Assembly (NCBI GenBank): GCA_012523775.1
Contig: JAAYTK010000099.1
Location: 1-51,019 of the forward strand
DNA: 51,019 nucleotides
Reading direction: 5' to 3'
Origin: Clostridiales bacterium
GTDB lineage: Bacteria > Bacillota > Clostridia > Lachnospirales > Lachnospiraceae
Shown here in pieces: positions 1 through 51,019 of this stretch (its first letter is position 1; every line of letters starts with the position of its first letter). The translations under genes and the position numbers were made by a program. Under the pieces are notes generated by a model, which ran no database searches, had not been told where the DNA came from, and saw nothing but the letters and a program-made list of their open reading frames with translations.

Positions 1-2
1 AT

Positions 3-164
3 CTTGAACGTGGTGATATGTTTGTAATGGAGGATAATGGAATTATAGCCGAATGCGTGGTCACTAAAGAGGGGGACGGTATTTATGAGCTTAAGAACAT
101 TGCGGTTAGGCCTGATTGTCAGCGAAAGGGCTATGGAAAGATTAAATTAATTATAAATGTATAA
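3..164 (+). pseudogene. GNAT acetyltransferase remnant (N-terminal and motif A part)
   Basis: The frame is open from the window edge and ends at TAA 162-164. It encodes a GNAT core resembling the small GNAT family with an ELKNIAV strand followed by the acetyl-CoA loop motif (QRKGYGK). Right after that loop the reading breaks into a few unrelated residues (IKLIINV) and stops, so the C-terminal half of the fold is missing. An intact GNAT would continue for roughly 60 more residues. The 5' part lies outside the window. I read it as a truncated, probably dead acetyltransferase gene. The remnant at 915-1094 is from a different GNAT subfamily, so they are not two halves of one gene. Confidence 0.6.
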
Positions 165-177
165 TAAATGTAACATA

Positions 178-203
178 AATGCAAACATTGGTTTATTTGC
201 ATT
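178..203. promoter_or_regulatory. Inverted repeat, candidate operator of the XRE regulator
   Basis: Perfect 8-bp arms AATGCAAA (178-185) and TTTGCATT (196-203) are separated by 10 bp. The right arm overlaps the proposed -35 box of the downstream XRE gene. That position suits an autoregulatory operator bound by the encoded helix-turn-helix protein, which is inference. Confidence 0.4.
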
Positions 204-224
204 ATGGCTTAACTACGATATGAT
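197..224 (+). promoter_or_regulatory. Possible promoter of the XRE/DUF5680 gene
   Basis: TTGCAT (197-202) and TATGAT (219-224) are spaced by 16 bp, placing the transcript start just before the ribosome site at 231-238. The boxes are imperfect, so this is a moderate call. Confidence 0.35.
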
Positions 225-242
225 AAACCTGAGGTGATGATA

Positions 243-914
243 ATGATTTTTTCTGAAAAACTACAATTACTTAGAAAAAATAAAGGGCTCACACAAGAGG
301 AGATGGCTGAAAAACTTGATGTATCAAGGCAAGCGGTTGCTAAATGGGAGTCAGGACAGGTTTATCCGGATATATCAAATCTGATTCAAATTAGCAATCT
401 TCTTAATGTGACTGTTGATTATCTTGTTAAAGATCAGGAGTGTATGAGGAATATTTCATCTGATATTAAGACAGATTTGGACAAGCTAATTGAATTCAGA
501 CTTGAGGCGAATGTGAACACATATGCAGCGTTCATGAATGAAACGACATCAACAAGATTTGATTCCCATGATTTTCAGTATACAAATGGACCTTTCACAT
601 ATCATGATACATATGTGGGTGGGGAACAATTTGCTGGCCAAGAAGCCATTTGGCAAGACGGAAAAGCAGTTTATGCCATGAATTATCTGGGTAGGGTCTT
701 GGGAGAACAGTTTAGTGGAAACTTCTTAAAGGAGGCTCTTAGGAAAGCAGATAAAAACATGCCTTATCGAGGGCCGGAATACTATCAGTCCGGAGAATAC
801 CTGTATAAGAGTAAAGTTGTGGGCGATTTTACTTGGTTTCAAGGTTATGAAGAAATTTACTGCAATGAGATAAAAGTATATGAATGCTATTTTCATGGCG
901 GATTGATTCATTAG
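243..914 (+). CDS. XRE-family regulator with C-terminal DUF5680 domain
   Basis: The first ~65 residues are a classic Cro/CI-type helix-turn-helix (LRKNKGLTQEEMAEKLDVSR, then AVAKWESGQVYPD). The rest, about residues 80-224, matches the DUF5680 domain that often follows such an HTH in Firmicutes. In that domain, aromatic and glycine-rich segments (YVGGEQFAGQE, YYQSGEYLY, FTWFQGYEEI) are recognisable. It is probably a cytoplasmic transcription regulator with a small-molecule-sensing C-terminal domain of unknown ligand. The frame is open from a GTG at 234 and an ATG at 237. I prefer ATG 243 because GAGGTGAT (231-238) is then correctly spaced and the protein starts MIFSEKLQLLR like its relatives. 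The inverted repeat at 178-203 is a candidate operator. The gene sits between two acetyltransferase remnants. Confidence 0.85.
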   Translation: MIFSEKLQLLRKNKGLTQEEMAEKLDVSRQAVAKWESGQVYPDISNLIQISNLLNVTVDYLVKDQECMRNISSDIKTDLDKLIEFRLEANVNTYAAFMNETTSTRFDSHDFQYTNGPFTYHDTYVGGEQFAGQEAIWQDGKAVYAMNYLGRVLGEQFSGNFLKEALRKADKNMPYRGPEYYQSGEYLYKSKVVGDFTWFQGYEEIYCNEIKVYECYFHGGLIH

Positions 915-1094
915 GTGAAAGCATTTGAAAAGGTGATGGAATTTATTAAGACTTATCCTCAAGGGAATGCAGTATCTGTATATCTGTCGTATCATCCGAA
1001 TAATGAAGCGGCACGTAGGCTATATGCTTCATTCGGTTTTGTTGAAACCGGTGACATTTCTGGCGGTGAAGTTGTTGCAAGATTAGCTCTATAA
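915..1094 (+). pseudogene. GNAT acetyltransferase remnant (C-terminal part, Blt/PaiA-like)
   Basis: An open frame begins at GTG 915, directly after the TAG of the regulator, and ends at TAA 1092-1094. It encodes only the last ~59 residues of a spermidine/polyamine-type GNAT (LSYHPNNEAARRLYASFGFVE, then TGDISGGEVVARL). It begins exactly where the acetyl-CoA loop of an intact protein would end. The N-terminal two thirds, including most of the acetyl-CoA site, are absent. No independent ribosome site is convincing. A decayed gene or insertion scar is the simplest reading; a short translated protein is possible but unlikely to be enzymatic. Confidence 0.6.
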
Positions 1095-1127
1095 GATACG
1101 ATGCGATTGGCCGAAACCAAAAAAAGG

Positions 1128-1156
1128 TTGAGTTTATCCGGTACTAGTAATATAAT
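1128..1156 (+). promoter_or_regulatory. Sigma-A type promoter for the ProB-like kinase
   Basis: TTGAGT (1128-1133) and a perfect TATAAT (1151-1156) are separated by 17 bp. This leaves a leader of about 70 nt before ATG 1234. Confidence 0.6.
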
Positions 1157-1233
1157 AGAAGCCAATTACAGAACAATATAGAATTATAGAAATAACAAGG
1201 ATTATACAACAGAGAAATAGGAGATTATACGTC

Positions 1234-2061
1234 ATGAAATTTGACATTGAATTAGTTGGAAAGATTGGATCAATGGCTTTGATTCGTGAGGCTGAGCATG
1301 ATATAAATTATAATGTATTCAGTCGTATCGGTAGTGAACTACGTCCGGGAATGATATGGGTCAGTTCCGGAGCGGTGGAAATAGGACGTTTAGATTATAT
1401 TAAACGAACAGGACAGGAGTTAACAGGTTCAAAAAGCGATATTATGACGGACTATTCGGCTCAAGGTCAAGCAATACTTATGGAGGAGTATCGGCGATAT
1501 ATTAAGGCAAAATACTCTGTCAGGCAGCTTTTAGTCGAGCATACGCACTTTAATGATCTGGAAAAGAGAGAACATATATATCAATTCTTAATGCGTTGTG
1601 TTAAGCAGGATGCCATACCCATTGTAAATTACAATGATACCGTCAGCTTCGAAGAGAACCGACGCTGGGAACTGGAACAGCTTCGCAGTAATGGGCATAA
1701 AAGAGTTGCAGAATGTATAGACAATGATGAGACCGCATCGGTAATCGCTACGTTAGTGCATCCTAAATACTTACTTATTTACACTTCTGTCAATGGAATT
1801 TACTTGGATCCGAATGACCCATCCACATTAGTTGAACGTGTAGAGGGTAAGGATACAGATGAGGTTATTGCTCATATAAATGAATTACAAAAGCATTGCT
1901 TCGGCGCAAGCCGTTCAGGTGCCGGAGGCGCTAAAGCAAAGCTGGAGTTTATCAAAGAGCCAATAATGCAAGGAACAACAGCGATTATTGCAAATTCTAA
2001 ATATAAAATTTCAGACGTTCTATCCGGTAATTGTCCACGGACGATTTTCAGGACCAGATAA
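1234..2061 (+). CDS. Amino acid kinase family protein, glutamate 5-kinase-like, no PUA domain
   Basis: This is a single amino-acid-kinase fold of 275 residues resembling the kinase domain of ProB. Recognisable parts are the N-terminal phosphate loop KIGS (10-13), WVSSGAVEIG (42-51), the substrate segment NYNDTVSFEE (132-141), IDNDETASV (162-170), the nucleotide segment LLIYTSVNGIYL (180-191) and GAGGAKAKLEF (229-239). ProB normally catalyses ATP-dependent phosphorylation of glutamate at the start of proline synthesis and often carries a C-terminal PUA domain, absent here. There is no proA next door and several loop residues differ from standard ProB. A related kinase acting on another carboxylate or nucleotide substrate is therefore possible. 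The ribosome site AGGAG lies just before ATG 1234. It converges on the UPF0316 gene. Confidence 0.7.
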   Translation: MKFDIELVGKIGSMALIREAEHDINYNVFSRIGSELRPGMIWVSSGAVEIGRLDYIKRTGQELTGSKSDIMTDYSAQGQAILMEEYRRYIKAKYSVRQLLVEHTHFNDLEKREHIYQFLMRCVKQDAIPIVNYNDTVSFEENRRWELEQLRSNGHKRVAECIDNDETASVIATLVHPKYLLIYTSVNGIYLDPNDPSTLVERVEGKDTDEVIAHINELQKHCFGASRSGAGGAKAKLEFIKEPIMQGTTAIIANSKYKISDVLSGNCPRTIFRTR

Positions 2062-2090
2062 TATTATTATAATTCAATTCTTACTTATGA

Positions 2091-2126
2091 TGTTGGTGGA
2101 TTTACTTCTTGATAAATCCACCAACA
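2091..2126. terminator. Hairpin between convergent genes
   Basis: A perfect 14-bp stem, TGTTGGTGGATTTA (2091-2104) with its complement (2113-2126), closes an 8-nt loop and overlaps the stop codon of the minus-strand gene. No T-run follows on either strand, so it may act as a 3' end stabiliser or weak bidirectional terminator. Confidence 0.5.
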
Positions 2127-2638
2127 ATGGATTTAACATCATTTATACTTATATAGGCTTTAGGATCGGTTTCTTTTATAAGTTTAATGGCAGCAGGGAT
2201 TTTCTTTCTTTTTAGCTGAATAAATAAAAGATCCTTTTTGCTGTCATCTTTGCCCTTCCCGTCAATAATTGTTACACCGAATTCATGATCCCGAAGGACG
2301 TCTGCCAGCTTATCGCCATCCTCTTCGCTTACGACAACCTGAATAGATGCAAGACCAACGGCAATTTTGGACTCTATAGATACTCCTAGGTAGTTACCTA
2401 AGGAAAAGCCTGCTGCATATGCGAATATTTTGAAAGGGTCGTCAGTAATATTATGAAGAACGGAGCTTACTACCAATATCCAAATCATAACCTCAACAAA
2501 ACCGAGAACGGCTCCTTTTATTCGTTCTCCTTTGTTAACATATACTAATCGAATTGTTGATATAGAAACCTCAATAGTCTTAGCAATAAAAATTATTATA
2601 TATAGAACAGGACCGCTTAAATTCATTAAGAATTCCAT
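2102..2638 (-). CDS. UPF0316 (DUF2179/DUF5698) membrane protein
   Basis: The protein has about 178 residues. The N-terminal half has three membrane segments, including the family pattern with TIEVSISTIRLVYVNKG and a glycine-rich YAAGFSLGNYLGVSIE segment. The soluble C-terminal half (VVVSEEDGDKLADVLRD, GVTIIDGKGKDDSKKDLLFI) matches the cytoplasmic DUF2179 ferredoxin-like domain. The family is widespread in Firmicutes and its function is unknown; transport or signalling has been suggested only from topology. An in-frame ATG exists at 2644, but AAGGAG is correctly spaced only for ATG 2638. The gene is monocistronic, convergent with the kinase and divergent from the DUF998 gene. Confidence 0.85.
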   Translation of the reverse strand: MEFLMNLSGPVLYIIIFIAKTIEVSISTIRLVYVNKGERIKGAVLGFVEVMIWILVVSSVLHNITDDPFKIFAYAAGFSLGNYLGVSIESKIAVGLASIQVVVSEEDGDKLADVLRDHEFGVTIIDGKGKDDSKKDLLFIQLKRKKIPAAIKLIKETDPKAYISINDVKSIVGGFIKK

Positions 2639-2777
2639 AGTCATCTCCTTTGTATTTTATTTATTATATTTATAATATTATTGTAACTTGCTTTTGTTTT
2701 TTATGCAATAATAATGACATCGCAATCAATGTTTATGTATGCTTGGCATACTCTAATTTAATTAGGAGGGGGATTCT

Positions 2778-3422
2778 ATGATTAAAGACCATTTAAACCG
2801 AATTCTTATGCTGACCGGCATCCTGGCAAGTATTCTTAACATTTTAATTATCATCACTCTTGACTTCACAGTCCCCGACTATAACAGCATGACTCAATAT
2901 GTAAGCGAATTTGGCATTATTCCTGGTATCGTATCTCGAATTGCTCAGACATGGTGGCTTATCAATGGAACAGTACTGATGCTTTTTGCCCTGGCATTGA
3001 ATAATACGATAAAAAAATCAGGGAAGCTCTCATTTTTAGGGCCGCTTTTCATATTTCTGTATGGTTTACTGGATTCTGTCGGATCGGTTGTTTTTCCGAT
3101 GGATGCGGCAGAGGATACCTTAATAGGAATGTTACATATGGCTGTAAGTTTTCTCGGCATAACTGCTGTCATATTCTCACCGATAGCCCTGATAGGCAGG
3201 ATAAAAAAAGATCCCTATTGGGTCAGACTTGTACGTTTGGCATGGACTGCTCAGATTTTCTTCTTATTGATTTATGTGGTCAGCGTATTAGCCTTTGCAG
3301 AGATATGCTTAAGCCGGTATTTCGGTCTGCTTCAACGGATATTTATATATGCCGCAGATATATGGATAGTCATTTTAGGAGTGTATGCATTGAAGTATCA
3401 ACCTGTTGTTGGAGAAAACTAA
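2778..3422 (+). CDS. DUF998 family membrane protein
   Basis: The 214-residue integral membrane protein has about six hydrophobic segments. Its layout fits DUF998: an N-terminal helix (LTGILASILNILIIITLDF), a loop with the family-like YVSEFG segment, and later conserved SVVFPMD and HMAVSFLG segments. The family's biochemical role is unknown. A strong ribosome site (AGGAGGGGG) lies directly before ATG 2778. It is followed after 72 bp by the DUF368 gene, and the two may be cotranscribed. No catalytic motif is visible. Confidence 0.8.
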   Translation: MIKDHLNRILMLTGILASILNILIIITLDFTVPDYNSMTQYVSEFGIIPGIVSRIAQTWWLINGTVLMLFALALNNTIKKSGKLSFLGPLFIFLYGLLDSVGSVVFPMDAAEDTLIGMLHMAVSFLGITAVIFSPIALIGRIKKDPYWVRLVRLAWTAQIFFLLIYVVSVLAFAEICLSRYFGLLQRIFIYAADIWIVILGVYALKYQPVVGEN

Positions 3423-3494
3423 ACATAATGGTATATATTATTAAAAAAGAATGATATAATGCTATAAGACAGAAATAATGAGGAGATATACTTT

Positions 3495-4310
3495 ATGGTG
3501 GATTGGATTTTGCGGTTTATAAAAGGTATATTTATCGGCTCCGGATTCATACTTCCGGGAGTAAGCGGTGGGGCACTGGCCGCTGTTTTTGGGGTATATG
3601 AGAGGATTATTTCTTTTCTCGCCCATATTACCCGTGATTTTAAAAAAAATGTATTATATCTCTTTCCGCTTGGTCTCGGAGGAATTACAGGAGTATTTCT
3701 TTTTTCATTTGTTGTAAGCTTTCTATTGGGTGAATATGAAACGCAAATCCTTTGGTTCTTCGTCGGGTGTATTATCGGCACAGTCCCGGCTCTTTGGTAT
3801 CAGGCAGGCAAGGAAGGGAGACAAGAAAGACATATTATAATACTTATAATCGGATTTATTTTAAGCCTAGCATTTATGCTATACGGTGAGCGGCTTTTTG
3901 GAGGCAGTATTCCTCAGAATCCTGCCACATGGACACTGGCGGGTTCTCTAATCGGCCTTGGTGTAATTATTCCGGGCCTTAGTCCTTCCAACTTCCTTGT
4001 GTATTTAGGAATGTATAAGGATATGTCGGATGGGATTAAGGATATGAATTTTATGATTATATTTCCCATAGTTATTGGGGCAATACTTACCGTGCTGTTG
4101 TTTTCCAAGATTATTGACTATATCATAAATAAAGCATATGCAGGATTCTTCCATGTAATAATGGGAGTAGTCTTTGCATCCACTGTTATGATAGTACCCC
4201 GTAATTACAACTATATGAGTTTAGGGACACTTGCCTGTATCGTACTGTTTATCGCAGGTGTAGGATTAGGATATTGGATGTGTGCCTTAGAGAGAAAATA
4301 TAAAAAATAA
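3495..4310 (+). CDS. popT: DUF368 protein, PopT-type undecaprenyl-phosphate translocase
   Basis: The protein has 271 residues and roughly eight membrane segments. It shows the two internal-repeat signatures of DUF368: GFILPGVSGGALA near residues 17-29 and GVIIPGLSPSNFL in the second half. DUF368 members have been shown in other bacteria to recycle the lipid carrier undecaprenyl phosphate across the membrane for cell envelope synthesis. By family this is a candidate for that role in the cytoplasmic membrane. The start at ATG 3495 follows the purine-rich site GAGGAGATATA. The neighbours do not add functional evidence. Confidence 0.8.
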   Translation: MVDWILRFIKGIFIGSGFILPGVSGGALAAVFGVYERIISFLAHITRDFKKNVLYLFPLGLGGITGVFLFSFVVSFLLGEYETQILWFFVGCIIGTVPALWYQAGKEGRQERHIIILIIGFILSLAFMLYGERLFGGSIPQNPATWTLAGSLIGLGVIIPGLSPSNFLVYLGMYKDMSDGIKDMNFMIIFPIVIGAILTVLLFSKIIDYIINKAYAGFFHVIMGVVFASTVMIVPRNYNYMSLGTLACIVLFIAGVGLGYWMCALERKYKK

Positions 4311-4371
4311 TCAATGTATAGAAACAATATTTTAAATTATTATGGCTGTTTAATAAATAGCAAATCATAAT

Positions 4372-4683
4372 TTATATTATGAGTCCCGTTATATATACCG
4401 TTAGTATTGCTCCGACTGCGACTATAACCAAGCTTTTTTCCTTATACGCCAAAAAGAGTGCGACAATAGTTCCTGCTACCGCAGTATAGATGTTATTGGT
4501 AGAATAAAAAATATCCGGAAATGTCAAAGCTCCAAGCACCGCAAAGGGAACATATCGCAGGAAGGATTTTATGTATTTTGATTTAATTTCTCTTCGGAAA
4601 ATGACTATGGGTAATACTCTTGGTATATATGTCACAGTTGCCATAAGTAAAACCGCAATAAACGCATATGTTAAGTCCATCAT
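4372..4683 (-). CDS. azlD: AzlD family branched-chain amino acid exporter subunit
   Basis: The small membrane protein (103 residues, four hydrophobic segments) has the AzlD signature TYIPRVLPIVIF (res 18-29) and a following FLRYVPFAVLGALTFPDIF segment. AzlD is the small partner of AzlC, and together they export branched-chain amino acids or analogues. Its ATG overlaps the azlC stop (ATGA at 4680-4683), which indicates translational coupling. A second ATG at 4680 is equally possible. It is the last gene of the two-gene operon. Confidence 0.9.
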   Translation of the reverse strand: MMDLTYAFIAVLLMATVTYIPRVLPIVIFRREIKSKYIKSFLRYVPFAVLGALTFPDIFYSTNNIYTAVAGTIVALFLAYKEKSLVIVAVGAILTVYITGLII

Positions 4684-5453
4684 ATCTTCTCCTTCTCTGT
4701 TTCTTTAGGGGGTGCAGAGGCTTCGACTTTAACTTCATCCGATACTGTGTCATCCTTAATCGGAAACAGGACAGCCCCAATTCCTGCCCCAATTACAGTG
4801 GCAATAATAACACGAAAGCCGGAGGATACCATCTTGAATACGGGAACATATCTTAGCAAACAGACTGCTAGCACAGAGATGGCTACAATCAAGGTAATCG
4901 GTTTTGACTTTTTGGCCTCAGGTAGAACAATCGCTATAAACATGCCGTATAGGGCTATCCCCATGGCACCGCTTAAGCTGTCGGGAAGAGCAGTACTGAT
5001 AACAGCTCCCAGGGCGGTCCCGGTGGTCCAACCAATCACCGGTCCGATTATAAGACCTATAAAATATGGGAAGTTAAGTCTGCCTTTCTCCATAGAGGCT
5101 ACCGAGAATATTTCATCTGTCACACCATATCCAATCAATAAACGCTTAGGCAGATTCATTTCTTTATTAAGCCTTTGACTCAGGGAAAGAGACATCAGCA
5201 TATAACGAATATTTATTATGAATGTTGTTAATGTTATTTCAAAATAACCGGCCCCGGATATAATTAAATTGGTTCCTGCAAACTGTCCGGCAGAGGTCAG
5301 ATTAGAAAGAGATATAAATATTGCCATCCATACCGGTATTCCGCCCGATACGGCAATAAGCCCGAATGTAAATGATACCGGTACATATCCCAAAGCGATT
5401 GGCAGGCCGCGTTTCAGCCCATATCTAAATTCATTAATCCCAGCTTTCTTCAT
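4680..5453 (-). CDS. azlC: AzlC family branched-chain amino acid exporter
   Basis: The 257-residue membrane protein carries the AzlC pattern: GLPIALGYVPVSFTFGL near residue 15, SLSNLTSAGQFAGTNLI, NIRYMLMSLSLSQRL, and GYGVTDEIFSVA. About seven membrane segments are seen, followed by an acidic, charged tail of ~30 residues after the last helix. It forms an exporter with the overlapping azlD. The ribosome site GGAGA is upstream of ATG 5453. Substrate specificity cannot be read from sequence; branched-chain amino acids such as leucine are the usual assignment. The gene is divergent from the large ABC gene, leaving a 257-bp shared control region. Confidence 0.9.
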   Translation of the reverse strand: MKKAGINEFRYGLKRGLPIALGYVPVSFTFGLIAVSGGIPVWMAIFISLSNLTSAGQFAGTNLIISGAGYFEITLTTFIINIRYMLMSLSLSQRLNKEMNLPKRLLIGYGVTDEIFSVASMEKGRLNFPYFIGLIIGPVIGWTTGTALGAVISTALPDSLSGAMGIALYGMFIAIVLPEAKKSKPITLIVAISVLAVCLLRYVPVFKMVSSGFRVIIATVIGAGIGAVLFPIKDDTVSDEVKVEASAPPKETEKEKI

Positions 5454-5613
5454 TCTTTTGTCTCCGTATATTATAGTAAATAACCGAATAAATATATTAT
5501 AATGCAGTCACGCAAATTATCAAGGTTAATCGTATTTTGCTCTTGACAGCCATGTTATAATGATATAGGAAATATTTGGTTAGCAAAAGGTTAATACTTT
5601 ATTAGAAAACACA

Positions 5614-5637
5614 TAATAACTTGTTTTTATGTTATTA
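5614..5637. promoter_or_regulatory. Inverted repeat over the -35 of the ABC transporter promoter
   Basis: The arms TAATAAC (5614-5620) and GTTATTA (5631-5637) are separated by 10 bp and straddle the -35 element at 5621-5626. This is a plausible repressor or activator site, which is inference. Confidence 0.35.
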
Positions 5638-5649
5638 GATAAATATAAT
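5621..5649 (+). promoter_or_regulatory. Promoter of the fused ABC transporter
   Basis: TTGTTT (5621-5626), a 17-bp spacer and perfect TATAAT (5644-5649). The transcript would start near 5656, giving a 55-nt leader. Confidence 0.55.
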
Positions 5650-5674
5650 ATCTATGTGCAATCAGTAAACAAAG

Positions 5675-5691
5675 GTCTGTTATTAACAGAC
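5675..5691. promoter_or_regulatory. Near-perfect palindrome upstream of the ABC transporter start
   Basis: GTCTGTTA (5675-5682) and TAACAGAC (5684-5691) flank a single base, just upstream of the GGAG ribosome site. It could be a repressor operator at about +20 or a small mRNA hairpin near the ribosome site. Confidence 0.4.
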
Positions 5692-5710
5692 TTTTGAAAG
5701 GAGAAACGAC

Positions 5711-8422
5711 ATGCTGCAGATTAAAAACATAAGTAAACAGTATATTACCGGTGAATTAGTACAAAATGCCCTAAACGATGTGAGTCTAAATTTAAGAGAT
5801 AATGAGTTTGTGGCCGTACTCGGTCCAAGCGGATCGGGGAAAACCACACTACTTAATGTTATAGGCGGTCTTGACCGTTATGACAGTGGAAATATGATAA
5901 TTAACGGTATTTCAACCAAGAAATATACGGATCGTGATTGGGATTCCTTCCGCAATCATACAATCGGATTTGTTTTTCAAAGTTATAATCTGATATCGCA
6001 TCAGTCTATCCTGGCTAATGTCGAGCTGGCACTCACAATTTCCGGAATTTCGATTCTTGAGAGAAGAAGAAGAGCGAAGGAAGCTCTCACGAAGGTGGGA
6101 CTTGGTGATCAGCTGCACAAACGTCCTAACCAATTATCAGGCGGACAGATGCAACGTGTGGCAATCGCCCGTGCACTCGTAAATAATCCGGATATTTTAT
6201 TGGCAGATGAGCCTACCGGGGCACTGGACAGTGAGACAAGTGTTCAGGTTATGGAGTTGATTAAGGAAATAGCCAAGGAACGGCTTGTTATTATGGTTAC
6301 TCACAACGCTGAACTTGCAGAAAAATATGCAAATCGAATCGTTAAGCTAAGGGACGGAAAAGTAATTGACGATTCAAATCCCTTTATAGTAGATGAGGCT
6401 GAGCTTAAAGAGCCTGAGCATAAAAATATGGGAAAGGCCTCGATGTCATTTTTCACTGCATTGTCTTTAAGCTTTAATAATCTACGGACTAAAAAGGGAA
6501 GAACGGTTCTTACATCCTTTGCGGGTTCGATAGGTATTATCGGAATAGCGCTTATATTATCTTTGTCCACCGGGGTTAAAAACTATATTGATAAAATTCA
6601 AAAGGATACCATGGTATCTTACCCCATAACAATTGAAGCCCAGACATTTGACTTTGCCAGTATTATGGCTACCGGACGGGAGCATATGACCGGTGAAAGA
6701 GACCATGAGCTGGATGGAATTTATTCCAACTCCTTTGATTTGGAGATGGCAAGTAAATCGACCAGCAGCATAAAGAGAAACAACCTTTCACCTCTGAAGG
6801 AGTATCTTGATAATAAGGACAATGAAATCCATCAGTATATTGGTGAAAACGGTATAGTATATTCCTATAATGTTTCGTTTGACACATATGCATACGACCC
6901 TAATGGTGAGCTTATCAACACTAACGGCAGTGAGTTCAATAAAACAGGGCAATATGGAATGGGTGGTGAAATGTCCATGGGAATGGGCATCCCAATGACG
7001 AGCAGCAACTTTACAGAACTTTTACCCGGTTCAGGCGATTTGTTGATAAGCCCGGCTGTAACAGAAAATTATGAGATTCTTTACGGAAGCTGGCCTAAGG
7101 AGTATAACGAACTGGTTTTAGTACTTGATAAAAACAATGAGATTTCATTATCTGCCCTATATGAGTTGGGAATATTGCCGGCGTCTGAATATAAAGAGAT
7201 TTTAGAAAAAATTAAATCCGGTGAGGAAATTGAATTTGAATCTTACAACTGGAGTTATGAAGAGCTTTATGACAAAAGATTTTACATGGTGACTGCCAGT
7301 GATTATTATTTGGAAAGCGAGGACGGATTATTTAAATATATAGGAGATGACAAGGATGAGCTGACCGAACTGTTGGATAACGCTACGGAGCTAAGAATTG
7401 TCGGAATCATACGTCCTATTGAGGGTGCAACTTACACTTCAATATTCAGACATGTAGGTTATACGAAGGCACTTACCGATTATATTATTGAGAAAACCAA
7501 TAACAGCAATGTTATAAAGGCTCAGGAGGCAAATCCTGATATAAACGTCTTAAACGGTATGAAGTTTGAGCCAAAGGATGACAAAGCCAAGGTTGAGGAC
7601 ACGGTTAAATATCTTTCGGGTCTTGGGATTTCTGAAAAGGCAAATATCGGTAAGGACATGATAAAGCTAATGTATGCTAATAATCCGGAAAATGCCGAAG
7701 CGATGCTTTCGTTGGGCGAAGCGGAAATGGCAGCATTATTGGACGAATTCCTACAGGAACCTGATGATAATGCAATGCTGGCAATGTATAATTTATATAT
7801 CTCTACCGGAAGCTATGAGGAGAACATGTCCAACTTTGGCTATGTAAGCCTTGATGTACCATCATCCATAAGCCTGTATGCAGATAATTTTGAAGATAAA
7901 GAGGCTATTACAAATGAAATAGATAATTACAATAAAAATACCAGTGTGGAGAACCAAATTACTTACACAGACTATGTAGGACTTTTGATGTCTTCGGTAA
8001 CAACAATAGTTAATGTTATTTCCTATGTTTTGATAGCATTTGTAGCAGTGTCCCTGGTGGTATCCTCAATTATGATTGGTATCATTACATTTATATCTGT
8101 GCTTGAGCGTACCAAGGAAATAGGTATACTTCGTGCTATTGGTGCATCAAAGAGAAATATCTCCCAGGTATTTAATGCTGAGACATTTATTGTCGGGTTG
8201 TTTGCCGGTCTTATCGGGATAGGTGTTACATTACTGTTGCTGATACCTATAAATTCAATTATTCACACTTTGGCCGATACGACGGATATAAGTGCTTCGC
8301 TGTCTGTATTAAGTGCGTTAATCCTGGTTGGATTAAGTATCATCCTGACATTGATAGCCGGACTTATTCCCTCAAGAAAAGCAGCGAAGAAGGATCCGGT
8401 AGAAGCCCTGAGAACAGAATAG
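5711..8422 (+). CDS. Fused ABC transporter ATPase-permease, MacB/FtsX type
   Basis: The 903-residue protein joins an ATPase and a permease. The LolD/MacB-type ATPase occupies residues 1-225: Walker [10 protein letters not shown] (38-46), signature LSGGQ (142-146), Walker B ILLADE (162-167), H-loop His198. The permease half has a first membrane helix near residues 260-285 ([17 protein letters not shown]). A large extracytoplasmic domain of ~470 residues follows, then an FtsX domain with three helices near residues 765-895. MacB-family machines couple ATP hydrolysis to work outside the membrane (lipoprotein, peptide or antibiotic handling) rather than classical pore transport. The fused single-gene form is common in clostridia. 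The extracytoplasmic domain has a Gly/Met-rich stretch ([16 protein letters not shown]). No partner gene is adjacent. RBS GGAG and ATG 5711 are clear. The substrate is unknown. Confidence 0.9.
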
Positions 8423-8460
8423 CAACAGAAAAGCAGTAAGATATTCCGGCAAAATAGGTG

Positions 8461-8489
8461 TTGACATCCGTATATAATATTGATATTAT
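8461..8489 (+). promoter_or_regulatory. Promoter of tyrS
   Basis: Perfect TTGACA (8461-8466), 17-bp spacer, TATTAT (8484-8489). The transcript would begin near 8496, immediately before the T-box. Confidence 0.7.
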
Positions 8490-8499
8490 AATAGGCAAA

Positions 8500-8782
8500 A
8501 TTTAAGATGACAATTAAGACGATGAAAAGAAATAGTAGCATTTTTGATTTCAAACAGAAAGATGCCGGTTGATGAGAGGCTCGTGGATAGAAAATGTGAA
8601 TACCTCTTGGAGTTGCGTACCGAAAAGTATAGTAGGCTACGACGGAGAGCACACCGTTATCAGGTGCAAGGGTATCGCTATTGCTGTACTCTGTGAGGTA
8701 GGTAATGTGAGTTGCCTATGAAATTAGGTGGTAACACGAGATAATCTCTCGTCCTTTTGATATAGAAGGACGAGAGTTTTTT
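8500..8782 (+). promoter_or_regulatory. Tyrosine T-box riboswitch with terminator
   Basis: The leader has the diagnostic T-box sequence AGGTGGTAACACG (8726-8738), which pairs with the CCA end of uncharged tRNA. A terminator follows: stem CTCTCGTCCTT (8746-8756) with AAGGACGAGAG (8766-8776) and a T-run at 8777-8782. The specifier loop in Stem I reads GTGAATACCTC, giving the tyrosine codon TAC at 8601-8603, consistent with the downstream tyrS. Uncharged tRNA-Tyr is expected to stabilise the antiterminator and allow tyrS expression. The 5' limit is approximate. Confidence 0.92.
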
Positions 8783-8822
8783 ATTGAGTAGGAAAGTGTT
8801 TTAAATGTGAGGAGGTTTCTAA

Positions 8823-10034
8823 ATGTTAGTGCCAAAGGAGCAATTAAAAATCATTTTAAAAGGAGTTCACCAATGTGTGAATGAGGAGGAATTGCTTGAA
8901 AAGCTTGAAAAATCATATAAGCATAATAAGCCGCTTATAATCAAACTGGGACTGGATCCGTCTGCACCGGATATCCATATCGGCCATGCGGTAGTGCTTA
9001 GAAAGCTAAAGCAGATGCAGGATTTGGGCCATACTGTAGTAATTGTAATAGGTGACTTTACCGGCAAAATAGGTGATCCGACGGGAAAATCCAAGGGGAG
9101 GATTGCGCTTACCGATGAACAGGTTAAGGAAAATGCTTTAACATACTGTGAGCAAATATTTAAGGTGTTGGATCGGGAGAAAATGGTAGTCAGATTTAAC
9201 AGCGAATGGTTATCAAAGATAAATTTAGAAGAGTTTATAAGGATTGCCGCAACGGTGACAGTTGCCAGAATGCTGGAAAGAGATGATTTCTGGACCCGAT
9301 ACAATAACGGAGTTCCGATTGGATTGCATGAATTTTTCTATCCGTTGATGCAAGCCCGTGATTCGATTGAGCTGAAAGCGGACATTGAATTAGGAGGAAC
9401 CGATCAGACATTCAATATTCTAATGGGGAGAACACTGCAAAAAGCCTTGGGACAGGAGCAGCAGGTGGCAATTTTCATGCCTATTCTTGAAGGACTTGAC
9501 GGTGTTGAAAAGATGAGTAAGAGTCTGGATAATTATATCGGAGTAAGTGAACCCTCGGAAGTCATGTTCAAAAAGGTTATGGAGATACCGGATAATTTGA
9601 TTATCAGATACTTTGAATTAACCACCGATGAGCATCCTGATTCTATAGAAAAGATTAAGCTCGAATTGATGGAGGGAGTTAATCCACGAGATATTAAATA
9701 TAGATTGGCGAAAATCATAACCTCACTATATCATTCTCAGGAGGAAGTTGAAAAGGCCATGGCCTACTATGATGCCGCGTTCAGTAAAAAGGCTATTCCC
9801 GAGAACATACCCACTATGCTTATAGATATGGACAAGGATACGGTTAACGATGTTATTCCTCGGCTAATTGAGATGGAGTTGGTAAAAAGCAGGAGTGAAT
9901 TCATTCGCTTAATAATACAGGGCGGTGTTCAGATTAACGGTGAGAAGATAAATGAGGATGATTTGAATCAGGTGCTGATAAACGCAGATGTCATAAAGAT
10001 TGGTAAGAAGAGATTTATAAGGATTGAGAAATAA
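8823..10034 (+). CDS. tyrS: Tyrosyl-tRNA synthetase
   Basis: The 403-residue class I synthetase charges tRNA-Tyr with tyrosine in the cytoplasm. Visible motifs are HIGH (52-55) in the Rossmann fold, the tyrosine-site segment with DPTGK (85-89), GGTDQTFN (191-198) and KMSKS (230-234). The C-terminal S4 RNA-binding domain is around residues 340-400 (RLIIQGGVQINGEKINEDD). The sequence character resembles the TyrZ-like (second) branch of bacterial TyrRS rather than the longer Bacillus TyrS, which is a judgement by eye. ATG 8823 has a strong AGGAGG site (8810-8815). It is controlled by the T-box just upstream and ends at a long hairpin shared with the convergent flavoprotein gene. Confidence 0.95.
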   Translation: MLVPKEQLKIILKGVHQCVNEEELLEKLEKSYKHNKPLIIKLGLDPSAPDIHIGHAVVLRKLKQMQDLGHTVVIVIGDFTGKIGDPTGKSKGRIALTDEQVKENALTYCEQIFKVLDREKMVVRFNSEWLSKINLEEFIRIAATVTVARMLERDDFWTRYNNGVPIGLHEFFYPLMQARDSIELKADIELGGTDQTFNILMGRTLQKALGQEQQVAIFMPILEGLDGVEKMSKSLDNYIGVSEPSEVMFKKVMEIPDNLIIRYFELTTDEHPDSIEKIKLELMEGVNPRDIKYRLAKIITSLYHSQEEVEKAMAYYDAAFSKKAIPENIPTMLIDMDKDTVNDVIPRLIEMELVKSRSEFIRLIIQGGVQINGEKINEDDLNQVLINADVIKIGKKRFIRIEK

Positions 10035-10039
10035 AAGAG

Positions 10040-10091
10040 TAACACCTACTGTATTTGTCTGCATGCTCACAAATAAGTAGGTGTTATTTTT
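10040..10091. terminator. Long bidirectional terminator after tyrS
   Basis: The outer stem TAACACCTACT (10040-10050) with AGTAGGTGTTA (10076-10086) stacks on the inner stem TATTTGT (10052-10058) with ACAAATA (10069-10075), with one bulged G. The plus strand ends in TTTTT (10087-10091). The minus strand continues into CTCTTTTATTT, so it can serve both convergent genes. Confidence 0.85.
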
Positions 10092-10761
10092 AAACCGATA
10101 TGGGTTCTTTAACATCTAACTTGTTTATTATCCTGTCAATCTGCTCCTTGGCTTTTTCTATGGCTGCCAATCTCTCGACCTCTGTGGTGCCGGTTTTGTC
10201 GACCAGTAGCTTTTCAAAATTACTTATACCCAGAGATTTCATAATATCCTCAACATAATCCAGTCCTCTGTTTAGCATGGGTCTCATAATCAGCGGTATT
10301 TCTGCACCTGAGGACTGTATATAGATGACGGCTCTGGGCTTATCATTAAGAAGCCCCTGTGGTTTGCCGCCCTTCTCGGGGAATGTGATTGTCCTGTCCG
10401 ACTGTACTATACAATCTATATATTCTTTTAAAGGGGCCGGAAATGACAGGCTCCACATGGGAGATGCTATGACATATACATTAGCACTTATGAATTGATT
10501 GCAAAGCTCTACAATGGTATGAACCTCTTTTTGCTCTTTTTCGGGTAGTTTATTCGCTGCATCTTCATTTATAATACAATTTCTGCTTTGATAATACTGA
10601 TATTCTAATCTGGGTATATGAGCCTTGTATAAATCAAGCTCTTCAACAGTAAAATCAGGATATTTCTTTATAAATCTGTCTACAAATATTCTACCTACTG
10701 TCTTACTCGATGATAAATTTTCAGGCTTTGAATTGACTGTAATATACAATAATTTTCTCAA
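10090..10761 (-). CDS. FMN-dependent NADH-azoreductase-like flavoprotein
   Basis: The 223-residue flavodoxin-like-fold enzyme is of the AzoR/quinone reductase type. The N-terminal FMN phosphate-binding region is MRKLLYITVNSKPENLSSSK. The central ASPMWSLSFPAPLKEYIDC matches the family segment for FMN contacts, and GGxxQGLLNDKPRAVIYIQSSG matches the typical following strand. Such enzymes transfer two electrons from NADH to quinones, azo or nitro compounds in the cytoplasm. The stop codon overlaps the shared terminator. The gene is divergent from the nitroreductase gene across ~180 bp, suggesting both could answer to electrophile or redox stress (inference). Confidence 0.85.
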   Translation of the reverse strand: MRKLLYITVNSKPENLSSSKTVGRIFVDRFIKKYPDFTVEELDLYKAHIPRLEYQYYQSRNCIINEDAANKLPEKEQKEVHTIVELCNQFISANVYVIASPMWSLSFPAPLKEYIDCIVQSDRTITFPEKGGKPQGLLNDKPRAVIYIQSSGAEIPLIMRPMLNRGLDYVEDIMKSLGISNFEKLLVDKTGTTEVERLAAIEKAKEQIDRIINKLDVKEPISV

Positions 10762-10942
10762 AATATACCTCCTTTTATGATTGTTTGGTATTAGTATGTA
10801 AATAAATATAAAATTTTATAAAAAAATAATATGTTTTATAGTATGTTTATGTTATAATGATGTAACTATATTTTCACAAGAGTAAGCTTCGCTTTATAAA
10901 TAGACTAATAGCTCATCATACACCGGATAAGGAGGGATATAT

Positions 10943-11449
10943 ATGGATGTAATTTTTAACAGAAGAAGTATTCGTAGATATAAAAAGCAGGCCGTAGAAC
11001 CGGATAAAGTAGAAAAGCTCTTAAGGGCTGCTATGCAGGCTCCTTCAGCTGTCAATCAACAGCCATGGGAATTTATCGTTGTTCAAAACAAAGGAGGACT
11101 TGAGAGACTGGCCGGGATAAGTGCATATTCAAAGATGGTAGCAGAAGCTCCATTGGCCATTGTGCTTTTGGGTAATGAAGACAGAATGAGATTACAGCAT
11201 CATTGGGAACAGGATATGGCTGCGGCAGCTCAAAACATCCTATTAGAGGCAGCTTATCTTGGTCTTGGAGGTGTATGGCTTGGTGTCGCTCCTATGAAGG
11301 ACAGGATGGACCTTATAAGTGAACTATATGGACTCAAGAGCAAACTTAGACCGTTTTGTGTTATTCCGATTGGATATCCGGAGGAAGGACAGGAGCATAA
11401 ATACGTCGACCGATTTGACTCGAATAGGGTTCACTATGAAGTATATTAG
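10943..11449 (+). CDS. Nitroreductase family protein
   Basis: The compact 168-residue nitroreductase has the N-terminal FMN-binding signature RRSIRRYKKQAVEPDKVEKL and the APSAVNQQPWEFIVV segment, followed by LGLGGVWLGVAP and a C-terminal PIGYPEE. Members are homodimeric FMN enzymes that use NAD(P)H to reduce nitro groups, quinones or flavins. The short form is common in clostridia. The strong AGGAGGG ribosome site precedes ATG 10943. A clear rho-independent terminator follows. The substrate cannot be assigned. Confidence 0.88.
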   Translation: MDVIFNRRSIRRYKKQAVEPDKVEKLLRAAMQAPSAVNQQPWEFIVVQNKGGLERLAGISAYSKMVAEAPLAIVLLGNEDRMRLQHHWEQDMAAAAQNILLEAAYLGLGGVWLGVAPMKDRMDLISELYGLKSKLRPFCVIPIGYPEEGQEHKYVDRFDSNRVHYEVY

Positions 11450-11471
11450 CGAGATGAATAAGTTATAAAGA

Positions 11472-11520
11472 GGCTGTCGCTTCACGAATTTTCAATCGTA
11501 TGCGACAGCCCCATTTTTTT
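11472..11520 (+). terminator. Rho-independent terminator after the nitroreductase gene
   Basis: Stem GGCTGTCGC (11472-11480) with GCGACAGCC (11502-11510), loop of 21 nt, followed by CCA and seven T (11514-11520). Confidence 0.88.
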
Positions 11521-11532
11521 GTACCGGGTACC

Positions 11533-12912
11533 TCATGTTAATTCCATTATTAACTTAACTATGTTGTCAAATCCCATAAAATGAGATGCTTTAACCAGAA
11601 TTGTATCCCCATATTTTAATAATTGCGGAAGAGCCATAATTAATTCTTTCTGAGACACAAAGTGGAATAAACCACTGGTATTATCTGATAGAATCTCGGC
11701 TGCACCATCATATATGTAGGCAGACAGTTTGCCTACACAGATAATAATATCCACGTTCTTATTTGCTATATACTTCCCTATATCCTTATGCATTTCCGCT
11801 TCGTTTTTGCCCAGTTCGCCCATATCTCCCAGGATTGCAACCTTTCTGGTTTTTGACATATCAAGCAGATCAATAGCCGCCTTCATAGATACAGGATTGG
11901 CATTATAGCAATCATCTATTATAGTATATTTATTGTGTCGGATTATATTATTTCTTCCTCTCACCGGTTGAATCTGTCTGATGCCCTGTATGATTTCATT
12001 ATCAGATAGGCCAAGAGAAGAACCCAGGGCTGCAGCAGCCAATGCATTAAGGATCATATGATTACCCGGCATAGGAGTATTCGCGGGGAGGATTCTACCG
12101 TCAATATGTATATCAAATGAACTGCCAAAAAGACCATGGGAGATAATGTTGTCAGCGTAGATGTCGTTATCCGAACCCAAACCGTATCTTATGGGCTTCT
12201 TACCTTTTATGCTTTTTATTGTTGAGAGCATATCATCATCTCCGTTAATGATTACGCCGCCATCCTCACTCATAAAATCAAAGATTTCAGATTTTGCCTT
12301 TAGGACACCTTGCCTTGAGCCCAGATTCTCAAGGTGGCAATGTCCGATATTTGTCAGCAGGCAATAATCAGGCTTGGCAATCCTGCTAAGTCTGTGCATT
12401 TCACCGAAATCACTGATTCCCATTTCCAACACGGCTATTTGGTGCTCTTTACGAATCCGAAGTATTGTCAGAGGTAGCCCAATTTCATTATTATAATTTC
12501 CTTCGGTCTTTAATACGCGGTATCTCTGGGACAGGACACTGCTAACCAATTCCTTGGTGCTTGTTTTACCGACACTTCCTGTAATACCTATAACCGGAAT
12601 ATTAAGCTGTGTACGATACCACATAGCTATATCCTTTAAGGCCATAAGACTGTCCTTGACCATAATATAGGGTATGATTACGTCTGTAGGAGGCTTTTCG
12701 CATACCACCGCAATAGCACCCTGCTCGGCAGCCGCTTTGACATAGTCATGTCCATCGACTCTCTCGCCTCTTGATGCAATAAAAACATAATCCCTCTCAA
12801 CCAGCCGAGAGTCAAGTACAATGCCCCTGACCTCTGATGTGGCAGCCATATCAGTATTAAACATCGTGCCGTTACAGGCCTTTGCAATATTTGATAAAGT
12901 CATATTCTTCAT
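11533..12912 (-). CDS. murF: UDP-MurNAc-tripeptide:D-Ala-D-Ala ligase MurF
   Basis: The 459-residue Mur ligase adds the D-Ala-D-Ala dipeptide to the cytoplasmic peptidoglycan precursor. The N-terminal domain has the MurF pattern (IVLDSRLVERDYVFIASRGE). The ATP loop GITGSVGKTSTK (109-120) is followed by EGNYNNEIGLPLT, then the C-terminal domain with DDCYNANPVSM and ILGDMGELG. The frame is open back to 12960 inside ddl. I chose ATG 12912 because GAGGG precedes it and the protein then begins like its relatives. This leaves 19 nt after the ddl stop, so ddl and murF form an operon that makes and then attaches the dipeptide. Confidence 0.95.
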   Translation of the reverse strand: MKNMTLSNIAKACNGTMFNTDMAATSEVRGIVLDSRLVERDYVFIASRGERVDGHDYVKAAAEQGAIAVVCEKPPTDVIIPYIMVKDSLMALKDIAMWYRTQLNIPVIGITGSVGKTSTKELVSSVLSQRYRVLKTEGNYNNEIGLPLTILRIRKEHQIAVLEMGISDFGEMHRLSRIAKPDYCLLTNIGHCHLENLGSRQGVLKAKSEIFDFMSEDGGVIINGDDDMLSTIKSIKGKKPIRYGLGSDNDIYADNIISHGLFGSSFDIHIDGRILPANTPMPGNHMILNALAAAALGSSLGLSDNEIIQGIRQIQPVRGRNNIIRHNKYTIIDDCYNANPVSMKAAIDLLDMSKTRKVAILGDMGELGKNEAEMHKDIGKYIANKNVDIIICVGKLSAYIYDGAAEILSDNTSGLFHFVSQKELIMALPQLLKYGDTILVKASHFMGFDNIVKLIMELT

Positions 12913-12931
12913 GAAGAAATCCCTCATATCA

Positions 12932-13960
12932 TTACTTGTATTTTTGCAATGAAATATCAATTATCATCTCACATAAAGCTTCGAAATCTATGCCAATGGC
13001 TTTAGCTTCCTGAGGCAGTAAGGATGTAGGTGTCATACCTGGTAAGGTGTTAGCCTCAAGACAATATATCTCATTGTTTTCACTTAAAATGAAATCCATC
13101 CTGGCATATGTTTTTAACCGAAGTGCCTGATATACTTTTTCTGCAAGCTGCTTCATCCTGTCAGTAAGATCCTGGCTTAAGTCAGCCGGACAGGTCTCAA
13201 TGGCATTGCCTTCCTGATATTTGTTCTTATAGTCATAAAATCCTGTCAGGGGAGCTATTTCAATAACCGGTAATGCTTTCCCGTCGATTACTCCTACAGA
13301 GAATTCTCTTCCTTTGATATATTGCTCAATAATTACTTCGTCGCCATAGGACAGTGAATTACTCATGGCGGCATCCATTTCCTCCGGTGAATTTACAATA
13401 GATACACCTACACTGGAGCCACCGTTATTTACTTTTACAACACAGGGATATTGATTCCATGTATATGATTCTCCCCTTTTAATATGAATACCGAGAGGAG
13501 TGGGTATGTCATAGTAAGTAAAGAGCTCTTTTGAAACCGCTTTATTCATGGCAATACAGCTACTTGAAAAGTCGGTTCCCGTGTACTTAATTCCCATTAA
13601 ATCGAAGGTTGCCTGTATCTTACCGTCCTCACCATTTTCACCATGGAGTGCCAGAAATACAATATCGGACTGATCACAGATATTCATTACACCGGGTCCA
13701 AAGAAATGATTTGGATTTCCCTTTCTCATGGATTTGATTTGATTGATATCCGGATTGTATTCACCGATCCTGCCTATACCTACCGCCCAATCCTTTTCAT
13801 TATCAAAGATATTATGGATGTCTCCTTCATAGCCCAAATATACATCCAGAAGTACAACCTGATGTCCTCTGTTCTTTAAAGCATAATAAATCATCTTTCC
13901 TGTAGATAAGGATACATCCCGTTCGGGGCTTGTTCCTCCGGCCAATACAACTATCTTCAT
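12932..13960 (-). CDS. ddl: D-alanine--D-alanine ligase
   Basis: The 342-residue ATP-grasp enzyme joins two D-alanines. It has the N-terminal glycine loop GGTSPERDVSLSTG, VFLALHGENGEDG, PCVVKVNNGGSSVGVS, and the omega loop FYDYKNKYQEGNAIETCPADL. The FYDY..KY pattern is the one expected for D-Ala-D-Ala rather than D-Ala-D-Lac ligases. A C-terminal MDFILSENNEIYCLEANTLPGMTPTSL carries metal-binding Glu and Asn. It is first in a ddl-murF operon; the ribosome site is GGAGG before ATG 13960. It is probably a chromosomal housekeeping copy; no vancomycin-resistance partners are present. Confidence 0.95.
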   Translation of the reverse strand: MKIVVLAGGTSPERDVSLSTGKMIYYALKNRGHQVVLLDVYLGYEGDIHNIFDNEKDWAVGIGRIGEYNPDINQIKSMRKGNPNHFFGPGVMNICDQSDIVFLALHGENGEDGKIQATFDLMGIKYTGTDFSSSCIAMNKAVSKELFTYYDIPTPLGIHIKRGESYTWNQYPCVVKVNNGGSSVGVSIVNSPEEMDAAMSNSLSYGDEVIIEQYIKGREFSVGVIDGKALPVIEIAPLTGFYDYKNKYQEGNAIETCPADLSQDLTDRMKQLAEKVYQALRLKTYARMDFILSENNEIYCLEANTLPGMTPTSLLPQEAKAIGIDFEALCEMIIDISLQKYK

Positions 13961-14221
13961 TCTGAAGCCTCCTTGTTTATGCTGATATTATTCGATATTC
14001 TTATTCGTTATGTATTGTTTTATTTAGTCATCAGTATAACTCAATCCATGTTCTAAGTAAAGGAACTTCCTTAACTATATTATATTGTATTTATAGAAAA
14101 TGTACCTATAAAATTACAGCGGACTGTATTATATATTGAATAATGCGGATAATGGATGTAATTGACATAAAATATCATAAATGGTAACATTTAGTTAGTA
14201 GAGAATAAGGAGGAGAAGGGA

Positions 14222-15622
14222 ATGAAAAAGTATATAAGTGTATTTTTGCTGTTGCTAATATTATTGATATCAGCCGCATTATTTGGGGGTCAGGAATATG
14301 CAATGGCTTCGCAGACCAATGCACAGACTTCATATGAAGAGCTAAAGAAAACCAATGTAACAGATATTGAAGTTTTCAACAATTATGAGATTAACAGAAT
14401 CAACATTGATAATACCCGATATCCTTATTATGAGACATACATATACAAATTCACATTAGAGCAGGATGGTTTCGTAAAGCTTCTATTGACTGCAGACAAT
14501 CTAACTAAGGCAACATACACAAATTCAAATTATAGCGAACAGGATGCCACCATAAGTGCAACCGTATACCGTGATAGTAAGCTGCTGTTCCAGGTGGTTC
14601 CTACTATAACGGCCAGAAGCTCAGGTATAAAAGGAGAAACCAAGGATAAGGTGGCTCTTGATAAGGGCACATATTATGTGGTTTTAAAGACGGATAAATT
14701 TATGACGGGCTCCAAATCCTCAACTTTGGTAGAGGGTGAGGCAGGATTAATTCTTTACTATCAGTCTGTTAAGAGTGATGAGCAGTTACGTCCGTCGAGT
14801 GTCGGCAGCGAAAATCCACTGACACTTGATATGACCTTTTATGGCTTGTTAACGGTTCCCAATCCTAAGGATTATTACAGATTTGAATTAAAGGAACGCT
14901 CCTTAGTTAATATCAATTATTTATATGAATCCTCAAGGGCCAAATTCTTATTATACTCCGGAAACAGGGATGTTCTCTTAACCAGACAATTCAATGGTAA
15001 TAATATTCTCAATGAGGATGAGATATTATTAGAAGCCGGTAAATATTATATTTCATTGGAAGCGCTTACAAACGGTGATGGGGGAAGAACTACTGTTGAA
15101 GTGAATGCTAAGCCTTATCCGCTTGAGCTGAAGCTAAGAAGCAAAACTAAAAACTCTTATATTGAGGTAAATACAATAGATACTCCTAAGGAGGTAAGGT
15201 ATCTTAAAGGAAACCTGTCGCAGAAGGATATTAACAGCTCCAGATGGAGAACGGCCCAATTAATAACAGATGAACTGAAATTTGGTGTTAATTCAACCGG
15301 CTATTATACTGTCCGTGTGGTTGATGACTATGGTAATATGATTATGGAGACAATCAGGGTGACAGTATGCGATACTACCCCTCCTGCCAAGCCCAAAATT
15401 ACCGGGTATAAAGCAGGTGAATATGAGGTAACAGGTACTGCGGAGAAGAATGCTATTGTAACCGTGAAATATAATAACAGATCTTATACATGTCAGGCAG
15501 ACTCAAAGGGTAAGTATACCTGTGTTATTGACAGCAGGTTGGTAAAGGGTGCCAAGGTAGAAGTATATGCACAGGATATCTCAGGAAATGTCAGTAACAG
15601 TAAGGCCGTGGCTGTTAAGTAA
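14222..15622 (+). CDS. Secreted protein with C-terminal bacterial Ig-like domain
   Basis: The 466-residue exported protein has a signal peptide at residues 1-30 (VFLLLLILLISAALF, cleavage near AMASQ). The middle has two beta-rich segments resembling PPC-type domains, each ending in a 'Y/F tolerated by membrane-bound load' pattern such as LEAGKYYISLEA. Near residue 375 a DTTPPAKP motif opens a Big_6-like Ig domain that runs to the C-terminus (TGTAEKNAIVTVKYNN, VYAQDISGNVSNS). There is no sortase signal, SLH repeat or lipobox, so it is probably released or loosely wall-associated. AGGAGAAGGG precedes ATG 14222, and a terminator follows. The function is unknown; such domains mediate adhesion or stabilise surface proteins. 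Confidence 0.75.
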   Translation: MKKYISVFLLLLILLISAALFGGQEYAMASQTNAQTSYEELKKTNVTDIEVFNNYEINRINIDNTRYPYYETYIYKFTLEQDGFVKLLLTADNLTKATYTNSNYSEQDATISATVYRDSKLLFQVVPTITARSSGIKGETKDKVALDKGTYYVVLKTDKFMTGSKSSTLVEGEAGLILYYQSVKSDEQLRPSSVGSENPLTLDMTFYGLLTVPNPKDYYRFELKERSLVNINYLYESSRAKFLLYSGNRDVLLTRQFNGNNILNEDEILLEAGKYYISLEALTNGDGGRTTVEVNAKPYPLELKLRSKTKNSYIEVNTIDTPKEVRYLKGNLSQKDINSSRWRTAQLITDELKFGVNSTGYYTVRVVDDYGNMIMETIRVTVCDTTPPAKPKITGYKAGEYEVTGTAEKNAIVTVKYNNRSYTCQADSKGKYTCVIDSRLVKGAKVEVYAQDISGNVSNSKAVAVK

Positions 15623-15645
15623 TATTTAAACCGTCTGAAGAATAT

Positions 15646-15684
15646 AAGGAGGTTGCATGATAAAAATAAGCAGCCTCCTTTTAT
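15646..15684. terminator. Terminator after the secreted Ig-like protein
   Basis: Stem AAGGAGGTTGC (15646-15656) with GCAGCCTCCTT (15670-15680), one G-T pair, followed by a short TTTT-like stretch. It overlaps the stop of the convergent metallophosphoesterase gene. Confidence 0.7.
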
Positions 15685-16619
15685 ATATCACTGCAATTGG
15701 TTTTCAGACCATCATAGCCCTCGATATGTTTGCAATCATATCTGTCTATTGGCTCCGGACCTCGTACTACGGTTCTCTCTACACGCATAACCCCCTCATC
15801 ATTGGCCATAACCCGCCAGTCAACCATAAGGATTGTATCATTAATAATCTCAATGCCGGGTATTCCTCTTGTGTTGATACAGCATCCGGTATTAAAATAC
15901 GGCAATTCATCATTTTTGGGAAATTTAGTTCTGTGGGTGTGGCCACATATAAGCATAATTTTATGCTTTCTGATCCATTTATTATAGTTTTTCTCAACCT
16001 TGTGCCTTTTGTATAGATTTCGTGCAGGACTGGAGGGGTTTTCAAAACCGACTATATGAAGGAATCTCCAAAAATAACGCAATAGGATCATAGAGATATA
16101 CCAAAACTGATCATTTATAAGGTCACCCTGATGTCCGTGGACAATCAGGATTTCCTGATCGGTTTCTTTATGCTTTAATATAATTCCTTCGACGGGTTTT
16201 ATTCCATTAAAGAGAGGAACTCTTTTTTGATTATATTCATCATAGAACTGATAATAGTTCTTTTTTACGTATTTTTTATCCCTTAGATATATATTGTGAT
16301 TTCCGTAAATCATTCTGAGTCTGCCTATATCAAAAAACTTCTTTAGAGAGATAAATATATCCTTATGGGCAAGTCTGATATGCTTAAAATTCTTATGCTC
16401 CCACAGTTCGTCCCCGTCTCCTGCCTCGATGTATATATAACCTTTATTATAATAGTAGTTAAGGACATGCTGGAATATTGCCTGATTACGGGCAAACTCA
16501 TCAGACACACTGTCGTCTCCACGATGTATGTCGCTGAAAATTATGTATTTTGAATTCTTGTCAAAATACTCAACAGTCGCTTCCTTATATGCTTTTGTTA
16601 ATCTCTTTTCTGTGTTCAT
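15681..16619 (-). CDS. Calcineurin-like metallophosphoesterase
   Basis: The 312-residue cytoplasmic phosphoesterase has the full set of metal-binding blocks in order: FSDIHRGD, GDGDELWE, GNHN, VHGHQGD and CGHTHR. These coordinate two metal ions in the calcineurin-like fold. The GDxD variation (EAGDGDELW) resembles the UDP-2,3-diacylglucosamine pyrophosphatase-like branch, but no lipid A pathway exists in Firmicutes, so the substrate is open. The start at ATG 16619 is divergent from the DUF503 gene. It converges on the secreted Ig-like gene and shares its terminator. Confidence 0.85.
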   Translation of the reverse strand: MNTEKRLTKAYKEATVEYFDKNSKYIIFSDIHRGDDSVSDEFARNQAIFQHVLNYYYNKGYIYIEAGDGDELWEHKNFKHIRLAHKDIFISLKKFFDIGRLRMIYGNHNIYLRDKKYVKKNYYQFYDEYNQKRVPLFNGIKPVEGIILKHKETDQEILIVHGHQGDLINDQFWYISMILLRYFWRFLHIVGFENPSSPARNLYKRHKVEKNYNKWIRKHKIMLICGHTHRTKFPKNDELPYFNTGCCINTRGIPGIEIINDTILMVDWRVMANDEGVMRVERTVVRGPEPIDRYDCKHIEGYDGLKTNCSDI

Positions 16620-16735
16620 AAGCCTTCACCGGAGTTTTTTATTTATATTGTACAGTTTAAGAAAGCTTATTCATATTATTACGGCGTTGACTTAATATTA
16701 TGAAAATACATATAATTACCATGGAGGTGTTTAAA

Positions 16736-17023
16736 ATGGTGGTAGGGACAGTAAAGCTCAGGATATATACTTCCTGGGTTCACTCGTTAAAGGAAAAGCG
16801 TAAGATTGTCAAAAGTTTATGTGCAAAGGTTGGTAATAAATTTAATGTATCTGTTGCAGAGATTGATGACCAGGATATTCATCAGATTATTGTATTGGGC
16901 TTTGCCTGTGTAACTAACAATAATGCTCATGCGGATCGGATTATGGATAGCGTTATCGATTTTATAGAGGAGAATACCGAAGGAGAGGTCATCCATATAG
17001 AACGGGACAAAAACTCTTATTGA
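16736..17023 (+). CDS. DUF503 (YlxP-like) small protein
   Basis: The 95-residue protein begins MVVGTVKLRIYTSWVHSLKEKRKIVKSL, the characteristic N-terminus of DUF503/YlxP. It continues with SVAEIDDQDIHQIIVLGFACV, also typical. In Bacillus the ylxP gene lies in the nusA-infB cluster and the protein has been linked to ribosome assembly. Here it is isolated. An upstream ATG at 16700 is in frame, but ATG 16736 has GGAGGTG at the right distance and gives the standard family start. Confidence 0.88.
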   Translation: MVVGTVKLRIYTSWVHSLKEKRKIVKSLCAKVGNKFNVSVAEIDDQDIHQIIVLGFACVTNNNAHADRIMDSVIDFIEENTEGEVIHIERDKNSY

Positions 17024-17098
17024 CATGTATTGGAAGAACGGCTACAATGAGTAAAAGTTTTGACCATCGTGTTATAGTGATGCGAAAGGAGTTTGATT

Positions 17099-17965
17099 AT
17101 GCAGATAGCATCTTTATTTGGACAGGGAAGAGCAGTTCTTTCTCTTGAGATTTTTCCGCCTAAGAAGACCAGCCCTATAGATACCATTTATAAGACATTA
17201 GATAATTTAAAGGATATTCAACCGGATTTTATAAGCGTCACATATGGGGCAGGCGGCAATGCAGGTGACACCTCTACCGCTGATATAGCATCTTATATTT
17301 TGAACAGATATGGAATAATACCCTTGGCTCATTTAACCTGTGTTAATTATACGAGACAGGAGATAGGGCAGATACTAGAGATGCTTAAGGCTAAGGGAAT
17401 AAAGAATATTCTTGCTTTAAGGGGAGACATAAACCCTGAAATCCCCCCAAAAAAAGAATTTACATATGCAAGTGAATTGGTTGAGTACATTAACGGGAAG
17501 AAGGATTTCTACATATCCGGGGCATGTTATCCCGAAGGTCATGTGGATGCGGAGAACATAGATAAGGACATAGATAATCTAAAAATAAAGGTAGAAGCGG
17601 GAGTACGGCATTTAATATCTCAGCTGTTTTTTGATAATGATTATTTTTATAAATTCCTGGAGAAGTCAAGAAAGGCAGGTATTAATGTGCCGATTCAGGC
17701 GGGTATAATGCCGGTTATTAATAAATCACAGATTGAACGCATGGTAACCCTGTGCGGGGCAAGCCTTCCCCCTAAGTTTACAAAGATGATGCAGAGATTT
17801 GAGCATTCTCCCGAGGCCATCAAAGAGGCGGGTATAGCGTATGCGGTAGATCAAATCGTCGATTTGGTATCTCAGGGCGTCGACGGAATTCATTTGTATA
17901 CAATGAATAACCCCTATGTGGCCAAAAGGATAAATGAAAGCATAAAGGGCATAATTCATGCTTAA
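17099..17965 (+). CDS. metF: Methylenetetrahydrofolate reductase
   Basis: The 288-residue flavin enzyme of the MetF family reduces 5,10-methylene-THF to 5-methyl-THF for methionine synthesis and one-carbon metabolism. The TIM barrel shows SLEIFPPKK with the catalytic Glu, FISVTYGAGG, AHLTCVNYTR, NILALRGD, ISQLFFDND and IHLYTMNNP. The ribosome site AAAGGAG ends 7 nt before ATG 17099, preferred over the in-frame TTG at 17093. The length fits the short bacterial form without an eukaryotic regulatory domain. No metH or metV gene is adjacent. Confidence 0.93.
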   Translation: MQIASLFGQGRAVLSLEIFPPKKTSPIDTIYKTLDNLKDIQPDFISVTYGAGGNAGDTSTADIASYILNRYGIIPLAHLTCVNYTRQEIGQILEMLKAKGIKNILALRGDINPEIPPKKEFTYASELVEYINGKKDFYISGACYPEGHVDAENIDKDIDNLKIKVEAGVRHLISQLFFDNDYFYKFLEKSRKAGINVPIQAGIMPVINKSQIERMVTLCGASLPPKFTKMMQRFEHSPEAIKEAGIAYAVDQIVDLVSQGVDGIHLYTMNNPYVAKRINESIKGIIHA

Positions 17966-18089
17966 TATGTCAGCCTTAGACAATATATTATAGCTACCGA
18001 CAAAATACATTGCACTATCCTGTAGATTGCATTAAAATATAAGAGAAAAGTGTTAACCGGTTTTGCAAAAAATAACAGGGGTGACATGT

Positions 18090-19211
18090 ATGATAGAGGT
18101 TAGAGAGGTAAGAACAAATAAAGAAAGAAGAATGTTTGCATCCTTTAATGCAGACATGTATAAAGATGTTCCACAGGCCATACCTGATCTGGTTTCGGAT
18201 GAATATGATAATTTCCTTCCCGGCAAGAATCCTGCATTTGAATATTGTAGGGTAAAGCAATTCCTCGCATATAAGGATGGTAAATGCGTAGGTAGGATTG
18301 CAGGTATTATAAATGATGCTGCAAACACCAAATGGGAAACTAAGAGGATACGGTTTTCAAGAGTAGATTTTATTGATGATTATGATGTGTCAGAAGCGTT
18401 ATTTAAAGCAGTAGAAGACTGGGGAAGGTCTGAGGGATTAACTCAGATTCATGGACCCATTGGATTTTGCGATATGGATCAGGAGGGAATGCTTGTTGAA
18501 GGCTTTGACACGGTTGGCATGTTTATCACTATTTATAACCATCCATATTATATAAAGCATCTTGAGAAGTTGGGATTTGTAAAAGACATAGATTGGGTAG
18601 AATATATCATTAAGATGCCCGAAAAAGATGACAATAGATTAGATGAGCTGTCAAAGCTGGTTTTAAAAAGATATAAGCTAAAGCTGATAGAACCAAAATC
18701 AAGGAAAGAGCTTAAGCCCTATATACCGAAGGTGTTTCATTTATTAAATGTTTGTTATAAAGATTTATATGGAACCGTAGAATTGACTCATGCTCAGATA
18801 ATGAAATACTATCATCAATTTATACTTTTGATTAACACAGATTATGTTAAGCTCATAGAGGATGAGGAGGGAGAGCTTGTCGGCTTTGGACTTGCCCTAC
18901 CCTCAATGAATAATGCAGTTAAGAAGAGCAACGGACGGCTTTTCCCCTTTGGTTGGTACAGAATATTAAGAGCACCATACAAAAAAGCAGAGGTATTAGA
19001 CCTATATCTGGTTGGTGTTCTTCCTAAGATGCAGAACAAGGGATTGACTGCCATCCTGATGCATTCCATGACTGAAGCCGCCAGAAGGAATAATATTAAA
19101 TATGCTGAAACCGGTCCTGAGTTAGAGACGAATAATCAGGTACAGGCATTATGGAAGCACTATGAAACCAAGCAGCATAAGCGTAGACGCTGCTGGATTA
19201 AGGATTTATAG
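18090..19211 (+). CDS. Large GNAT-fold protein, probable N-acetyltransferase
   Basis: The 373-residue cytoplasmic protein belongs to a clostridial family of ~380 residues with a GNAT-like C-terminal half. The segment LYLVGVLPKMQNKGLTAILMHSM occupies the acetyl-CoA motif position, and AETGPELETNNQVQALW the last strand. The N-terminal half contains a second GNAT-like section (FLAYKDGKCVGRIAGIIND, GPIGFCDMDQEGMLVEGFD). The substrate is unknown. ATG 18090 is preferred because it follows AGGGGTGAC; a TTG at 18063 is in frame but has no ribosome site. It converges on apbE with only 14 bp between. Confidence 0.7.
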   Translation: MIEVREVRTNKERRMFASFNADMYKDVPQAIPDLVSDEYDNFLPGKNPAFEYCRVKQFLAYKDGKCVGRIAGIINDAANTKWETKRIRFSRVDFIDDYDVSEALFKAVEDWGRSEGLTQIHGPIGFCDMDQEGMLVEGFDTVGMFITIYNHPYYIKHLEKLGFVKDIDWVEYIIKMPEKDDNRLDELSKLVLKRYKLKLIEPKSRKELKPYIPKVFHLLNVCYKDLYGTVELTHAQIMKYYHQFILLINTDYVKLIEDEEGELVGFGLALPSMNNAVKKSNGRLFPFGWYRILRAPYKKAEVLDLYLVGVLPKMQNKGLTAILMHSMTEAARRNNIKYAETGPELETNNQVQALWKHYETKQHKRRRCWIKDL

Positions 19212-19225
19212 AAGATCTCTAAATA

Positions 19226-20266
19226 TTATTTTCTTATTAGAGATTCGAATCCGCTACTGTATTTCCTGGAGCCGTCATGAAATATCCATAGTGCCTCAGT
19301 ATTATCTAAGCTTTCTATGAGAGCCAAGCCTTCATCAAAAGGTGTATTATAAATTGCGGTCGACAGCACGTCAGCCATGCCGGAATCCTCACAGATTATT
19401 GATACTGCAACAAAATATTCTGAGGGCATAAGTGTGTCGGGATTGATAATATGATGGTATTTTTTGCCGTCAACAGTATAATATCTTTCATAATTACCGC
19501 TGGCCACCAATGACAAATCATTTAAGGCAAGAGTATATATGCTATGCTGCTCGGATTCCTTGTCGGGGTTCTGTATACCTACGCTCCAAGGTGCTTTTTC
19601 CTTGCCCTTTCCTCCTACCGCACGAACATTTCCTCCGACACTCAATAGAAAGTCAGTATAGCCCTTATCAATGGCGGCCTTAACCACCTGCTCAGTGGCA
19701 TATCCTTTAGCTATTGCGCCTACATCCAAGCGCATTTCACTGTCTTTTAATAGTACTGTTGAGTTTGTCTCATCTATTATAATCATATCAATATTAGTAT
19801 GCTTATTGGCTTCTTCTAACAATTCCATGGGAGGGAGCTCGGCATTCAGTGGATCATCGACTCCCTGGGTACGGTAATCATGCCAGATCTCCAGAACGGA
19901 GCCCAAGGCAATATTAACCCTACCGTTAGATAAGCTGTAGGCATCAATAGAATACTTAAGAAGATCTATAATCTTCTTATCAACCTTTACCGGCTCGTTA
20001 CCGGCATTATCGTTAATAGTCTTTATATTGTTTATACCGTCATATGAGTTATATTTATCATATAACTGATGATAGATTTCCAGCTCTTCTTTAATAAAGG
20101 TTGCAAACTCGCTGAATTCTTCCTCGTTCTTTGTATATGCAACGATCTCCGTAATGGTATTAAATAAGAACAAAAAACTTCCCTGGTGCTTCTGTGGTGC
20201 ATGGCTACAGGACGAGTTGATGAGTGCTGTAAATATAAATAGTACAGTAAATATTATTTTCTTCAT
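19226..20266 (-). CDS. apbE: ApbE family FAD:protein FMN transferase, lipoprotein
   Basis: The 346-residue ApbE enzyme transfers FMN from FAD to a threonine or serine of extracytoplasmic target proteins. A lipoprotein signal (FTVLFIFTALINSSC) places the anchor Cys at residue 20, so it acts on the outer face of the membrane. ApbE motifs include a long N-terminal half, GAIAKGYATEQVV, LLSVGGNVRAVGGKG, WSVGIQNPD, and the metal/FAD segment with SGNYERYYTVDGKKYHHIINPDT. Upstream in-frame codons exist to 20359, but AGGAG precedes ATG 20266 and only this start gives the lipoprotein signal. The gene directly upstream on the same strand encodes a likely substrate. Confidence 0.92.
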   Translation of the reverse strand: MKKIIFTVLFIFTALINSSCSHAPQKHQGSFLFLFNTITEIVAYTKNEEEFSEFATFIKEELEIYHQLYDKYNSYDGINNIKTINDNAGNEPVKVDKKIIDLLKYSIDAYSLSNGRVNIALGSVLEIWHDYRTQGVDDPLNAELPPMELLEEANKHTNIDMIIIDETNSTVLLKDSEMRLDVGAIAKGYATEQVVKAAIDKGYTDFLLSVGGNVRAVGGKGKEKAPWSVGIQNPDKESEQHSIYTLALNDLSLVASGNYERYYTVDGKKYHHIINPDTLMPSEYFVAVSIICEDSGMADVLSTAIYNTPFDEGLALIESLDNTEALWIFHDGSRKYSSGFESLIRK

Positions 20267-20334
20267 ATATAATTGCTCCTGAAAATCTAATAGTAGAGTA
20301 TTTTCCTGTAACGGTAGAATAACACAAATAATTA

Positions 20335-20379
20335 GGGGTTGCAAAACATTTTGAGTCAATAAATATGTTTTGCAACCCC
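20335..20379 (-). terminator. Hairpin terminator between the two-repeat lipoprotein gene and apbE
   Basis: The 15-bp perfect stem GGGGTTGCAAAACAT (20335-20349) and its complement (20365-20379) lies after the minus-strand gene that ends at 20418. It is followed on that strand by TAATTATTTGTG. It may cut or reduce read-through into apbE. Confidence 0.6.
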
Positions 20380-20417
20380 ATTATTATATCAAATTAATTA
20401 GTCCGGTGAAACCAGAA

Positions 20418-21413
20418 TTATTTTGCAACAGCTCCGGCTTCTTCTACTACTGTCAAGAAGTCTGTAATATGCATTGTAACAGAGTTCAGTAAATCTTCGT
20501 CTGCAGGATATCCATCATTTAAAGCAATTCCTTTAACATCGGATACTTTCTTACCCTTGATATATTCGCAGAATGCTTCTGACTGCTCAAACCATTCTTT
20601 TCCGATAGGGGAAGCACCCTTCATGTTATAGTCATATCCAAGCTCAAGCTTTGTCTTGAAGTCGCCTGTTAACTCAGATGTAAGCTTACCCTCTGCATTA
20701 AATGAAACATTGGTCTGAGATGCATCGATAATACTGCTGGTGATCTTGCCGTTTTTATCGAAGCTAACTGCACCATAATGTGAATAAGCCTGAACGGTGC
20801 CGTCTTCTTCAGCAGTTGCGTTCTTTGTTTTACTTCCTGCACCGGATGTAATACCAAGACCTAATTTATCGCCTGCCTTTGCACCTAAATCCTCAGCGTT
20901 GTTAACGGCCTTCTCGATAGCGGCAATTATGCTGGAGATATTCATGGTAACTGAGCTGGTTAAATCCTCGTCTGTAGGATAGCCACCGTCAAGAGCAATA
21001 CCCTTAACTTGCTCTATGGTCTTACCGGTTACATATTTCTCAAGAGCTTCTGCCTGCTCATCCCATTCTTTTCCTATAGGAGAAGCGCCTCTCATGTTGT
21101 ATGCGTCACCAAGTTCCTTTTTACTGTCAAAAGTCTTTGCCAAATCTGTTGTAATCTCGCCTGTGGTAGAGAAGTTAAACTTAGTCTGTACAACATCGAT
21201 TACAATGTTTTTAATGACACCCTTGTCGTCTACCAGAACTGCAACTGCAGTTGAGTCTACTTGAGCAGTACCATCTTTTTCTTCTGTAGCCTCTTTGGAA
21301 CTTCCTGCGCTGCTTACAATTGCAAGTCCGGTCTTAAGACCTTTAGCGCCACATGCGGTAAACATAGTCATCACTAATGCTACCATTAATAATAATGAAA
21401 TTATTTTTCTCAT
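20418..21413 (-). CDS. Two-repeat lipoprotein, putative ApbE flavinylation target
   Basis: The 331-residue lipoprotein (MTMFTAC, anchor Cys21) consists of two ~157-residue repeats. Each contains the matching blocks AxxxFDKNGKI-like strand, QTxxxFxxxGxLT, KxELGxxYNMxGASPIGKEWxEQ, VKGIAL(D/N)xGYP and a final D-x-x-[T/N]-S-V-T-M segment. The last segment is D150-L-T-S-S-V-T156 in repeat 1 and D307-L-L-N-S-V-T313 in repeat 2. It resembles the D-x-x-[S/T]-G-A-T flavinylation motif of FMN-binding domains, so Thr156 and Thr313 could each carry covalent FMN. A lipoprotein ApbE is encoded next door. I do not know a named characterised homologue; the flavin role is inference. GGAGG precedes ATG 21413. 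A clean promoter is not evident. Confidence 0.75.
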   Translation of the reverse strand: MRKIISLLLMVALVMTMFTACGAKGLKTGLAIVSSAGSSKEATEEKDGTAQVDSTAVAVLVDDKGVIKNIVIDVVQTKFNFSTTGEITTDLAKTFDSKKELGDAYNMRGASPIGKEWDEQAEALEKYVTGKTIEQVKGIALDGGYPTDEDLTSSVTMNISSIIAAIEKAVNNAEDLGAKAGDKLGLGITSGAGSKTKNATAEEDGTVQAYSHYGAVSFDKNGKITSSIIDASQTNVSFNAEGKLTSELTGDFKTKLELGYDYNMKGASPIGKEWFEQSEAFCEYIKGKKVSDVKGIALNDGYPADEDLLNSVTMHITDFLTVVEEAGAVAK

Positions 21414-21577
21414 AAATATTATCCTCCAATTTGTTAAATATTTAACTCAGAATGTGATTATATGATACTACTTTTTTGTTATTTAGTCAATTCGAATTTG
21501 CAATTCCTATTAGGATGATTTTATCAAATAATAGGATAAATATATTAGTTGACAGGAAAATTTTATTATATTCTATA

Positions 21578-22090
21578 TTATTGAGCAGAATACATGCCCT
21601 TACTTTGCATATATGAAAATATTGCTTCTCCGTGCTTTTGCTCTTCTTTTTGAATATGGTTTAACACATCCCGGACCTGAGCGTTTTTGCATTCGAAAAT
21701 AGTAGTATCATAGGTGCCGGATACATATTTCTCGGTATTTAGCATATCAATACACATATCCTTATCCGAAGCCTTAAATCCTGTTGTGCCTGATTTGTCA
21801 ATGGATTCCTGTTGTGACATAGACCAATTAGGCTGCTGGCCTGCCTGTTGCTGTGCGGATTGCTGCTGTGGTCCTCCGGCCACCGAAGGAACCTGTCCGT
21901 TTAATAATTGATTAATTATCTGTAGATGTTCCCTTTCCTTTTGCGCATTATTTTTAAAAATTGTTTTAAGCTGGGAATCTACGGCTAGATTGGCATAGTT
22001 ATCATATTTTAGAATACATTGCTCCTCATGTGATTTCTGATCCTGAAGAAGCAGTTGTTCTTTAGTGGATAACGTTACATTTGCAATCAT
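21578..22090 (-). CDS. CotF-like spore coat / ferritin-like protein
   Basis: The 170-residue protein has a four-helix layout with two similar halves. Each has a helical pair with conserved EEQ/E..H patterns (DQKSHEEQCILKYDNYAN, QKEREHLQIINQLL, and EKYVSGTYDTTIFEC, IQKEEQKHGEAIFSYM). A Gln/Pro-rich linker lies between (GGPQQQSAQQQAGQQ). This matches CotF-family coat proteins of sporulating Firmicutes, which share a ferritin-like fold. AGGAGGTGATAAAC directly precedes ATG 22090; a GTG at 22099 overlaps that ribosome site and is rejected. It supports an endospore-forming host. Confidence 0.8.
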   Translation of the reverse strand: MIANVTLSTKEQLLLQDQKSHEEQCILKYDNYANLAVDSQLKTIFKNNAQKEREHLQIINQLLNGQVPSVAGGPQQQSAQQQAGQQPNWSMSQQESIDKSGTTGFKASDKDMCIDMLNTEKYVSGTYDTTIFECKNAQVRDVLNHIQKEEQKHGEAIFSYMQSKGMYSAQ

Positions 22091-22216
22091 GTTTATCACC
22101 TCCTACAATAGTATTACATACAAAATAGAAAATTATCCAAATTGCAGGAGATATTTAATTTGATTTGATAAAAAAATATCAAAAATTTAATAATTTAATT
22201 CAGAATTCTCATATTC

Positions 22217-22663
22217 TTAACTTGTTTTATCAGGCTCTGTCATAATAATATCATCTTGACTAATATTCTTATCGCATTCAGGACAATAGTAGGTCATTTT
22301 AATTTTCTGCCCACATTCCGAATGGATAAGCTTCCTGTGGCATTTTTTCAGATTACGTTCACCCCATAATATTATACTGTTAAATACATCGGACAAATCC
22401 TTGCCGCTGTCGGTTAACACATAGCGGTATCTGGGAGGATGAGCCTGATATAGATTTGATGTTATAAGTCCGTCATCTTCAAGGCATTTTAATCGGTTCG
22501 ATAGAAGGTTGCTTGGGATACCCTCAAGCTTTTGCTGCATCTTTGAATAGGTATCCTGTCCCATCATAATCTGGCGAAGTATCAGTAGGGTCCATTTGTC
22601 TCCGATTATGTTTAATGTCTGCGCGATATTACATGGAAGATCATATAGATTTTTCATGGCCAT
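22217..22663 (-). CDS. HxlR-type regulator with Cys-rich C-terminal tail
   Basis: The 148-residue winged-helix regulator of the HxlR family has the signature C11-N-I-A-Q-T-L followed by IIGDKWTLLILRQIM, and the wing PPRYRYVLTDSGKDL. The N-terminal Cys11 is at the position used for redox or electrophile sensing in HxlR/YodB-like proteins. The C-terminal tail adds Cys108, Cys117 and a CPEC pair (127/130) that could bind zinc, an unusual extension for this family. It lies 36 nt downstream of the ccdA-tlpA gene and is likely in the same transcript. It probably autoregulates that operon through the inverted repeat at 24103-24125. Confidence 0.85.
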   Translation of the reverse strand: MAMKNLYDLPCNIAQTLNIIGDKWTLLILRQIMMGQDTYSKMQQKLEGIPSNLLSNRLKCLEDDGLITSNLYQAHPPRYRYVLTDSGKDLSDVFNSIILWGERNLKKCHRKLIHSECGQKIKMTYYCPECDKNISQDDIIMTEPDKTS

Positions 22664-22699
22664 ATCCTTTATCTCCTTTATATATAAAGCATTATAACA

Positions 22700-24022
22700 T
22701 TATTCCGTTGAGCCAAGGGTATCCTGTATAACTCTGTCCATCGTATGCTTTGGAAGCATGCCGGGGGCATAGCCATAGATGTTACCCTCTTTATCGATTA
22801 AGAAGGTTGTCGGAAAGGCGTTAATAAAATATCCTCTGAATACGTCTCCGGTCTCGTCAAAGACCACAGGAAATGTAAATCCGTTACTGTCTAAGAAATC
22901 AATAATATCTTCCTTACTCTCGTCTGCATTATTAGGATATTCATCACTGGAAGGATTAGCGACTCCAAGAATTATTACATCCTCCTGATTTTGGCCGTAT
23001 TCGGCATATATTTTCTCTATATCGGGCATCTCCTTAATACAGTAGGAGCACCAGGTTGCCCAAAAATTCAAGAAAACCACCTTGTCCTTATAGTCGGACA
23101 GGGTATGTTCATTACCATATTGATCTTTTAATGTAAAATCCATAGCTGGATAAACATCTTTTTCATTATCCTCGGGGATGGACTTTGACTGTTCTTTCTC
23201 AATAGGCTCATCATTGACAGTGTCATCTGATATATCATCATCAGGAACTGTATCATCAGGAACTGTTTCTTCTTCTATTTGTTGTTCCTGTTGAAAACCT
23301 AAAGGCTTTGAAACGCTATTGAGATATTTTGATACGCCGTTCATCCATCCTGTAAAGGTCATGATACCTATAATAATTAATAAGGCTCCGCTGATTTTTA
23401 CGGTATACTTAAGGAACTTTTGCTTACTTTTAATAAAGTTTAACACCTGTGTTGTAAATAGTCCGAGTAGCAGGAAGGGTATAATAAATCCGATGGCATA
23501 TAATAATACGAGTAAATTGGATATCCAGGCGCTTTTTGCTCCGGAAGCCATAATGAGTACCGAAGATAAAGTCGGTCCTACGCAGGGAGTCCATGCAAAG
23601 CTGAAGGTGAAGCCCATGACAAAGGCCACCAGAGGATTCATACTACGTTTTCCAATATTAAAACGTATTTTACGTTCTTTTTTTAGAAAGTTAAAATCCA
23701 AAAAGCCAATCTGATAAAGGCCAAGTACAATAATTAATATACCGCCAATCCTGGTAAACAGAAGCTGATTTTTATTAAAAAAGCTACCCAGAGCGGTAAC
23801 GGTCATCCCAAGAAGAAAGAAAGCAAAGGATATACCCATAACGAAAAATACCGTATGAAGAAATACCGTACCTCGCCTGTATGTTATCCGGCCGTCCTCG
23901 CCAACATGTTTGGCATTTCCTGTCAGATAGCTCATATATATAGGGATCAATGGAATTACGCAGGGCGACAAGAAGGATAATAAGCCTTCGAGAAATACAA
24001 AAACATAATTTATATCGAACAT
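22700..24022 (-). CDS. ccdA: CcdA-TlpA fusion, membrane thiol-redox protein
   Basis: The 440-residue protein fuses two redox domains. Residues 1-230 are a CcdA/DsbD-type electron-transfer membrane domain with six helices and the paired redox cysteines in SPC (Cys21) and TPC (Cys147). Residues 245-290 form an acidic, repetitive linker (TVPDDTVPDDDISDDTVNDE). Residues 291-440 are a TlpA/ResA-type thioredoxin domain with FWATWCSYC (CxxC 325-328) and AFPTTFLIDKEGNI. CcdA passes electrons from cytoplasmic thioredoxin across the membrane, and the fused thioredoxin then reduces disulfides outside. The target is unknown; cytochrome c maturation, spore or exported protein repair are options. It is cotranscribed with hxlR. 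Confidence 0.92.
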   Translation of the reverse strand: MFDINYVFVFLEGLLSFLSPCVIPLIPIYMSYLTGNAKHVGEDGRITYRRGTVFLHTVFFVMGISFAFFLLGMTVTALGSFFNKNQLLFTRIGGILIIVLGLYQIGFLDFNFLKKERKIRFNIGKRSMNPLVAFVMGFTFSFAWTPCVGPTLSSVLIMASGAKSAWISNLLVLLYAIGFIIPFLLLGLFTTQVLNFIKSKQKFLKYTVKISGALLIIIGIMTFTGWMNGVSKYLNSVSKPLGFQQEQQIEEETVPDDTVPDDDISDDTVNDEPIEKEQSKSIPEDNEKDVYPAMDFTLKDQYGNEHTLSDYKDKVVFLNFWATWCSYCIKEMPDIEKIYAEYGQNQEDVIILGVANPSSDEYPNNADESKEDIIDFLDSNGFTFPVVFDETGDVFRGYFINAFPTTFLIDKEGNIYGYAPGMLPKHTMDRVIQDTLGSTE

Positions 24023-24073
24023 AAGCGCCTCCTAGTTTGGGTAGATTTTTACTGTGAAATATTATGATAATTT

Positions 24074-24102
24074 ATACTATCACGGAGACTTTATATTGTC
24101 AA
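24074..24102 (-). promoter_or_regulatory. Promoter of the ccdA-hxlR operon
   Basis: On the minus strand, perfect TTGACA (24102-24097) and TAGTAT (24079-24074) are separated by 17 bp. Confidence 0.75.
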
Positions 24103-24125
24103 GTGACTTTAAATAATAAAGTCAC
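24103..24125. promoter_or_regulatory. Inverted repeat, candidate HxlR operator
   Basis: Perfect 9-bp arms GTGACTTTA (24103-24111) and TAAAGTCAC (24117-24125) flank 5 bp and abut the -35 of the ccdA promoter. A third half-site (GACTTTA, 24088-24094) lies inside the promoter spacer, so cooperative binding is possible. Confidence 0.6.
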
Positions 24126-24149
24126 ATTTTAGAAGTTTTTATAACGTAT

Positions 24150-24178
24150 TTGACATAGCTGTTAGGCTGTGGTAAAAT
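24150..24178 (+). promoter_or_regulatory. Promoter of the MarR-degV operon
   Basis: Perfect TTGACA (24150-24155), 17 bp, TAAAAT (24173-24178). The transcript should start around 24185, at the left edge of the palindrome. Confidence 0.75.
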
Positions 24179-24184
24179 AGTTCC

Positions 24185-24218
24185 AATATTTTAATTAAAT
24201 AATTTTAATTAAAATATT
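24185..24218. promoter_or_regulatory. 34-bp palindrome, candidate MarR operator
   Basis: Perfect 15-bp arms AATATTTTAATTAAA (24185-24199) and their complement (24204-24218) flank TAAT. The core TTTAATTAAA occurs twice (24190-24199 and 24204-24213). It covers the expected transcript start of the MarR gene, which is ideal for autorepression. Confidence 0.7.
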
Positions 24219-24239
24219 TTAACCAAAAGGAGATGGCCT

Positions 24240-24659
24240 ATGCTGGAAAGAGAATTCGAAAGATTATATTACAAATTCAGGGAAAACTATTGTAAGAATT
24301 TATTCTCAAGTGTTAAGGAAGGAAGCTTAAGTGCTACCGACTCATATTGTCTTGAGGTGATTTTTTTGCTAAAAAGACCCTCAGTGAATGAATTTGCCGA
24401 ATATGTAAATATTTCTTTACCAAATGCCTCTTACAGGATTAACAATCTAATTAATAAGGGATATGTTAGAAAGATAAAATCGGAATATGATAGGCGGGAG
24501 TATCATCTTGAGGTTACGGACAAATTCTTAGAGAGGTATGGAGCAAATGCTTCCTTTAATAATAAACTCATGAGTAGAATTCGTGAGAATTTTAGCGAGG
24601 AAGAAATTACCAGTCTTGAAGATATGATAAAAAGAATTGTCGACGAACTTATGGATTAA
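24240..24659 (+). CDS. MarR family transcriptional regulator
   Basis: The 139-residue protein is a MarR-type winged helix. The DNA-binding part is SVNEFAEYVNISLPNASYRINNLINKGYVRKI, with the wing KSEYDRREYHLEVTDKF containing the conserved DRR motif. Flanking helices are for dimerisation. It probably represses its own transcript through the large palindrome at 24185-24218. AAAGGAG precedes ATG 24240. The degV gene starts 13 nt after its stop, so the pair is an operon and fatty-acid-linked regulation is plausible but unproven. Confidence 0.88.
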   Translation: MLEREFERLYYKFRENYCKNLFSSVKEGSLSATDSYCLEVIFLLKRPSVNEFAEYVNISLPNASYRINNLINKGYVRKIKSEYDRREYHLEVTDKFLERYGANASFNNKLMSRIRENFSEEEITSLEDMIKRIVDELMD

Positions 24660-24672
24660 GAAAGGATATGAC

Positions 24673-25515
24673 ATGGGAATTAGAATAATCACAGATACGA
24701 CATCTGACATAAGCATGGAACAGGCGAACGAGATGAACATTACCTTAGTGCCTTTGAAGGTTATCTTTGGTGATAAGGAATACAAAGAGGGAATTGACAT
24801 AACAATCGAAGGTTTTTATGAGAAGCTTGTTAAGGCCGAACGTTTGCCAACCACCTCACAGCCTTCACCGGATGATTTCTTAGAATTATTTAAAGAAGGT
24901 AAGGCGGCAGGAGACAGTATAATTGTAATGGTAATAGCGCAAAAGCTTAGCGGCACCTATCAAAGCGCTCTTATTGCCAAAGAAATGGCAGATTATGATG
25001 ATATTCATATAATTGACAGCCATACTACCACATGTGCACTTAGGATAATGGTAGAGCATGCGATTAAGCTAAGAGACAAAGGTATGAACACCAAGGAGAT
25101 TGTATCACAGCTTATGAATCTGAGAAACAGAATCGTTCTGCTTGCGATGGTAGATACGCTGGAGTATCTCCATAAGGGCGGAAGATTATCAAAATCCTCT
25201 GCCATCCTTGGGACACTGCTTAAGTTCAAGCCTATCATTAACGTTAAGGAAGGCGTAATCGGTGTTGTCGGTAAGGAACGGGGAGTCAATAAAGCAATCA
25301 ACCGTATAGCCGAGGTAATGGACGAATACGGCCAAATAGATACCGATTATCCTGTTCATTTGGGGTATACAGCTCTTGATGATAAATGTAAACTGCTTAG
25401 AGACAAATTACATGAAAAATTAAACATAGAAGAAATGAAAATGCATCCGGTTGGATGTGTGGTAGGTACCCATGCGGGTCCTGGGGCCTGTATGGTGACT
25501 TATGTAAAAAAGTAA
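24673..25515 (+). CDS. DegV family fatty-acid-binding protein
   Basis: The 280-residue DegV/FakB-type protein has IITDTTSDISMEQ at the start, the lipid-site segments TTSQPSPDDF and AQKLSGTYQSA, IIDSHTTTCALRIM, and LEYLHKGGRLSKSSAILGTLLKFKPI. Such proteins bind a fatty acid and, as FakB, present it to the kinase FakA for phosphorylation. No fakA gene is in the window. An earlier in-frame ATG at 24637 lies inside the MarR gene; ATG 24673 follows AAGGATATGAC and gives the standard N-terminus (MGIRIITDTT). It is second in the MarR operon and ends at a terminator. Confidence 0.92.
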   Translation: MGIRIITDTTSDISMEQANEMNITLVPLKVIFGDKEYKEGIDITIEGFYEKLVKAERLPTTSQPSPDDFLELFKEGKAAGDSIIVMVIAQKLSGTYQSALIAKEMADYDDIHIIDSHTTTCALRIMVEHAIKLRDKGMNTKEIVSQLMNLRNRIVLLAMVDTLEYLHKGGRLSKSSAILGTLLKFKPIINVKEGVIGVVGKERGVNKAINRIAEVMDEYGQIDTDYPVHLGYTALDDKCKLLRDKLHEKLNIEEMKMHPVGCVVGTHAGPGACMVTYVKK

Positions 25516-25539
25516 AAAATAAAGAGATTAAATAACAGT

Positions 25540-25577
25540 GGGATATTGCAAGAAGAATTTTGCTATATCCCTTTTTT
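25540..25577 (+). terminator. Terminator after degV
   Basis: Stem GGGATATTGCAA (25540-25551) with TTGCTATATCCC (25560-25571), one mismatch, followed by six T (25572-25577). Confidence 0.85.
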
Positions 25578-25588
25578 GTTGATATAAT
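25560..25588 (+). promoter_or_regulatory. Promoter of the GH43 gene, embedded in the terminator
   Basis: TTGCTA (25560-25565) and perfect TATAAT (25583-25588) are separated by 17 bp. The -35 box is the 3' arm of the degV terminator, so one gene's end doubles as the next gene's promoter. Confidence 0.5.
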
Positions 25589-25625
25589 ATAAATCATTAT
25601 TAGCAGATAGAATGGAGGCACTAAA

Positions 25626-27200
25626 ATGGATAAAAGGGCAAATAACCCCATATTACCCGGATTTTATCCTGACCCTTCAATATGTAGGGTAGGAGAGGAT
25701 TATTATTTAGTTACATCAACCTTTGCATATTTTCCGGGAGTACCGATTTTTCATAGTAAGGATTTGATTAACTGGAAGCAGATAGGTAATATTCTTGACC
25801 GCAAGGAACAGCTGAATCTTTCCGGTGCAAAACACTCCGGGGGAATATTTGCGCCTACCATCCGCTACCATGAGGGTGTTTTCTATATGATTACAACTAA
25901 TGTGAGCAATGGTGGGAATTTTATAGTCACGGCAAAAGATCCTGCCGGTCCATGGTCTGATCCGTTTTTTATAGAAGGGGCTGAAGGAATTGACCCTTCG
26001 TTATTTTTTGATGATGATGGTAAATGCTATTATACAGGAACCAGAGGACGCAGAGAAGGTGAAAGATATTACGGGGACAATGAAATATGGGTACAGGAGC
26101 TGGACATAAACAGCATGAAATTAATCGGAGAGTCATATGCAATATGGCATGGAGCATTAAGAAATGTTGTCTGGCCTGAGGGACCACATATATATAAGAA
26201 GGATCAGAGATATTACTTAGTGATAGCCGAGGCGGGAACAGGACATGCCCATGCGGTAACCGTAGCATCCTCCTCAAGTATTACGGAGCCTTTCACGGGC
26301 TATAACTGTAATCCCATCTTAACCCATAGACATCTTGGCCTGGATTATCCGATCGTCAATGTAGGTCATGGGGATTTGGTAGAGACACAAAATGGTGAAT
26401 GGTATATGGTGGTATTGGCATCCCGTCCATATGGCGGATATTATAGAAATCTTGGAAGAGAGACATTTCTTGTACCGGTAGAATGGGAGAACGGTTGGCC
26501 CCTTATCAACAGAGGAATAGGCCTTTTGGAACCTACCGTGAGAGTACCCAATCTTCCGATTACACCCGTTGAACCGTTGCCGGAGAAAGAGGATTTTGAT
26601 GGAAATAAACTTCCCCTACACTTCCTTTTCTTAAGAAATCCGGATTTATCGAAGTATAGTCTGGAGGCCAGAAGGGGTTTTCTTCGAATTATGCTTACTC
26701 CTGAGAAACTGACAGAGCTGGTAAGTCCTGGCTATGTTGGAATTCGTCAAACAGATATGAGCTTTGTGTTCGAGGCATGCATGGAGTTTTGTCCAAATTC
26801 GGATAATGAAGAAGCCGGAATCGTAATTTTACAAAGCAATGAATACCACTATCGATTTGTAAAGATGCAAAAAGATGGAGCTAATGTGATACGATTAATC
26901 AGATGCAGGGAGGGGAAAGAGGAAATACTGCACGAGAATATTATAGAGAATGACAAGCAAAACCGACAGGTTAAGCTTCGCCTGTCGGCTCAAATGCAGG
27001 ACTTATCCTTCTCATACTGTCTGGAAAATAATATATATCATGCATTAATATCAGGTGTCGACGCAAGAATGCTTAGTACGGATGTGGCCGGAGGCTTTGT
27101 TGGCAACACCTTAGGCCTGTATTGCTCATCAAACGGCATAGAAAGCAAAAACCATGCCGACTTTGACTGGGTTTCGTATAAGAATATTCCGCTATTTTGA
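25626..27200 (+). CDS. GH43 beta-xylosidase / arabinofuranosidase
   Basis: The 524-residue glycoside hydrolase of family 43 has a five-bladed propeller (~1-310) and a C-terminal beta-sandwich (~320-520). The three catalytic acids are in place: Asp16 (PDPS) as base, Asp123 (GIDPSL) as pKa modulator and Glu185 (WPEGPH) as acid. The overall type (NPILPGFYPDPSICR, YGGYYRNLGRETFL) suggests the subfamily that cuts xylose or arabinose from xylo-oligosaccharides. There is no signal peptide, so it acts in the cytoplasm. It lies convergent to the AraC regulator (9-bp overlap of the 3' ends) and belongs functionally with the downstream xylan operon. Confidence 0.92.
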   Translation: MDKRANNPILPGFYPDPSICRVGEDYYLVTSTFAYFPGVPIFHSKDLINWKQIGNILDRKEQLNLSGAKHSGGIFAPTIRYHEGVFYMITTNVSNGGNFIVTAKDPAGPWSDPFFIEGAEGIDPSLFFDDDGKCYYTGTRGRREGERYYGDNEIWVQELDINSMKLIGESYAIWHGALRNVVWPEGPHIYKKDQRYYLVIAEAGTGHAHAVTVASSSSITEPFTGYNCNPILTHRHLGLDYPIVNVGHGDLVETQNGEWYMVVLASRPYGGYYRNLGRETFLVPVEWENGWPLINRGIGLLEPTVRVPNLPITPVEPLPEKEDFDGNKLPLHFLFLRNPDLSKYSLEARRGFLRIMLTPEKLTELVSPGYVGIRQTDMSFVFEACMEFCPNSDNEEAGIVILQSNEYHYRFVKMQKDGANVIRLIRCREGKEEILHENIIENDKQNRQVKLRLSAQMQDLSFSYCLENNIYHALISGVDARMLSTDVAGGFVGNTLGLYCSSNGIESKNHADFDWVSYKNIPLF

Positions 27201-28091
27201 GTTCAACATATGTATACTGCTTTTCACCCTGTTACGTCGTTGATATAGATTCTTAAACTCGGTGGGTGTACATTCTTTAAAATTTTTAAAAACACGATTA
27301 AAGGTAGAGATACTCGAGAAACCGGAACGCATAGCTACCTCAGTGATGGATAGGTTGGGATTTAGTAAAAGCTTTTCTGCTTCCTTTACCCGTCTTTGAT
27401 TTAAATAATCATAAAATGACATATCGGTAAACTGCTTAAACAGCCTGGAGAAGTGAAATTTACTAAATCCTGCCACATCAGCTATGGTGTCAAGAGATAT
27501 TTCCTCCATATAATTATCGTTAATATAATCAAATATCAGGTTGAATTTCTCAATATACTCCTTTTGTTTATTAAGCTTTACATCGGGGAATATATGCTCG
27601 GTATTCATGTATTTTCGTCCCAGAATTACGAACATCTTAATAATCAAAGAATAAATTGCGGCTTCTTTTAAGGTATTATTGCTGTTATATTCATAGGTTA
27701 TCTCATCATAAAGCTTAGTAAGTTCCAAATTAGTCTCCTGGGCATTACGTTGTGTAATAAGTCTTGGCTGATTAAGCACGGTAAATATATTGGTAATACC
27801 CTTAAGACTGCTTATTAAAGAATAGTCAAACAATAAAATTCTTCTTAGACCATCCTTGGGGGCAATCAGCTCATGGAGCTCACCCGGCGGAATTACAAGA
27901 ATATCTCCTTCCTGTAAGAGATATGTTGTTTTTCCTATTACCACCGTATAATAATTATTAATGGGCATTATAATTTCAACCGCCGTATGCCAATGGGGTG
28001 GATAATTATCAATCTCTTTATTAATATGTAGTAATATGGATGAATTGTTTTGGTAATCCACCTTTTCATAGATTCCGTCCAGAATTCTCAT
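27192..28091 (-). CDS. AraC-family regulator with N-terminal cupin
   Basis: The ~299-residue regulator has a cupin sensor domain (PPHWHTAVEIIMPINN, GDILVIPPGELHELI) followed by two helix-turn-helix units (ISLDTIADVAGFSKFHFSRL, LSITEVAMRSGFSSISTFNRVFK). This is the classic AraC/XylS form that activates sugar-use genes. Placed between GH43 and the xylan operon, it is the obvious local regulator, sensing a xylose- or xylan-derived sugar (inference). The start is uncertain: ATG 28091 follows GAGGGAT closely, and GTG 28100 is an alternative start preceded by AAAGG. Its promoter is at 28155-28183. Confidence 0.9.
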   Translation of the reverse strand: MRILDGIYEKVDYQNNSSILLHINKEIDNYPPHWHTAVEIIMPINNYYTVVIGKTTYLLQEGDILVIPPGELHELIAPKDGLRRILLFDYSLISSLKGITNIFTVLNQPRLITQRNAQETNLELTKLYDEITYEYNSNNTLKEAAIYSLIIKMFVILGRKYMNTEHIFPDVKLNKQKEYIEKFNLIFDYINDNYMEEISLDTIADVAGFSKFHFSRLFKQFTDMSFYDYLNQRRVKEAEKLLLNPNLSITEVAMRSGFSSISTFNRVFKNFKECTPTEFKNLYQRRNRVKSSIHMLNSK

Positions 28092-28154
28092 ATCCCTCAC
28101 TTACCTTTCTAATTAAGAGATGCTATGGCATTTTAATGTTTACATAACTGGCAA

Positions 28155-28183
28155 ATTATACTATAATGTTATATAACTGTAAA
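28155..28183 (-). promoter_or_regulatory. Promoter of the AraC regulator gene
   Basis: On the minus strand, TTTACA (28183-28178), 17 bp and TATAAT (28160-28155). Confidence 0.6.
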
Positions 28184-28575
28184 AACTTATATACAGAATG
28201 CACAAAAATTTTATTAAATTATATTTAACTAAAAATTCTAATCAACTATATATTGCTTTAAAAAGCACAATTAGCTAAGTAAATATTGCTATTATAAAAT
28301 ATATTACTTTCTATAATTTTCAAATCCTTCTAGTAAAATATGTATGATTTAATTCTAATATATTTAATGGAAATTGTAAACCTCAACCGTTATATCCAGG
28401 CATAAATAGTATTGTATTGGTAAAATTATAATAAAATTCGCAAAAGTTGATAGGAAAATAGCAAATATTGATAAGTCAGAAAGCATAAAATGGGATAGAC
28501 TAGTGTTATAACATGTATTTGATGTGTCATTTTATGTGAAAATATACAATATGTACAAGAAGGAAGGAACAGAAT
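28184..28575. other. Long AT-rich control region before the xylan operon
   Basis: There is no ORF in this ~390-bp non-coding stretch between the AraC promoter and the first operon gene. Two direct TTGATA repeats (28447-28452 and 28468-28473) start 21 bp apart. One candidate promoter uses TTGATA 28447-28452 with GATAAG 28470-28475. Another uses TTGATG 28519-28524 with TATACA about 18 bp later. I cannot choose between them, and I see no clear cre site. Confidence 0.4.
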
Positions 28576-31497
28576 ATGTCAGTTGCATCAATATTTAAAA
28601 AGAAAAGTTTCTACTTCATACTTATTATTGCGCTTGCGATAATCGGATATTCGGTTTATGTCAAGATAATGAATGACCGCTATGAAGCATCTAAAGAAGC
28701 CGAGACAGTATCTGAAGTAATGGATACAGAAAAGATAATGGGCAGAGAGGATATATATAGTGTTTATCTTGAGCGACATAAGGATGCCATAAGACCGGAT
28801 TATGAAATTACCGTTGATGTTAAGAATTATACATCAGCAGAGTTGGTGGAGGTGTATGACGAATTCCAGGGAAGGAACGGAGTCATCATGTCCAAGGAGG
28901 GAGGCTTTGTTGAGTGGGAGGTTGATATCCCAAAGGCCGGATTGTACAATATCAGCTTGGATTATTTTCCTATAGAGGGCAGAGGAATCGATATCGAAAG
29001 GGCGCTATATATTAACGGAGAGATGCCCTTTGCGGGTGCCGATACTTTAGCATTTTCGCGTATATGGACAGACGCAGGCGAAGTTCGGATGGATAACAGA
29101 GGCAATGAGATACGCCCCACACAGGTTGAAAAGCCCAGATGGGAGAGCGCTTATCTTAAGGATTACATGGGATATTATATTGAGCCCTATTGCTTTTATT
29201 TTAATGAGGGTAAGAATACAATCAGGCTGGATGCCTTAAACGAGACTGCGGCAATAAGTAATATTGTTATAGGACAAAAAGAAGAGCTGGTTACATATAA
29301 TGAATACATAGCATCCTTTGATGCAAGTAAGTATCAGAATAAAGATATAGATTTCTTTTATAAGAAGCAAGGGGAAGACGCTGAATATAGATCTTCTCCG
29401 ACTTTGTATGCAGTTTATGACAGAGCATCCTCTAATACTGAGCCCTATAGTGCTGCAAAAATAAAGCTAAACAGCATCGGTGGTGAGCAGTGGAGGGTAG
29501 CAGGACAATGGATTGAATGGGAATTTGAAGTGCCTGAGGATGGTTTCTATAACATATCCTTTAAGGCCAAGCAAAATTATAATCGAGGCATGGTATCTAT
29601 AAGAACGGTTATGATAGACGGCATTACTCCGTTTAAGGAGGCCGCCAATCTTGAGTTCAGATATAACACCGGCTGGCAACTGACGACGCTTTCGGATGAA
29701 GATGGCATTCCCTATAAAATTCCGTTAACAAAAGGAAAACATACCATACGACTTGAGGTGTCCATGGGAAATCTCGGTGATATTTTAAACCGTATGGATG
29801 AGAGCATATATCGTCTTAACTCCATATATCGTAAGATTCTTGTGCTTACAGGAGCCAGACCTGACCAATACAGGGATTACAGGATTGACGTTAAATATCC
29901 TGAGGTAATGGTGGCTATGGAGAAGGAAATTGAGTTTCTAGATGAGATTGTAAAGGACTTAGAAGAATTTACCGGACAAAGAGGTGCCGATACTGCCGTT
30001 GTGGTTAATATATCTAAGAGATTACAAAGATTTGTTAAGAATCCCGACGCTATACCTAGAGGTATGGAATCCTTTAAGATGGATATTAGCTCATTAGGTA
30101 CAGCCATGCTTAACTTAAGCAATTCTCAATTGGATATCGATTTTGTATACATTAATGCTGACGGTGCCGATTTACCTAATGTAGAGGAAACCTTTGTGGG
30201 CAAGGTGGCTCACGAGCTAAGATCCTTTGTCGCATCGTTTTTCGAGGATTACTCTACACTGGGAAGTGTTTATGAAGACGGAAAGGTTATAGAGGTTTGG
30301 CTATTGTCGGGTCGTGATCAGTCAACCATCTTAAAAAACATGATAGATGAAATATTTACACCAACCTATGGAATAGGAGTAAATGTTAAGCTTATTGATA
30401 CTAACACACTCTTACCTGCGGTGGTAGCGGGAACGGGTCCTGACGTGGCTCTGTCTGTGTGGAACCATGTACCAGTGGATTATGCACTTCGTGATGCCGC
30501 GGTTGATTTATCACAGTTTGAGGATTTTGATGAAGTGGCCTCCGAGTTTCATGAAAGTGTGTTCGTACCATATGAATTTGAGGATGGTATTTATGCATTG
30601 CCTGAAACACAGAATTTTGCGGTAATGTTCTATAGAACAGACATTTTAGAGGAGATAGGAGCCAAGGTGCCTGTTACATGGGATGATGTAATAGAGCTTC
30701 TGCCTCTGCTTCAGAAAAACAACATGCAATTTGCTATGCCTTCGCCTGAGAGAGTGCTAAACGGCATTCAAAATCCTGATACTACCGGAATGATGGCGTT
30801 GCTTTATCAGAACGGAGGACAGCTGTATACAGAAGACGGCAAACGTACTTTGCTGGATACGGAGAAATCAGTAGCAGCCTTTGAATTCTTCACCAGGCTT
30901 TACACTCATTACAGCCTGCCGGTCCAATATGACTTTGTTAACAGATTCCGTACCGGAGAGATGCCAATAGGTATACAGGATTTCAGTAATTATAATATAC
31001 TAAGTGTATTTGCTCCTGAAATAAGAGGTCTATGGGAGTTTGCACTGGTTCCGGGAACAGTACAGGAGGATGGTACCGTAGACCACTCTGTACCTTTTGG
31101 TGGGACCTGTAGCATGATTCTTAAGAATGCTGAGGATTATGATGCTGCGTGGACCTTCTTAAAATGGTGGGTAAGCTCTGAAACCAATACCAGATTCGGA
31201 CGGGAGCTTGAAAGTATTATGGGCTCTGCAGCCAGATATGCAACGGCCAACAAGGTAGCATTTGAGGAGTTGGCATGGAGTAGTGATGATGCGGCGCTTA
31301 TAAAGGAACAGTGGGAATGGACGGTAGGTACGCCTAATGTGGCCGGAGGATATTCTACTGTTCGTCATATGATTAATGCCTATCGTAAGGTTACCTATAA
31401 TAAAGAGGACGCGAGAGAAACCCTACTGGATTACACCAGAACAATCAATGATGAAATTAAATACAAGCGGTTAGAACTGGGCTTGGATGTAGATTAA
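28576..31497 (+). CDS. Membrane-anchored sugar-binding protein with two N-terminal carbohydrate-binding-like domains
   Basis: The 973-residue protein is far larger than ordinary ABC solute-binding proteins (~400-500). Residues 12-29 form a single uncleaved-type membrane anchor with no lipobox Cys. Two beta-sandwich modules follow (about 90-245 and 290-405), sharing the pattern G-x-V/W-I/V-E-W-E-V/F-x-V/I-P-x-x-G-x-Y-N-I-S, reminiscent of CBM6/35-like modules. A helical spacer (~405-580) leads to a family-1 type extracellular binding domain (~590-950) with LPETQNFAVMFYRTDILEEIGAKVPVTWDD and AWTFLKWW. It probably captures long xylan fragments and feeds the permease pair encoded directly after it. 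AAGGAAGGAA precedes ATG 28576. It is first in the operon. Confidence 0.85.
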   Translation: MSVASIFKKKSFYFILIIALAIIGYSVYVKIMNDRYEASKEAETVSEVMDTEKIMGREDIYSVYLERHKDAIRPDYEITVDVKNYTSAELVEVYDEFQGRNGVIMSKEGGFVEWEVDIPKAGLYNISLDYFPIEGRGIDIERALYINGEMPFAGADTLAFSRIWTDAGEVRMDNRGNEIRPTQVEKPRWESAYLKDYMGYYIEPYCFYFNEGKNTIRLDALNETAAISNIVIGQKEELVTYNEYIASFDASKYQNKDIDFFYKKQGEDAEYRSSPTLYAVYDRASSNTEPYSAAKIKLNSIGGEQWRVAGQWIEWEFEVPEDGFYNISFKAKQNYNRGMVSIRTVMIDGITPFKEAANLEFRYNTGWQLTTLSDEDGIPYKIPLTKGKHTIRLEVSMGNLGDILNRMDESIYRLNSIYRKILVLTGARPDQYRDYRIDVKYPEVMVAMEKEIEFLDEIVKDLEEFTGQRGADTAVVVNISKRLQRFVKNPDAIPRGMESFKMDISSLGTAMLNLSNSQLDIDFVYINADGADLPNVEETFVGKVAHELRSFVASFFEDYSTLGSVYEDGKVIEVWLLSGRDQSTILKNMIDEIFTPTYGIGVNVKLIDTNTLLPAVVAGTGPDVALSVWNHVPVDYALRDAAVDLSQFEDFDEVASEFHESVFVPYEFEDGIYALPETQNFAVMFYRTDILEEIGAKVPVTWDDVIELLPLLQKNNMQFAMPSPERVLNGIQNPDTTGMMALLYQNGGQLYTEDGKRTLLDTEKSVAAFEFFTRLYTHYSLPVQYDFVNRFRTGEMPIGIQDFSNYNILSVFAPEIRGLWEFALVPGTVQEDGTVDHSVPFGGTCSMILKNAEDYDAAWTFLKWWVSSETNTRFGRELESIMGSAARYATANKVAFEELAWSSDDAALIKEQWEWTVGTPNVAGGYSTVRHMINAYRKVTYNKEDARETLLDYTRTINDEIKYKRLELGLDVD

Positions 31498-31519
31498 CGA
31501 ATGGGAGGAGAGAGAGAAG

Positions 31520-32458
31520 ATGAGTGCTAAGATAGAGCAATGGAAGGAGAGGAAGAAAAGAGAAGCTTCTTATACCTTGAAGACTATTTGGAAATGCAAG
31601 GTTCAATACGCTTTCTTATTCCCCTATGCGTTGTTGTTTACAGTCTTTTTTATAACACCGGTTGTAATATCGATATTCTATAGCTTTACATATTATAATG
31701 TATTGAACCCACCGGAGTTTATTGGACTACAGAATTATATCAATCTTATTCTTGCGGATGATGTATTTTTGATTTCGGTTCAGAATACATTTCTACTGGC
31801 AGTTATAACGGGTCCGGTCGGCTATATGATGTCGTTCTTATTTGCCTGGTTAATCCATGAGCTGCCAAGATTTTTAAGATCCGTGTTTGTACTTATATTC
31901 TTTGCTCCCTCCATCGGTGTCAATATGTTCATGCTGTTTGGAACATTATTCAGCAGTGATTCATATGGATGGGCTAATGCATATCTGATGGAATGGGGCA
32001 TTAAGGATCAGGTTACATTTTGGCTTACCGATCCTAAATATATGATGGGTGTAATTATTATAGTCGTACTATGGATGAGCTTAGGTAATGGATTCTTATC
32101 ATTTATAGCCGGTCTTCAGACCATCAGTCAGGATCAGTATGAAGCCGGTTATGTGGATGGAATTAAGAACCGTTGGCAGGAGCTTTGGTATATCACGCTT
32201 CCCAACATGAAGCCAATGCTGCTGTTTGGTGCGGTTATGGCGATCACACAGTCATTTACTGTAGGTGAAGTAGCCAATGCACTTTGTGGATTCCCCAGTA
32301 CAGACTATGCTGCAAGTACGGTAGTAACCCATCTAATGGACTATGGTTCACTAAGGTTTGATATGGGATATGCTTCTGCCATAGCCACAATACTTTTCTT
32401 AGCAATGATACTTTCCAAGAAAGCAGTTGGTGCTATGCTGAACAAGGTAGGAACTTGA
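31520..32458 (+). CDS. Carbohydrate ABC permease, first pair, MalF/UgpA type
   Basis: The 312-residue inner-membrane permease of the CUT1 class has six main helices after a charged N-terminal tail. The cytoplasmic coupling segment EAGYVDGIKNRWQELWYITLPNMKPM is the EAA loop that docks the ATPase. It pairs with the next gene's permease to form the channel for the sugar presented by the 973-residue binding protein. RBS GGAGGAGAG; 22 nt after the previous stop. The FFITPVVISIFYSF segment at the first helices is typical. Confidence 0.93.
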   Translation: MSAKIEQWKERKKREASYTLKTIWKCKVQYAFLFPYALLFTVFFITPVVISIFYSFTYYNVLNPPEFIGLQNYINLILADDVFLISVQNTFLLAVITGPVGYMMSFLFAWLIHELPRFLRSVFVLIFFAPSIGVNMFMLFGTLFSSDSYGWANAYLMEWGIKDQVTFWLTDPKYMMGVIIIVVLWMSLGNGFLSFIAGLQTISQDQYEAGYVDGIKNRWQELWYITLPNMKPMLLFGAVMAITQSFTVGEVANALCGFPSTDYAASTVVTHLMDYGSLRFDMGYASAIATILFLAMILSKKAVGAMLNKVGT

Positions 32459-32510
32459 TTTCATACATCTATATTGGGTTTAAGTATAAATAAGGGAGAT
32501 AAGATTTAAT

Positions 32511-33371
32511 ATGAGTAAATTAAAAAAGAGAAAACCAAATAGGTCAAGATGGGGCGACGTATTCGTCTACGTTGTTCTGATTGTTTTTGGATGGTTCTTT
32601 ATGCTGCCATTGCTGTATGCAGTCAACAGTGCTTTTAAGCCGTTAGATGAGATATTCTTATTCCCTCCTAAGCTTTGGGTCAGCAAGCCGACTCTGGACA
32701 ACTTCGCAGATTTGTTTGTATTAATGGGAAAGACATGGGTACCGTTTTCCCGGTATATATTTAATACAGTATTTATCACAGTCGTTGGTACTCTGGGACA
32801 TCTCCTGGTTGCCTCAATGGCTGCATATGTGTTGTCCAAATATAAGTTTCCGGGCAGTAAAGCTTTTTTCACCATCGTAGTTACCGCCCTGATGTTCACA
32901 CCTCAGGTTATGGCTATCCCAAACTATCTGGTTATGACAAAGCTGGGTTGGGTAAATACTTATTGGTCGATAATTGTACCTGCATTTGCCGCTCCGATAG
33001 GTTTGTTTTTAATGAAGCAGTTTATGGAGCAGTTACCGGATGTACTTATAGAAGCCGCAAAAGTTGATGGGGCTAAGGAAGTAAGAATATACTTTAAGAT
33101 AGTCATGCCGCTTGTTAAACCGGCATCCTTAACTTTGTCTATCTTTTCCATATTGAATTTGTGGAATACAAGAGCCTCAAACTTTATATATAATGAAGAA
33201 TTAAAGACTTTACCATATGCACTCTCGCAGATTATCACCGGAGGGCAGATTGCCAGAGCCGGTGTAAGTGCAGCCGTAACGCTGTTTATTCTGATAGTAC
33301 CTCTGCTTTTCTTCATCTTTGCGCAGAGTAGTATCATAGAAACCATGGCAAGTTCGGGAATTAAGGAGTGA
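32511..33371 (+). CDS. Carbohydrate ABC permease, first pair, MalG/UgpE type
   Basis: The 286-residue partner permease has about six helices, the N-terminal PLLYAVNSAFKPLDEIFLFPPKLW segment typical of MalG-like subunits, and the EAA loop EAAKVDGAKEVRIYFKIVMPLVKPA. The C-terminus ends in SSIIETMASSGIKE, the usual short cytoplasmic tail of the class. No ATP-binding gene follows, so the energy must come from an ATPase encoded elsewhere. Confidence 0.93.
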   Translation: MSKLKKRKPNRSRWGDVFVYVVLIVFGWFFMLPLLYAVNSAFKPLDEIFLFPPKLWVSKPTLDNFADLFVLMGKTWVPFSRYIFNTVFITVVGTLGHLLVASMAAYVLSKYKFPGSKAFFTIVVTALMFTPQVMAIPNYLVMTKLGWVNTYWSIIVPAFAAPIGLFLMKQFMEQLPDVLIEAAKVDGAKEVRIYFKIVMPLVKPASLTLSIFSILNLWNTRASNFIYNEELKTLPYALSQIITGGQIARAGVSAAVTLFILIVPLLFFIFAQSSIIETMASSGIKE

Positions 33372-33381
33372 GGTGACAAAG

Positions 33382-34881
33382 ATGATAAGAAAAGCAAAGA
33401 AATTAATTATATACATTATATTGTTGTCCATGGTATTAATACCGAAGGATAGGGTGTCAGCGGAATCAGAGTCATATACCTATACCTATGAATACTTTGA
33501 CTTTCAGCTTGAATCACCTGATGCATATACACCGCAAGCCTTACTTCTTGGAACTGATTTAGGTATAGGAGACTTTAATAATCCCAAGTCGTTATTTGTA
33601 AGAGATGAGTATCTGTATATAGTTGATTCCGGTAACAATAGAATCGTAGTCGTAGACAGATACTTCGAGCTTATCCGTGTAATAGACAAGGTTATAATGG
33701 ACGGTGAGGAGGTCACATTTCTTAATCCCTCAGATGTCTATGTAACCGCAAACGGGGATATGTATATATGTGACGCCGATAATAACAGAGTATTACATAC
33801 AGATGCTGATTTAAATGTAATAAAGACATATGTAAAGCCTGATGACCCTACAGTACTGGGAGAAACGAATTTTATACCGTTAAAATGTGTTGTGGATAAG
33901 GCAGGACGTCTATTTGTTTTGGCCGGTAATGTCAACCAGGGCTTTATGGAATTTGACAAAGAAGGTAATTTCACCAACTTTACCGGGGCAAATCCTGTTA
34001 AAGCAACCTTGTGGCAGGCATTGCAAAAGAGGCTTATGACCAAGGAGCAAAGAGCGAGAATGATCTTGTTTGTTCCAACGGAATACAGCAATCTTGCCAT
34101 TGACAAGGATGACTTCCTATATGCAACTACAAACACCTTTACGACAGATCAATTGGCAACGATGAAGACGGTTAACCCTGTTCGTAAGCTGAATTCCATA
34201 GGAGAAGATATACTTGTTAGAAACGGTTATGAACCTCCTATCGGCGATTTGCAATGGGGAGCCGGCGGTGATATGACCGGACCGTCCAGATTTGAAGATG
34301 TTACGGCTATGGATAATGATACTTACTTCTGCCTGGACCGTAACAGGGGAAGAATATTTGGGTATGATTTCCAGGGTAACATGTTATATGCATTTGGAGG
34401 AGCCGGCAACAAGCTGGGATATTTCCAATACCCTATATCTATAGAGCATATGGGAACAGATTTATTTGTGCTGGATAACAGAGCGGTATCGGTAACCCGG
34501 TTTACATTAACCGAATTCGGTAAATATATCAATGAAGGATTAGCATTATATAAAGAAGGACTCTACGAGGAATCCGCCGAATATTGGAAAAAAGCATTAC
34601 GTTTAAACGGTAATTATGATCTGGCATATATAGGTATAGGACGGGCGCTTCTTCGTAAGGGAGAATACCAAGAAGCCATGAAGTATTTTAAGAGCAAGCG
34701 TGATTATAATAACTACTCTAAGGCATTTGCCGAATATAGAAAGGAATGGGTAGAGGAGAATATACAGTATCTACTTATAGGTGCGGCTGCACTGGTTATT
34801 GTTCCTTTAGTGATAAGCAAGATACTAAAGCGGTTTAAAGGGGGTGCGGCGAATTATGAACGCAAAGACAGAGATTTATAA
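33382..34881 (+). CDS. Exported NHL-propeller plus TPR protein with C-terminal membrane anchor
   Basis: The 499-residue protein starts with a signal peptide (LIIYIILLSMVLIPKDRVSA). A beta-propeller of NHL-type blades (~45-380) follows, with repeated FVRDEYLYIVDSGNNRIVVVDR and YVTANGDMYICDADNNRVLHTD patterns. Two TPR-like helix pairs (~385-455: LYKEGLYEESAEYWKKAL, IGRALLRKGEYQEAMKYFKSK) come next. One C-terminal membrane helix (~462-482) and a short basic tail complete it. It should therefore stand outside the membrane, anchored at the C-terminus, as a scaffold or sensor. GTG 33373 is in frame, but GAGGTGA favours ATG 33382. The 3' end overlaps the YIP1 gene by 26 bp, so the two are coupled. 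Confidence 0.85.
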   Translation: MIRKAKKLIIYIILLSMVLIPKDRVSAESESYTYTYEYFDFQLESPDAYTPQALLLGTDLGIGDFNNPKSLFVRDEYLYIVDSGNNRIVVVDRYFELIRVIDKVIMDGEEVTFLNPSDVYVTANGDMYICDADNNRVLHTDADLNVIKTYVKPDDPTVLGETNFIPLKCVVDKAGRLFVLAGNVNQGFMEFDKEGNFTNFTGANPVKATLWQALQKRLMTKEQRARMILFVPTEYSNLAIDKDDFLYATTNTFTTDQLATMKTVNPVRKLNSIGEDILVRNGYEPPIGDLQWGAGGDMTGPSRFEDVTAMDNDTYFCLDRNRGRIFGYDFQGNMLYAFGGAGNKLGYFQYPISIEHMGTDLFVLDNRAVSVTRFTLTEFGKYINEGLALYKEGLYEESAEYWKKALRLNGNYDLAYIGIGRALLRKGEYQEAMKYFKSKRDYNNYSKAFAEYRKEWVEENIQYLLIGAAALVIVPLVISKILKRFKGGAANYERKDRDL

Positions 34882-35518
34882 GGAAAAGTTAAGACACCTC
34901 GGAAAGACCTTAAGATACAGCCTATATGTGATATTCCATCCATTTGACGGATTCTGGGACCTAATACATGAGAAGCGGGGCTCAATCGGAGCGGCAACCA
35001 TTATATTTATAATGATGCTTTTAACACAGGTTTGGACATGGACATATTCAGCATTTCCGTTTTATTTTCCGCAGTGGGAGTACTTCAACCTGTTCATGCG
35101 GGTTTTACCGTCGGCAGTACTATTCTTTATTTGGTGTATTGCTAACTGGAGTCTCACCACACTGATGGATGGAAAGGGTAGACTCAGTCATATATATATG
35201 GCTTCTGCCTATGCCCTAACTCCTTTTATATTGATTAGAATACCCTTAATATTTCTTACATATATACTTAGCTATGATGAGTATACCTATTATGCGGTAT
35301 TTGCGAATCTTAGTATAGTATGGTGTGTGATATTGTTTATTGCAGCCATGATGATGATACACGACTACACTATAGGAAAGGCTTTATTCTCAAGCTTTCT
35401 TACCATAGTGGCCATGATGATTATTATATTCTTGATAATTATGTTTTTCAGCTTAATTACGCAGAGCTTCGGATATTTCGTAGCTTTGTACAAGGAAGCT
35501 ACATTCAGACTGTATTAG
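34856..35518 (+). CDS. YIP1-family membrane protein
   Basis: The ~220-residue polytopic protein has a short cytoplasmic N-terminus (YSLYVIFHPFDGFWDLIHEKRGS) followed by about five to six hydrophobic helices. This is the Yip1 domain layout found in bacterial membrane proteins of unknown role. The YVIFHPFDGFWDLIHEKRGS opening is typical of Yip1 proteins encoded with sugar-transport genes. It overlaps the NHL-TPR gene and lies 25 nt before the DUF5696 lipoprotein gene, so the three likely form one membrane assembly (inference). Start ATG 34856 follows AAAGGGGGTG; an in-frame GTG at 34844 is the alternative. Confidence 0.8.
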   Translation: MNAKTEIYKEKLRHLGKTLRYSLYVIFHPFDGFWDLIHEKRGSIGAATIIFIMMLLTQVWTWTYSAFPFYFPQWEYFNLFMRVLPSAVLFFIWCIANWSLTTLMDGKGRLSHIYMASAYALTPFILIRIPLIFLTYILSYDEYTYYAVFANLSIVWCVILFIAAMMMIHDYTIGKALFSSFLTIVAMMIIIFLIIMFFSLITQSFGYFVALYKEATFRLY

Positions 35519-35543
35519 CATATTAGAAGGAGGAGCAAACAGT

Positions 35544-38075
35544 ATGAAAAAAAGAAAAAATCTTCTGTTATTACTTGTAATCGCCCTCTTACTATGTGTA
35601 ATGTCTGCATGTAGTAAGGAAGTAGTCGAAGAAAATATAGAAGTATATTCCCCGGATGAGGAGATAAAAGAAAAGGAAGTAGTAATTGAGAATGATAATT
35701 TTGAGTTTCATTTCTTTCCTAAGACTACTCAGTTTTACATAGTAAAGAAGAGTAACGGATTTATATGGCGTTCAAACCCTGAGGATACATCTGATCAGGG
35801 GGGATTCAGAAAAGAGTTGGATTCAACGTTAACATTACGGTACAATACTGAATCCGGCAGTAAAACCCTGTTAAATAATTATGGTCTCTGTATCGAGAAG
35901 GGTAATTATACCTATGAAGTTACAGGTAATAAAATCAGAGTGAACTATACCATAGGTAATGTCAATAAAGTATATTATGTACCCAAGGCTGTACCTGAAT
36001 CCAGGTTCCTTGAATTTTATGATAAGATGAGCAAATCGGCTCAGAACCAAATAAGTATGAGCTACCGGGTATATGATATTAATGACTTAAGAAAATCAGA
36101 TGACAAAGACGCACTTATAGCTGCATATCCAGATTTGGTTAATGAGCCTGTCTATGTCATGATGGAGGGAACACCCAAATATCTGATTGAAATGGCAGAG
36201 GAAAAGTTCGCTGAAGTAGGATATACTCCTGAGGATTATGAGATTGATGCAGCAAGATATGAGTCAGAATCCTCTCAGGATATTCCTGTGTTTAATATTT
36301 CACTTATATACGAACTGACTGAGGATGGATTTGAGCTTACAATACCTATGCATGAAATCGAGTATAAGCAGAAGTATCCTATTGTTGAAATCAGGCCATT
36401 ACCTTATTTCGGGTCAGGCGGTAAGAATGATGAAGGCTTCATATTTGTACCTGAGGGCTCGGGAGCTTTAATCAATTTTAACAATCAAAAGCAATCTCAG
36501 AATTCTTATAAAAGTGACTTGTATGGTTGGGACTATGCAATTAACAGAGATGCTGTTGTCGATGAAAACAGAGCAAATATGCCTTTATTCGGCATAAGCA
36601 AAAATGGTTCCTCATTCATATGTATTCTCGAAGAAGGCAATTCATATGCATTTATAGATGCAGATGTGAGCGGAGGGTCCCATGATTATAACTATGTAGC
36701 AGCCAACTATAATCTTGTGCATAGTGAGCTGATGGATATCTCGGCAAAATCAGACAGGACTGTCCGTATGTTTGAGGATAAGCTGCCAGATGAGGACCTG
36801 AAGCAAAAATATATTTTCATAGATGAAGATGATTACGTGTCTATGGCAACTGTTTATCGTGAGTATCTTTTGGATAGATTTCCTATGATGACGAAGCGAA
36901 CAGAATCTGATTTTCCTGTGGCGGTTGAAATCATAGGTGCCATCGACAGGACAAAGCATTACATAGGTATTCCCGTAAGAAAGCCATATGAGCTGACATC
37001 CTATAAGGAAGCCCTGGACATGATAAAAGAACTCAAGGAAGCAGGGATTACCGATCTGAATATCATTTACAACGGTTGGTTTAATAAGGGTATACTTCAT
37101 GAAGCACCCAATAAAGTTAAATTGATATCAGAGCTTGGAAGCAAGAAGGACTTTAAGAATCTTGTCAAATATACTAACGAAAATGATGTGAATTTGCATT
37201 TATCTGCTTCAATACAATTTGTTTACAATAATTCTTTATGGGATAATTTTATAGCCATAAGAGACAGCGCCAAGTATGTTAACCGTAAGCTTGTTGAACT
37301 TGAGCCTTATAATCCCATATGGTTTGGTAGAAGTGATTATCTATATCAGTATTATTTGGCTAAGCCCAGTTATTATTTAAATAATCTTGATTTATATGCG
37401 AAGGAAATAGCCGATTTAGGATTGAAGAATTTAGCATTTGAAGATATTGGCGAGACATTAAGCGCCGATTATAACAAAAAAAATCCTGTTTCCAGAGAAC
37501 AGGTTAAGCTGATGCAGATGGAGAAGCTGGAGAAGCTTTCGTCAGAAGACTACAATATGATAATTCGTACGGGAAATATGTATGCGGTTCCTTACTCTGA
37601 CTTTATCATTAACGTTAACCTTGCCACGAAGAAATATAATATAATCGACGAAGAGATACCGTTTTATCAGATTGTACTCCATGGTCTTGTGTCCTATGCC
37701 AGTACGCCTATTAACCTGTCTCCTAACTTCGAATATTATCTTCTCAAAACAGTAGAAACAGGAGCTGGTTTACAATACAGCTTTATGGATGCAGATATAT
37801 TCGATCTGCAGGACAGCCGTTATACCAACTATTTTGCTTCTGATTTCAGAGAGCAGAAGGACGAGGCCATTAATTTATATAAAAAGCTGAAAGCGGATTT
37901 CGGACATCTTTATAACCAGTTTATCACAGGCCATCAGAAGCTGGCGAACGGTGTGTATATGACAGAGTACGAGGATGGTACACAGGTTATAGTAAACTAC
38001 AATGAGAGGGCTTACACCCACAAGGGTATTGAGATTCCGGCTAAGGATTATATTGTGGAAGGAGGTAAGCAATAA
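35544..38075 (+). CDS. DUF5696 lipoprotein, possible unrecognised glycosidase
   Basis: The 843-residue exported lipoprotein (lipobox MSAC, Cys23) has an N-terminal beta-sandwich (~50-420) rich in Gly and aromatic strands. A TIM-barrel-like region (~455-790) follows, with alternating strand-helix segments such as IKELKEAGITDLNIIYNGW and LGLKNLAFEDIGETLSADY. A small C-terminal beta-domain follows (VYMTEYEDGTQVIVNYNE, AYTHKGIEIPAKDY). That arrangement looks like a retaining glycosidase of the GH-A/GH101-like sort. Asp/Glu residues at strand ends (E633, D634, D749/D751 region) are candidate catalytic positions. DUF5696 has no assigned function known to me. It sits on the outer membrane face next to sugar-importer genes. 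Confidence 0.75.
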   Translation: MKKRKNLLLLLVIALLLCVMSACSKEVVEENIEVYSPDEEIKEKEVVIENDNFEFHFFPKTTQFYIVKKSNGFIWRSNPEDTSDQGGFRKELDSTLTLRYNTESGSKTLLNNYGLCIEKGNYTYEVTGNKIRVNYTIGNVNKVYYVPKAVPESRFLEFYDKMSKSAQNQISMSYRVYDINDLRKSDDKDALIAAYPDLVNEPVYVMMEGTPKYLIEMAEEKFAEVGYTPEDYEIDAARYESESSQDIPVFNISLIYELTEDGFELTIPMHEIEYKQKYPIVEIRPLPYFGSGGKNDEGFIFVPEGSGALINFNNQKQSQNSYKSDLYGWDYAINRDAVVDENRANMPLFGISKNGSSFICILEEGNSYAFIDADVSGGSHDYNYVAANYNLVHSELMDISAKSDRTVRMFEDKLPDEDLKQKYIFIDEDDYVSMATVYREYLLDRFPMMTKRTESDFPVAVEIIGAIDRTKHYIGIPVRKPYELTSYKEALDMIKELKEAGITDLNIIYNGWFNKGILHEAPNKVKLISELGSKKDFKNLVKYTNENDVNLHLSASIQFVYNNSLWDNFIAIRDSAKYVNRKLVELEPYNPIWFGRSDYLYQYYLAKPSYYLNNLDLYAKEIADLGLKNLAFEDIGETLSADYNKKNPVSREQVKLMQMEKLEKLSSEDYNMIIRTGNMYAVPYSDFIINVNLATKKYNIIDEEIPFYQIVLHGLVSYASTPINLSPNFEYYLLKTVETGAGLQYSFMDADIFDLQDSRYTNYFASDFREQKDEAINLYKKLKADFGHLYNQFITGHQKLANGVYMTEYEDGTQVIVNYNERAYTHKGIEIPAKDYIVEGGKQ

Positions 38076-39004
38076 TGGATAAGGAAAAAAAGCAGAAAAA
38101 GCAAAGGAAGCAAAGGAAACCAAAGAGTATGGCATATAGAAATGCCGTGGCGGGATATTTATTTACGGCACCGTTTATTATAGGGTTTTTACTGTTCCTT
38201 TTGGTACCCCTGATGCAGTCTTTGCGAATGGCTTTTAGCGACGTTAAATTTGAAGGAGGCATTGCTTATTACTTCGTAAAATTTGCAAACTTCAAATATA
38301 TCTTTACCGTGGATCCTGAATTTGTACCTTTTATGATTAATGAGCTGATTCAAATGGCATATACCGTACCGTCCATCATAATATTCAGCTTTTTCATAGC
38401 AATCGTACTTAATCAGGAATTTAAAGGCAGAGGATTGGTAAGAGCAATCTTTTTCCTGCCGGTTATTCTTTCGTCAGGTGTATTAATAGGTCTTGAGACT
38501 AATAATACATTGATGCAGGGGCTTAAGGACGTAATAGCGGAATCGTCCAATGCCACCAGCATCACAGATACGGTAAAAAGCATGTTTTTATCTGAAGGTA
38601 CATATATTGGTCCTATTCAATATGTATTCGATGCTGTTGACCGTGTATATGAAATTGCGATGGCCTCCGGTATTCAGATAATCATTTTCCTTTCCGGCCT
38701 TCAGACAATATCGGCCAGTATGTTTGAGGCAGCTAAAATCGAAGGTGCAACCGCCTGGGAAACGTTTTGGAAAATAACATTTCCTATGGTTAGTTCCTTG
38801 ATTTTAGTTAATGTAATATATTCAATCATTGATTTCTTCGTCCGATCCGATAATGAAGTAATGACTCATATCAAGAATACAATGACTGCTTCGATAGAGT
38901 ATGGTAGGAGTTCGGCAATGGCATGGACTTACTTCGCAGTGATTGCTGTAATAATTACAGTAACATCAGCACTTATATCAAAGAGGGTATACTATTATGA
39001 TTAA
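38075..39004 (+). CDS. Carbohydrate ABC permease, second pair, first subunit
   Basis: The 309-residue CUT1-type permease starts with a lysine-rich tail and a PFIIGFLLFLLVPLMQSLRMAFSDV helix pair. An extra extracytoplasmic loop (~150-190, ESSNATSITDTVKSMFLSEG) follows, and then the coupling loop EAAKIEGATAWETFWKITFPMVSS. The start overlaps the DUF5696 stop (TAATG) behind GGAGG, so translation is coupled. It forms the second importer with the next gene and the 483-residue binding lipoprotein. Confidence 0.92.
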   Translation: MDKEKKQKKQRKQRKPKSMAYRNAVAGYLFTAPFIIGFLLFLLVPLMQSLRMAFSDVKFEGGIAYYFVKFANFKYIFTVDPEFVPFMINELIQMAYTVPSIIIFSFFIAIVLNQEFKGRGLVRAIFFLPVILSSGVLIGLETNNTLMQGLKDVIAESSNATSITDTVKSMFLSEGTYIGPIQYVFDAVDRVYEIAMASGIQIIIFLSGLQTISASMFEAAKIEGATAWETFWKITFPMVSSLILVNVIYSIIDFFVRSDNEVMTHIKNTMTASIEYGRSSAMAWTYFAVIAVIITVTSALISKRVYYYD

Positions 39005-40037
39005 AGTGAATTTTCTATCAAAAAAATCAAATAAGGTAAAGCGGGTAAAAAATGAGTCCTTCAAGGGCTTTTGGGAAAGAAACAGATTATCAAATGGGTA
39101 TTTATTAAAAAAGACTATCGGTAGAAAGCTGTTTAACTTCTGTAGAGCGGTTATGTTATTCGGATTAGTTTTCCTGATACTACAGCCTATTTTGAGTAAA
39201 ATATCCGTAAGCTTTATGGAGGAAAGGGATTTATATGATGCGACCATCATTAATATTCCAAGGAACTGGTCAGTTTCTAATTATGAAATGTCCAGTATGC
39301 TGATGAATTATAAGAGCTCGATAATATCAACGCTGTGGGTATCGCTGCTTATAGCAGTAATTCAGTTAGCATCCACAACCCTTGTGGCATATGGTTTTGC
39401 CAGATATAATTTCCCAGGTAAAAAGCTTTTGTTTGCTGCGGTTATACTATCCATAGTAATTCCGCCCCAAACTATTCTGACTGCATTATATCTTAACTTC
39501 AGGCATTTTGATATTTTTGGGTTATTTAAGCTCTTTACAGGGAAATCAATAAATCTTCTTGGCTCTATATTGCCTTATGTAATGATTAGTGCCGGTGCCA
39601 TGGGACTGAAGAACGGCCTATACATATTTATGCTAAGACAGTATTTTAGAGGAATACCTAAGGAGATGGAGGAAGCCGCATATGTAGACGGCTGTGGTAA
39701 GCTTAAGACCTTCTTTATAATCATGCTTCCTGACGCAAAGCCGATGCTGACATCCATATTTCTTTTCTCATATGTGTGGCAATGGACAGATACATTTTAT
39801 TCATCCCTGTTCCTACGTGAATTCCGCCTCCTGGCTAACGCCGTTGCAGGACTTGGTGACGGACTTATGACATATATTCAAAATATAAGTAACAGAACGG
39901 CATTTCCCTCCACAGCCTATACACAAGCCATTATATCTACGGGTACATTAATGGTAGTAGCGCCATTAATTATCATATATATTGTAGCACAAAAGGGCTT
40001 TGTCGAAAGCCTTGCTCAATCGGGAATCAAAATGTAA
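38997..40037 (+). CDS. Carbohydrate ABC permease, second pair, second subunit
   Basis: The 346-residue MalG/LplC-like permease has a long basic N-terminal tail, six helices, and the EAA loop EAAYVDGCGKLKTFFIIMLPDAKPM, ending in SLAQSGIKM. Its ATG 38997 overlaps the previous gene by 8 bp. A soluble-looking loop (FRHFDIFGLFKLFTGK) separates the middle helices. It is inferred to use the same absent ATPase as the first pair. Confidence 0.92.
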   Translation: MIKVNFLSKKSNKVKRVKNESFKGFWERNRLSNGYLLKKTIGRKLFNFCRAVMLFGLVFLILQPILSKISVSFMEERDLYDATIINIPRNWSVSNYEMSSMLMNYKSSIISTLWVSLLIAVIQLASTTLVAYGFARYNFPGKKLLFAAVILSIVIPPQTILTALYLNFRHFDIFGLFKLFTGKSINLLGSILPYVMISAGAMGLKNGLYIFMLRQYFRGIPKEMEEAAYVDGCGKLKTFFIIMLPDAKPMLTSIFLFSYVWQWTDTFYSSLFLREFRLLANAVAGLGDGLMTYIQNISNRTAFPSTAYTQAIISTGTLMVVAPLIIIYIVAQKGFVESLAQSGIKM

Positions 40038-40062
40038 TGATTTAAATTAAAAGGAGGTAGTA

Positions 40063-41514
40063 ATGAAGTTAAAAAAATTATTGGCTGTCTTATTAGTACT
40101 GTCCATGGTTTTGACTGCATTTTCAGCTTGTGGAAAAGCAGATGAAGCGACGGTCGATCCTGAGCCGTCAGGACAGACGAATGAGCAAGATGAGACTAAA
40201 GAGGATGACGGGGAAGATGCTACACCTACGCCGACACCTACTCCGGAACCACCAAGAGATTTAGGAGGAATCCATATCACGGTTGCGGATTGGTATACAA
40301 CCGGTCAGGCAGAAGCCAAGACTAAAAAGGAGGAGGATAGACAGGCCTATCGTGAGAAGCTACAGGCGGATCACAATTTTACCTTAACGCAGGAAAATGT
40401 TGCGGCATGGGGAGAATATCAGGAACTGTTTATTACGTCTACAATGAGCGGGACTCCCGTAGCGGATATATTTATTATGGATCCGGCAATGGTTCCGGAG
40501 CCCTTAAAGCAGGGATTAATGTATCCGGTTAGTGAGATACCCAGCTTTAATAACTTCGAAGATAAAATGTGGAATAACGCAGTTAAGGAATCTTATTCAC
40601 AGAACGGCAAAATATATGCGTTTTCAGAGGTTAACGAGCTGCTAGGCTTAGGAGTTTTCTGGAATAAGCGTTTATTTGAGGAAGAGGGCTTAGATCCTGA
40701 TTACCTATACGATTTACAAGCAAGCGGTGAGTGGACCTGGGACAAAATGAAGGAATTGGCAAGAAGATTAACTAAGGATACAGATAATGACGGACAGACA
40801 GATATATATGGTATAACAGGCTGGCAGAGAGAAATTGTAAAAGCCGCTGTATTTAGTAATGGTTCTGATTACGTCAGATTTAATTCCGAGACAGGAAGAT
40901 ATGAGAATAATCAGAAGTCCGATGAAGTATTGGCTGCAATTCAGTTAGCAGTAGATATGTTTAACGAGGGTCTGATAGCACCCAGACCTTTAGAGGAAGG
41001 CTCAGATGAAATCAGATTCTTCATCGATACCTTTAATACAGGTCAGGCAGCAATGTGTCCCGCCGAATGGTATAGACACACAGATTTTGCAGATATGGTC
41101 GATGATTGGGGCTTTGTATTCTTCCCTAAAGGACCCGGACCAAATGCCAAGATGCAGACTATGTACTTAACAAATCCAAGAGTTATGCCGGCTGATATGG
41201 ATCCCGACCGTGCCGACGCTGTTGCATTCGCATACAGTAAATGGGTAGGAGAGGTCCCGGGATACGAGGATGATGAGAGAGATTTGTCATATTATTATGC
41301 CAGCGTAAGAGACGCCAGAGCCGTAGAAGAGACAATCGTTCCAATGCTTGACGGACAGGGTGTGTTCTCCTTGGTATACATGATACCGAAACTAAGTTTC
41401 CGTCATGGTGCAAATGAAGATAATGGCGGATTGGCAAACTTCTCTGCTATTGAAATAGCAGATGCTGCCAGTGCTAATTACGATAGTATAATTAATGATT
41501 TCTATGAAGATTAA
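40063..41514 (+). CDS. Sugar-binding lipoprotein of the second importer
   Basis: The 483-residue solute-binding lipoprotein has its anchor Cys23 after LTAFSA and an acidic, Pro/Thr-rich linker (TPTPTPTPEPP, ~52-65). The family-1 binding domain follows, with ADWYTTGQ, GVFWNKRLFEEEGLDPDYLYDL, DTDNDGQTDIYGI and a C-terminal hinge region. It delivers oligosaccharides to the permeases encoded at 38075-40037. RBS AGGAGG before ATG 40063. A strong hairpin without a T-run lies after the gene and may protect or end this part of the transcript. Confidence 0.92.
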   Translation: MKLKKLLAVLLVLSMVLTAFSACGKADEATVDPEPSGQTNEQDETKEDDGEDATPTPTPTPEPPRDLGGIHITVADWYTTGQAEAKTKKEEDRQAYREKLQADHNFTLTQENVAAWGEYQELFITSTMSGTPVADIFIMDPAMVPEPLKQGLMYPVSEIPSFNNFEDKMWNNAVKESYSQNGKIYAFSEVNELLGLGVFWNKRLFEEEGLDPDYLYDLQASGEWTWDKMKELARRLTKDTDNDGQTDIYGITGWQREIVKAAVFSNGSDYVRFNSETGRYENNQKSDEVLAAIQLAVDMFNEGLIAPRPLEEGSDEIRFFIDTFNTGQAAMCPAEWYRHTDFADMVDDWGFVFFPKGPGPNAKMQTMYLTNPRVMPADMDPDRADAVAFAYSKWVGEVPGYEDDERDLSYYYASVRDARAVEETIVPMLDGQGVFSLVYMIPKLSFRHGANEDNGGLANFSAIEIADAASANYDSIINDFYED

Positions 41515-41538
41515 ATATTACCAGTGATATAGCTAATA

Positions 41539-41579
41539 GTTTCAATGCGGCTATTTACTGTTAATAGTCGCATTGAAAC
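41539..41579 (+). other. Intercistronic hairpin after the binding-protein gene
   Basis: 17-bp stem GTTTCAATGCGGCTATT (41539-41555) and its partner (41563-41579) with one G-U pair and a 7-nt loop. It is followed by AAAAAATATAATA rather than a T-run, so it is not a standard terminator. An mRNA-stabilising or processing element that lets the binding protein outnumber the enzymes is a good reading. Confidence 0.6.
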
Positions 41580-41613
41580 AAAAAATATAATACGAAAGTG
41601 AGACAAATTATCT

Positions 41614-42579
41614 ATGGTAGGATTAAAAGAAAAATATAAAGACTATTTCAAAGTCGGTGCGGCAGTTAATATATATACTGTAGATACACACAAAGAATTA
41701 CTGATAAAACATTTTAACAGCATAACCTGTGAGAATGAGACCAAATTTGTTAATATACAACCTGAAGAGAACAACTACGAATATGATCAAACCGATAAAA
41801 TATTAAGTTTTGCAAAAAAAAATAATATAGCCATGAGAGGCCATACAATGGTATGGCATAACCAGACACCGGATTGGGTATTTAAGGATGCAACAAGAGA
41901 TATCCTTCTGGAGCGTATGAAGAACCACATATATAATGTCGGGAAAAAGTATAAAAATGACTTCTATTGCTGGGATGTCGTAAATGAAGCAATAGAAGAT
42001 AAGAAAGATTTGTTTTATCGAAAAAGTCCGTGGCTGGAGATAATCGGAGAAGATTTTATGGATTATGCATTTAATTATGCCAGGGAAGTGCTTCCGGATA
42101 CGGACCTTTATTACAATGATTATAACGAAAGTGAGTACCCCAAAAGGGATAAGATATATAAAGCAATTAAGGACATGCTTGATCGCGGCGTTCCTGTGGA
42201 TGGAGTCGGTCTTCAATGTCATTGGAATATCTGCAGTCCATCTATGGATGATTTTAAACAGGCAATGGAGCAGTATGCGAAGCTGGGCATAAAGATTCAG
42301 GTAACAGAGATGGATTTGTCTGTATTTGATTTTAAGGACGAGACCAGACTCGATAAGCCAGGTATTGATTTACTGAAGAAGCAAGCCGCAATTTACAAGG
42401 AAGGATTTAAGATTCTAAGAGAATATAAGGATATAGTCGATACCGTTACTCTATGGGGTGTTGCCGATGATGCTACATGGTTGGATGATTTCCCCGTGAA
42501 GAACCGCAAGAATTGGCCCCTATTATTTGACGAGAATCATGAACCCAAGGAAGCGCTATATGCAATTATGGACTTTTAA
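41614..42579 (+). CDS. Intracellular GH10 endo-xylanase
   Basis: The compact 321-residue GH10 enzyme hydrolyses beta-1,4-xylan or glucurono-xylooligosaccharides. The catalytic acid is Glu125 (WDVVNEAIED) and the nucleophile Glu232 (QVTEMDLS). RGHTMVWHNQTP and GVGLQCHWN are usual substrate-site segments, and WGVADDATWLDDFP closes the barrel. No signal peptide or binding module is present, so it cuts imported oligosaccharides in the cytoplasm, as known for short intracellular GH10 enzymes. It is the first enzyme gene after the importer genes, followed 26 nt later by GH3. Confidence 0.96.
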   Translation: MVGLKEKYKDYFKVGAAVNIYTVDTHKELLIKHFNSITCENETKFVNIQPEENNYEYDQTDKILSFAKKNNIAMRGHTMVWHNQTPDWVFKDATRDILLERMKNHIYNVGKKYKNDFYCWDVVNEAIEDKKDLFYRKSPWLEIIGEDFMDYAFNYAREVLPDTDLYYNDYNESEYPKRDKIYKAIKDMLDRGVPVDGVGLQCHWNICSPSMDDFKQAMEQYAKLGIKIQVTEMDLSVFDFKDETRLDKPGIDLLKKQAAIYKEGFKILREYKDIVDTVTLWGVADDATWLDDFPVKNRKNWPLLFDENHEPKEALYAIMDF

Positions 42580-42605
42580 ATACTATACTTACAGGAGGAA
42601 ATCTT

Positions 42606-44765
42606 ATGCAGGATTATAAGGCTTATTTAGACGAGACACTTGATTTTGAGGAGAGAGCGAAGGATCTTGTATCCAGAATGACATTAGAGGAAAAGGTTTT
42701 CCAGACTCTATATACAGCTCCCGCAATTGAAAGACTTGGTGTAAAGGCATATAACTGGTGGAACGAGGCATTACATGGAGTTGCCCGCGCAGGTGTAGCT
42801 ACCGTATTTCCACAGGCAATCGGACTGGCAGCGACATTTGATGAGGAACTATTGGAAGAGATAGCCGATGTCATTTCCACGGAAGGCAGAGCAAAATTCA
42901 ATGCACAGCAGAAACATGGGGACTATGATATATATAAGGGTTTAACCTTCTGGTCTCCCAATGTCAATATCTTCAGAGATCCAAGATGGGGAAGAGGACA
43001 TGAAACCTTTGGTGAAGATCCTTTCCTTAGCTCCAGACTGGGAGTTAGATTTGTTAAGGGTATCCAAGGTCATGACAGTAAGTATATGAAAGCGGCCGCA
43101 TGCGCAAAGCACTTTGCGGTACATTCGGGACCTGAGGATCTTAGACATAGCTTTAATGCAGAGTGTTCCACACAGGATTTATATGAAACATATCTTCCGG
43201 CATTCAAGGCCTGTGTTCAGGAGGCTAAGGTAGAAGCCGTTATGGGAGCGTACAACCGTACCAATGGTGAGCCATGCTGTGGAAGTAAGACCTTACTCAC
43301 TGATATCCTTAGAGATGAGTGGGGCTTTACCGGACATGTGGTGTCAGATTGCTGGGCAATCAAGGATTTTCATGAAAATCACAAGGTAACATCTACACCT
43401 GTTGAATCCGTATCGCTTGCGATGAATAACGGATGCGACCTTAACTGTGGTAATATGTTCGGACATCTGCTCATGGCTGTCAGGGATGGATTGGTAGATG
43501 AAAATACGATTGACAAAGCCGTAACAAGGCTGATTACAACACGTATGAAGCTTGGCTTATTCGATAATCCGGAAAATGTTCCGTTTAATAAGATTGGCTA
43601 TGACAAAGTGGATAATAATGAGCATAAGGAGCTTAATATTAAAGCATCAAGAAAATCAATCGTATTATTAAAGAATGAAGGCAATCTGCTTCCTTTAGAT
43701 AAATCGAAATTAAAGACCGTAGGAGTTATAGGACCCAATGCTAATAACAGAAAGGCATTAGTCGGCAACTACGAAGGAACTGCCTCCGAATATATAACTG
43801 TATTAGAAGGCATTAAAGAGTATCTGGGAGAAGATATAAGGGTATATTATTCAGAGGGCTGTCACTTATTCAAGAAATCTTCTCAGGCACTTGGCATGGA
43901 AAATGACAGAATAGCCGAGGCTAAAACAGTATGTGAAATGAGTGATGTCGTTATTGCCTGCTTTGGGCTTGACCCTGGTCTTGAGGGCGAGGAAGGTGAT
44001 CAAGGCAATGAATTTGCCAGTGGTGACAAGAATAGCCTAAATCTTCCCGGAATTCAGGAAGATGTATTGAAGGAATTATATAATTGTGGTAAACCGGTTA
44101 TACTTGTATTGCTTTCAGGAAGTGCCCTAAGTGTAACTTGGGCAGATGAACATATACCGGCAATAGTCCAGGGGTGGTATCCAGGAGCACAGGGAGGAAG
44201 AGCGATTGCACAGGTTCTTTTTGGGGATTATTCGCCCGAAGGTAAGCTTCCCGTGACCTTCTACCGTACTACCGAGGAGCTACCGGAATTCACTGATTAT
44301 AATATGGCAAATAGGACCTATCGTTACATGAAGAACGAAGCTTTGTATCCGTTTGGGTACGGTCTATCTTACACGGATTTTGAAATATCTAATGTAGCCA
44401 TAGACTCGGAAGAGGTTGCCAAGGGTAAGAATGTATTATGTACGGTCAATATAAAGAATACTGGAAGTATGCCGGGAGCAGAAACAATACAGGTATATGT
44501 TAAGGTGAAGCAAGAGGGTACACCCAATCCACAGCTAAAGGGACTAAAGAAAGTTTACTTAAATCCAGGCGAGCTAAAGACTATATCTATCGAACTGCAG
44601 GATAAAGCTTTTGGACTTTACGACAATGAAGGAAGGCTAGTGCTTCATGAGGGTGAGTATGAGGTGTTTATAGGTATAAGTCAACCAGATGAAAGAAGCA
44701 TAAGCTTAACAGGTAAGAAGCCTTATAAGAAAATAATGCGTTCGGCTCAAACGGTAATATTGTAG
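42606..44765 (+). CDS. GH3 beta-xylosidase
   Basis: The 719-residue GH3 enzyme removes xylose units from the non-reducing end of xylo-oligosaccharides. The N-terminal TIM barrel shows WWNEALHGVARAG, WSPNVNIFRDPRWGRGHETF, GHVVSDCWAIKDF with nucleophile Asp248, and AACAKHFAVHSGPE. The alpha/beta domain follows (VLLKNEGNLLPL, VGVIGPNANNR), then a C-terminal Fn3-like domain (~600-700). The WNE..HG pattern is typical of beta-xylosidases rather than beta-glucosidases. No signal peptide; cytoplasmic. AGGAGG lies before ATG 42606. Alternative or additional alpha-arabinofuranosidase activity is possible. Confidence 0.94.
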   Translation: MQDYKAYLDETLDFEERAKDLVSRMTLEEKVFQTLYTAPAIERLGVKAYNWWNEALHGVARAGVATVFPQAIGLAATFDEELLEEIADVISTEGRAKFNAQQKHGDYDIYKGLTFWSPNVNIFRDPRWGRGHETFGEDPFLSSRLGVRFVKGIQGHDSKYMKAAACAKHFAVHSGPEDLRHSFNAECSTQDLYETYLPAFKACVQEAKVEAVMGAYNRTNGEPCCGSKTLLTDILRDEWGFTGHVVSDCWAIKDFHENHKVTSTPVESVSLAMNNGCDLNCGNMFGHLLMAVRDGLVDENTIDKAVTRLITTRMKLGLFDNPENVPFNKIGYDKVDNNEHKELNIKASRKSIVLLKNEGNLLPLDKSKLKTVGVIGPNANNRKALVGNYEGTASEYITVLEGIKEYLGEDIRVYYSEGCHLFKKSSQALGMENDRIAEAKTVCEMSDVVIACFGLDPGLEGEEGDQGNEFASGDKNSLNLPGIQEDVLKELYNCGKPVILVLLSGSALSVTWADEHIPAIVQGWYPGAQGGRAIAQVLFGDYSPEGKLPVTFYRTTEELPEFTDYNMANRTYRYMKNEALYPFGYGLSYTDFEISNVAIDSEEVAKGKNVLCTVNIKNTGSMPGAETIQVYVKVKQEGTPNPQLKGLKKVYLNPGELKTISIELQDKAFGLYDNEGRLVLHEGEYEVFIGISQPDERSISLTGKKPYKKIMRSAQTVIL

Positions 44766-44778
44766 ACTTGATTTAAAA

Positions 44779-44800
44779 GGCGAACGCAGCAGCGTTCGCC
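44779..44800 (+). other. Short GC-rich hairpin between GH3 and GH67 genes
   Basis: Perfect 9-bp stem GGCGAACGC (44779-44787) with GCGTTCGCC (44792-44800) and an AGCA loop, followed by TATATTAATG and no T-run. It stands out in AT-rich surroundings. It is likely an mRNA processing or stability element. Confidence 0.55.
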
Positions 44801-44857
44801 TATATTAATGTGAATACTGATAATGTAAATACTGATAATAATTGCTTGGAGGAAAAA

Positions 44858-46882
44858 ATGAACTATAGTCAATGCTGGTTAAATTATAACCCAATAGATA
44901 ATTACGAGGACAGGGATATGTTATCCGATATAGGAATTTGCATAGCCACTAATCAGATTAGTACGATAATTGAAAATGCTGTCAGCGAATTATCTTATGC
45001 ATTAAAGAGAATGCTTAATATTAACTGCAACAAAGAATATATGACAGAAGATGACCAGTATGAAGAACTTAAATCAGGGATAATATTAAGGCTTAATACG
45101 AAGGATAAATCAGGATATAACAATGAAGGATATTCTATAAAACACATAGATAAGACTGTTCGGATTGAGGCAGAGACCGAGAGTGGAATATTATACGGAT
45201 GCTTTGATTTGATTAGACGTATTGCTCAGGGGGAATTGATACGGGGAATAGACATAATGGAGAAGCCAAAAAACAATATACGTATTTTAAATCACTGGGA
45301 TAATATGGACGGTAGTATCGAGAGAGGCTACTCAGGAAAATCATTTTTCTTCAAAAATGATGAACTGATAATTAATGAGCGCACAAGGGATTATGCCAGA
45401 CTGATTTCCTCGGTTGGAATAAATGCAACGGTTATCAATAATGTGAATGTCCATGGAGCCGCCTCAGACCTGATTACAGACCGTTATCTGGATAAACTGC
45501 GGATAATGGCGGATATATTTGCAGGCTATAATATTAGACTGTTTCTCAGTGCGAATTTTGCGGCCCCTATTGAAATCGGTGGATTAACCGTCTCAGACCC
45601 GTTAGATAAGGATGTAATTGATTGGTGGAAAAAATGTGTTAAGAATATATATGATAAAATTCCTAACTTCGGAGGATTTCTGATTAAAGCCGATTCTGAG
45701 GGAAGACCCGGTCCATTTACTTACGGTCGTACTCATGCTGACGGAGCTAATATGCTTGCCAGGGCACTAAAGCCTTATGGTGGTCTTCTTATTTGGCGAT
45801 GCTTTGTATACAACTGCCAACAGGACTGGAGAGATTATAAAACCGACCGTGCCAGAGCAGCCTATGACAATTTTATCGGCCTGGATGGTAAGTTTGATGA
45901 TAATGTTATACTTCAGATTAAGAACGGTCCAATGGATTTTCAGGTGAGAGAACCGGTATCCACACTGTTTGGTGGTTTAAAGAAAACCAATATGATACTT
46001 GAGGTACAGGCTGCACAGGAATATACCGGTCAGCAAAGAGATGTGTGCTACCTCATTCCTATGTGGAAGGAAATACTTGAATTTGAAACCTACAGTAAAC
46101 ATGGTGGCTCAAGGGTGGCGGACATAGTATCGGGAAGAACCTATAACCAAATCAACTGTGGATTGGCGGCAGTATCCAATACCGGCAATGACTATAACTG
46201 GACCGGACATGATTTGGTGGCATCCAATCTGTATGGATTCGGCAGACTGTCATGGGACACAGAATTAAGCTCTGAGGAGATTGCCAGGGAATGGGCCGTG
46301 CAGACTTTTCCTCATAACGGGAAGGTAATTAAAGCAGTGCTGGATATTCTTATGAAATCCTGGCCTGTTTATGAGAAGTATACTTCTCCACTGGGAATCG
46401 GTTGGATGATAAATCCGCATAATCACTACGGCCCCAATGTAGACGGGTATGAGTATGACAGATGGGGTACCTATCATAGGGCCGACAGATATGGCCTGGG
46501 TGTGGACAGAACCGTTAAGAGTGGGACAGGCTACATTGGACAATATAACGAGCCTAATGCATCAATGTACGAGAATAAGGAAAGCTGTCCTGAGGAGCTG
46601 TTACTTTTCTTTCACTATATCAGATATGATTACAGGTTAAAGAACGGAAAGACTTTAATTCAGCATATCTATGACACCCATTTCGAAGGCGTCGAGGATG
46701 TTGAAGAGATGATAAAGAGCTGGGAGAGTTTACAAGGGCTTATTCCGGATGATATATATGAAAGAGTTCGTAAACGATTTGATATTCAGTATAGAAATGC
46801 CAATGAATGGCGTGACGTGGTTAATACTTATTTTTATCGCAAATCAGGTATTAATGATGAAAAAGGCAGAAAAATTTATTAG
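44858..46882 (+). CDS. GH67 alpha-glucuronidase
   Basis: The 674-residue family 67 enzyme removes (4-O-methyl)glucuronic acid from the terminal xylose of aldouronic acids, the step that lets xylosidases finish degradation. The catalytic residues match the Geobacillus enzyme with a constant shift of four: acid Glu281 (IKADSEGRPGP) and bases Asp360 (KNGPMDFQVREP) and Glu388 (AAQEYTGQQ). The N-terminal beta-domain and C-terminal helical domain are also present. Upstream in-frame codons to 44810 lie in a small direct repeat (ATACTGATAAT twice); GGAGG fits ATG 44858 instead. No signal peptide, so cytoplasmic. It is the final enzyme gene of the operon. Confidence 0.96.
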   Translation: MNYSQCWLNYNPIDNYEDRDMLSDIGICIATNQISTIIENAVSELSYALKRMLNINCNKEYMTEDDQYEELKSGIILRLNTKDKSGYNNEGYSIKHIDKTVRIEAETESGILYGCFDLIRRIAQGELIRGIDIMEKPKNNIRILNHWDNMDGSIERGYSGKSFFFKNDELIINERTRDYARLISSVGINATVINNVNVHGAASDLITDRYLDKLRIMADIFAGYNIRLFLSANFAAPIEIGGLTVSDPLDKDVIDWWKKCVKNIYDKIPNFGGFLIKADSEGRPGPFTYGRTHADGANMLARALKPYGGLLIWRCFVYNCQQDWRDYKTDRARAAYDNFIGLDGKFDDNVILQIKNGPMDFQVREPVSTLFGGLKKTNMILEVQAAQEYTGQQRDVCYLIPMWKEILEFETYSKHGGSRVADIVSGRTYNQINCGLAAVSNTGNDYNWTGHDLVASNLYGFGRLSWDTELSSEEIAREWAVQTFPHNGKVIKAVLDILMKSWPVYEKYTSPLGIGWMINPHNHYGPNVDGYEYDRWGTYHRADRYGLGVDRTVKSGTGYIGQYNEPNASMYENKESCPEELLLFFHYIRYDYRLKNGKTLIQHIYDTHFEGVEDVEEMIKSWESLQGLIPDDIYERVRKRFDIQYRNANEWRDVVNTYFYRKSGINDEKGRKIY

Positions 46883-46934
46883 CATATAAGATCCGAATAC
46901 CGCGGAAATATTTTTATAAGGAGGGTTGTTATTC

Positions 46935-47030
46935 AATTTTCGATGACAGCTTAGTATGACAACGGAAGTTCCGGGAATGACTAAGGGGGATAAGGGGTAT
47001 CTCAAGCGGGGAGATACACAATCGAAAATT
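46935..47030 (+). ncRNA. Unassigned structured leader RNA (three-stem fold)
   Basis: P1, AATTTTCGAT (46935-46944) with ATCGAAAATT (47021-47030), is perfect over 10 bp and encloses two hairpins. P2 is CTTAGT (46950-46955) with ACTAAG (46980-46985). P3 is GTATCTC (46997-47003) with GAGATAC (47011-47017), closing loop AAGCGGG. P1 ends right at the ribosome site AAGGAGGT (47033-47040) of the next gene, so folding could control translation. A second AAGGAGGG (46918-46925) lies just before it with no good ORF. I could not match it to a riboswitch class I know. Confidence 0.5.
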
Positions 47031-47051
47031 AAAAGGAGGTATTGGAGCAAA

Positions 47052-48680
47052 ATGGGTAAAGAGCTAAGAAACGCAATAAAAAGAATTGCGGTACTCGTGA
47101 TGGCTTTTGTGCTGGTATCTGCAGCTGTCTCGCCTGCATTGGCTGCACCTGTAAAGAAGGCACCAAGCCTGAATGCTAATGAAGTTACTATCGTGGTTGG
47201 CAAAAGTTTTAACTTTAACATTGACAACAAAATTAAGGGATCAACCTATAAGTGGAGGACAACTAATAAGGATGTTGCTGTTGTCAATGAAAAGAACGGT
47301 GTGGTTACCGGCGTGGGGAAAGGTACCACTAATGTTTTCTGCCAGATAAAGGTGGAAGGTAAAAGCTATTTACTGAGGGCTAAAATACATGTTCTAAAGC
47401 CGGCGGTTAGTTTAACCATAGCAAATCCGGTAGAAGCCCTGGATGTAGGTAAGTATTACCGTCTAAAGACAGAAATCATACCTAAAACTTCAAATGATAT
47501 TGTCACTTGGTCTTCCAGTGACGACAGTATTGTAAAGGTTGACAGTGATGGTTCATTTGCTGCCAAGAAGCCCGGAACCGTAACCATAACGGCTACTACA
47601 GTAAGCGGAAGGAAGGACAGTGTTACAATCAAAATTCTTGGTGATGTATCGGAGACCGATGATGGCGATAAACCGGATGATGTTGTTGAAGATACCGATG
47701 AGAAGCCTGAGGAAGAAATAGATCTGGGCGATATCGTCTATGAAGAGAATTTTGAAACTTCCATAGGTGCATTCGTAAGCAGAGGTTCGGCAAAGATTGG
47801 CCGTACAACAGCAGGAAAGGCCGCTGAGGGTAAAGGCTATATGGCAATTACCGGAAGAACAGCTAATTGGAACGGTGCAATGGTTAATGTAACCGACAAG
47901 GTTGTACCCGGCGCCACTTATCATGTTACCGGTTGGGTAAGGTATACATCCGGTGATGACTACGAGACTCTCAAAATCACACAGCAGGCCGATACAAGAA
48001 ACGGTGAAGAGTACATAGATATTACCGGCGAAGTGGAAGTTAAGAAGGGCGAATGGACACAGGTATCAGGAGTTATGGTCGTTCCGCCGAGTGCAACAAA
48101 GAGTCAGGTTTATTTCGAAGCATTGAGTCTGATCGATTTCTATGCCGACCATCTGGTTATAAGGGAGGTTGTGGCAGATATAATTGAGGAAGACTTATCA
48201 GGAATTAAACCTGCAGAGGTTGGAGATATCGTTTATAGGAATGACTTTGAAGGTGATAAGGTTCTTGATGCAAGAGGAAGCTCACAAAGAACGATTACTA
48301 CTAAGGAAGCTTATAAGGGTAAATCCAGCCTTGAAGTAACGCGTACTGCCGGATGGGATGGCGCAGGAGTCAGATTTGTCAGTGCTAATGACATCGAGAT
48401 ATTAAGTCTGTATGGCAGAACCGTTGAGGCAAGTTTTTATGTTAAATACACCGAAGGACCCGATGAGGTTCAGTTCAAACTAAATAATAAGATGGAAAAA
48501 GCAGAAGACTCAGACAATATTCTCTCGCAGATAGCAGTTAAGAAGGGTGAGTGGACATTAATTAATGCAGAATGCTACATCGCAGAAAAGACAGCCGGCA
48601 ATTTAATCTTCGTTGAAACAGAAGGAGATGTTGCCCTGACCTTCTATATTGATGATGTAGAAATTAAAGTTGTCAAGTAA
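47052..48680 (+). CDS. Secreted BIG2-BIG2-CBM-CBM protein
   Basis: The 542-residue secreted protein has a signal peptide (AVLVMAFVLVSAAVSPALA, cleavage near residue 32). Two BIG2 Ig-like domains (~38-118 and ~120-200) share KYYRLKT/VTWSSSDDSIVKV-type strands. An acidic linker (~203-225) leads to two beta-sandwich modules of the CBM4/9/22 type (~227-375 and ~385-542). The modules share the start GDIVYxNxFE and conserved GYMAITGRTANWNGA / SSLEVTRTAGWDGAG segments. No catalytic domain, cell-wall anchor or SLH repeats are visible. It probably binds xylan or wall glycans outside the cell. An open frame back to 46956 runs through the leader RNA and is rejected as start; ATG 47052 gives the signal peptide. 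Confidence 0.85.
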   Translation: MGKELRNAIKRIAVLVMAFVLVSAAVSPALAAPVKKAPSLNANEVTIVVGKSFNFNIDNKIKGSTYKWRTTNKDVAVVNEKNGVVTGVGKGTTNVFCQIKVEGKSYLLRAKIHVLKPAVSLTIANPVEALDVGKYYRLKTEIIPKTSNDIVTWSSSDDSIVKVDSDGSFAAKKPGTVTITATTVSGRKDSVTIKILGDVSETDDGDKPDDVVEDTDEKPEEEIDLGDIVYEENFETSIGAFVSRGSAKIGRTTAGKAAEGKGYMAITGRTANWNGAMVNVTDKVVPGATYHVTGWVRYTSGDDYETLKITQQADTRNGEEYIDITGEVEVKKGEWTQVSGVMVVPPSATKSQVYFEALSLIDFYADHLVIREVVADIIEEDLSGIKPAEVGDIVYRNDFEGDKVLDARGSSQRTITTKEAYKGKSSLEVTRTAGWDGAGVRFVSANDIEILSLYGRTVEASFYVKYTEGPDEVQFKLNNKMEKAEDSDNILSQIAVKKGEWTLINAECYIAEKTAGNLIFVETEGDVALTFYIDDVEIKVVK

Positions 48681-48711
48681 ACCCTGATTATTAAAAAAGG
48701 AGGATTTTAAG

Positions 48712-51019
48712 GTGAATAAAAAGCTGTTTAAAAAGATGCTAACAGCTGTCCTGACGGCTGCCTTGCTCTTAACGAGTAATGGTGTTGCTTCCTTGAATGC
48801 TTCTGCTGCTGAGAATGAGAACATACTTGTCAAGGGAGTATACACAAATGTTGAAAAAATAACTATGGCAACACAGACAACCAGACAGATAAATGCATAT
48901 GTGGAGCCATCAGATGCAACAATACAAAGCTTACAATATAAATCGTCTGCACCGGAGGTGGCTAAGGTATCATCCACCGGTCTGATTACAGCCCTATCGC
49001 CGGGTAAGGCCACGATTACCGTATCGGCTACAGACGGTAGTAAGCAGAAGGATACGATAACTGTTACAGTATTGAAGGACTTAATTATAACAAAGGATCA
49101 TGTGGACTCTGATAATGAGGTAATTATTATTGATAAAACCTATGGTAATATAACCATAGATTCATCAGTAGGCGATGCTGATATATATTTTGGCGGTGTT
49201 ACCGTAAGAAATATATTAGCAATGGATAATGGAGAGTATTCATTATTCCTGTATGACTCCAAGATTAAGGAGATTAAGATCGATGATGTGGCAGGAGAGA
49301 TAGAATCCTTTGCCGCTACAGATACGGATTCTAAAGCGCCCAATCTTGTTATAGGCGAGAATACTCAAATCAATGACCTAAATGCAAGAATCAGCGCCAG
49401 TATCCGCCAGGAAGACGGATCTGCGATTGAAGGTCTGAGAGTTACCCAATCTGCAGATGGAAAAATCACGGTATATCTGGAGAATTATAATGGTGGACTT
49501 CTTCTGGATACTTCTTTAGGAGATATGGAGATTATAACAATCGGTAGCACATTATCAAATGTTAATGTTACCGGAAGTGTAGACTCCGGCATTATCGAAC
49601 TTACCAATGGCGGAGATTCTCAGATTGATAATCTGACAGTAAGCGGATCTGCCAATGTTAATCTTGGTTTACCTGCCAATGAAGTAAGTATTGACAGAAA
49701 TGCACAAGGTGCATCCCTTACCGCAAACGATGAAATAAGAACACTTAATAATTTCGGCACAGGCAGTAACATAAGTATTACCGGTATGGTTGATAACCTT
49801 GAGAACAACGGTGATAATGCTAACATTGATGTTGCTTCCGGTGGCTTTGTTGCCATGATTAACCTTAATGGAGAGGGTTCATCACTCTCCGGAGAAGGAG
49901 ATGTATCAGAGGCTTATGTCAATGCTGACAACTGTAGTATCAATACGGTAAACACATTGGTAGTAGTCGGTGAGGCCAATGGCACATCAATTCAGGGAGA
50001 GACTGTATTACCGGGTACCACAAAGACGTCACCAAGACCGGCTCCGGTAGGCGGAGGTGGCATAGTGCCTCCTAAACCAGCACCTATTCTTCCCGGTGAT
50101 GTAATTCTTGATAACAATTTTGAGGACAGAAAAACACAGCTGTTGAATGATATCCAGGGTACGGTAACCATTTCAATAGTCAACAGTGGAGATCCCGAGC
50201 GAGGTTATGTAGCCAAAGTAAGCAATAAACAAGCGGAATGGGCAGGTGCAGGCTTTGATCTGACCAGATATTGCGGAAAATACATTACACTCGCCATATC
50301 AGCAAAAATCATGGCATTGTCGGATGGTGAGGTAAAGGCTACCATTAAGTATAACGGTGATCAGTATACACAACCGGAAGGATGTAAAGCAGATGCTTTG
50401 GCTAATACATGGACAGAATTAAACGGTACTTTCCTATTAAATAAGAGCATTAGAACCGCAGTTATTTATTTTGAAGCTCCGAGCGCTTATTATTTGGATG
50501 ATGTATTAATTACGGTTGCAGATGTAGGTATGCCGATTCCTGCTGAATCCGTGACAATTAACGAGACAGATATAGTATTGAATATCAATGAATCGAAGCA
50601 GTTAACAGTAACCGTTGAACCTGCAGCCGCCGATGTTAAAACCGTAACATGGTCATCCTCTGACCAGGATGTGGCAACAGTAGATGAAAACGGTATCGTT
50701 AAGGGAATTGGCGCGGGTACTGCAACTATTACGGCAACCTCTAATTGCCCTTATGCAAAACCGAAGCCTGAGGCATCTGTTGAGGTCGAGGTTGTAGATG
50801 TAGTTGTTATTGATCTTAATAAAAACTATATCTTCTTTACAGCCGTAGGAGAAACAGAGACTCTTTCGGCAGGTGAAGCCGCTACCTGGACATCGAGTAA
50901 TGAAGCGGTTGCCACAGTATCGGAATCCGGTGTAGTAACTGCGGTAGGTAACGGAACAGCAATAATTACAGCTAATATTCCAGGCGGAGTAGGAACATGT
51001 AAGGTTAATGTTGAATTAC
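48712..51019 (+). CDS. Large secreted Ig/CBM/beta-helix protein, 3' end beyond window
   Basis: Starting at GTG 48712 behind AAAGGAGG (8-nt spacing), this frame is open to the window end: 769 codons without a stop. It has a signal peptide (LTAVLTAALLLTSNG, cleavage near ASAAE, ~residue 33). A BIG2 domain (~45-122) is followed by a long region of short repeated strands (~125-435: NITIDSSVGDADIYFGG, NVTGSVDSGIIELTNGG, SVSEAYVNADNCSI-like) that looks like a right-handed beta-helix. A Pro/Gly-rich linker (~440-462) leads to a CBM4/9/22-type module (~462-605), then two more BIG2 domains (~612-769). The remaining part, perhaps a xylanase and/or SLH repeats, is outside. It is 31 nt after the previous gene and probably cotranscribed. 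Confidence 0.85.
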   Translation, partial: MNKKLFKKMLTAVLTAALLLTSNGVASLNASAAENENILVKGVYTNVEKITMATQTTRQINAYVEPSDATIQSLQYKSSAPEVAKVSSTGLITALSPGKATITVSATDGSKQKDTITVTVLKDLIITKDHVDSDNEVIIIDKTYGNITIDSSVGDADIYFGGVTVRNILAMDNGEYSLFLYDSKIKEIKIDDVAGEIESFAATDTDSKAPNLVIGENTQINDLNARISASIRQEDGSAIEGLRVTQSADGKITVYLENYNGGLLLDTSLGDMEIITIGSTLSNVNVTGSVDSGIIELTNGGDSQIDNLTVSGSANVNLGLPANEVSIDRNAQGASLTANDEIRTLNNFGTGSNISITGMVDNLENNGDNANIDVASGGFVAMINLNGEGSSLSGEGDVSEAYVNADNCSINTVNTLVVVGEANGTSIQGETVLPGTTKTSPRPAPVGGGGIVPPKPAPILPGDVILDNNFEDRKTQLLNDIQGTVTISIVNSGDPERGYVAKVSNKQAEWAGAGFDLTRYCGKYITLAISAKIMALSDGEVKATIKYNGDQYTQPEGCKADALANTWTELNGTFLLNKSIRTAVIYFEAPSAYYLDDVLITVADVGMPIPAESVTINETDIVLNINESKQLTVTVEPAAADVKTVTWSSSDQDVATVDENGIVKGIGAGTATITATSNCPYAKPKPEASVEVEVVDVVVIDLNKNYIFFTAVGETETLSAGEAATWTSSNEAVATVSESGVVTAVGNGTAIITANIPGGVGTCKVNVEL

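Follow-up and report, generated by a model that had tools for sequence, protein, structure and literature searches.

Bacteroidota take up long glycans through large surface complexes of the SusCD type. The routes by which Gram-positive bacteria of the gut and of digesters import long fragments of hemicellulose are, to our knowledge, poorly understood. The closest described systems are the CUT1 importers with a shared ATPase, MsmX (PMC7658222, PMC5730181); substrate-binding proteins (SBPs), pairs of permeases with EAA loops and an ATPase encoded elsewhere are common to these importers and to the locus analyzed here. What sets the latter apart is that two permease pairs are locked together with an NHL-TPR, a YIP1 and a DUF5696 protein; its proposed likeness to SusCD-type uptake is one of role alone, and implies no homology.

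Two enzymes invite comparison with DUF5696: the GH129 α-N-acetylgalactosaminidase NagBb (5WZN), with DUF5696 profile similarity to part of its barrel and with relatives among the GH101 enzymes (a passage of PMC8106489), and DagB (ZGAL_3152, 5OPQ), to which DUF5696 is similar in N-terminal, barrel and C-terminal regions, and which is a 3,6-anhydro-D-galactosidase of a Zobellia carrageenan locus (a passage of PMC5698469). Unlike NagBb, the DUF5696 protein of this locus belongs with an importer, bears a lipobox and is without the conserved catalytic pair; DagB, for its part, is not known in an ABC importer set. A search of open-access full text (subscription papers and preprints were outside its scope) found no use of the term "DUF5696" and, among the papers listed, no description of the module; the phrase "YIP1 family protein" occurs in a bacteriocin paper (PMC10707071).

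Layout of the locus and its parts

The window, that is, the whole stretch of 51,019 nucleotides that was analyzed, holds nine ORFs at positions 28576-41514, all on the plus strand; their order and overlaps, as given in the original prediction, are borne out by ORF calls and Pfam. A binding protein, SBPN (28576..31497), is followed by permeases P1 (31520..32458) and P2 (32511..33371), the NHL-TPR protein (33373..34881), the YIP1-domain membrane protein (34856..35518), the DUF5696 protein (35544..38075), permeases P3 (38075..39004) and P4 (38997..40037), and a second binding protein, SBPC (40063..41514). The first eight of these constitute the cassette; SBPC is its variable partner. Spacing is tight: gaps are 1-52 bp, NHL-TPR and YIP1 overlap by 26 bp (counted from the ATG at 34856, which the AAAGGGGG stretch precedes), DUF5696 and P3 by 1 bp, and P3 and P4 by 8 bp. 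(A technical note: NHL-TPR may start at 33373 (GTG) or 33382 (ATG), and YIP1 at 34844 (GTG) or 34856 (ATG).) An AraC-family regulator (27192..28100, minus strand; Pfam HTH_18, HTH_AraC, AraC_binding) diverges from the cassette, and members of an AraC-type regulator cluster lie divergently upstream of it at L003, L004, L086 and L094. Downstream on the plus strand are genes for a GH10 xylanase-family enzyme (41614..42579; PF00331), a GH3 enzyme (42606..44765; PF00933/PF01915) and a GH67 α-glucuronidase-family enzyme (44810..46882; PF07488/PF07477), into which the operon likely extends past SBPC. A scan of the window located every listed plus-strand terminator-like site inside a gene and none in the intergenic gaps; terminator-like sites numbered 23, as against 11.6 in shuffles, and promoter-like sites were not enriched (57 as against 64.9).

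All four permeases are of CUT1 type: they match BPD_transp_1 (PF00528) and have EAA loops. A strict regular expression for the loop missed many instances and was abandoned, so that the loops were read from aligned columns instead: the loop Gly is kept in 43/43 aligned rows for P1, 42/43 for P2, 44/44 for P3 and 44/44 for P4; E, A and G of the P1 loop are identical in 43/43; and the Pro ending the motif is replaced in several P4 proteins (those of L085, L087 and L090, for example). The nine proteins include no ATPase detectable by Pfam, just as had been predicted, together with the supposition that a shared one is encoded elsewhere. The genome has one OB_MalK match, to a MalK-type (CUT1) ATPase outside the locus, on a contig (C50) with no BPD_transp_1 match. 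OB_MalK matches are found in 41 of the 43 genomes that have the module, the other two, G029 and G097, yielding none. The lone MalK-type ATPase would be the one to drive this importer.

SBPN and SBPC are CUT1-type binding proteins by their matches to SBP_bac_1-type models (SBP_bac_1/8 and PF01547, respectively). SBPN (973 aa) starts with a hydrophobic segment (6-24; no lipobox by pattern), continues with weak CBM6/CBM35-like regions that are below Pfam cut-offs in the window protein, and ends with its SBP domain; PDB profile matches to SBPs begin near position 564, and one further match covers positions 304-403. Twenty SBPN proteins gave Pfam matches (E<=0.01) to SBP_bac_1 in 20, CBM_35 in 5, CBM_6 in 3 and Golvesin_C in 9. 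SBPC looks by eye to be a lipoprotein; the lipobox pattern gave no call. A second SBP is present at 38 of 42 complete loci, and the notion that DUF5696 universally stands in for it was dropped for that reason.

The NHL-TPR protein consists of an N-terminal hydrophobic segment, an NHL propeller, TPR and one C-terminal TM segment (Pfam, hydropathy); its PDB profile matches are to NHL, to designed "Pizza" propellers and to TPRs. The YIP1 protein matches PF04893 (43.1 bits against a cut-off of 28.6; E 5.4e-11) and has a multi-TM topology, with five hydrophobic segments by hydropathy; profile search found it no PDB relative at E<=1. The two are often one protein: 30 of 76 YIP1 matches in family genomes lie in frames of at least 400 aa. 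A modest AlphaFold2 model of such a fusion, from L004 (pLDDT 60.7), was used for domain order only.

Conservation and changing neighbors

How constant is this set of genes? Forty neighborhoods were hand-picked from full-length DUF5696 matches, mostly where the contig left room, and four further loci came from a separate contig scan; these are neither random nor independent samples (three neighborhoods, for example, are from G533). All eight genes are present at 42 of the 44 loci (including L079, with its P2 split), 39 of them in the window's order and three (L076, L077, L081) with the cassette halves reversed. L097 has YIP1-DUF5696-P3-P4 without NHL, SBPN, P1 and P2 in the available stretch, its contig ending shortly after P4.

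Of 200 genomes of the family, an identical 43 contain the module type of DUF5696, YIP1 (E<=1e-10) and NHL (E<=1e-20), and no DUF5696-less genome had an NHL or YIP1 match at these thresholds. NHL lies within 4 kb of 71, and YIP1 of 73, of the 74 DUF5696 segments among the matches listed (one per gene, except in G016); 14 weaker segments were kept as a separate group, and remaining low-scoring rows and three second pieces of NHL matches were dropped. Candidates scored per genome were capped at 6 (DUF5696), 7 (NHL) and 15 (YIP1), which makes absence less sure than presence. The eight proteins also co-vary (Spearman 0.82-0.95 in a matrix that excluded L005, L079, L082, L097 and fused YIP1 proteins and had no unlinked control gene), SBPC less so; shared ancestry is also expected to generate co-variation, and co-inheritance as a cassette falls short of proving physical association. 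The middle genes, far from rarely accompanying importers, do so almost invariably, and the original prediction of a single system is well supported.

The set is present in several families of the phylum, in genomes that are presumably Bacillota: a nearly unchanging eight-gene set occurs in many Firmicutes, and this window, with GH10, GH3 and GH67 as neighbors, contains its xylan version. At the surveyed loci the cassette is constant and the enzyme neighbors vary (Pfam annotation of flanks used cluster representatives of 231 flank ORFs). A second copy in the same genome adjoins mannan-type genes, and the neighbors of the cassette include GH26/GH130 (mannan-type) and GH51/GH43-type genes; because of this, the proposed xylan specificity of the middle module is unsupported.

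The DUF5696 protein and its relatives

The window protein carries a lipobox (pattern search) and matches PF18952 (656 bits against a cut-off of 25.6; E 7.4e-197) and no other Pfam model at E<=0.1, the GH129 model PF11308 included. Since PF11308 found nothing in 299 genomes and control genomes, stand-alone relatives were drawn from weaker PF18952 matches (sub-cut-off matches also occur in two of 14 control genomes, T. maritima and L. lactis). Module and stand-alone proteins align with an hhalign E of 1.5e-36, and PDB profile matches are to DagB (5OPQ, E 2.9e-14) and NagBb (5WZN, E 1.4e-7): these profile comparisons make GH129-type glycosidases distant homologs of DUF5696.

The second catalytic residue of NagBb we take to be Glu478. 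Its catalytic Asp is Asp435, and DagB, which retains one of NagBb's two catalytic residues, is still active (a passage of PMC5698469), so that loss of one residue need not end activity. The window protein retains the Asp (D634) and has Arg (R675) at the acid/base-equivalent position, that is, it has no GH129 Asp/Glu pair. Profile A1 comprises 37 of 45 DUF5696 proteins (the window's and 44 others; L005, L069, L071, L072, L082, L089, L093 and L094 were excluded). Both catalytic positions are acidic in 5/37 module proteins versus 10/10 stand-alone relatives; the nucleophile-equivalent Asp is present in 18/37, the window's among them, and replaced by Gly, Ser, Tyr, His or Asn in 17/37. Members with a natural D..E pair, such as those of L067 and L068, may be active. 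Asp 329, 370 and 481, invariant in the stand-alone set, are mostly lost from module proteins, whose own conserved acids are D330 (36/37 D), E738 (35/37 E) and D702 (32/37 D). (An AlphaFold2 model of DUF5696 built from five sequences was discarded: mean pLDDT 37.7.) Our reading of these residues is of a glycosidase-like, mostly non-catalytic protein that may hold carbohydrate; the contention that the middle module "processes" chains is unsupported, because the catalytic pair is not conserved.

One importer or two?

We would give an even chance to the proposal that the eight genes specify a single cell-surface importer of hemicellulose-derived oligosaccharides with two pumps, an NHL/YIP1 scaffold and a mostly non-catalytic DUF5696. 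SBPN would capture chains through its CBM-like regions and SBP domain. P1/P2 and P3/P4, two CUT1-type permease pairs, each with its ATPase-coupling loop, would both be powered by the lone genomic MsmX/MalK-type ATPase, and the NHL-TPR/YIP1 unit would be the membrane scaffold that holds pumps and surface proteins in a physical complex. DUF5696 would hold the chain or hand it over to P3/P4, SBPC would serve as another binding protein with a looser link to the set, and the substrate, here probably glucuronoxylan, would be set by the SBPs and the neighboring enzymes.

Must there be one machine at all? A pair of independent CUT1 importers that share an operon, with NHL-TPR, YIP1 and DUF5696 as accessories of assembly, secretion or regulation outside the translocation path, would also fit the frequent presence of a second SBP, and the permuted order at three loci does split SBPN-P1-P2 from NHL/YIP1-DUF5696-P3-P4. 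Yet DUF5696 co-varies with P1/P2 (0.89, 0.89) no less than with P3/P4 (0.82, 0.85), SBPN-P1-P2 stand with the middle genes at 42/44 loci, and L004 keeps the eight genes without an adjoining SBPC (its genome's best SBPC match lies away from the locus, at 40% identity). On balance we consider this arrangement rather less likely than not. Passive linkage, with a horizontally spread cassette in which the middle genes contribute nothing to the import of sugars, is scarcely credible: the presence of at least six full-length DUF5696 segments in each of G161 and G173 suggests duplication or spread, but the set stays intact across several families beside changing enzyme genes, and DUF5696-less family genomes had no NHL or YIP1 match at the thresholds used.

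DUF5696 might still be a working glycosidase at the cell surface, removing the side groups of decorated oligosaccharides ahead of import through P3/P4. Its remote homology to the active DagB and NagBb, the activity of DagB with one of NagBb's catalytic residues, the Asp that the window protein and others retain, and the conserved acids D330, E738 and D702 all speak for this; the scarcity of module proteins with both positions acidic, the frequent replacement of the nucleophile and the loss of three Asp residues invariant in the stand-alone set make it distinctly unlikely.

A bolder version of the single-importer proposal, which we would sooner doubt than believe, sees a distinct Gram-positive glycan importer: a four-permease supercomplex bridged by NHL-TPR/YIP1, in which DUF5696, an ex-glycosidase receptor, threads long hemicellulose into the second pump. 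Such an importer would match SusCD in function, and its substrate heads would be exchangeable. Situated near xylan-, mannan- and arabinose-type enzymes, the cassette is a testable candidate for long-hemicellulose uptake, and it offers a candidate function for DUF5696 and for the YIP1 and NHL-TPR groups found here, all three of them protein groups that lack one. If DUF5696 is indeed a dead glycosidase turned receptor, then an enzyme fold would have been recruited into a transporter.

Gene content and co-occurrence

The nine plus-strand ORFs originally predicted at 28576-41514 are in place, no ATPase gene is among them, and Pfam bears out their families: a sugar-binding protein (SBPN), CUT1-type permeases P1 and P2, the NHL-TPR, YIP1 and DUF5696 (PF18952) proteins, permeases P3 and P4, and a second binding protein (SBPC). 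Short gaps separate the ORFs, which overlap at three junctions, and every terminator-like site listed on the plus strand lies within a gene. With GH10, GH3 and GH67 genes close downstream, a GH43-like ORF upstream (25626-27200; judged from sequence, without a Pfam scan) and a divergent upstream AraC regulator (Pfam), the ensemble looks like a glucuronoxylan locus. A protein adjoining the GH67 gene (46956-48680) carries two CBM4_9 and two Big_2 stretches and is probably a xylan-binding surface protein; a 903-aa ORF at 5711-8422, combining ABC ATPase with FtsX-like permease domains, is unrelated to the cassette.

Forty-four DUF5696-encoding loci were compared. Scanning public genome contigs supplied four; the other 40 are hand-chosen neighbourhoods of full-length PF18952 matches in the organism's own genome, in 200 genomes from its family and in 398 from its phylum. 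The sample is non-random and its loci are partly non-independent. All eight cassette genes (SBPN to P4) are found in 42 of the 44 (the YIP1 part of L103 through a YIP1 profile search), and the predicted association of the three middle genes with sugar importers holds. The incomplete loci are L005, a contig fragment with NHL, YIP1 and DUF5696, and L097, YIP1-DUF5696-P3-P4 only, whose contig stops shortly past P4. Gene order is that of the window in 39/42; in L076, L077 and L081, NHL/YIP1-DUF5696-P3-P4 precedes SBPN-P1-P2. In L079, counted as complete, a minus-strand ORF (442 aa, possibly a mobile element) splits the P2 gene into pieces of 189 and 215 aa (approximately 3862-6700). Three P3 permeases are 405-419 aa long instead of the usual ~300 (L102:10784-12001, L103:7614-8867, L104:7734-8993), that of L103 with a charged N-terminal extension.

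The pairwise identity matrices of the eight proteins correlate at Spearman 0.82-0.95 (29-41 loci), and those of SBPC with the cassette proteins at 0.71-0.84 (24-27 loci), in sets of unequal size and with part of the correlation expected from shared ancestry alone. A second binding protein, recognised either through the SBPC profile or because its cluster holds one SBP confirmed by Pfam, accompanies 38 of the 42 complete loci; none was found within the stretch examined in L004, L083, L084 and L099, and the best SBPC match in the L004 genome (40% identical) is located away from the cassette.

The reverse test, from NHL-TPR and YIP1 to DUF5696, is stronger than the 44-locus survey. Profile searches over 200 family genomes, own genome included (NHL E<=1e-20, YIP1 E<=1e-10; per-genome figures are matches listed, hence lower bounds), give module-type DUF5696, NHL-TPR and YIP1 matches in the same 43 genomes. 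NHL lies within 4 kb of 71 of 74 DUF5696 segments, and YIP1 of 73; the segments without NHL nearby are in G161 (L097), G173 and G016 (split contigs). Conversely, among the matches listed, only 3/74 NHL and 3/76 YIP1 places (G173, G051) have no DUF5696 match nearby; the G173 cases may arise because only matches listed per genome count. That genome (L089 and other contigs) has many copies: at least six DUF5696, seven NHL and nine YIP1 matches. None of 14 weaker DUF5696-like segments is near NHL or YIP1.

Thirteen of the 42 complete loci encode NHL-TPR and YIP1 as a single frame, and 30 of 76 YIP1 matches in the 200 genomes lie within frames of at least 400 aa; in the window the two genes overlap by 26 bp. 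The fused L004 protein, modelled with modest confidence (pLDDT 60.7), has propeller strands, TPR helices and a long helix followed by the YIP1 helices. For the window proteins, hydropathy is consistent with this model (one N-terminal and one C-terminal hydrophobic segment in NHL-TPR, five in YIP1). L004 is a MAG locus whose closest relatives have the genes unfused, and its fusion could be an assembly error; because so many other frames are fused, we take fusion to be generally real, with L004 doubtful. There the fused frame lies at 7853-9976; at 13454-16705, a GH3 ORF comes after P4 with neither an SBPC nor a GH10 ORF in between.

DUF5696 and its GH129-like relatives

A profile of 37 module DUF5696 proteins matches, among PDB chains, DagB from Zobellia (5OPQ, E 2.9e-14; the match falls into three stretches, in the N-terminal, barrel and C-terminal regions), 8RZG/8RZK (E 5.9e-14) and the GH129 enzyme NagBb (5WZN, E 1.4e-7). 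Ten stand-alone relatives were fetched (L107-L116, 560-679 aa), GH129-like proteins of which several adjoin a CUT1-type importer; neither NHL nor YIP1 lies beside any of the ten in the stretches examined. One, L109, is matched at once by three Pfam models (DUF5696, GH101 and GH129), and the module and stand-alone sets align over 492 columns (profile-profile E 1.5e-36).

Is DUF5696 then still an enzyme? NagBb's second catalytic residue we take to be Glu478. NagBb Asp435 is catalytic and equivalent to DagB Asp486 (PMC5698469). The pair is invariant in the stand-alone set (D434 and E477 in L109 numbering, 10/10 each). Both hhalign and a joint MAFFT alignment place it at window positions 634 and 675, where the module proteins have D in 18/37 and E in 8/37; both positions are acidic in five, exactly D and E in four, and the window protein has D and R. 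FastTree, rooted by hand on the other eight stand-alone proteins, groups the 37 module proteins (support 0.87) with the pair-keeping L107 and L108 as neighbours, a topology by which the pair was most likely lost inside the module lineage. DagB is itself active though without NagBb's second residue (PMC5698469). Module proteins conserve acids of their own (D330 in 36/37, E738 in 35/37, D702 in 32/37), and catalysis may proceed through other residues. L107 and L108 have the DUF5696-type E738 too.

A separate ATPase

In known importers the EAA loop touches the ATPase. It is kept in all four permeases, its Gly in 43/43 aligned rows of P1, 42/43 of P2, 44/44 of P3 and 44/44 of P4 (only the broken P2 of L079 lacks it); the motif's final Pro is substituted in several P4 proteins. 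Against 28 BPD_transp_1 matches, the window genome has one OB_MalK match. This protein (371 aa; ABC_tran, OB_MalK and TOBE_2 domains) is encoded on a contig that has no BPD_transp_1 match. An OB_MalK match occurs in 41 of the 43 module genomes and is lacking in two; G161 has one against six full-length DUF5696 segments. Across the 44 loci the best phmmer match to this ATPase scores 107.5 bits, and one such match scanned with Pfam, an L083 ORF, has no OB or TOBE domain. The lone separate ATPase resembles the known arrangement of MsmX, an ATPase that importers share (PMC7658222, PMC5730181).

Substrates and mechanism

The cassette genes very probably constitute one functional system. SBPN would capture chains and DUF5696 would hold them, with NHL/YIP1 a putative scaffold joining both pumps and the lone OB_MalK ATPase powering both; the chance that this mechanism is right as stated we put at about even. 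Within a literature search that left subscription papers and preprints outside its scope, no mention of DUF5696 was found and, among the matches listed, no description of the eight-gene set. We class the cassette with the CUT1 ABC importers, as a variant form, and not with GH129.

The xylan specificity first proposed for the middle module is not supported: the same cassette adjoins GH26/GH130 and GH51-type/GH43 genes. The window genome's second complete copy (L065; G000:C78:15000-34999) adjoins a GH26-CBM35 enzyme, a GH130 enzyme and a CBM65-cluster protein, and is likely a mannan importer. GH26, GH130 and CBM65 clusters occur at seven loci each (counted by cluster membership, one or two representatives having been run through Pfam); L088 and L100 have GH51-type and GH43 clusters alongside, and L101 has one GH51-type neighbour. 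Further neighbours are GH30 (L067), GH32 (L006), a GH35/GH42-like enzyme (L073) and a melibiase-like protein (L102), as well as the non-sugar prismane-family protein (L085) and aminotransferase (L083). The cassette is a chassis that is not dedicated to xylan.
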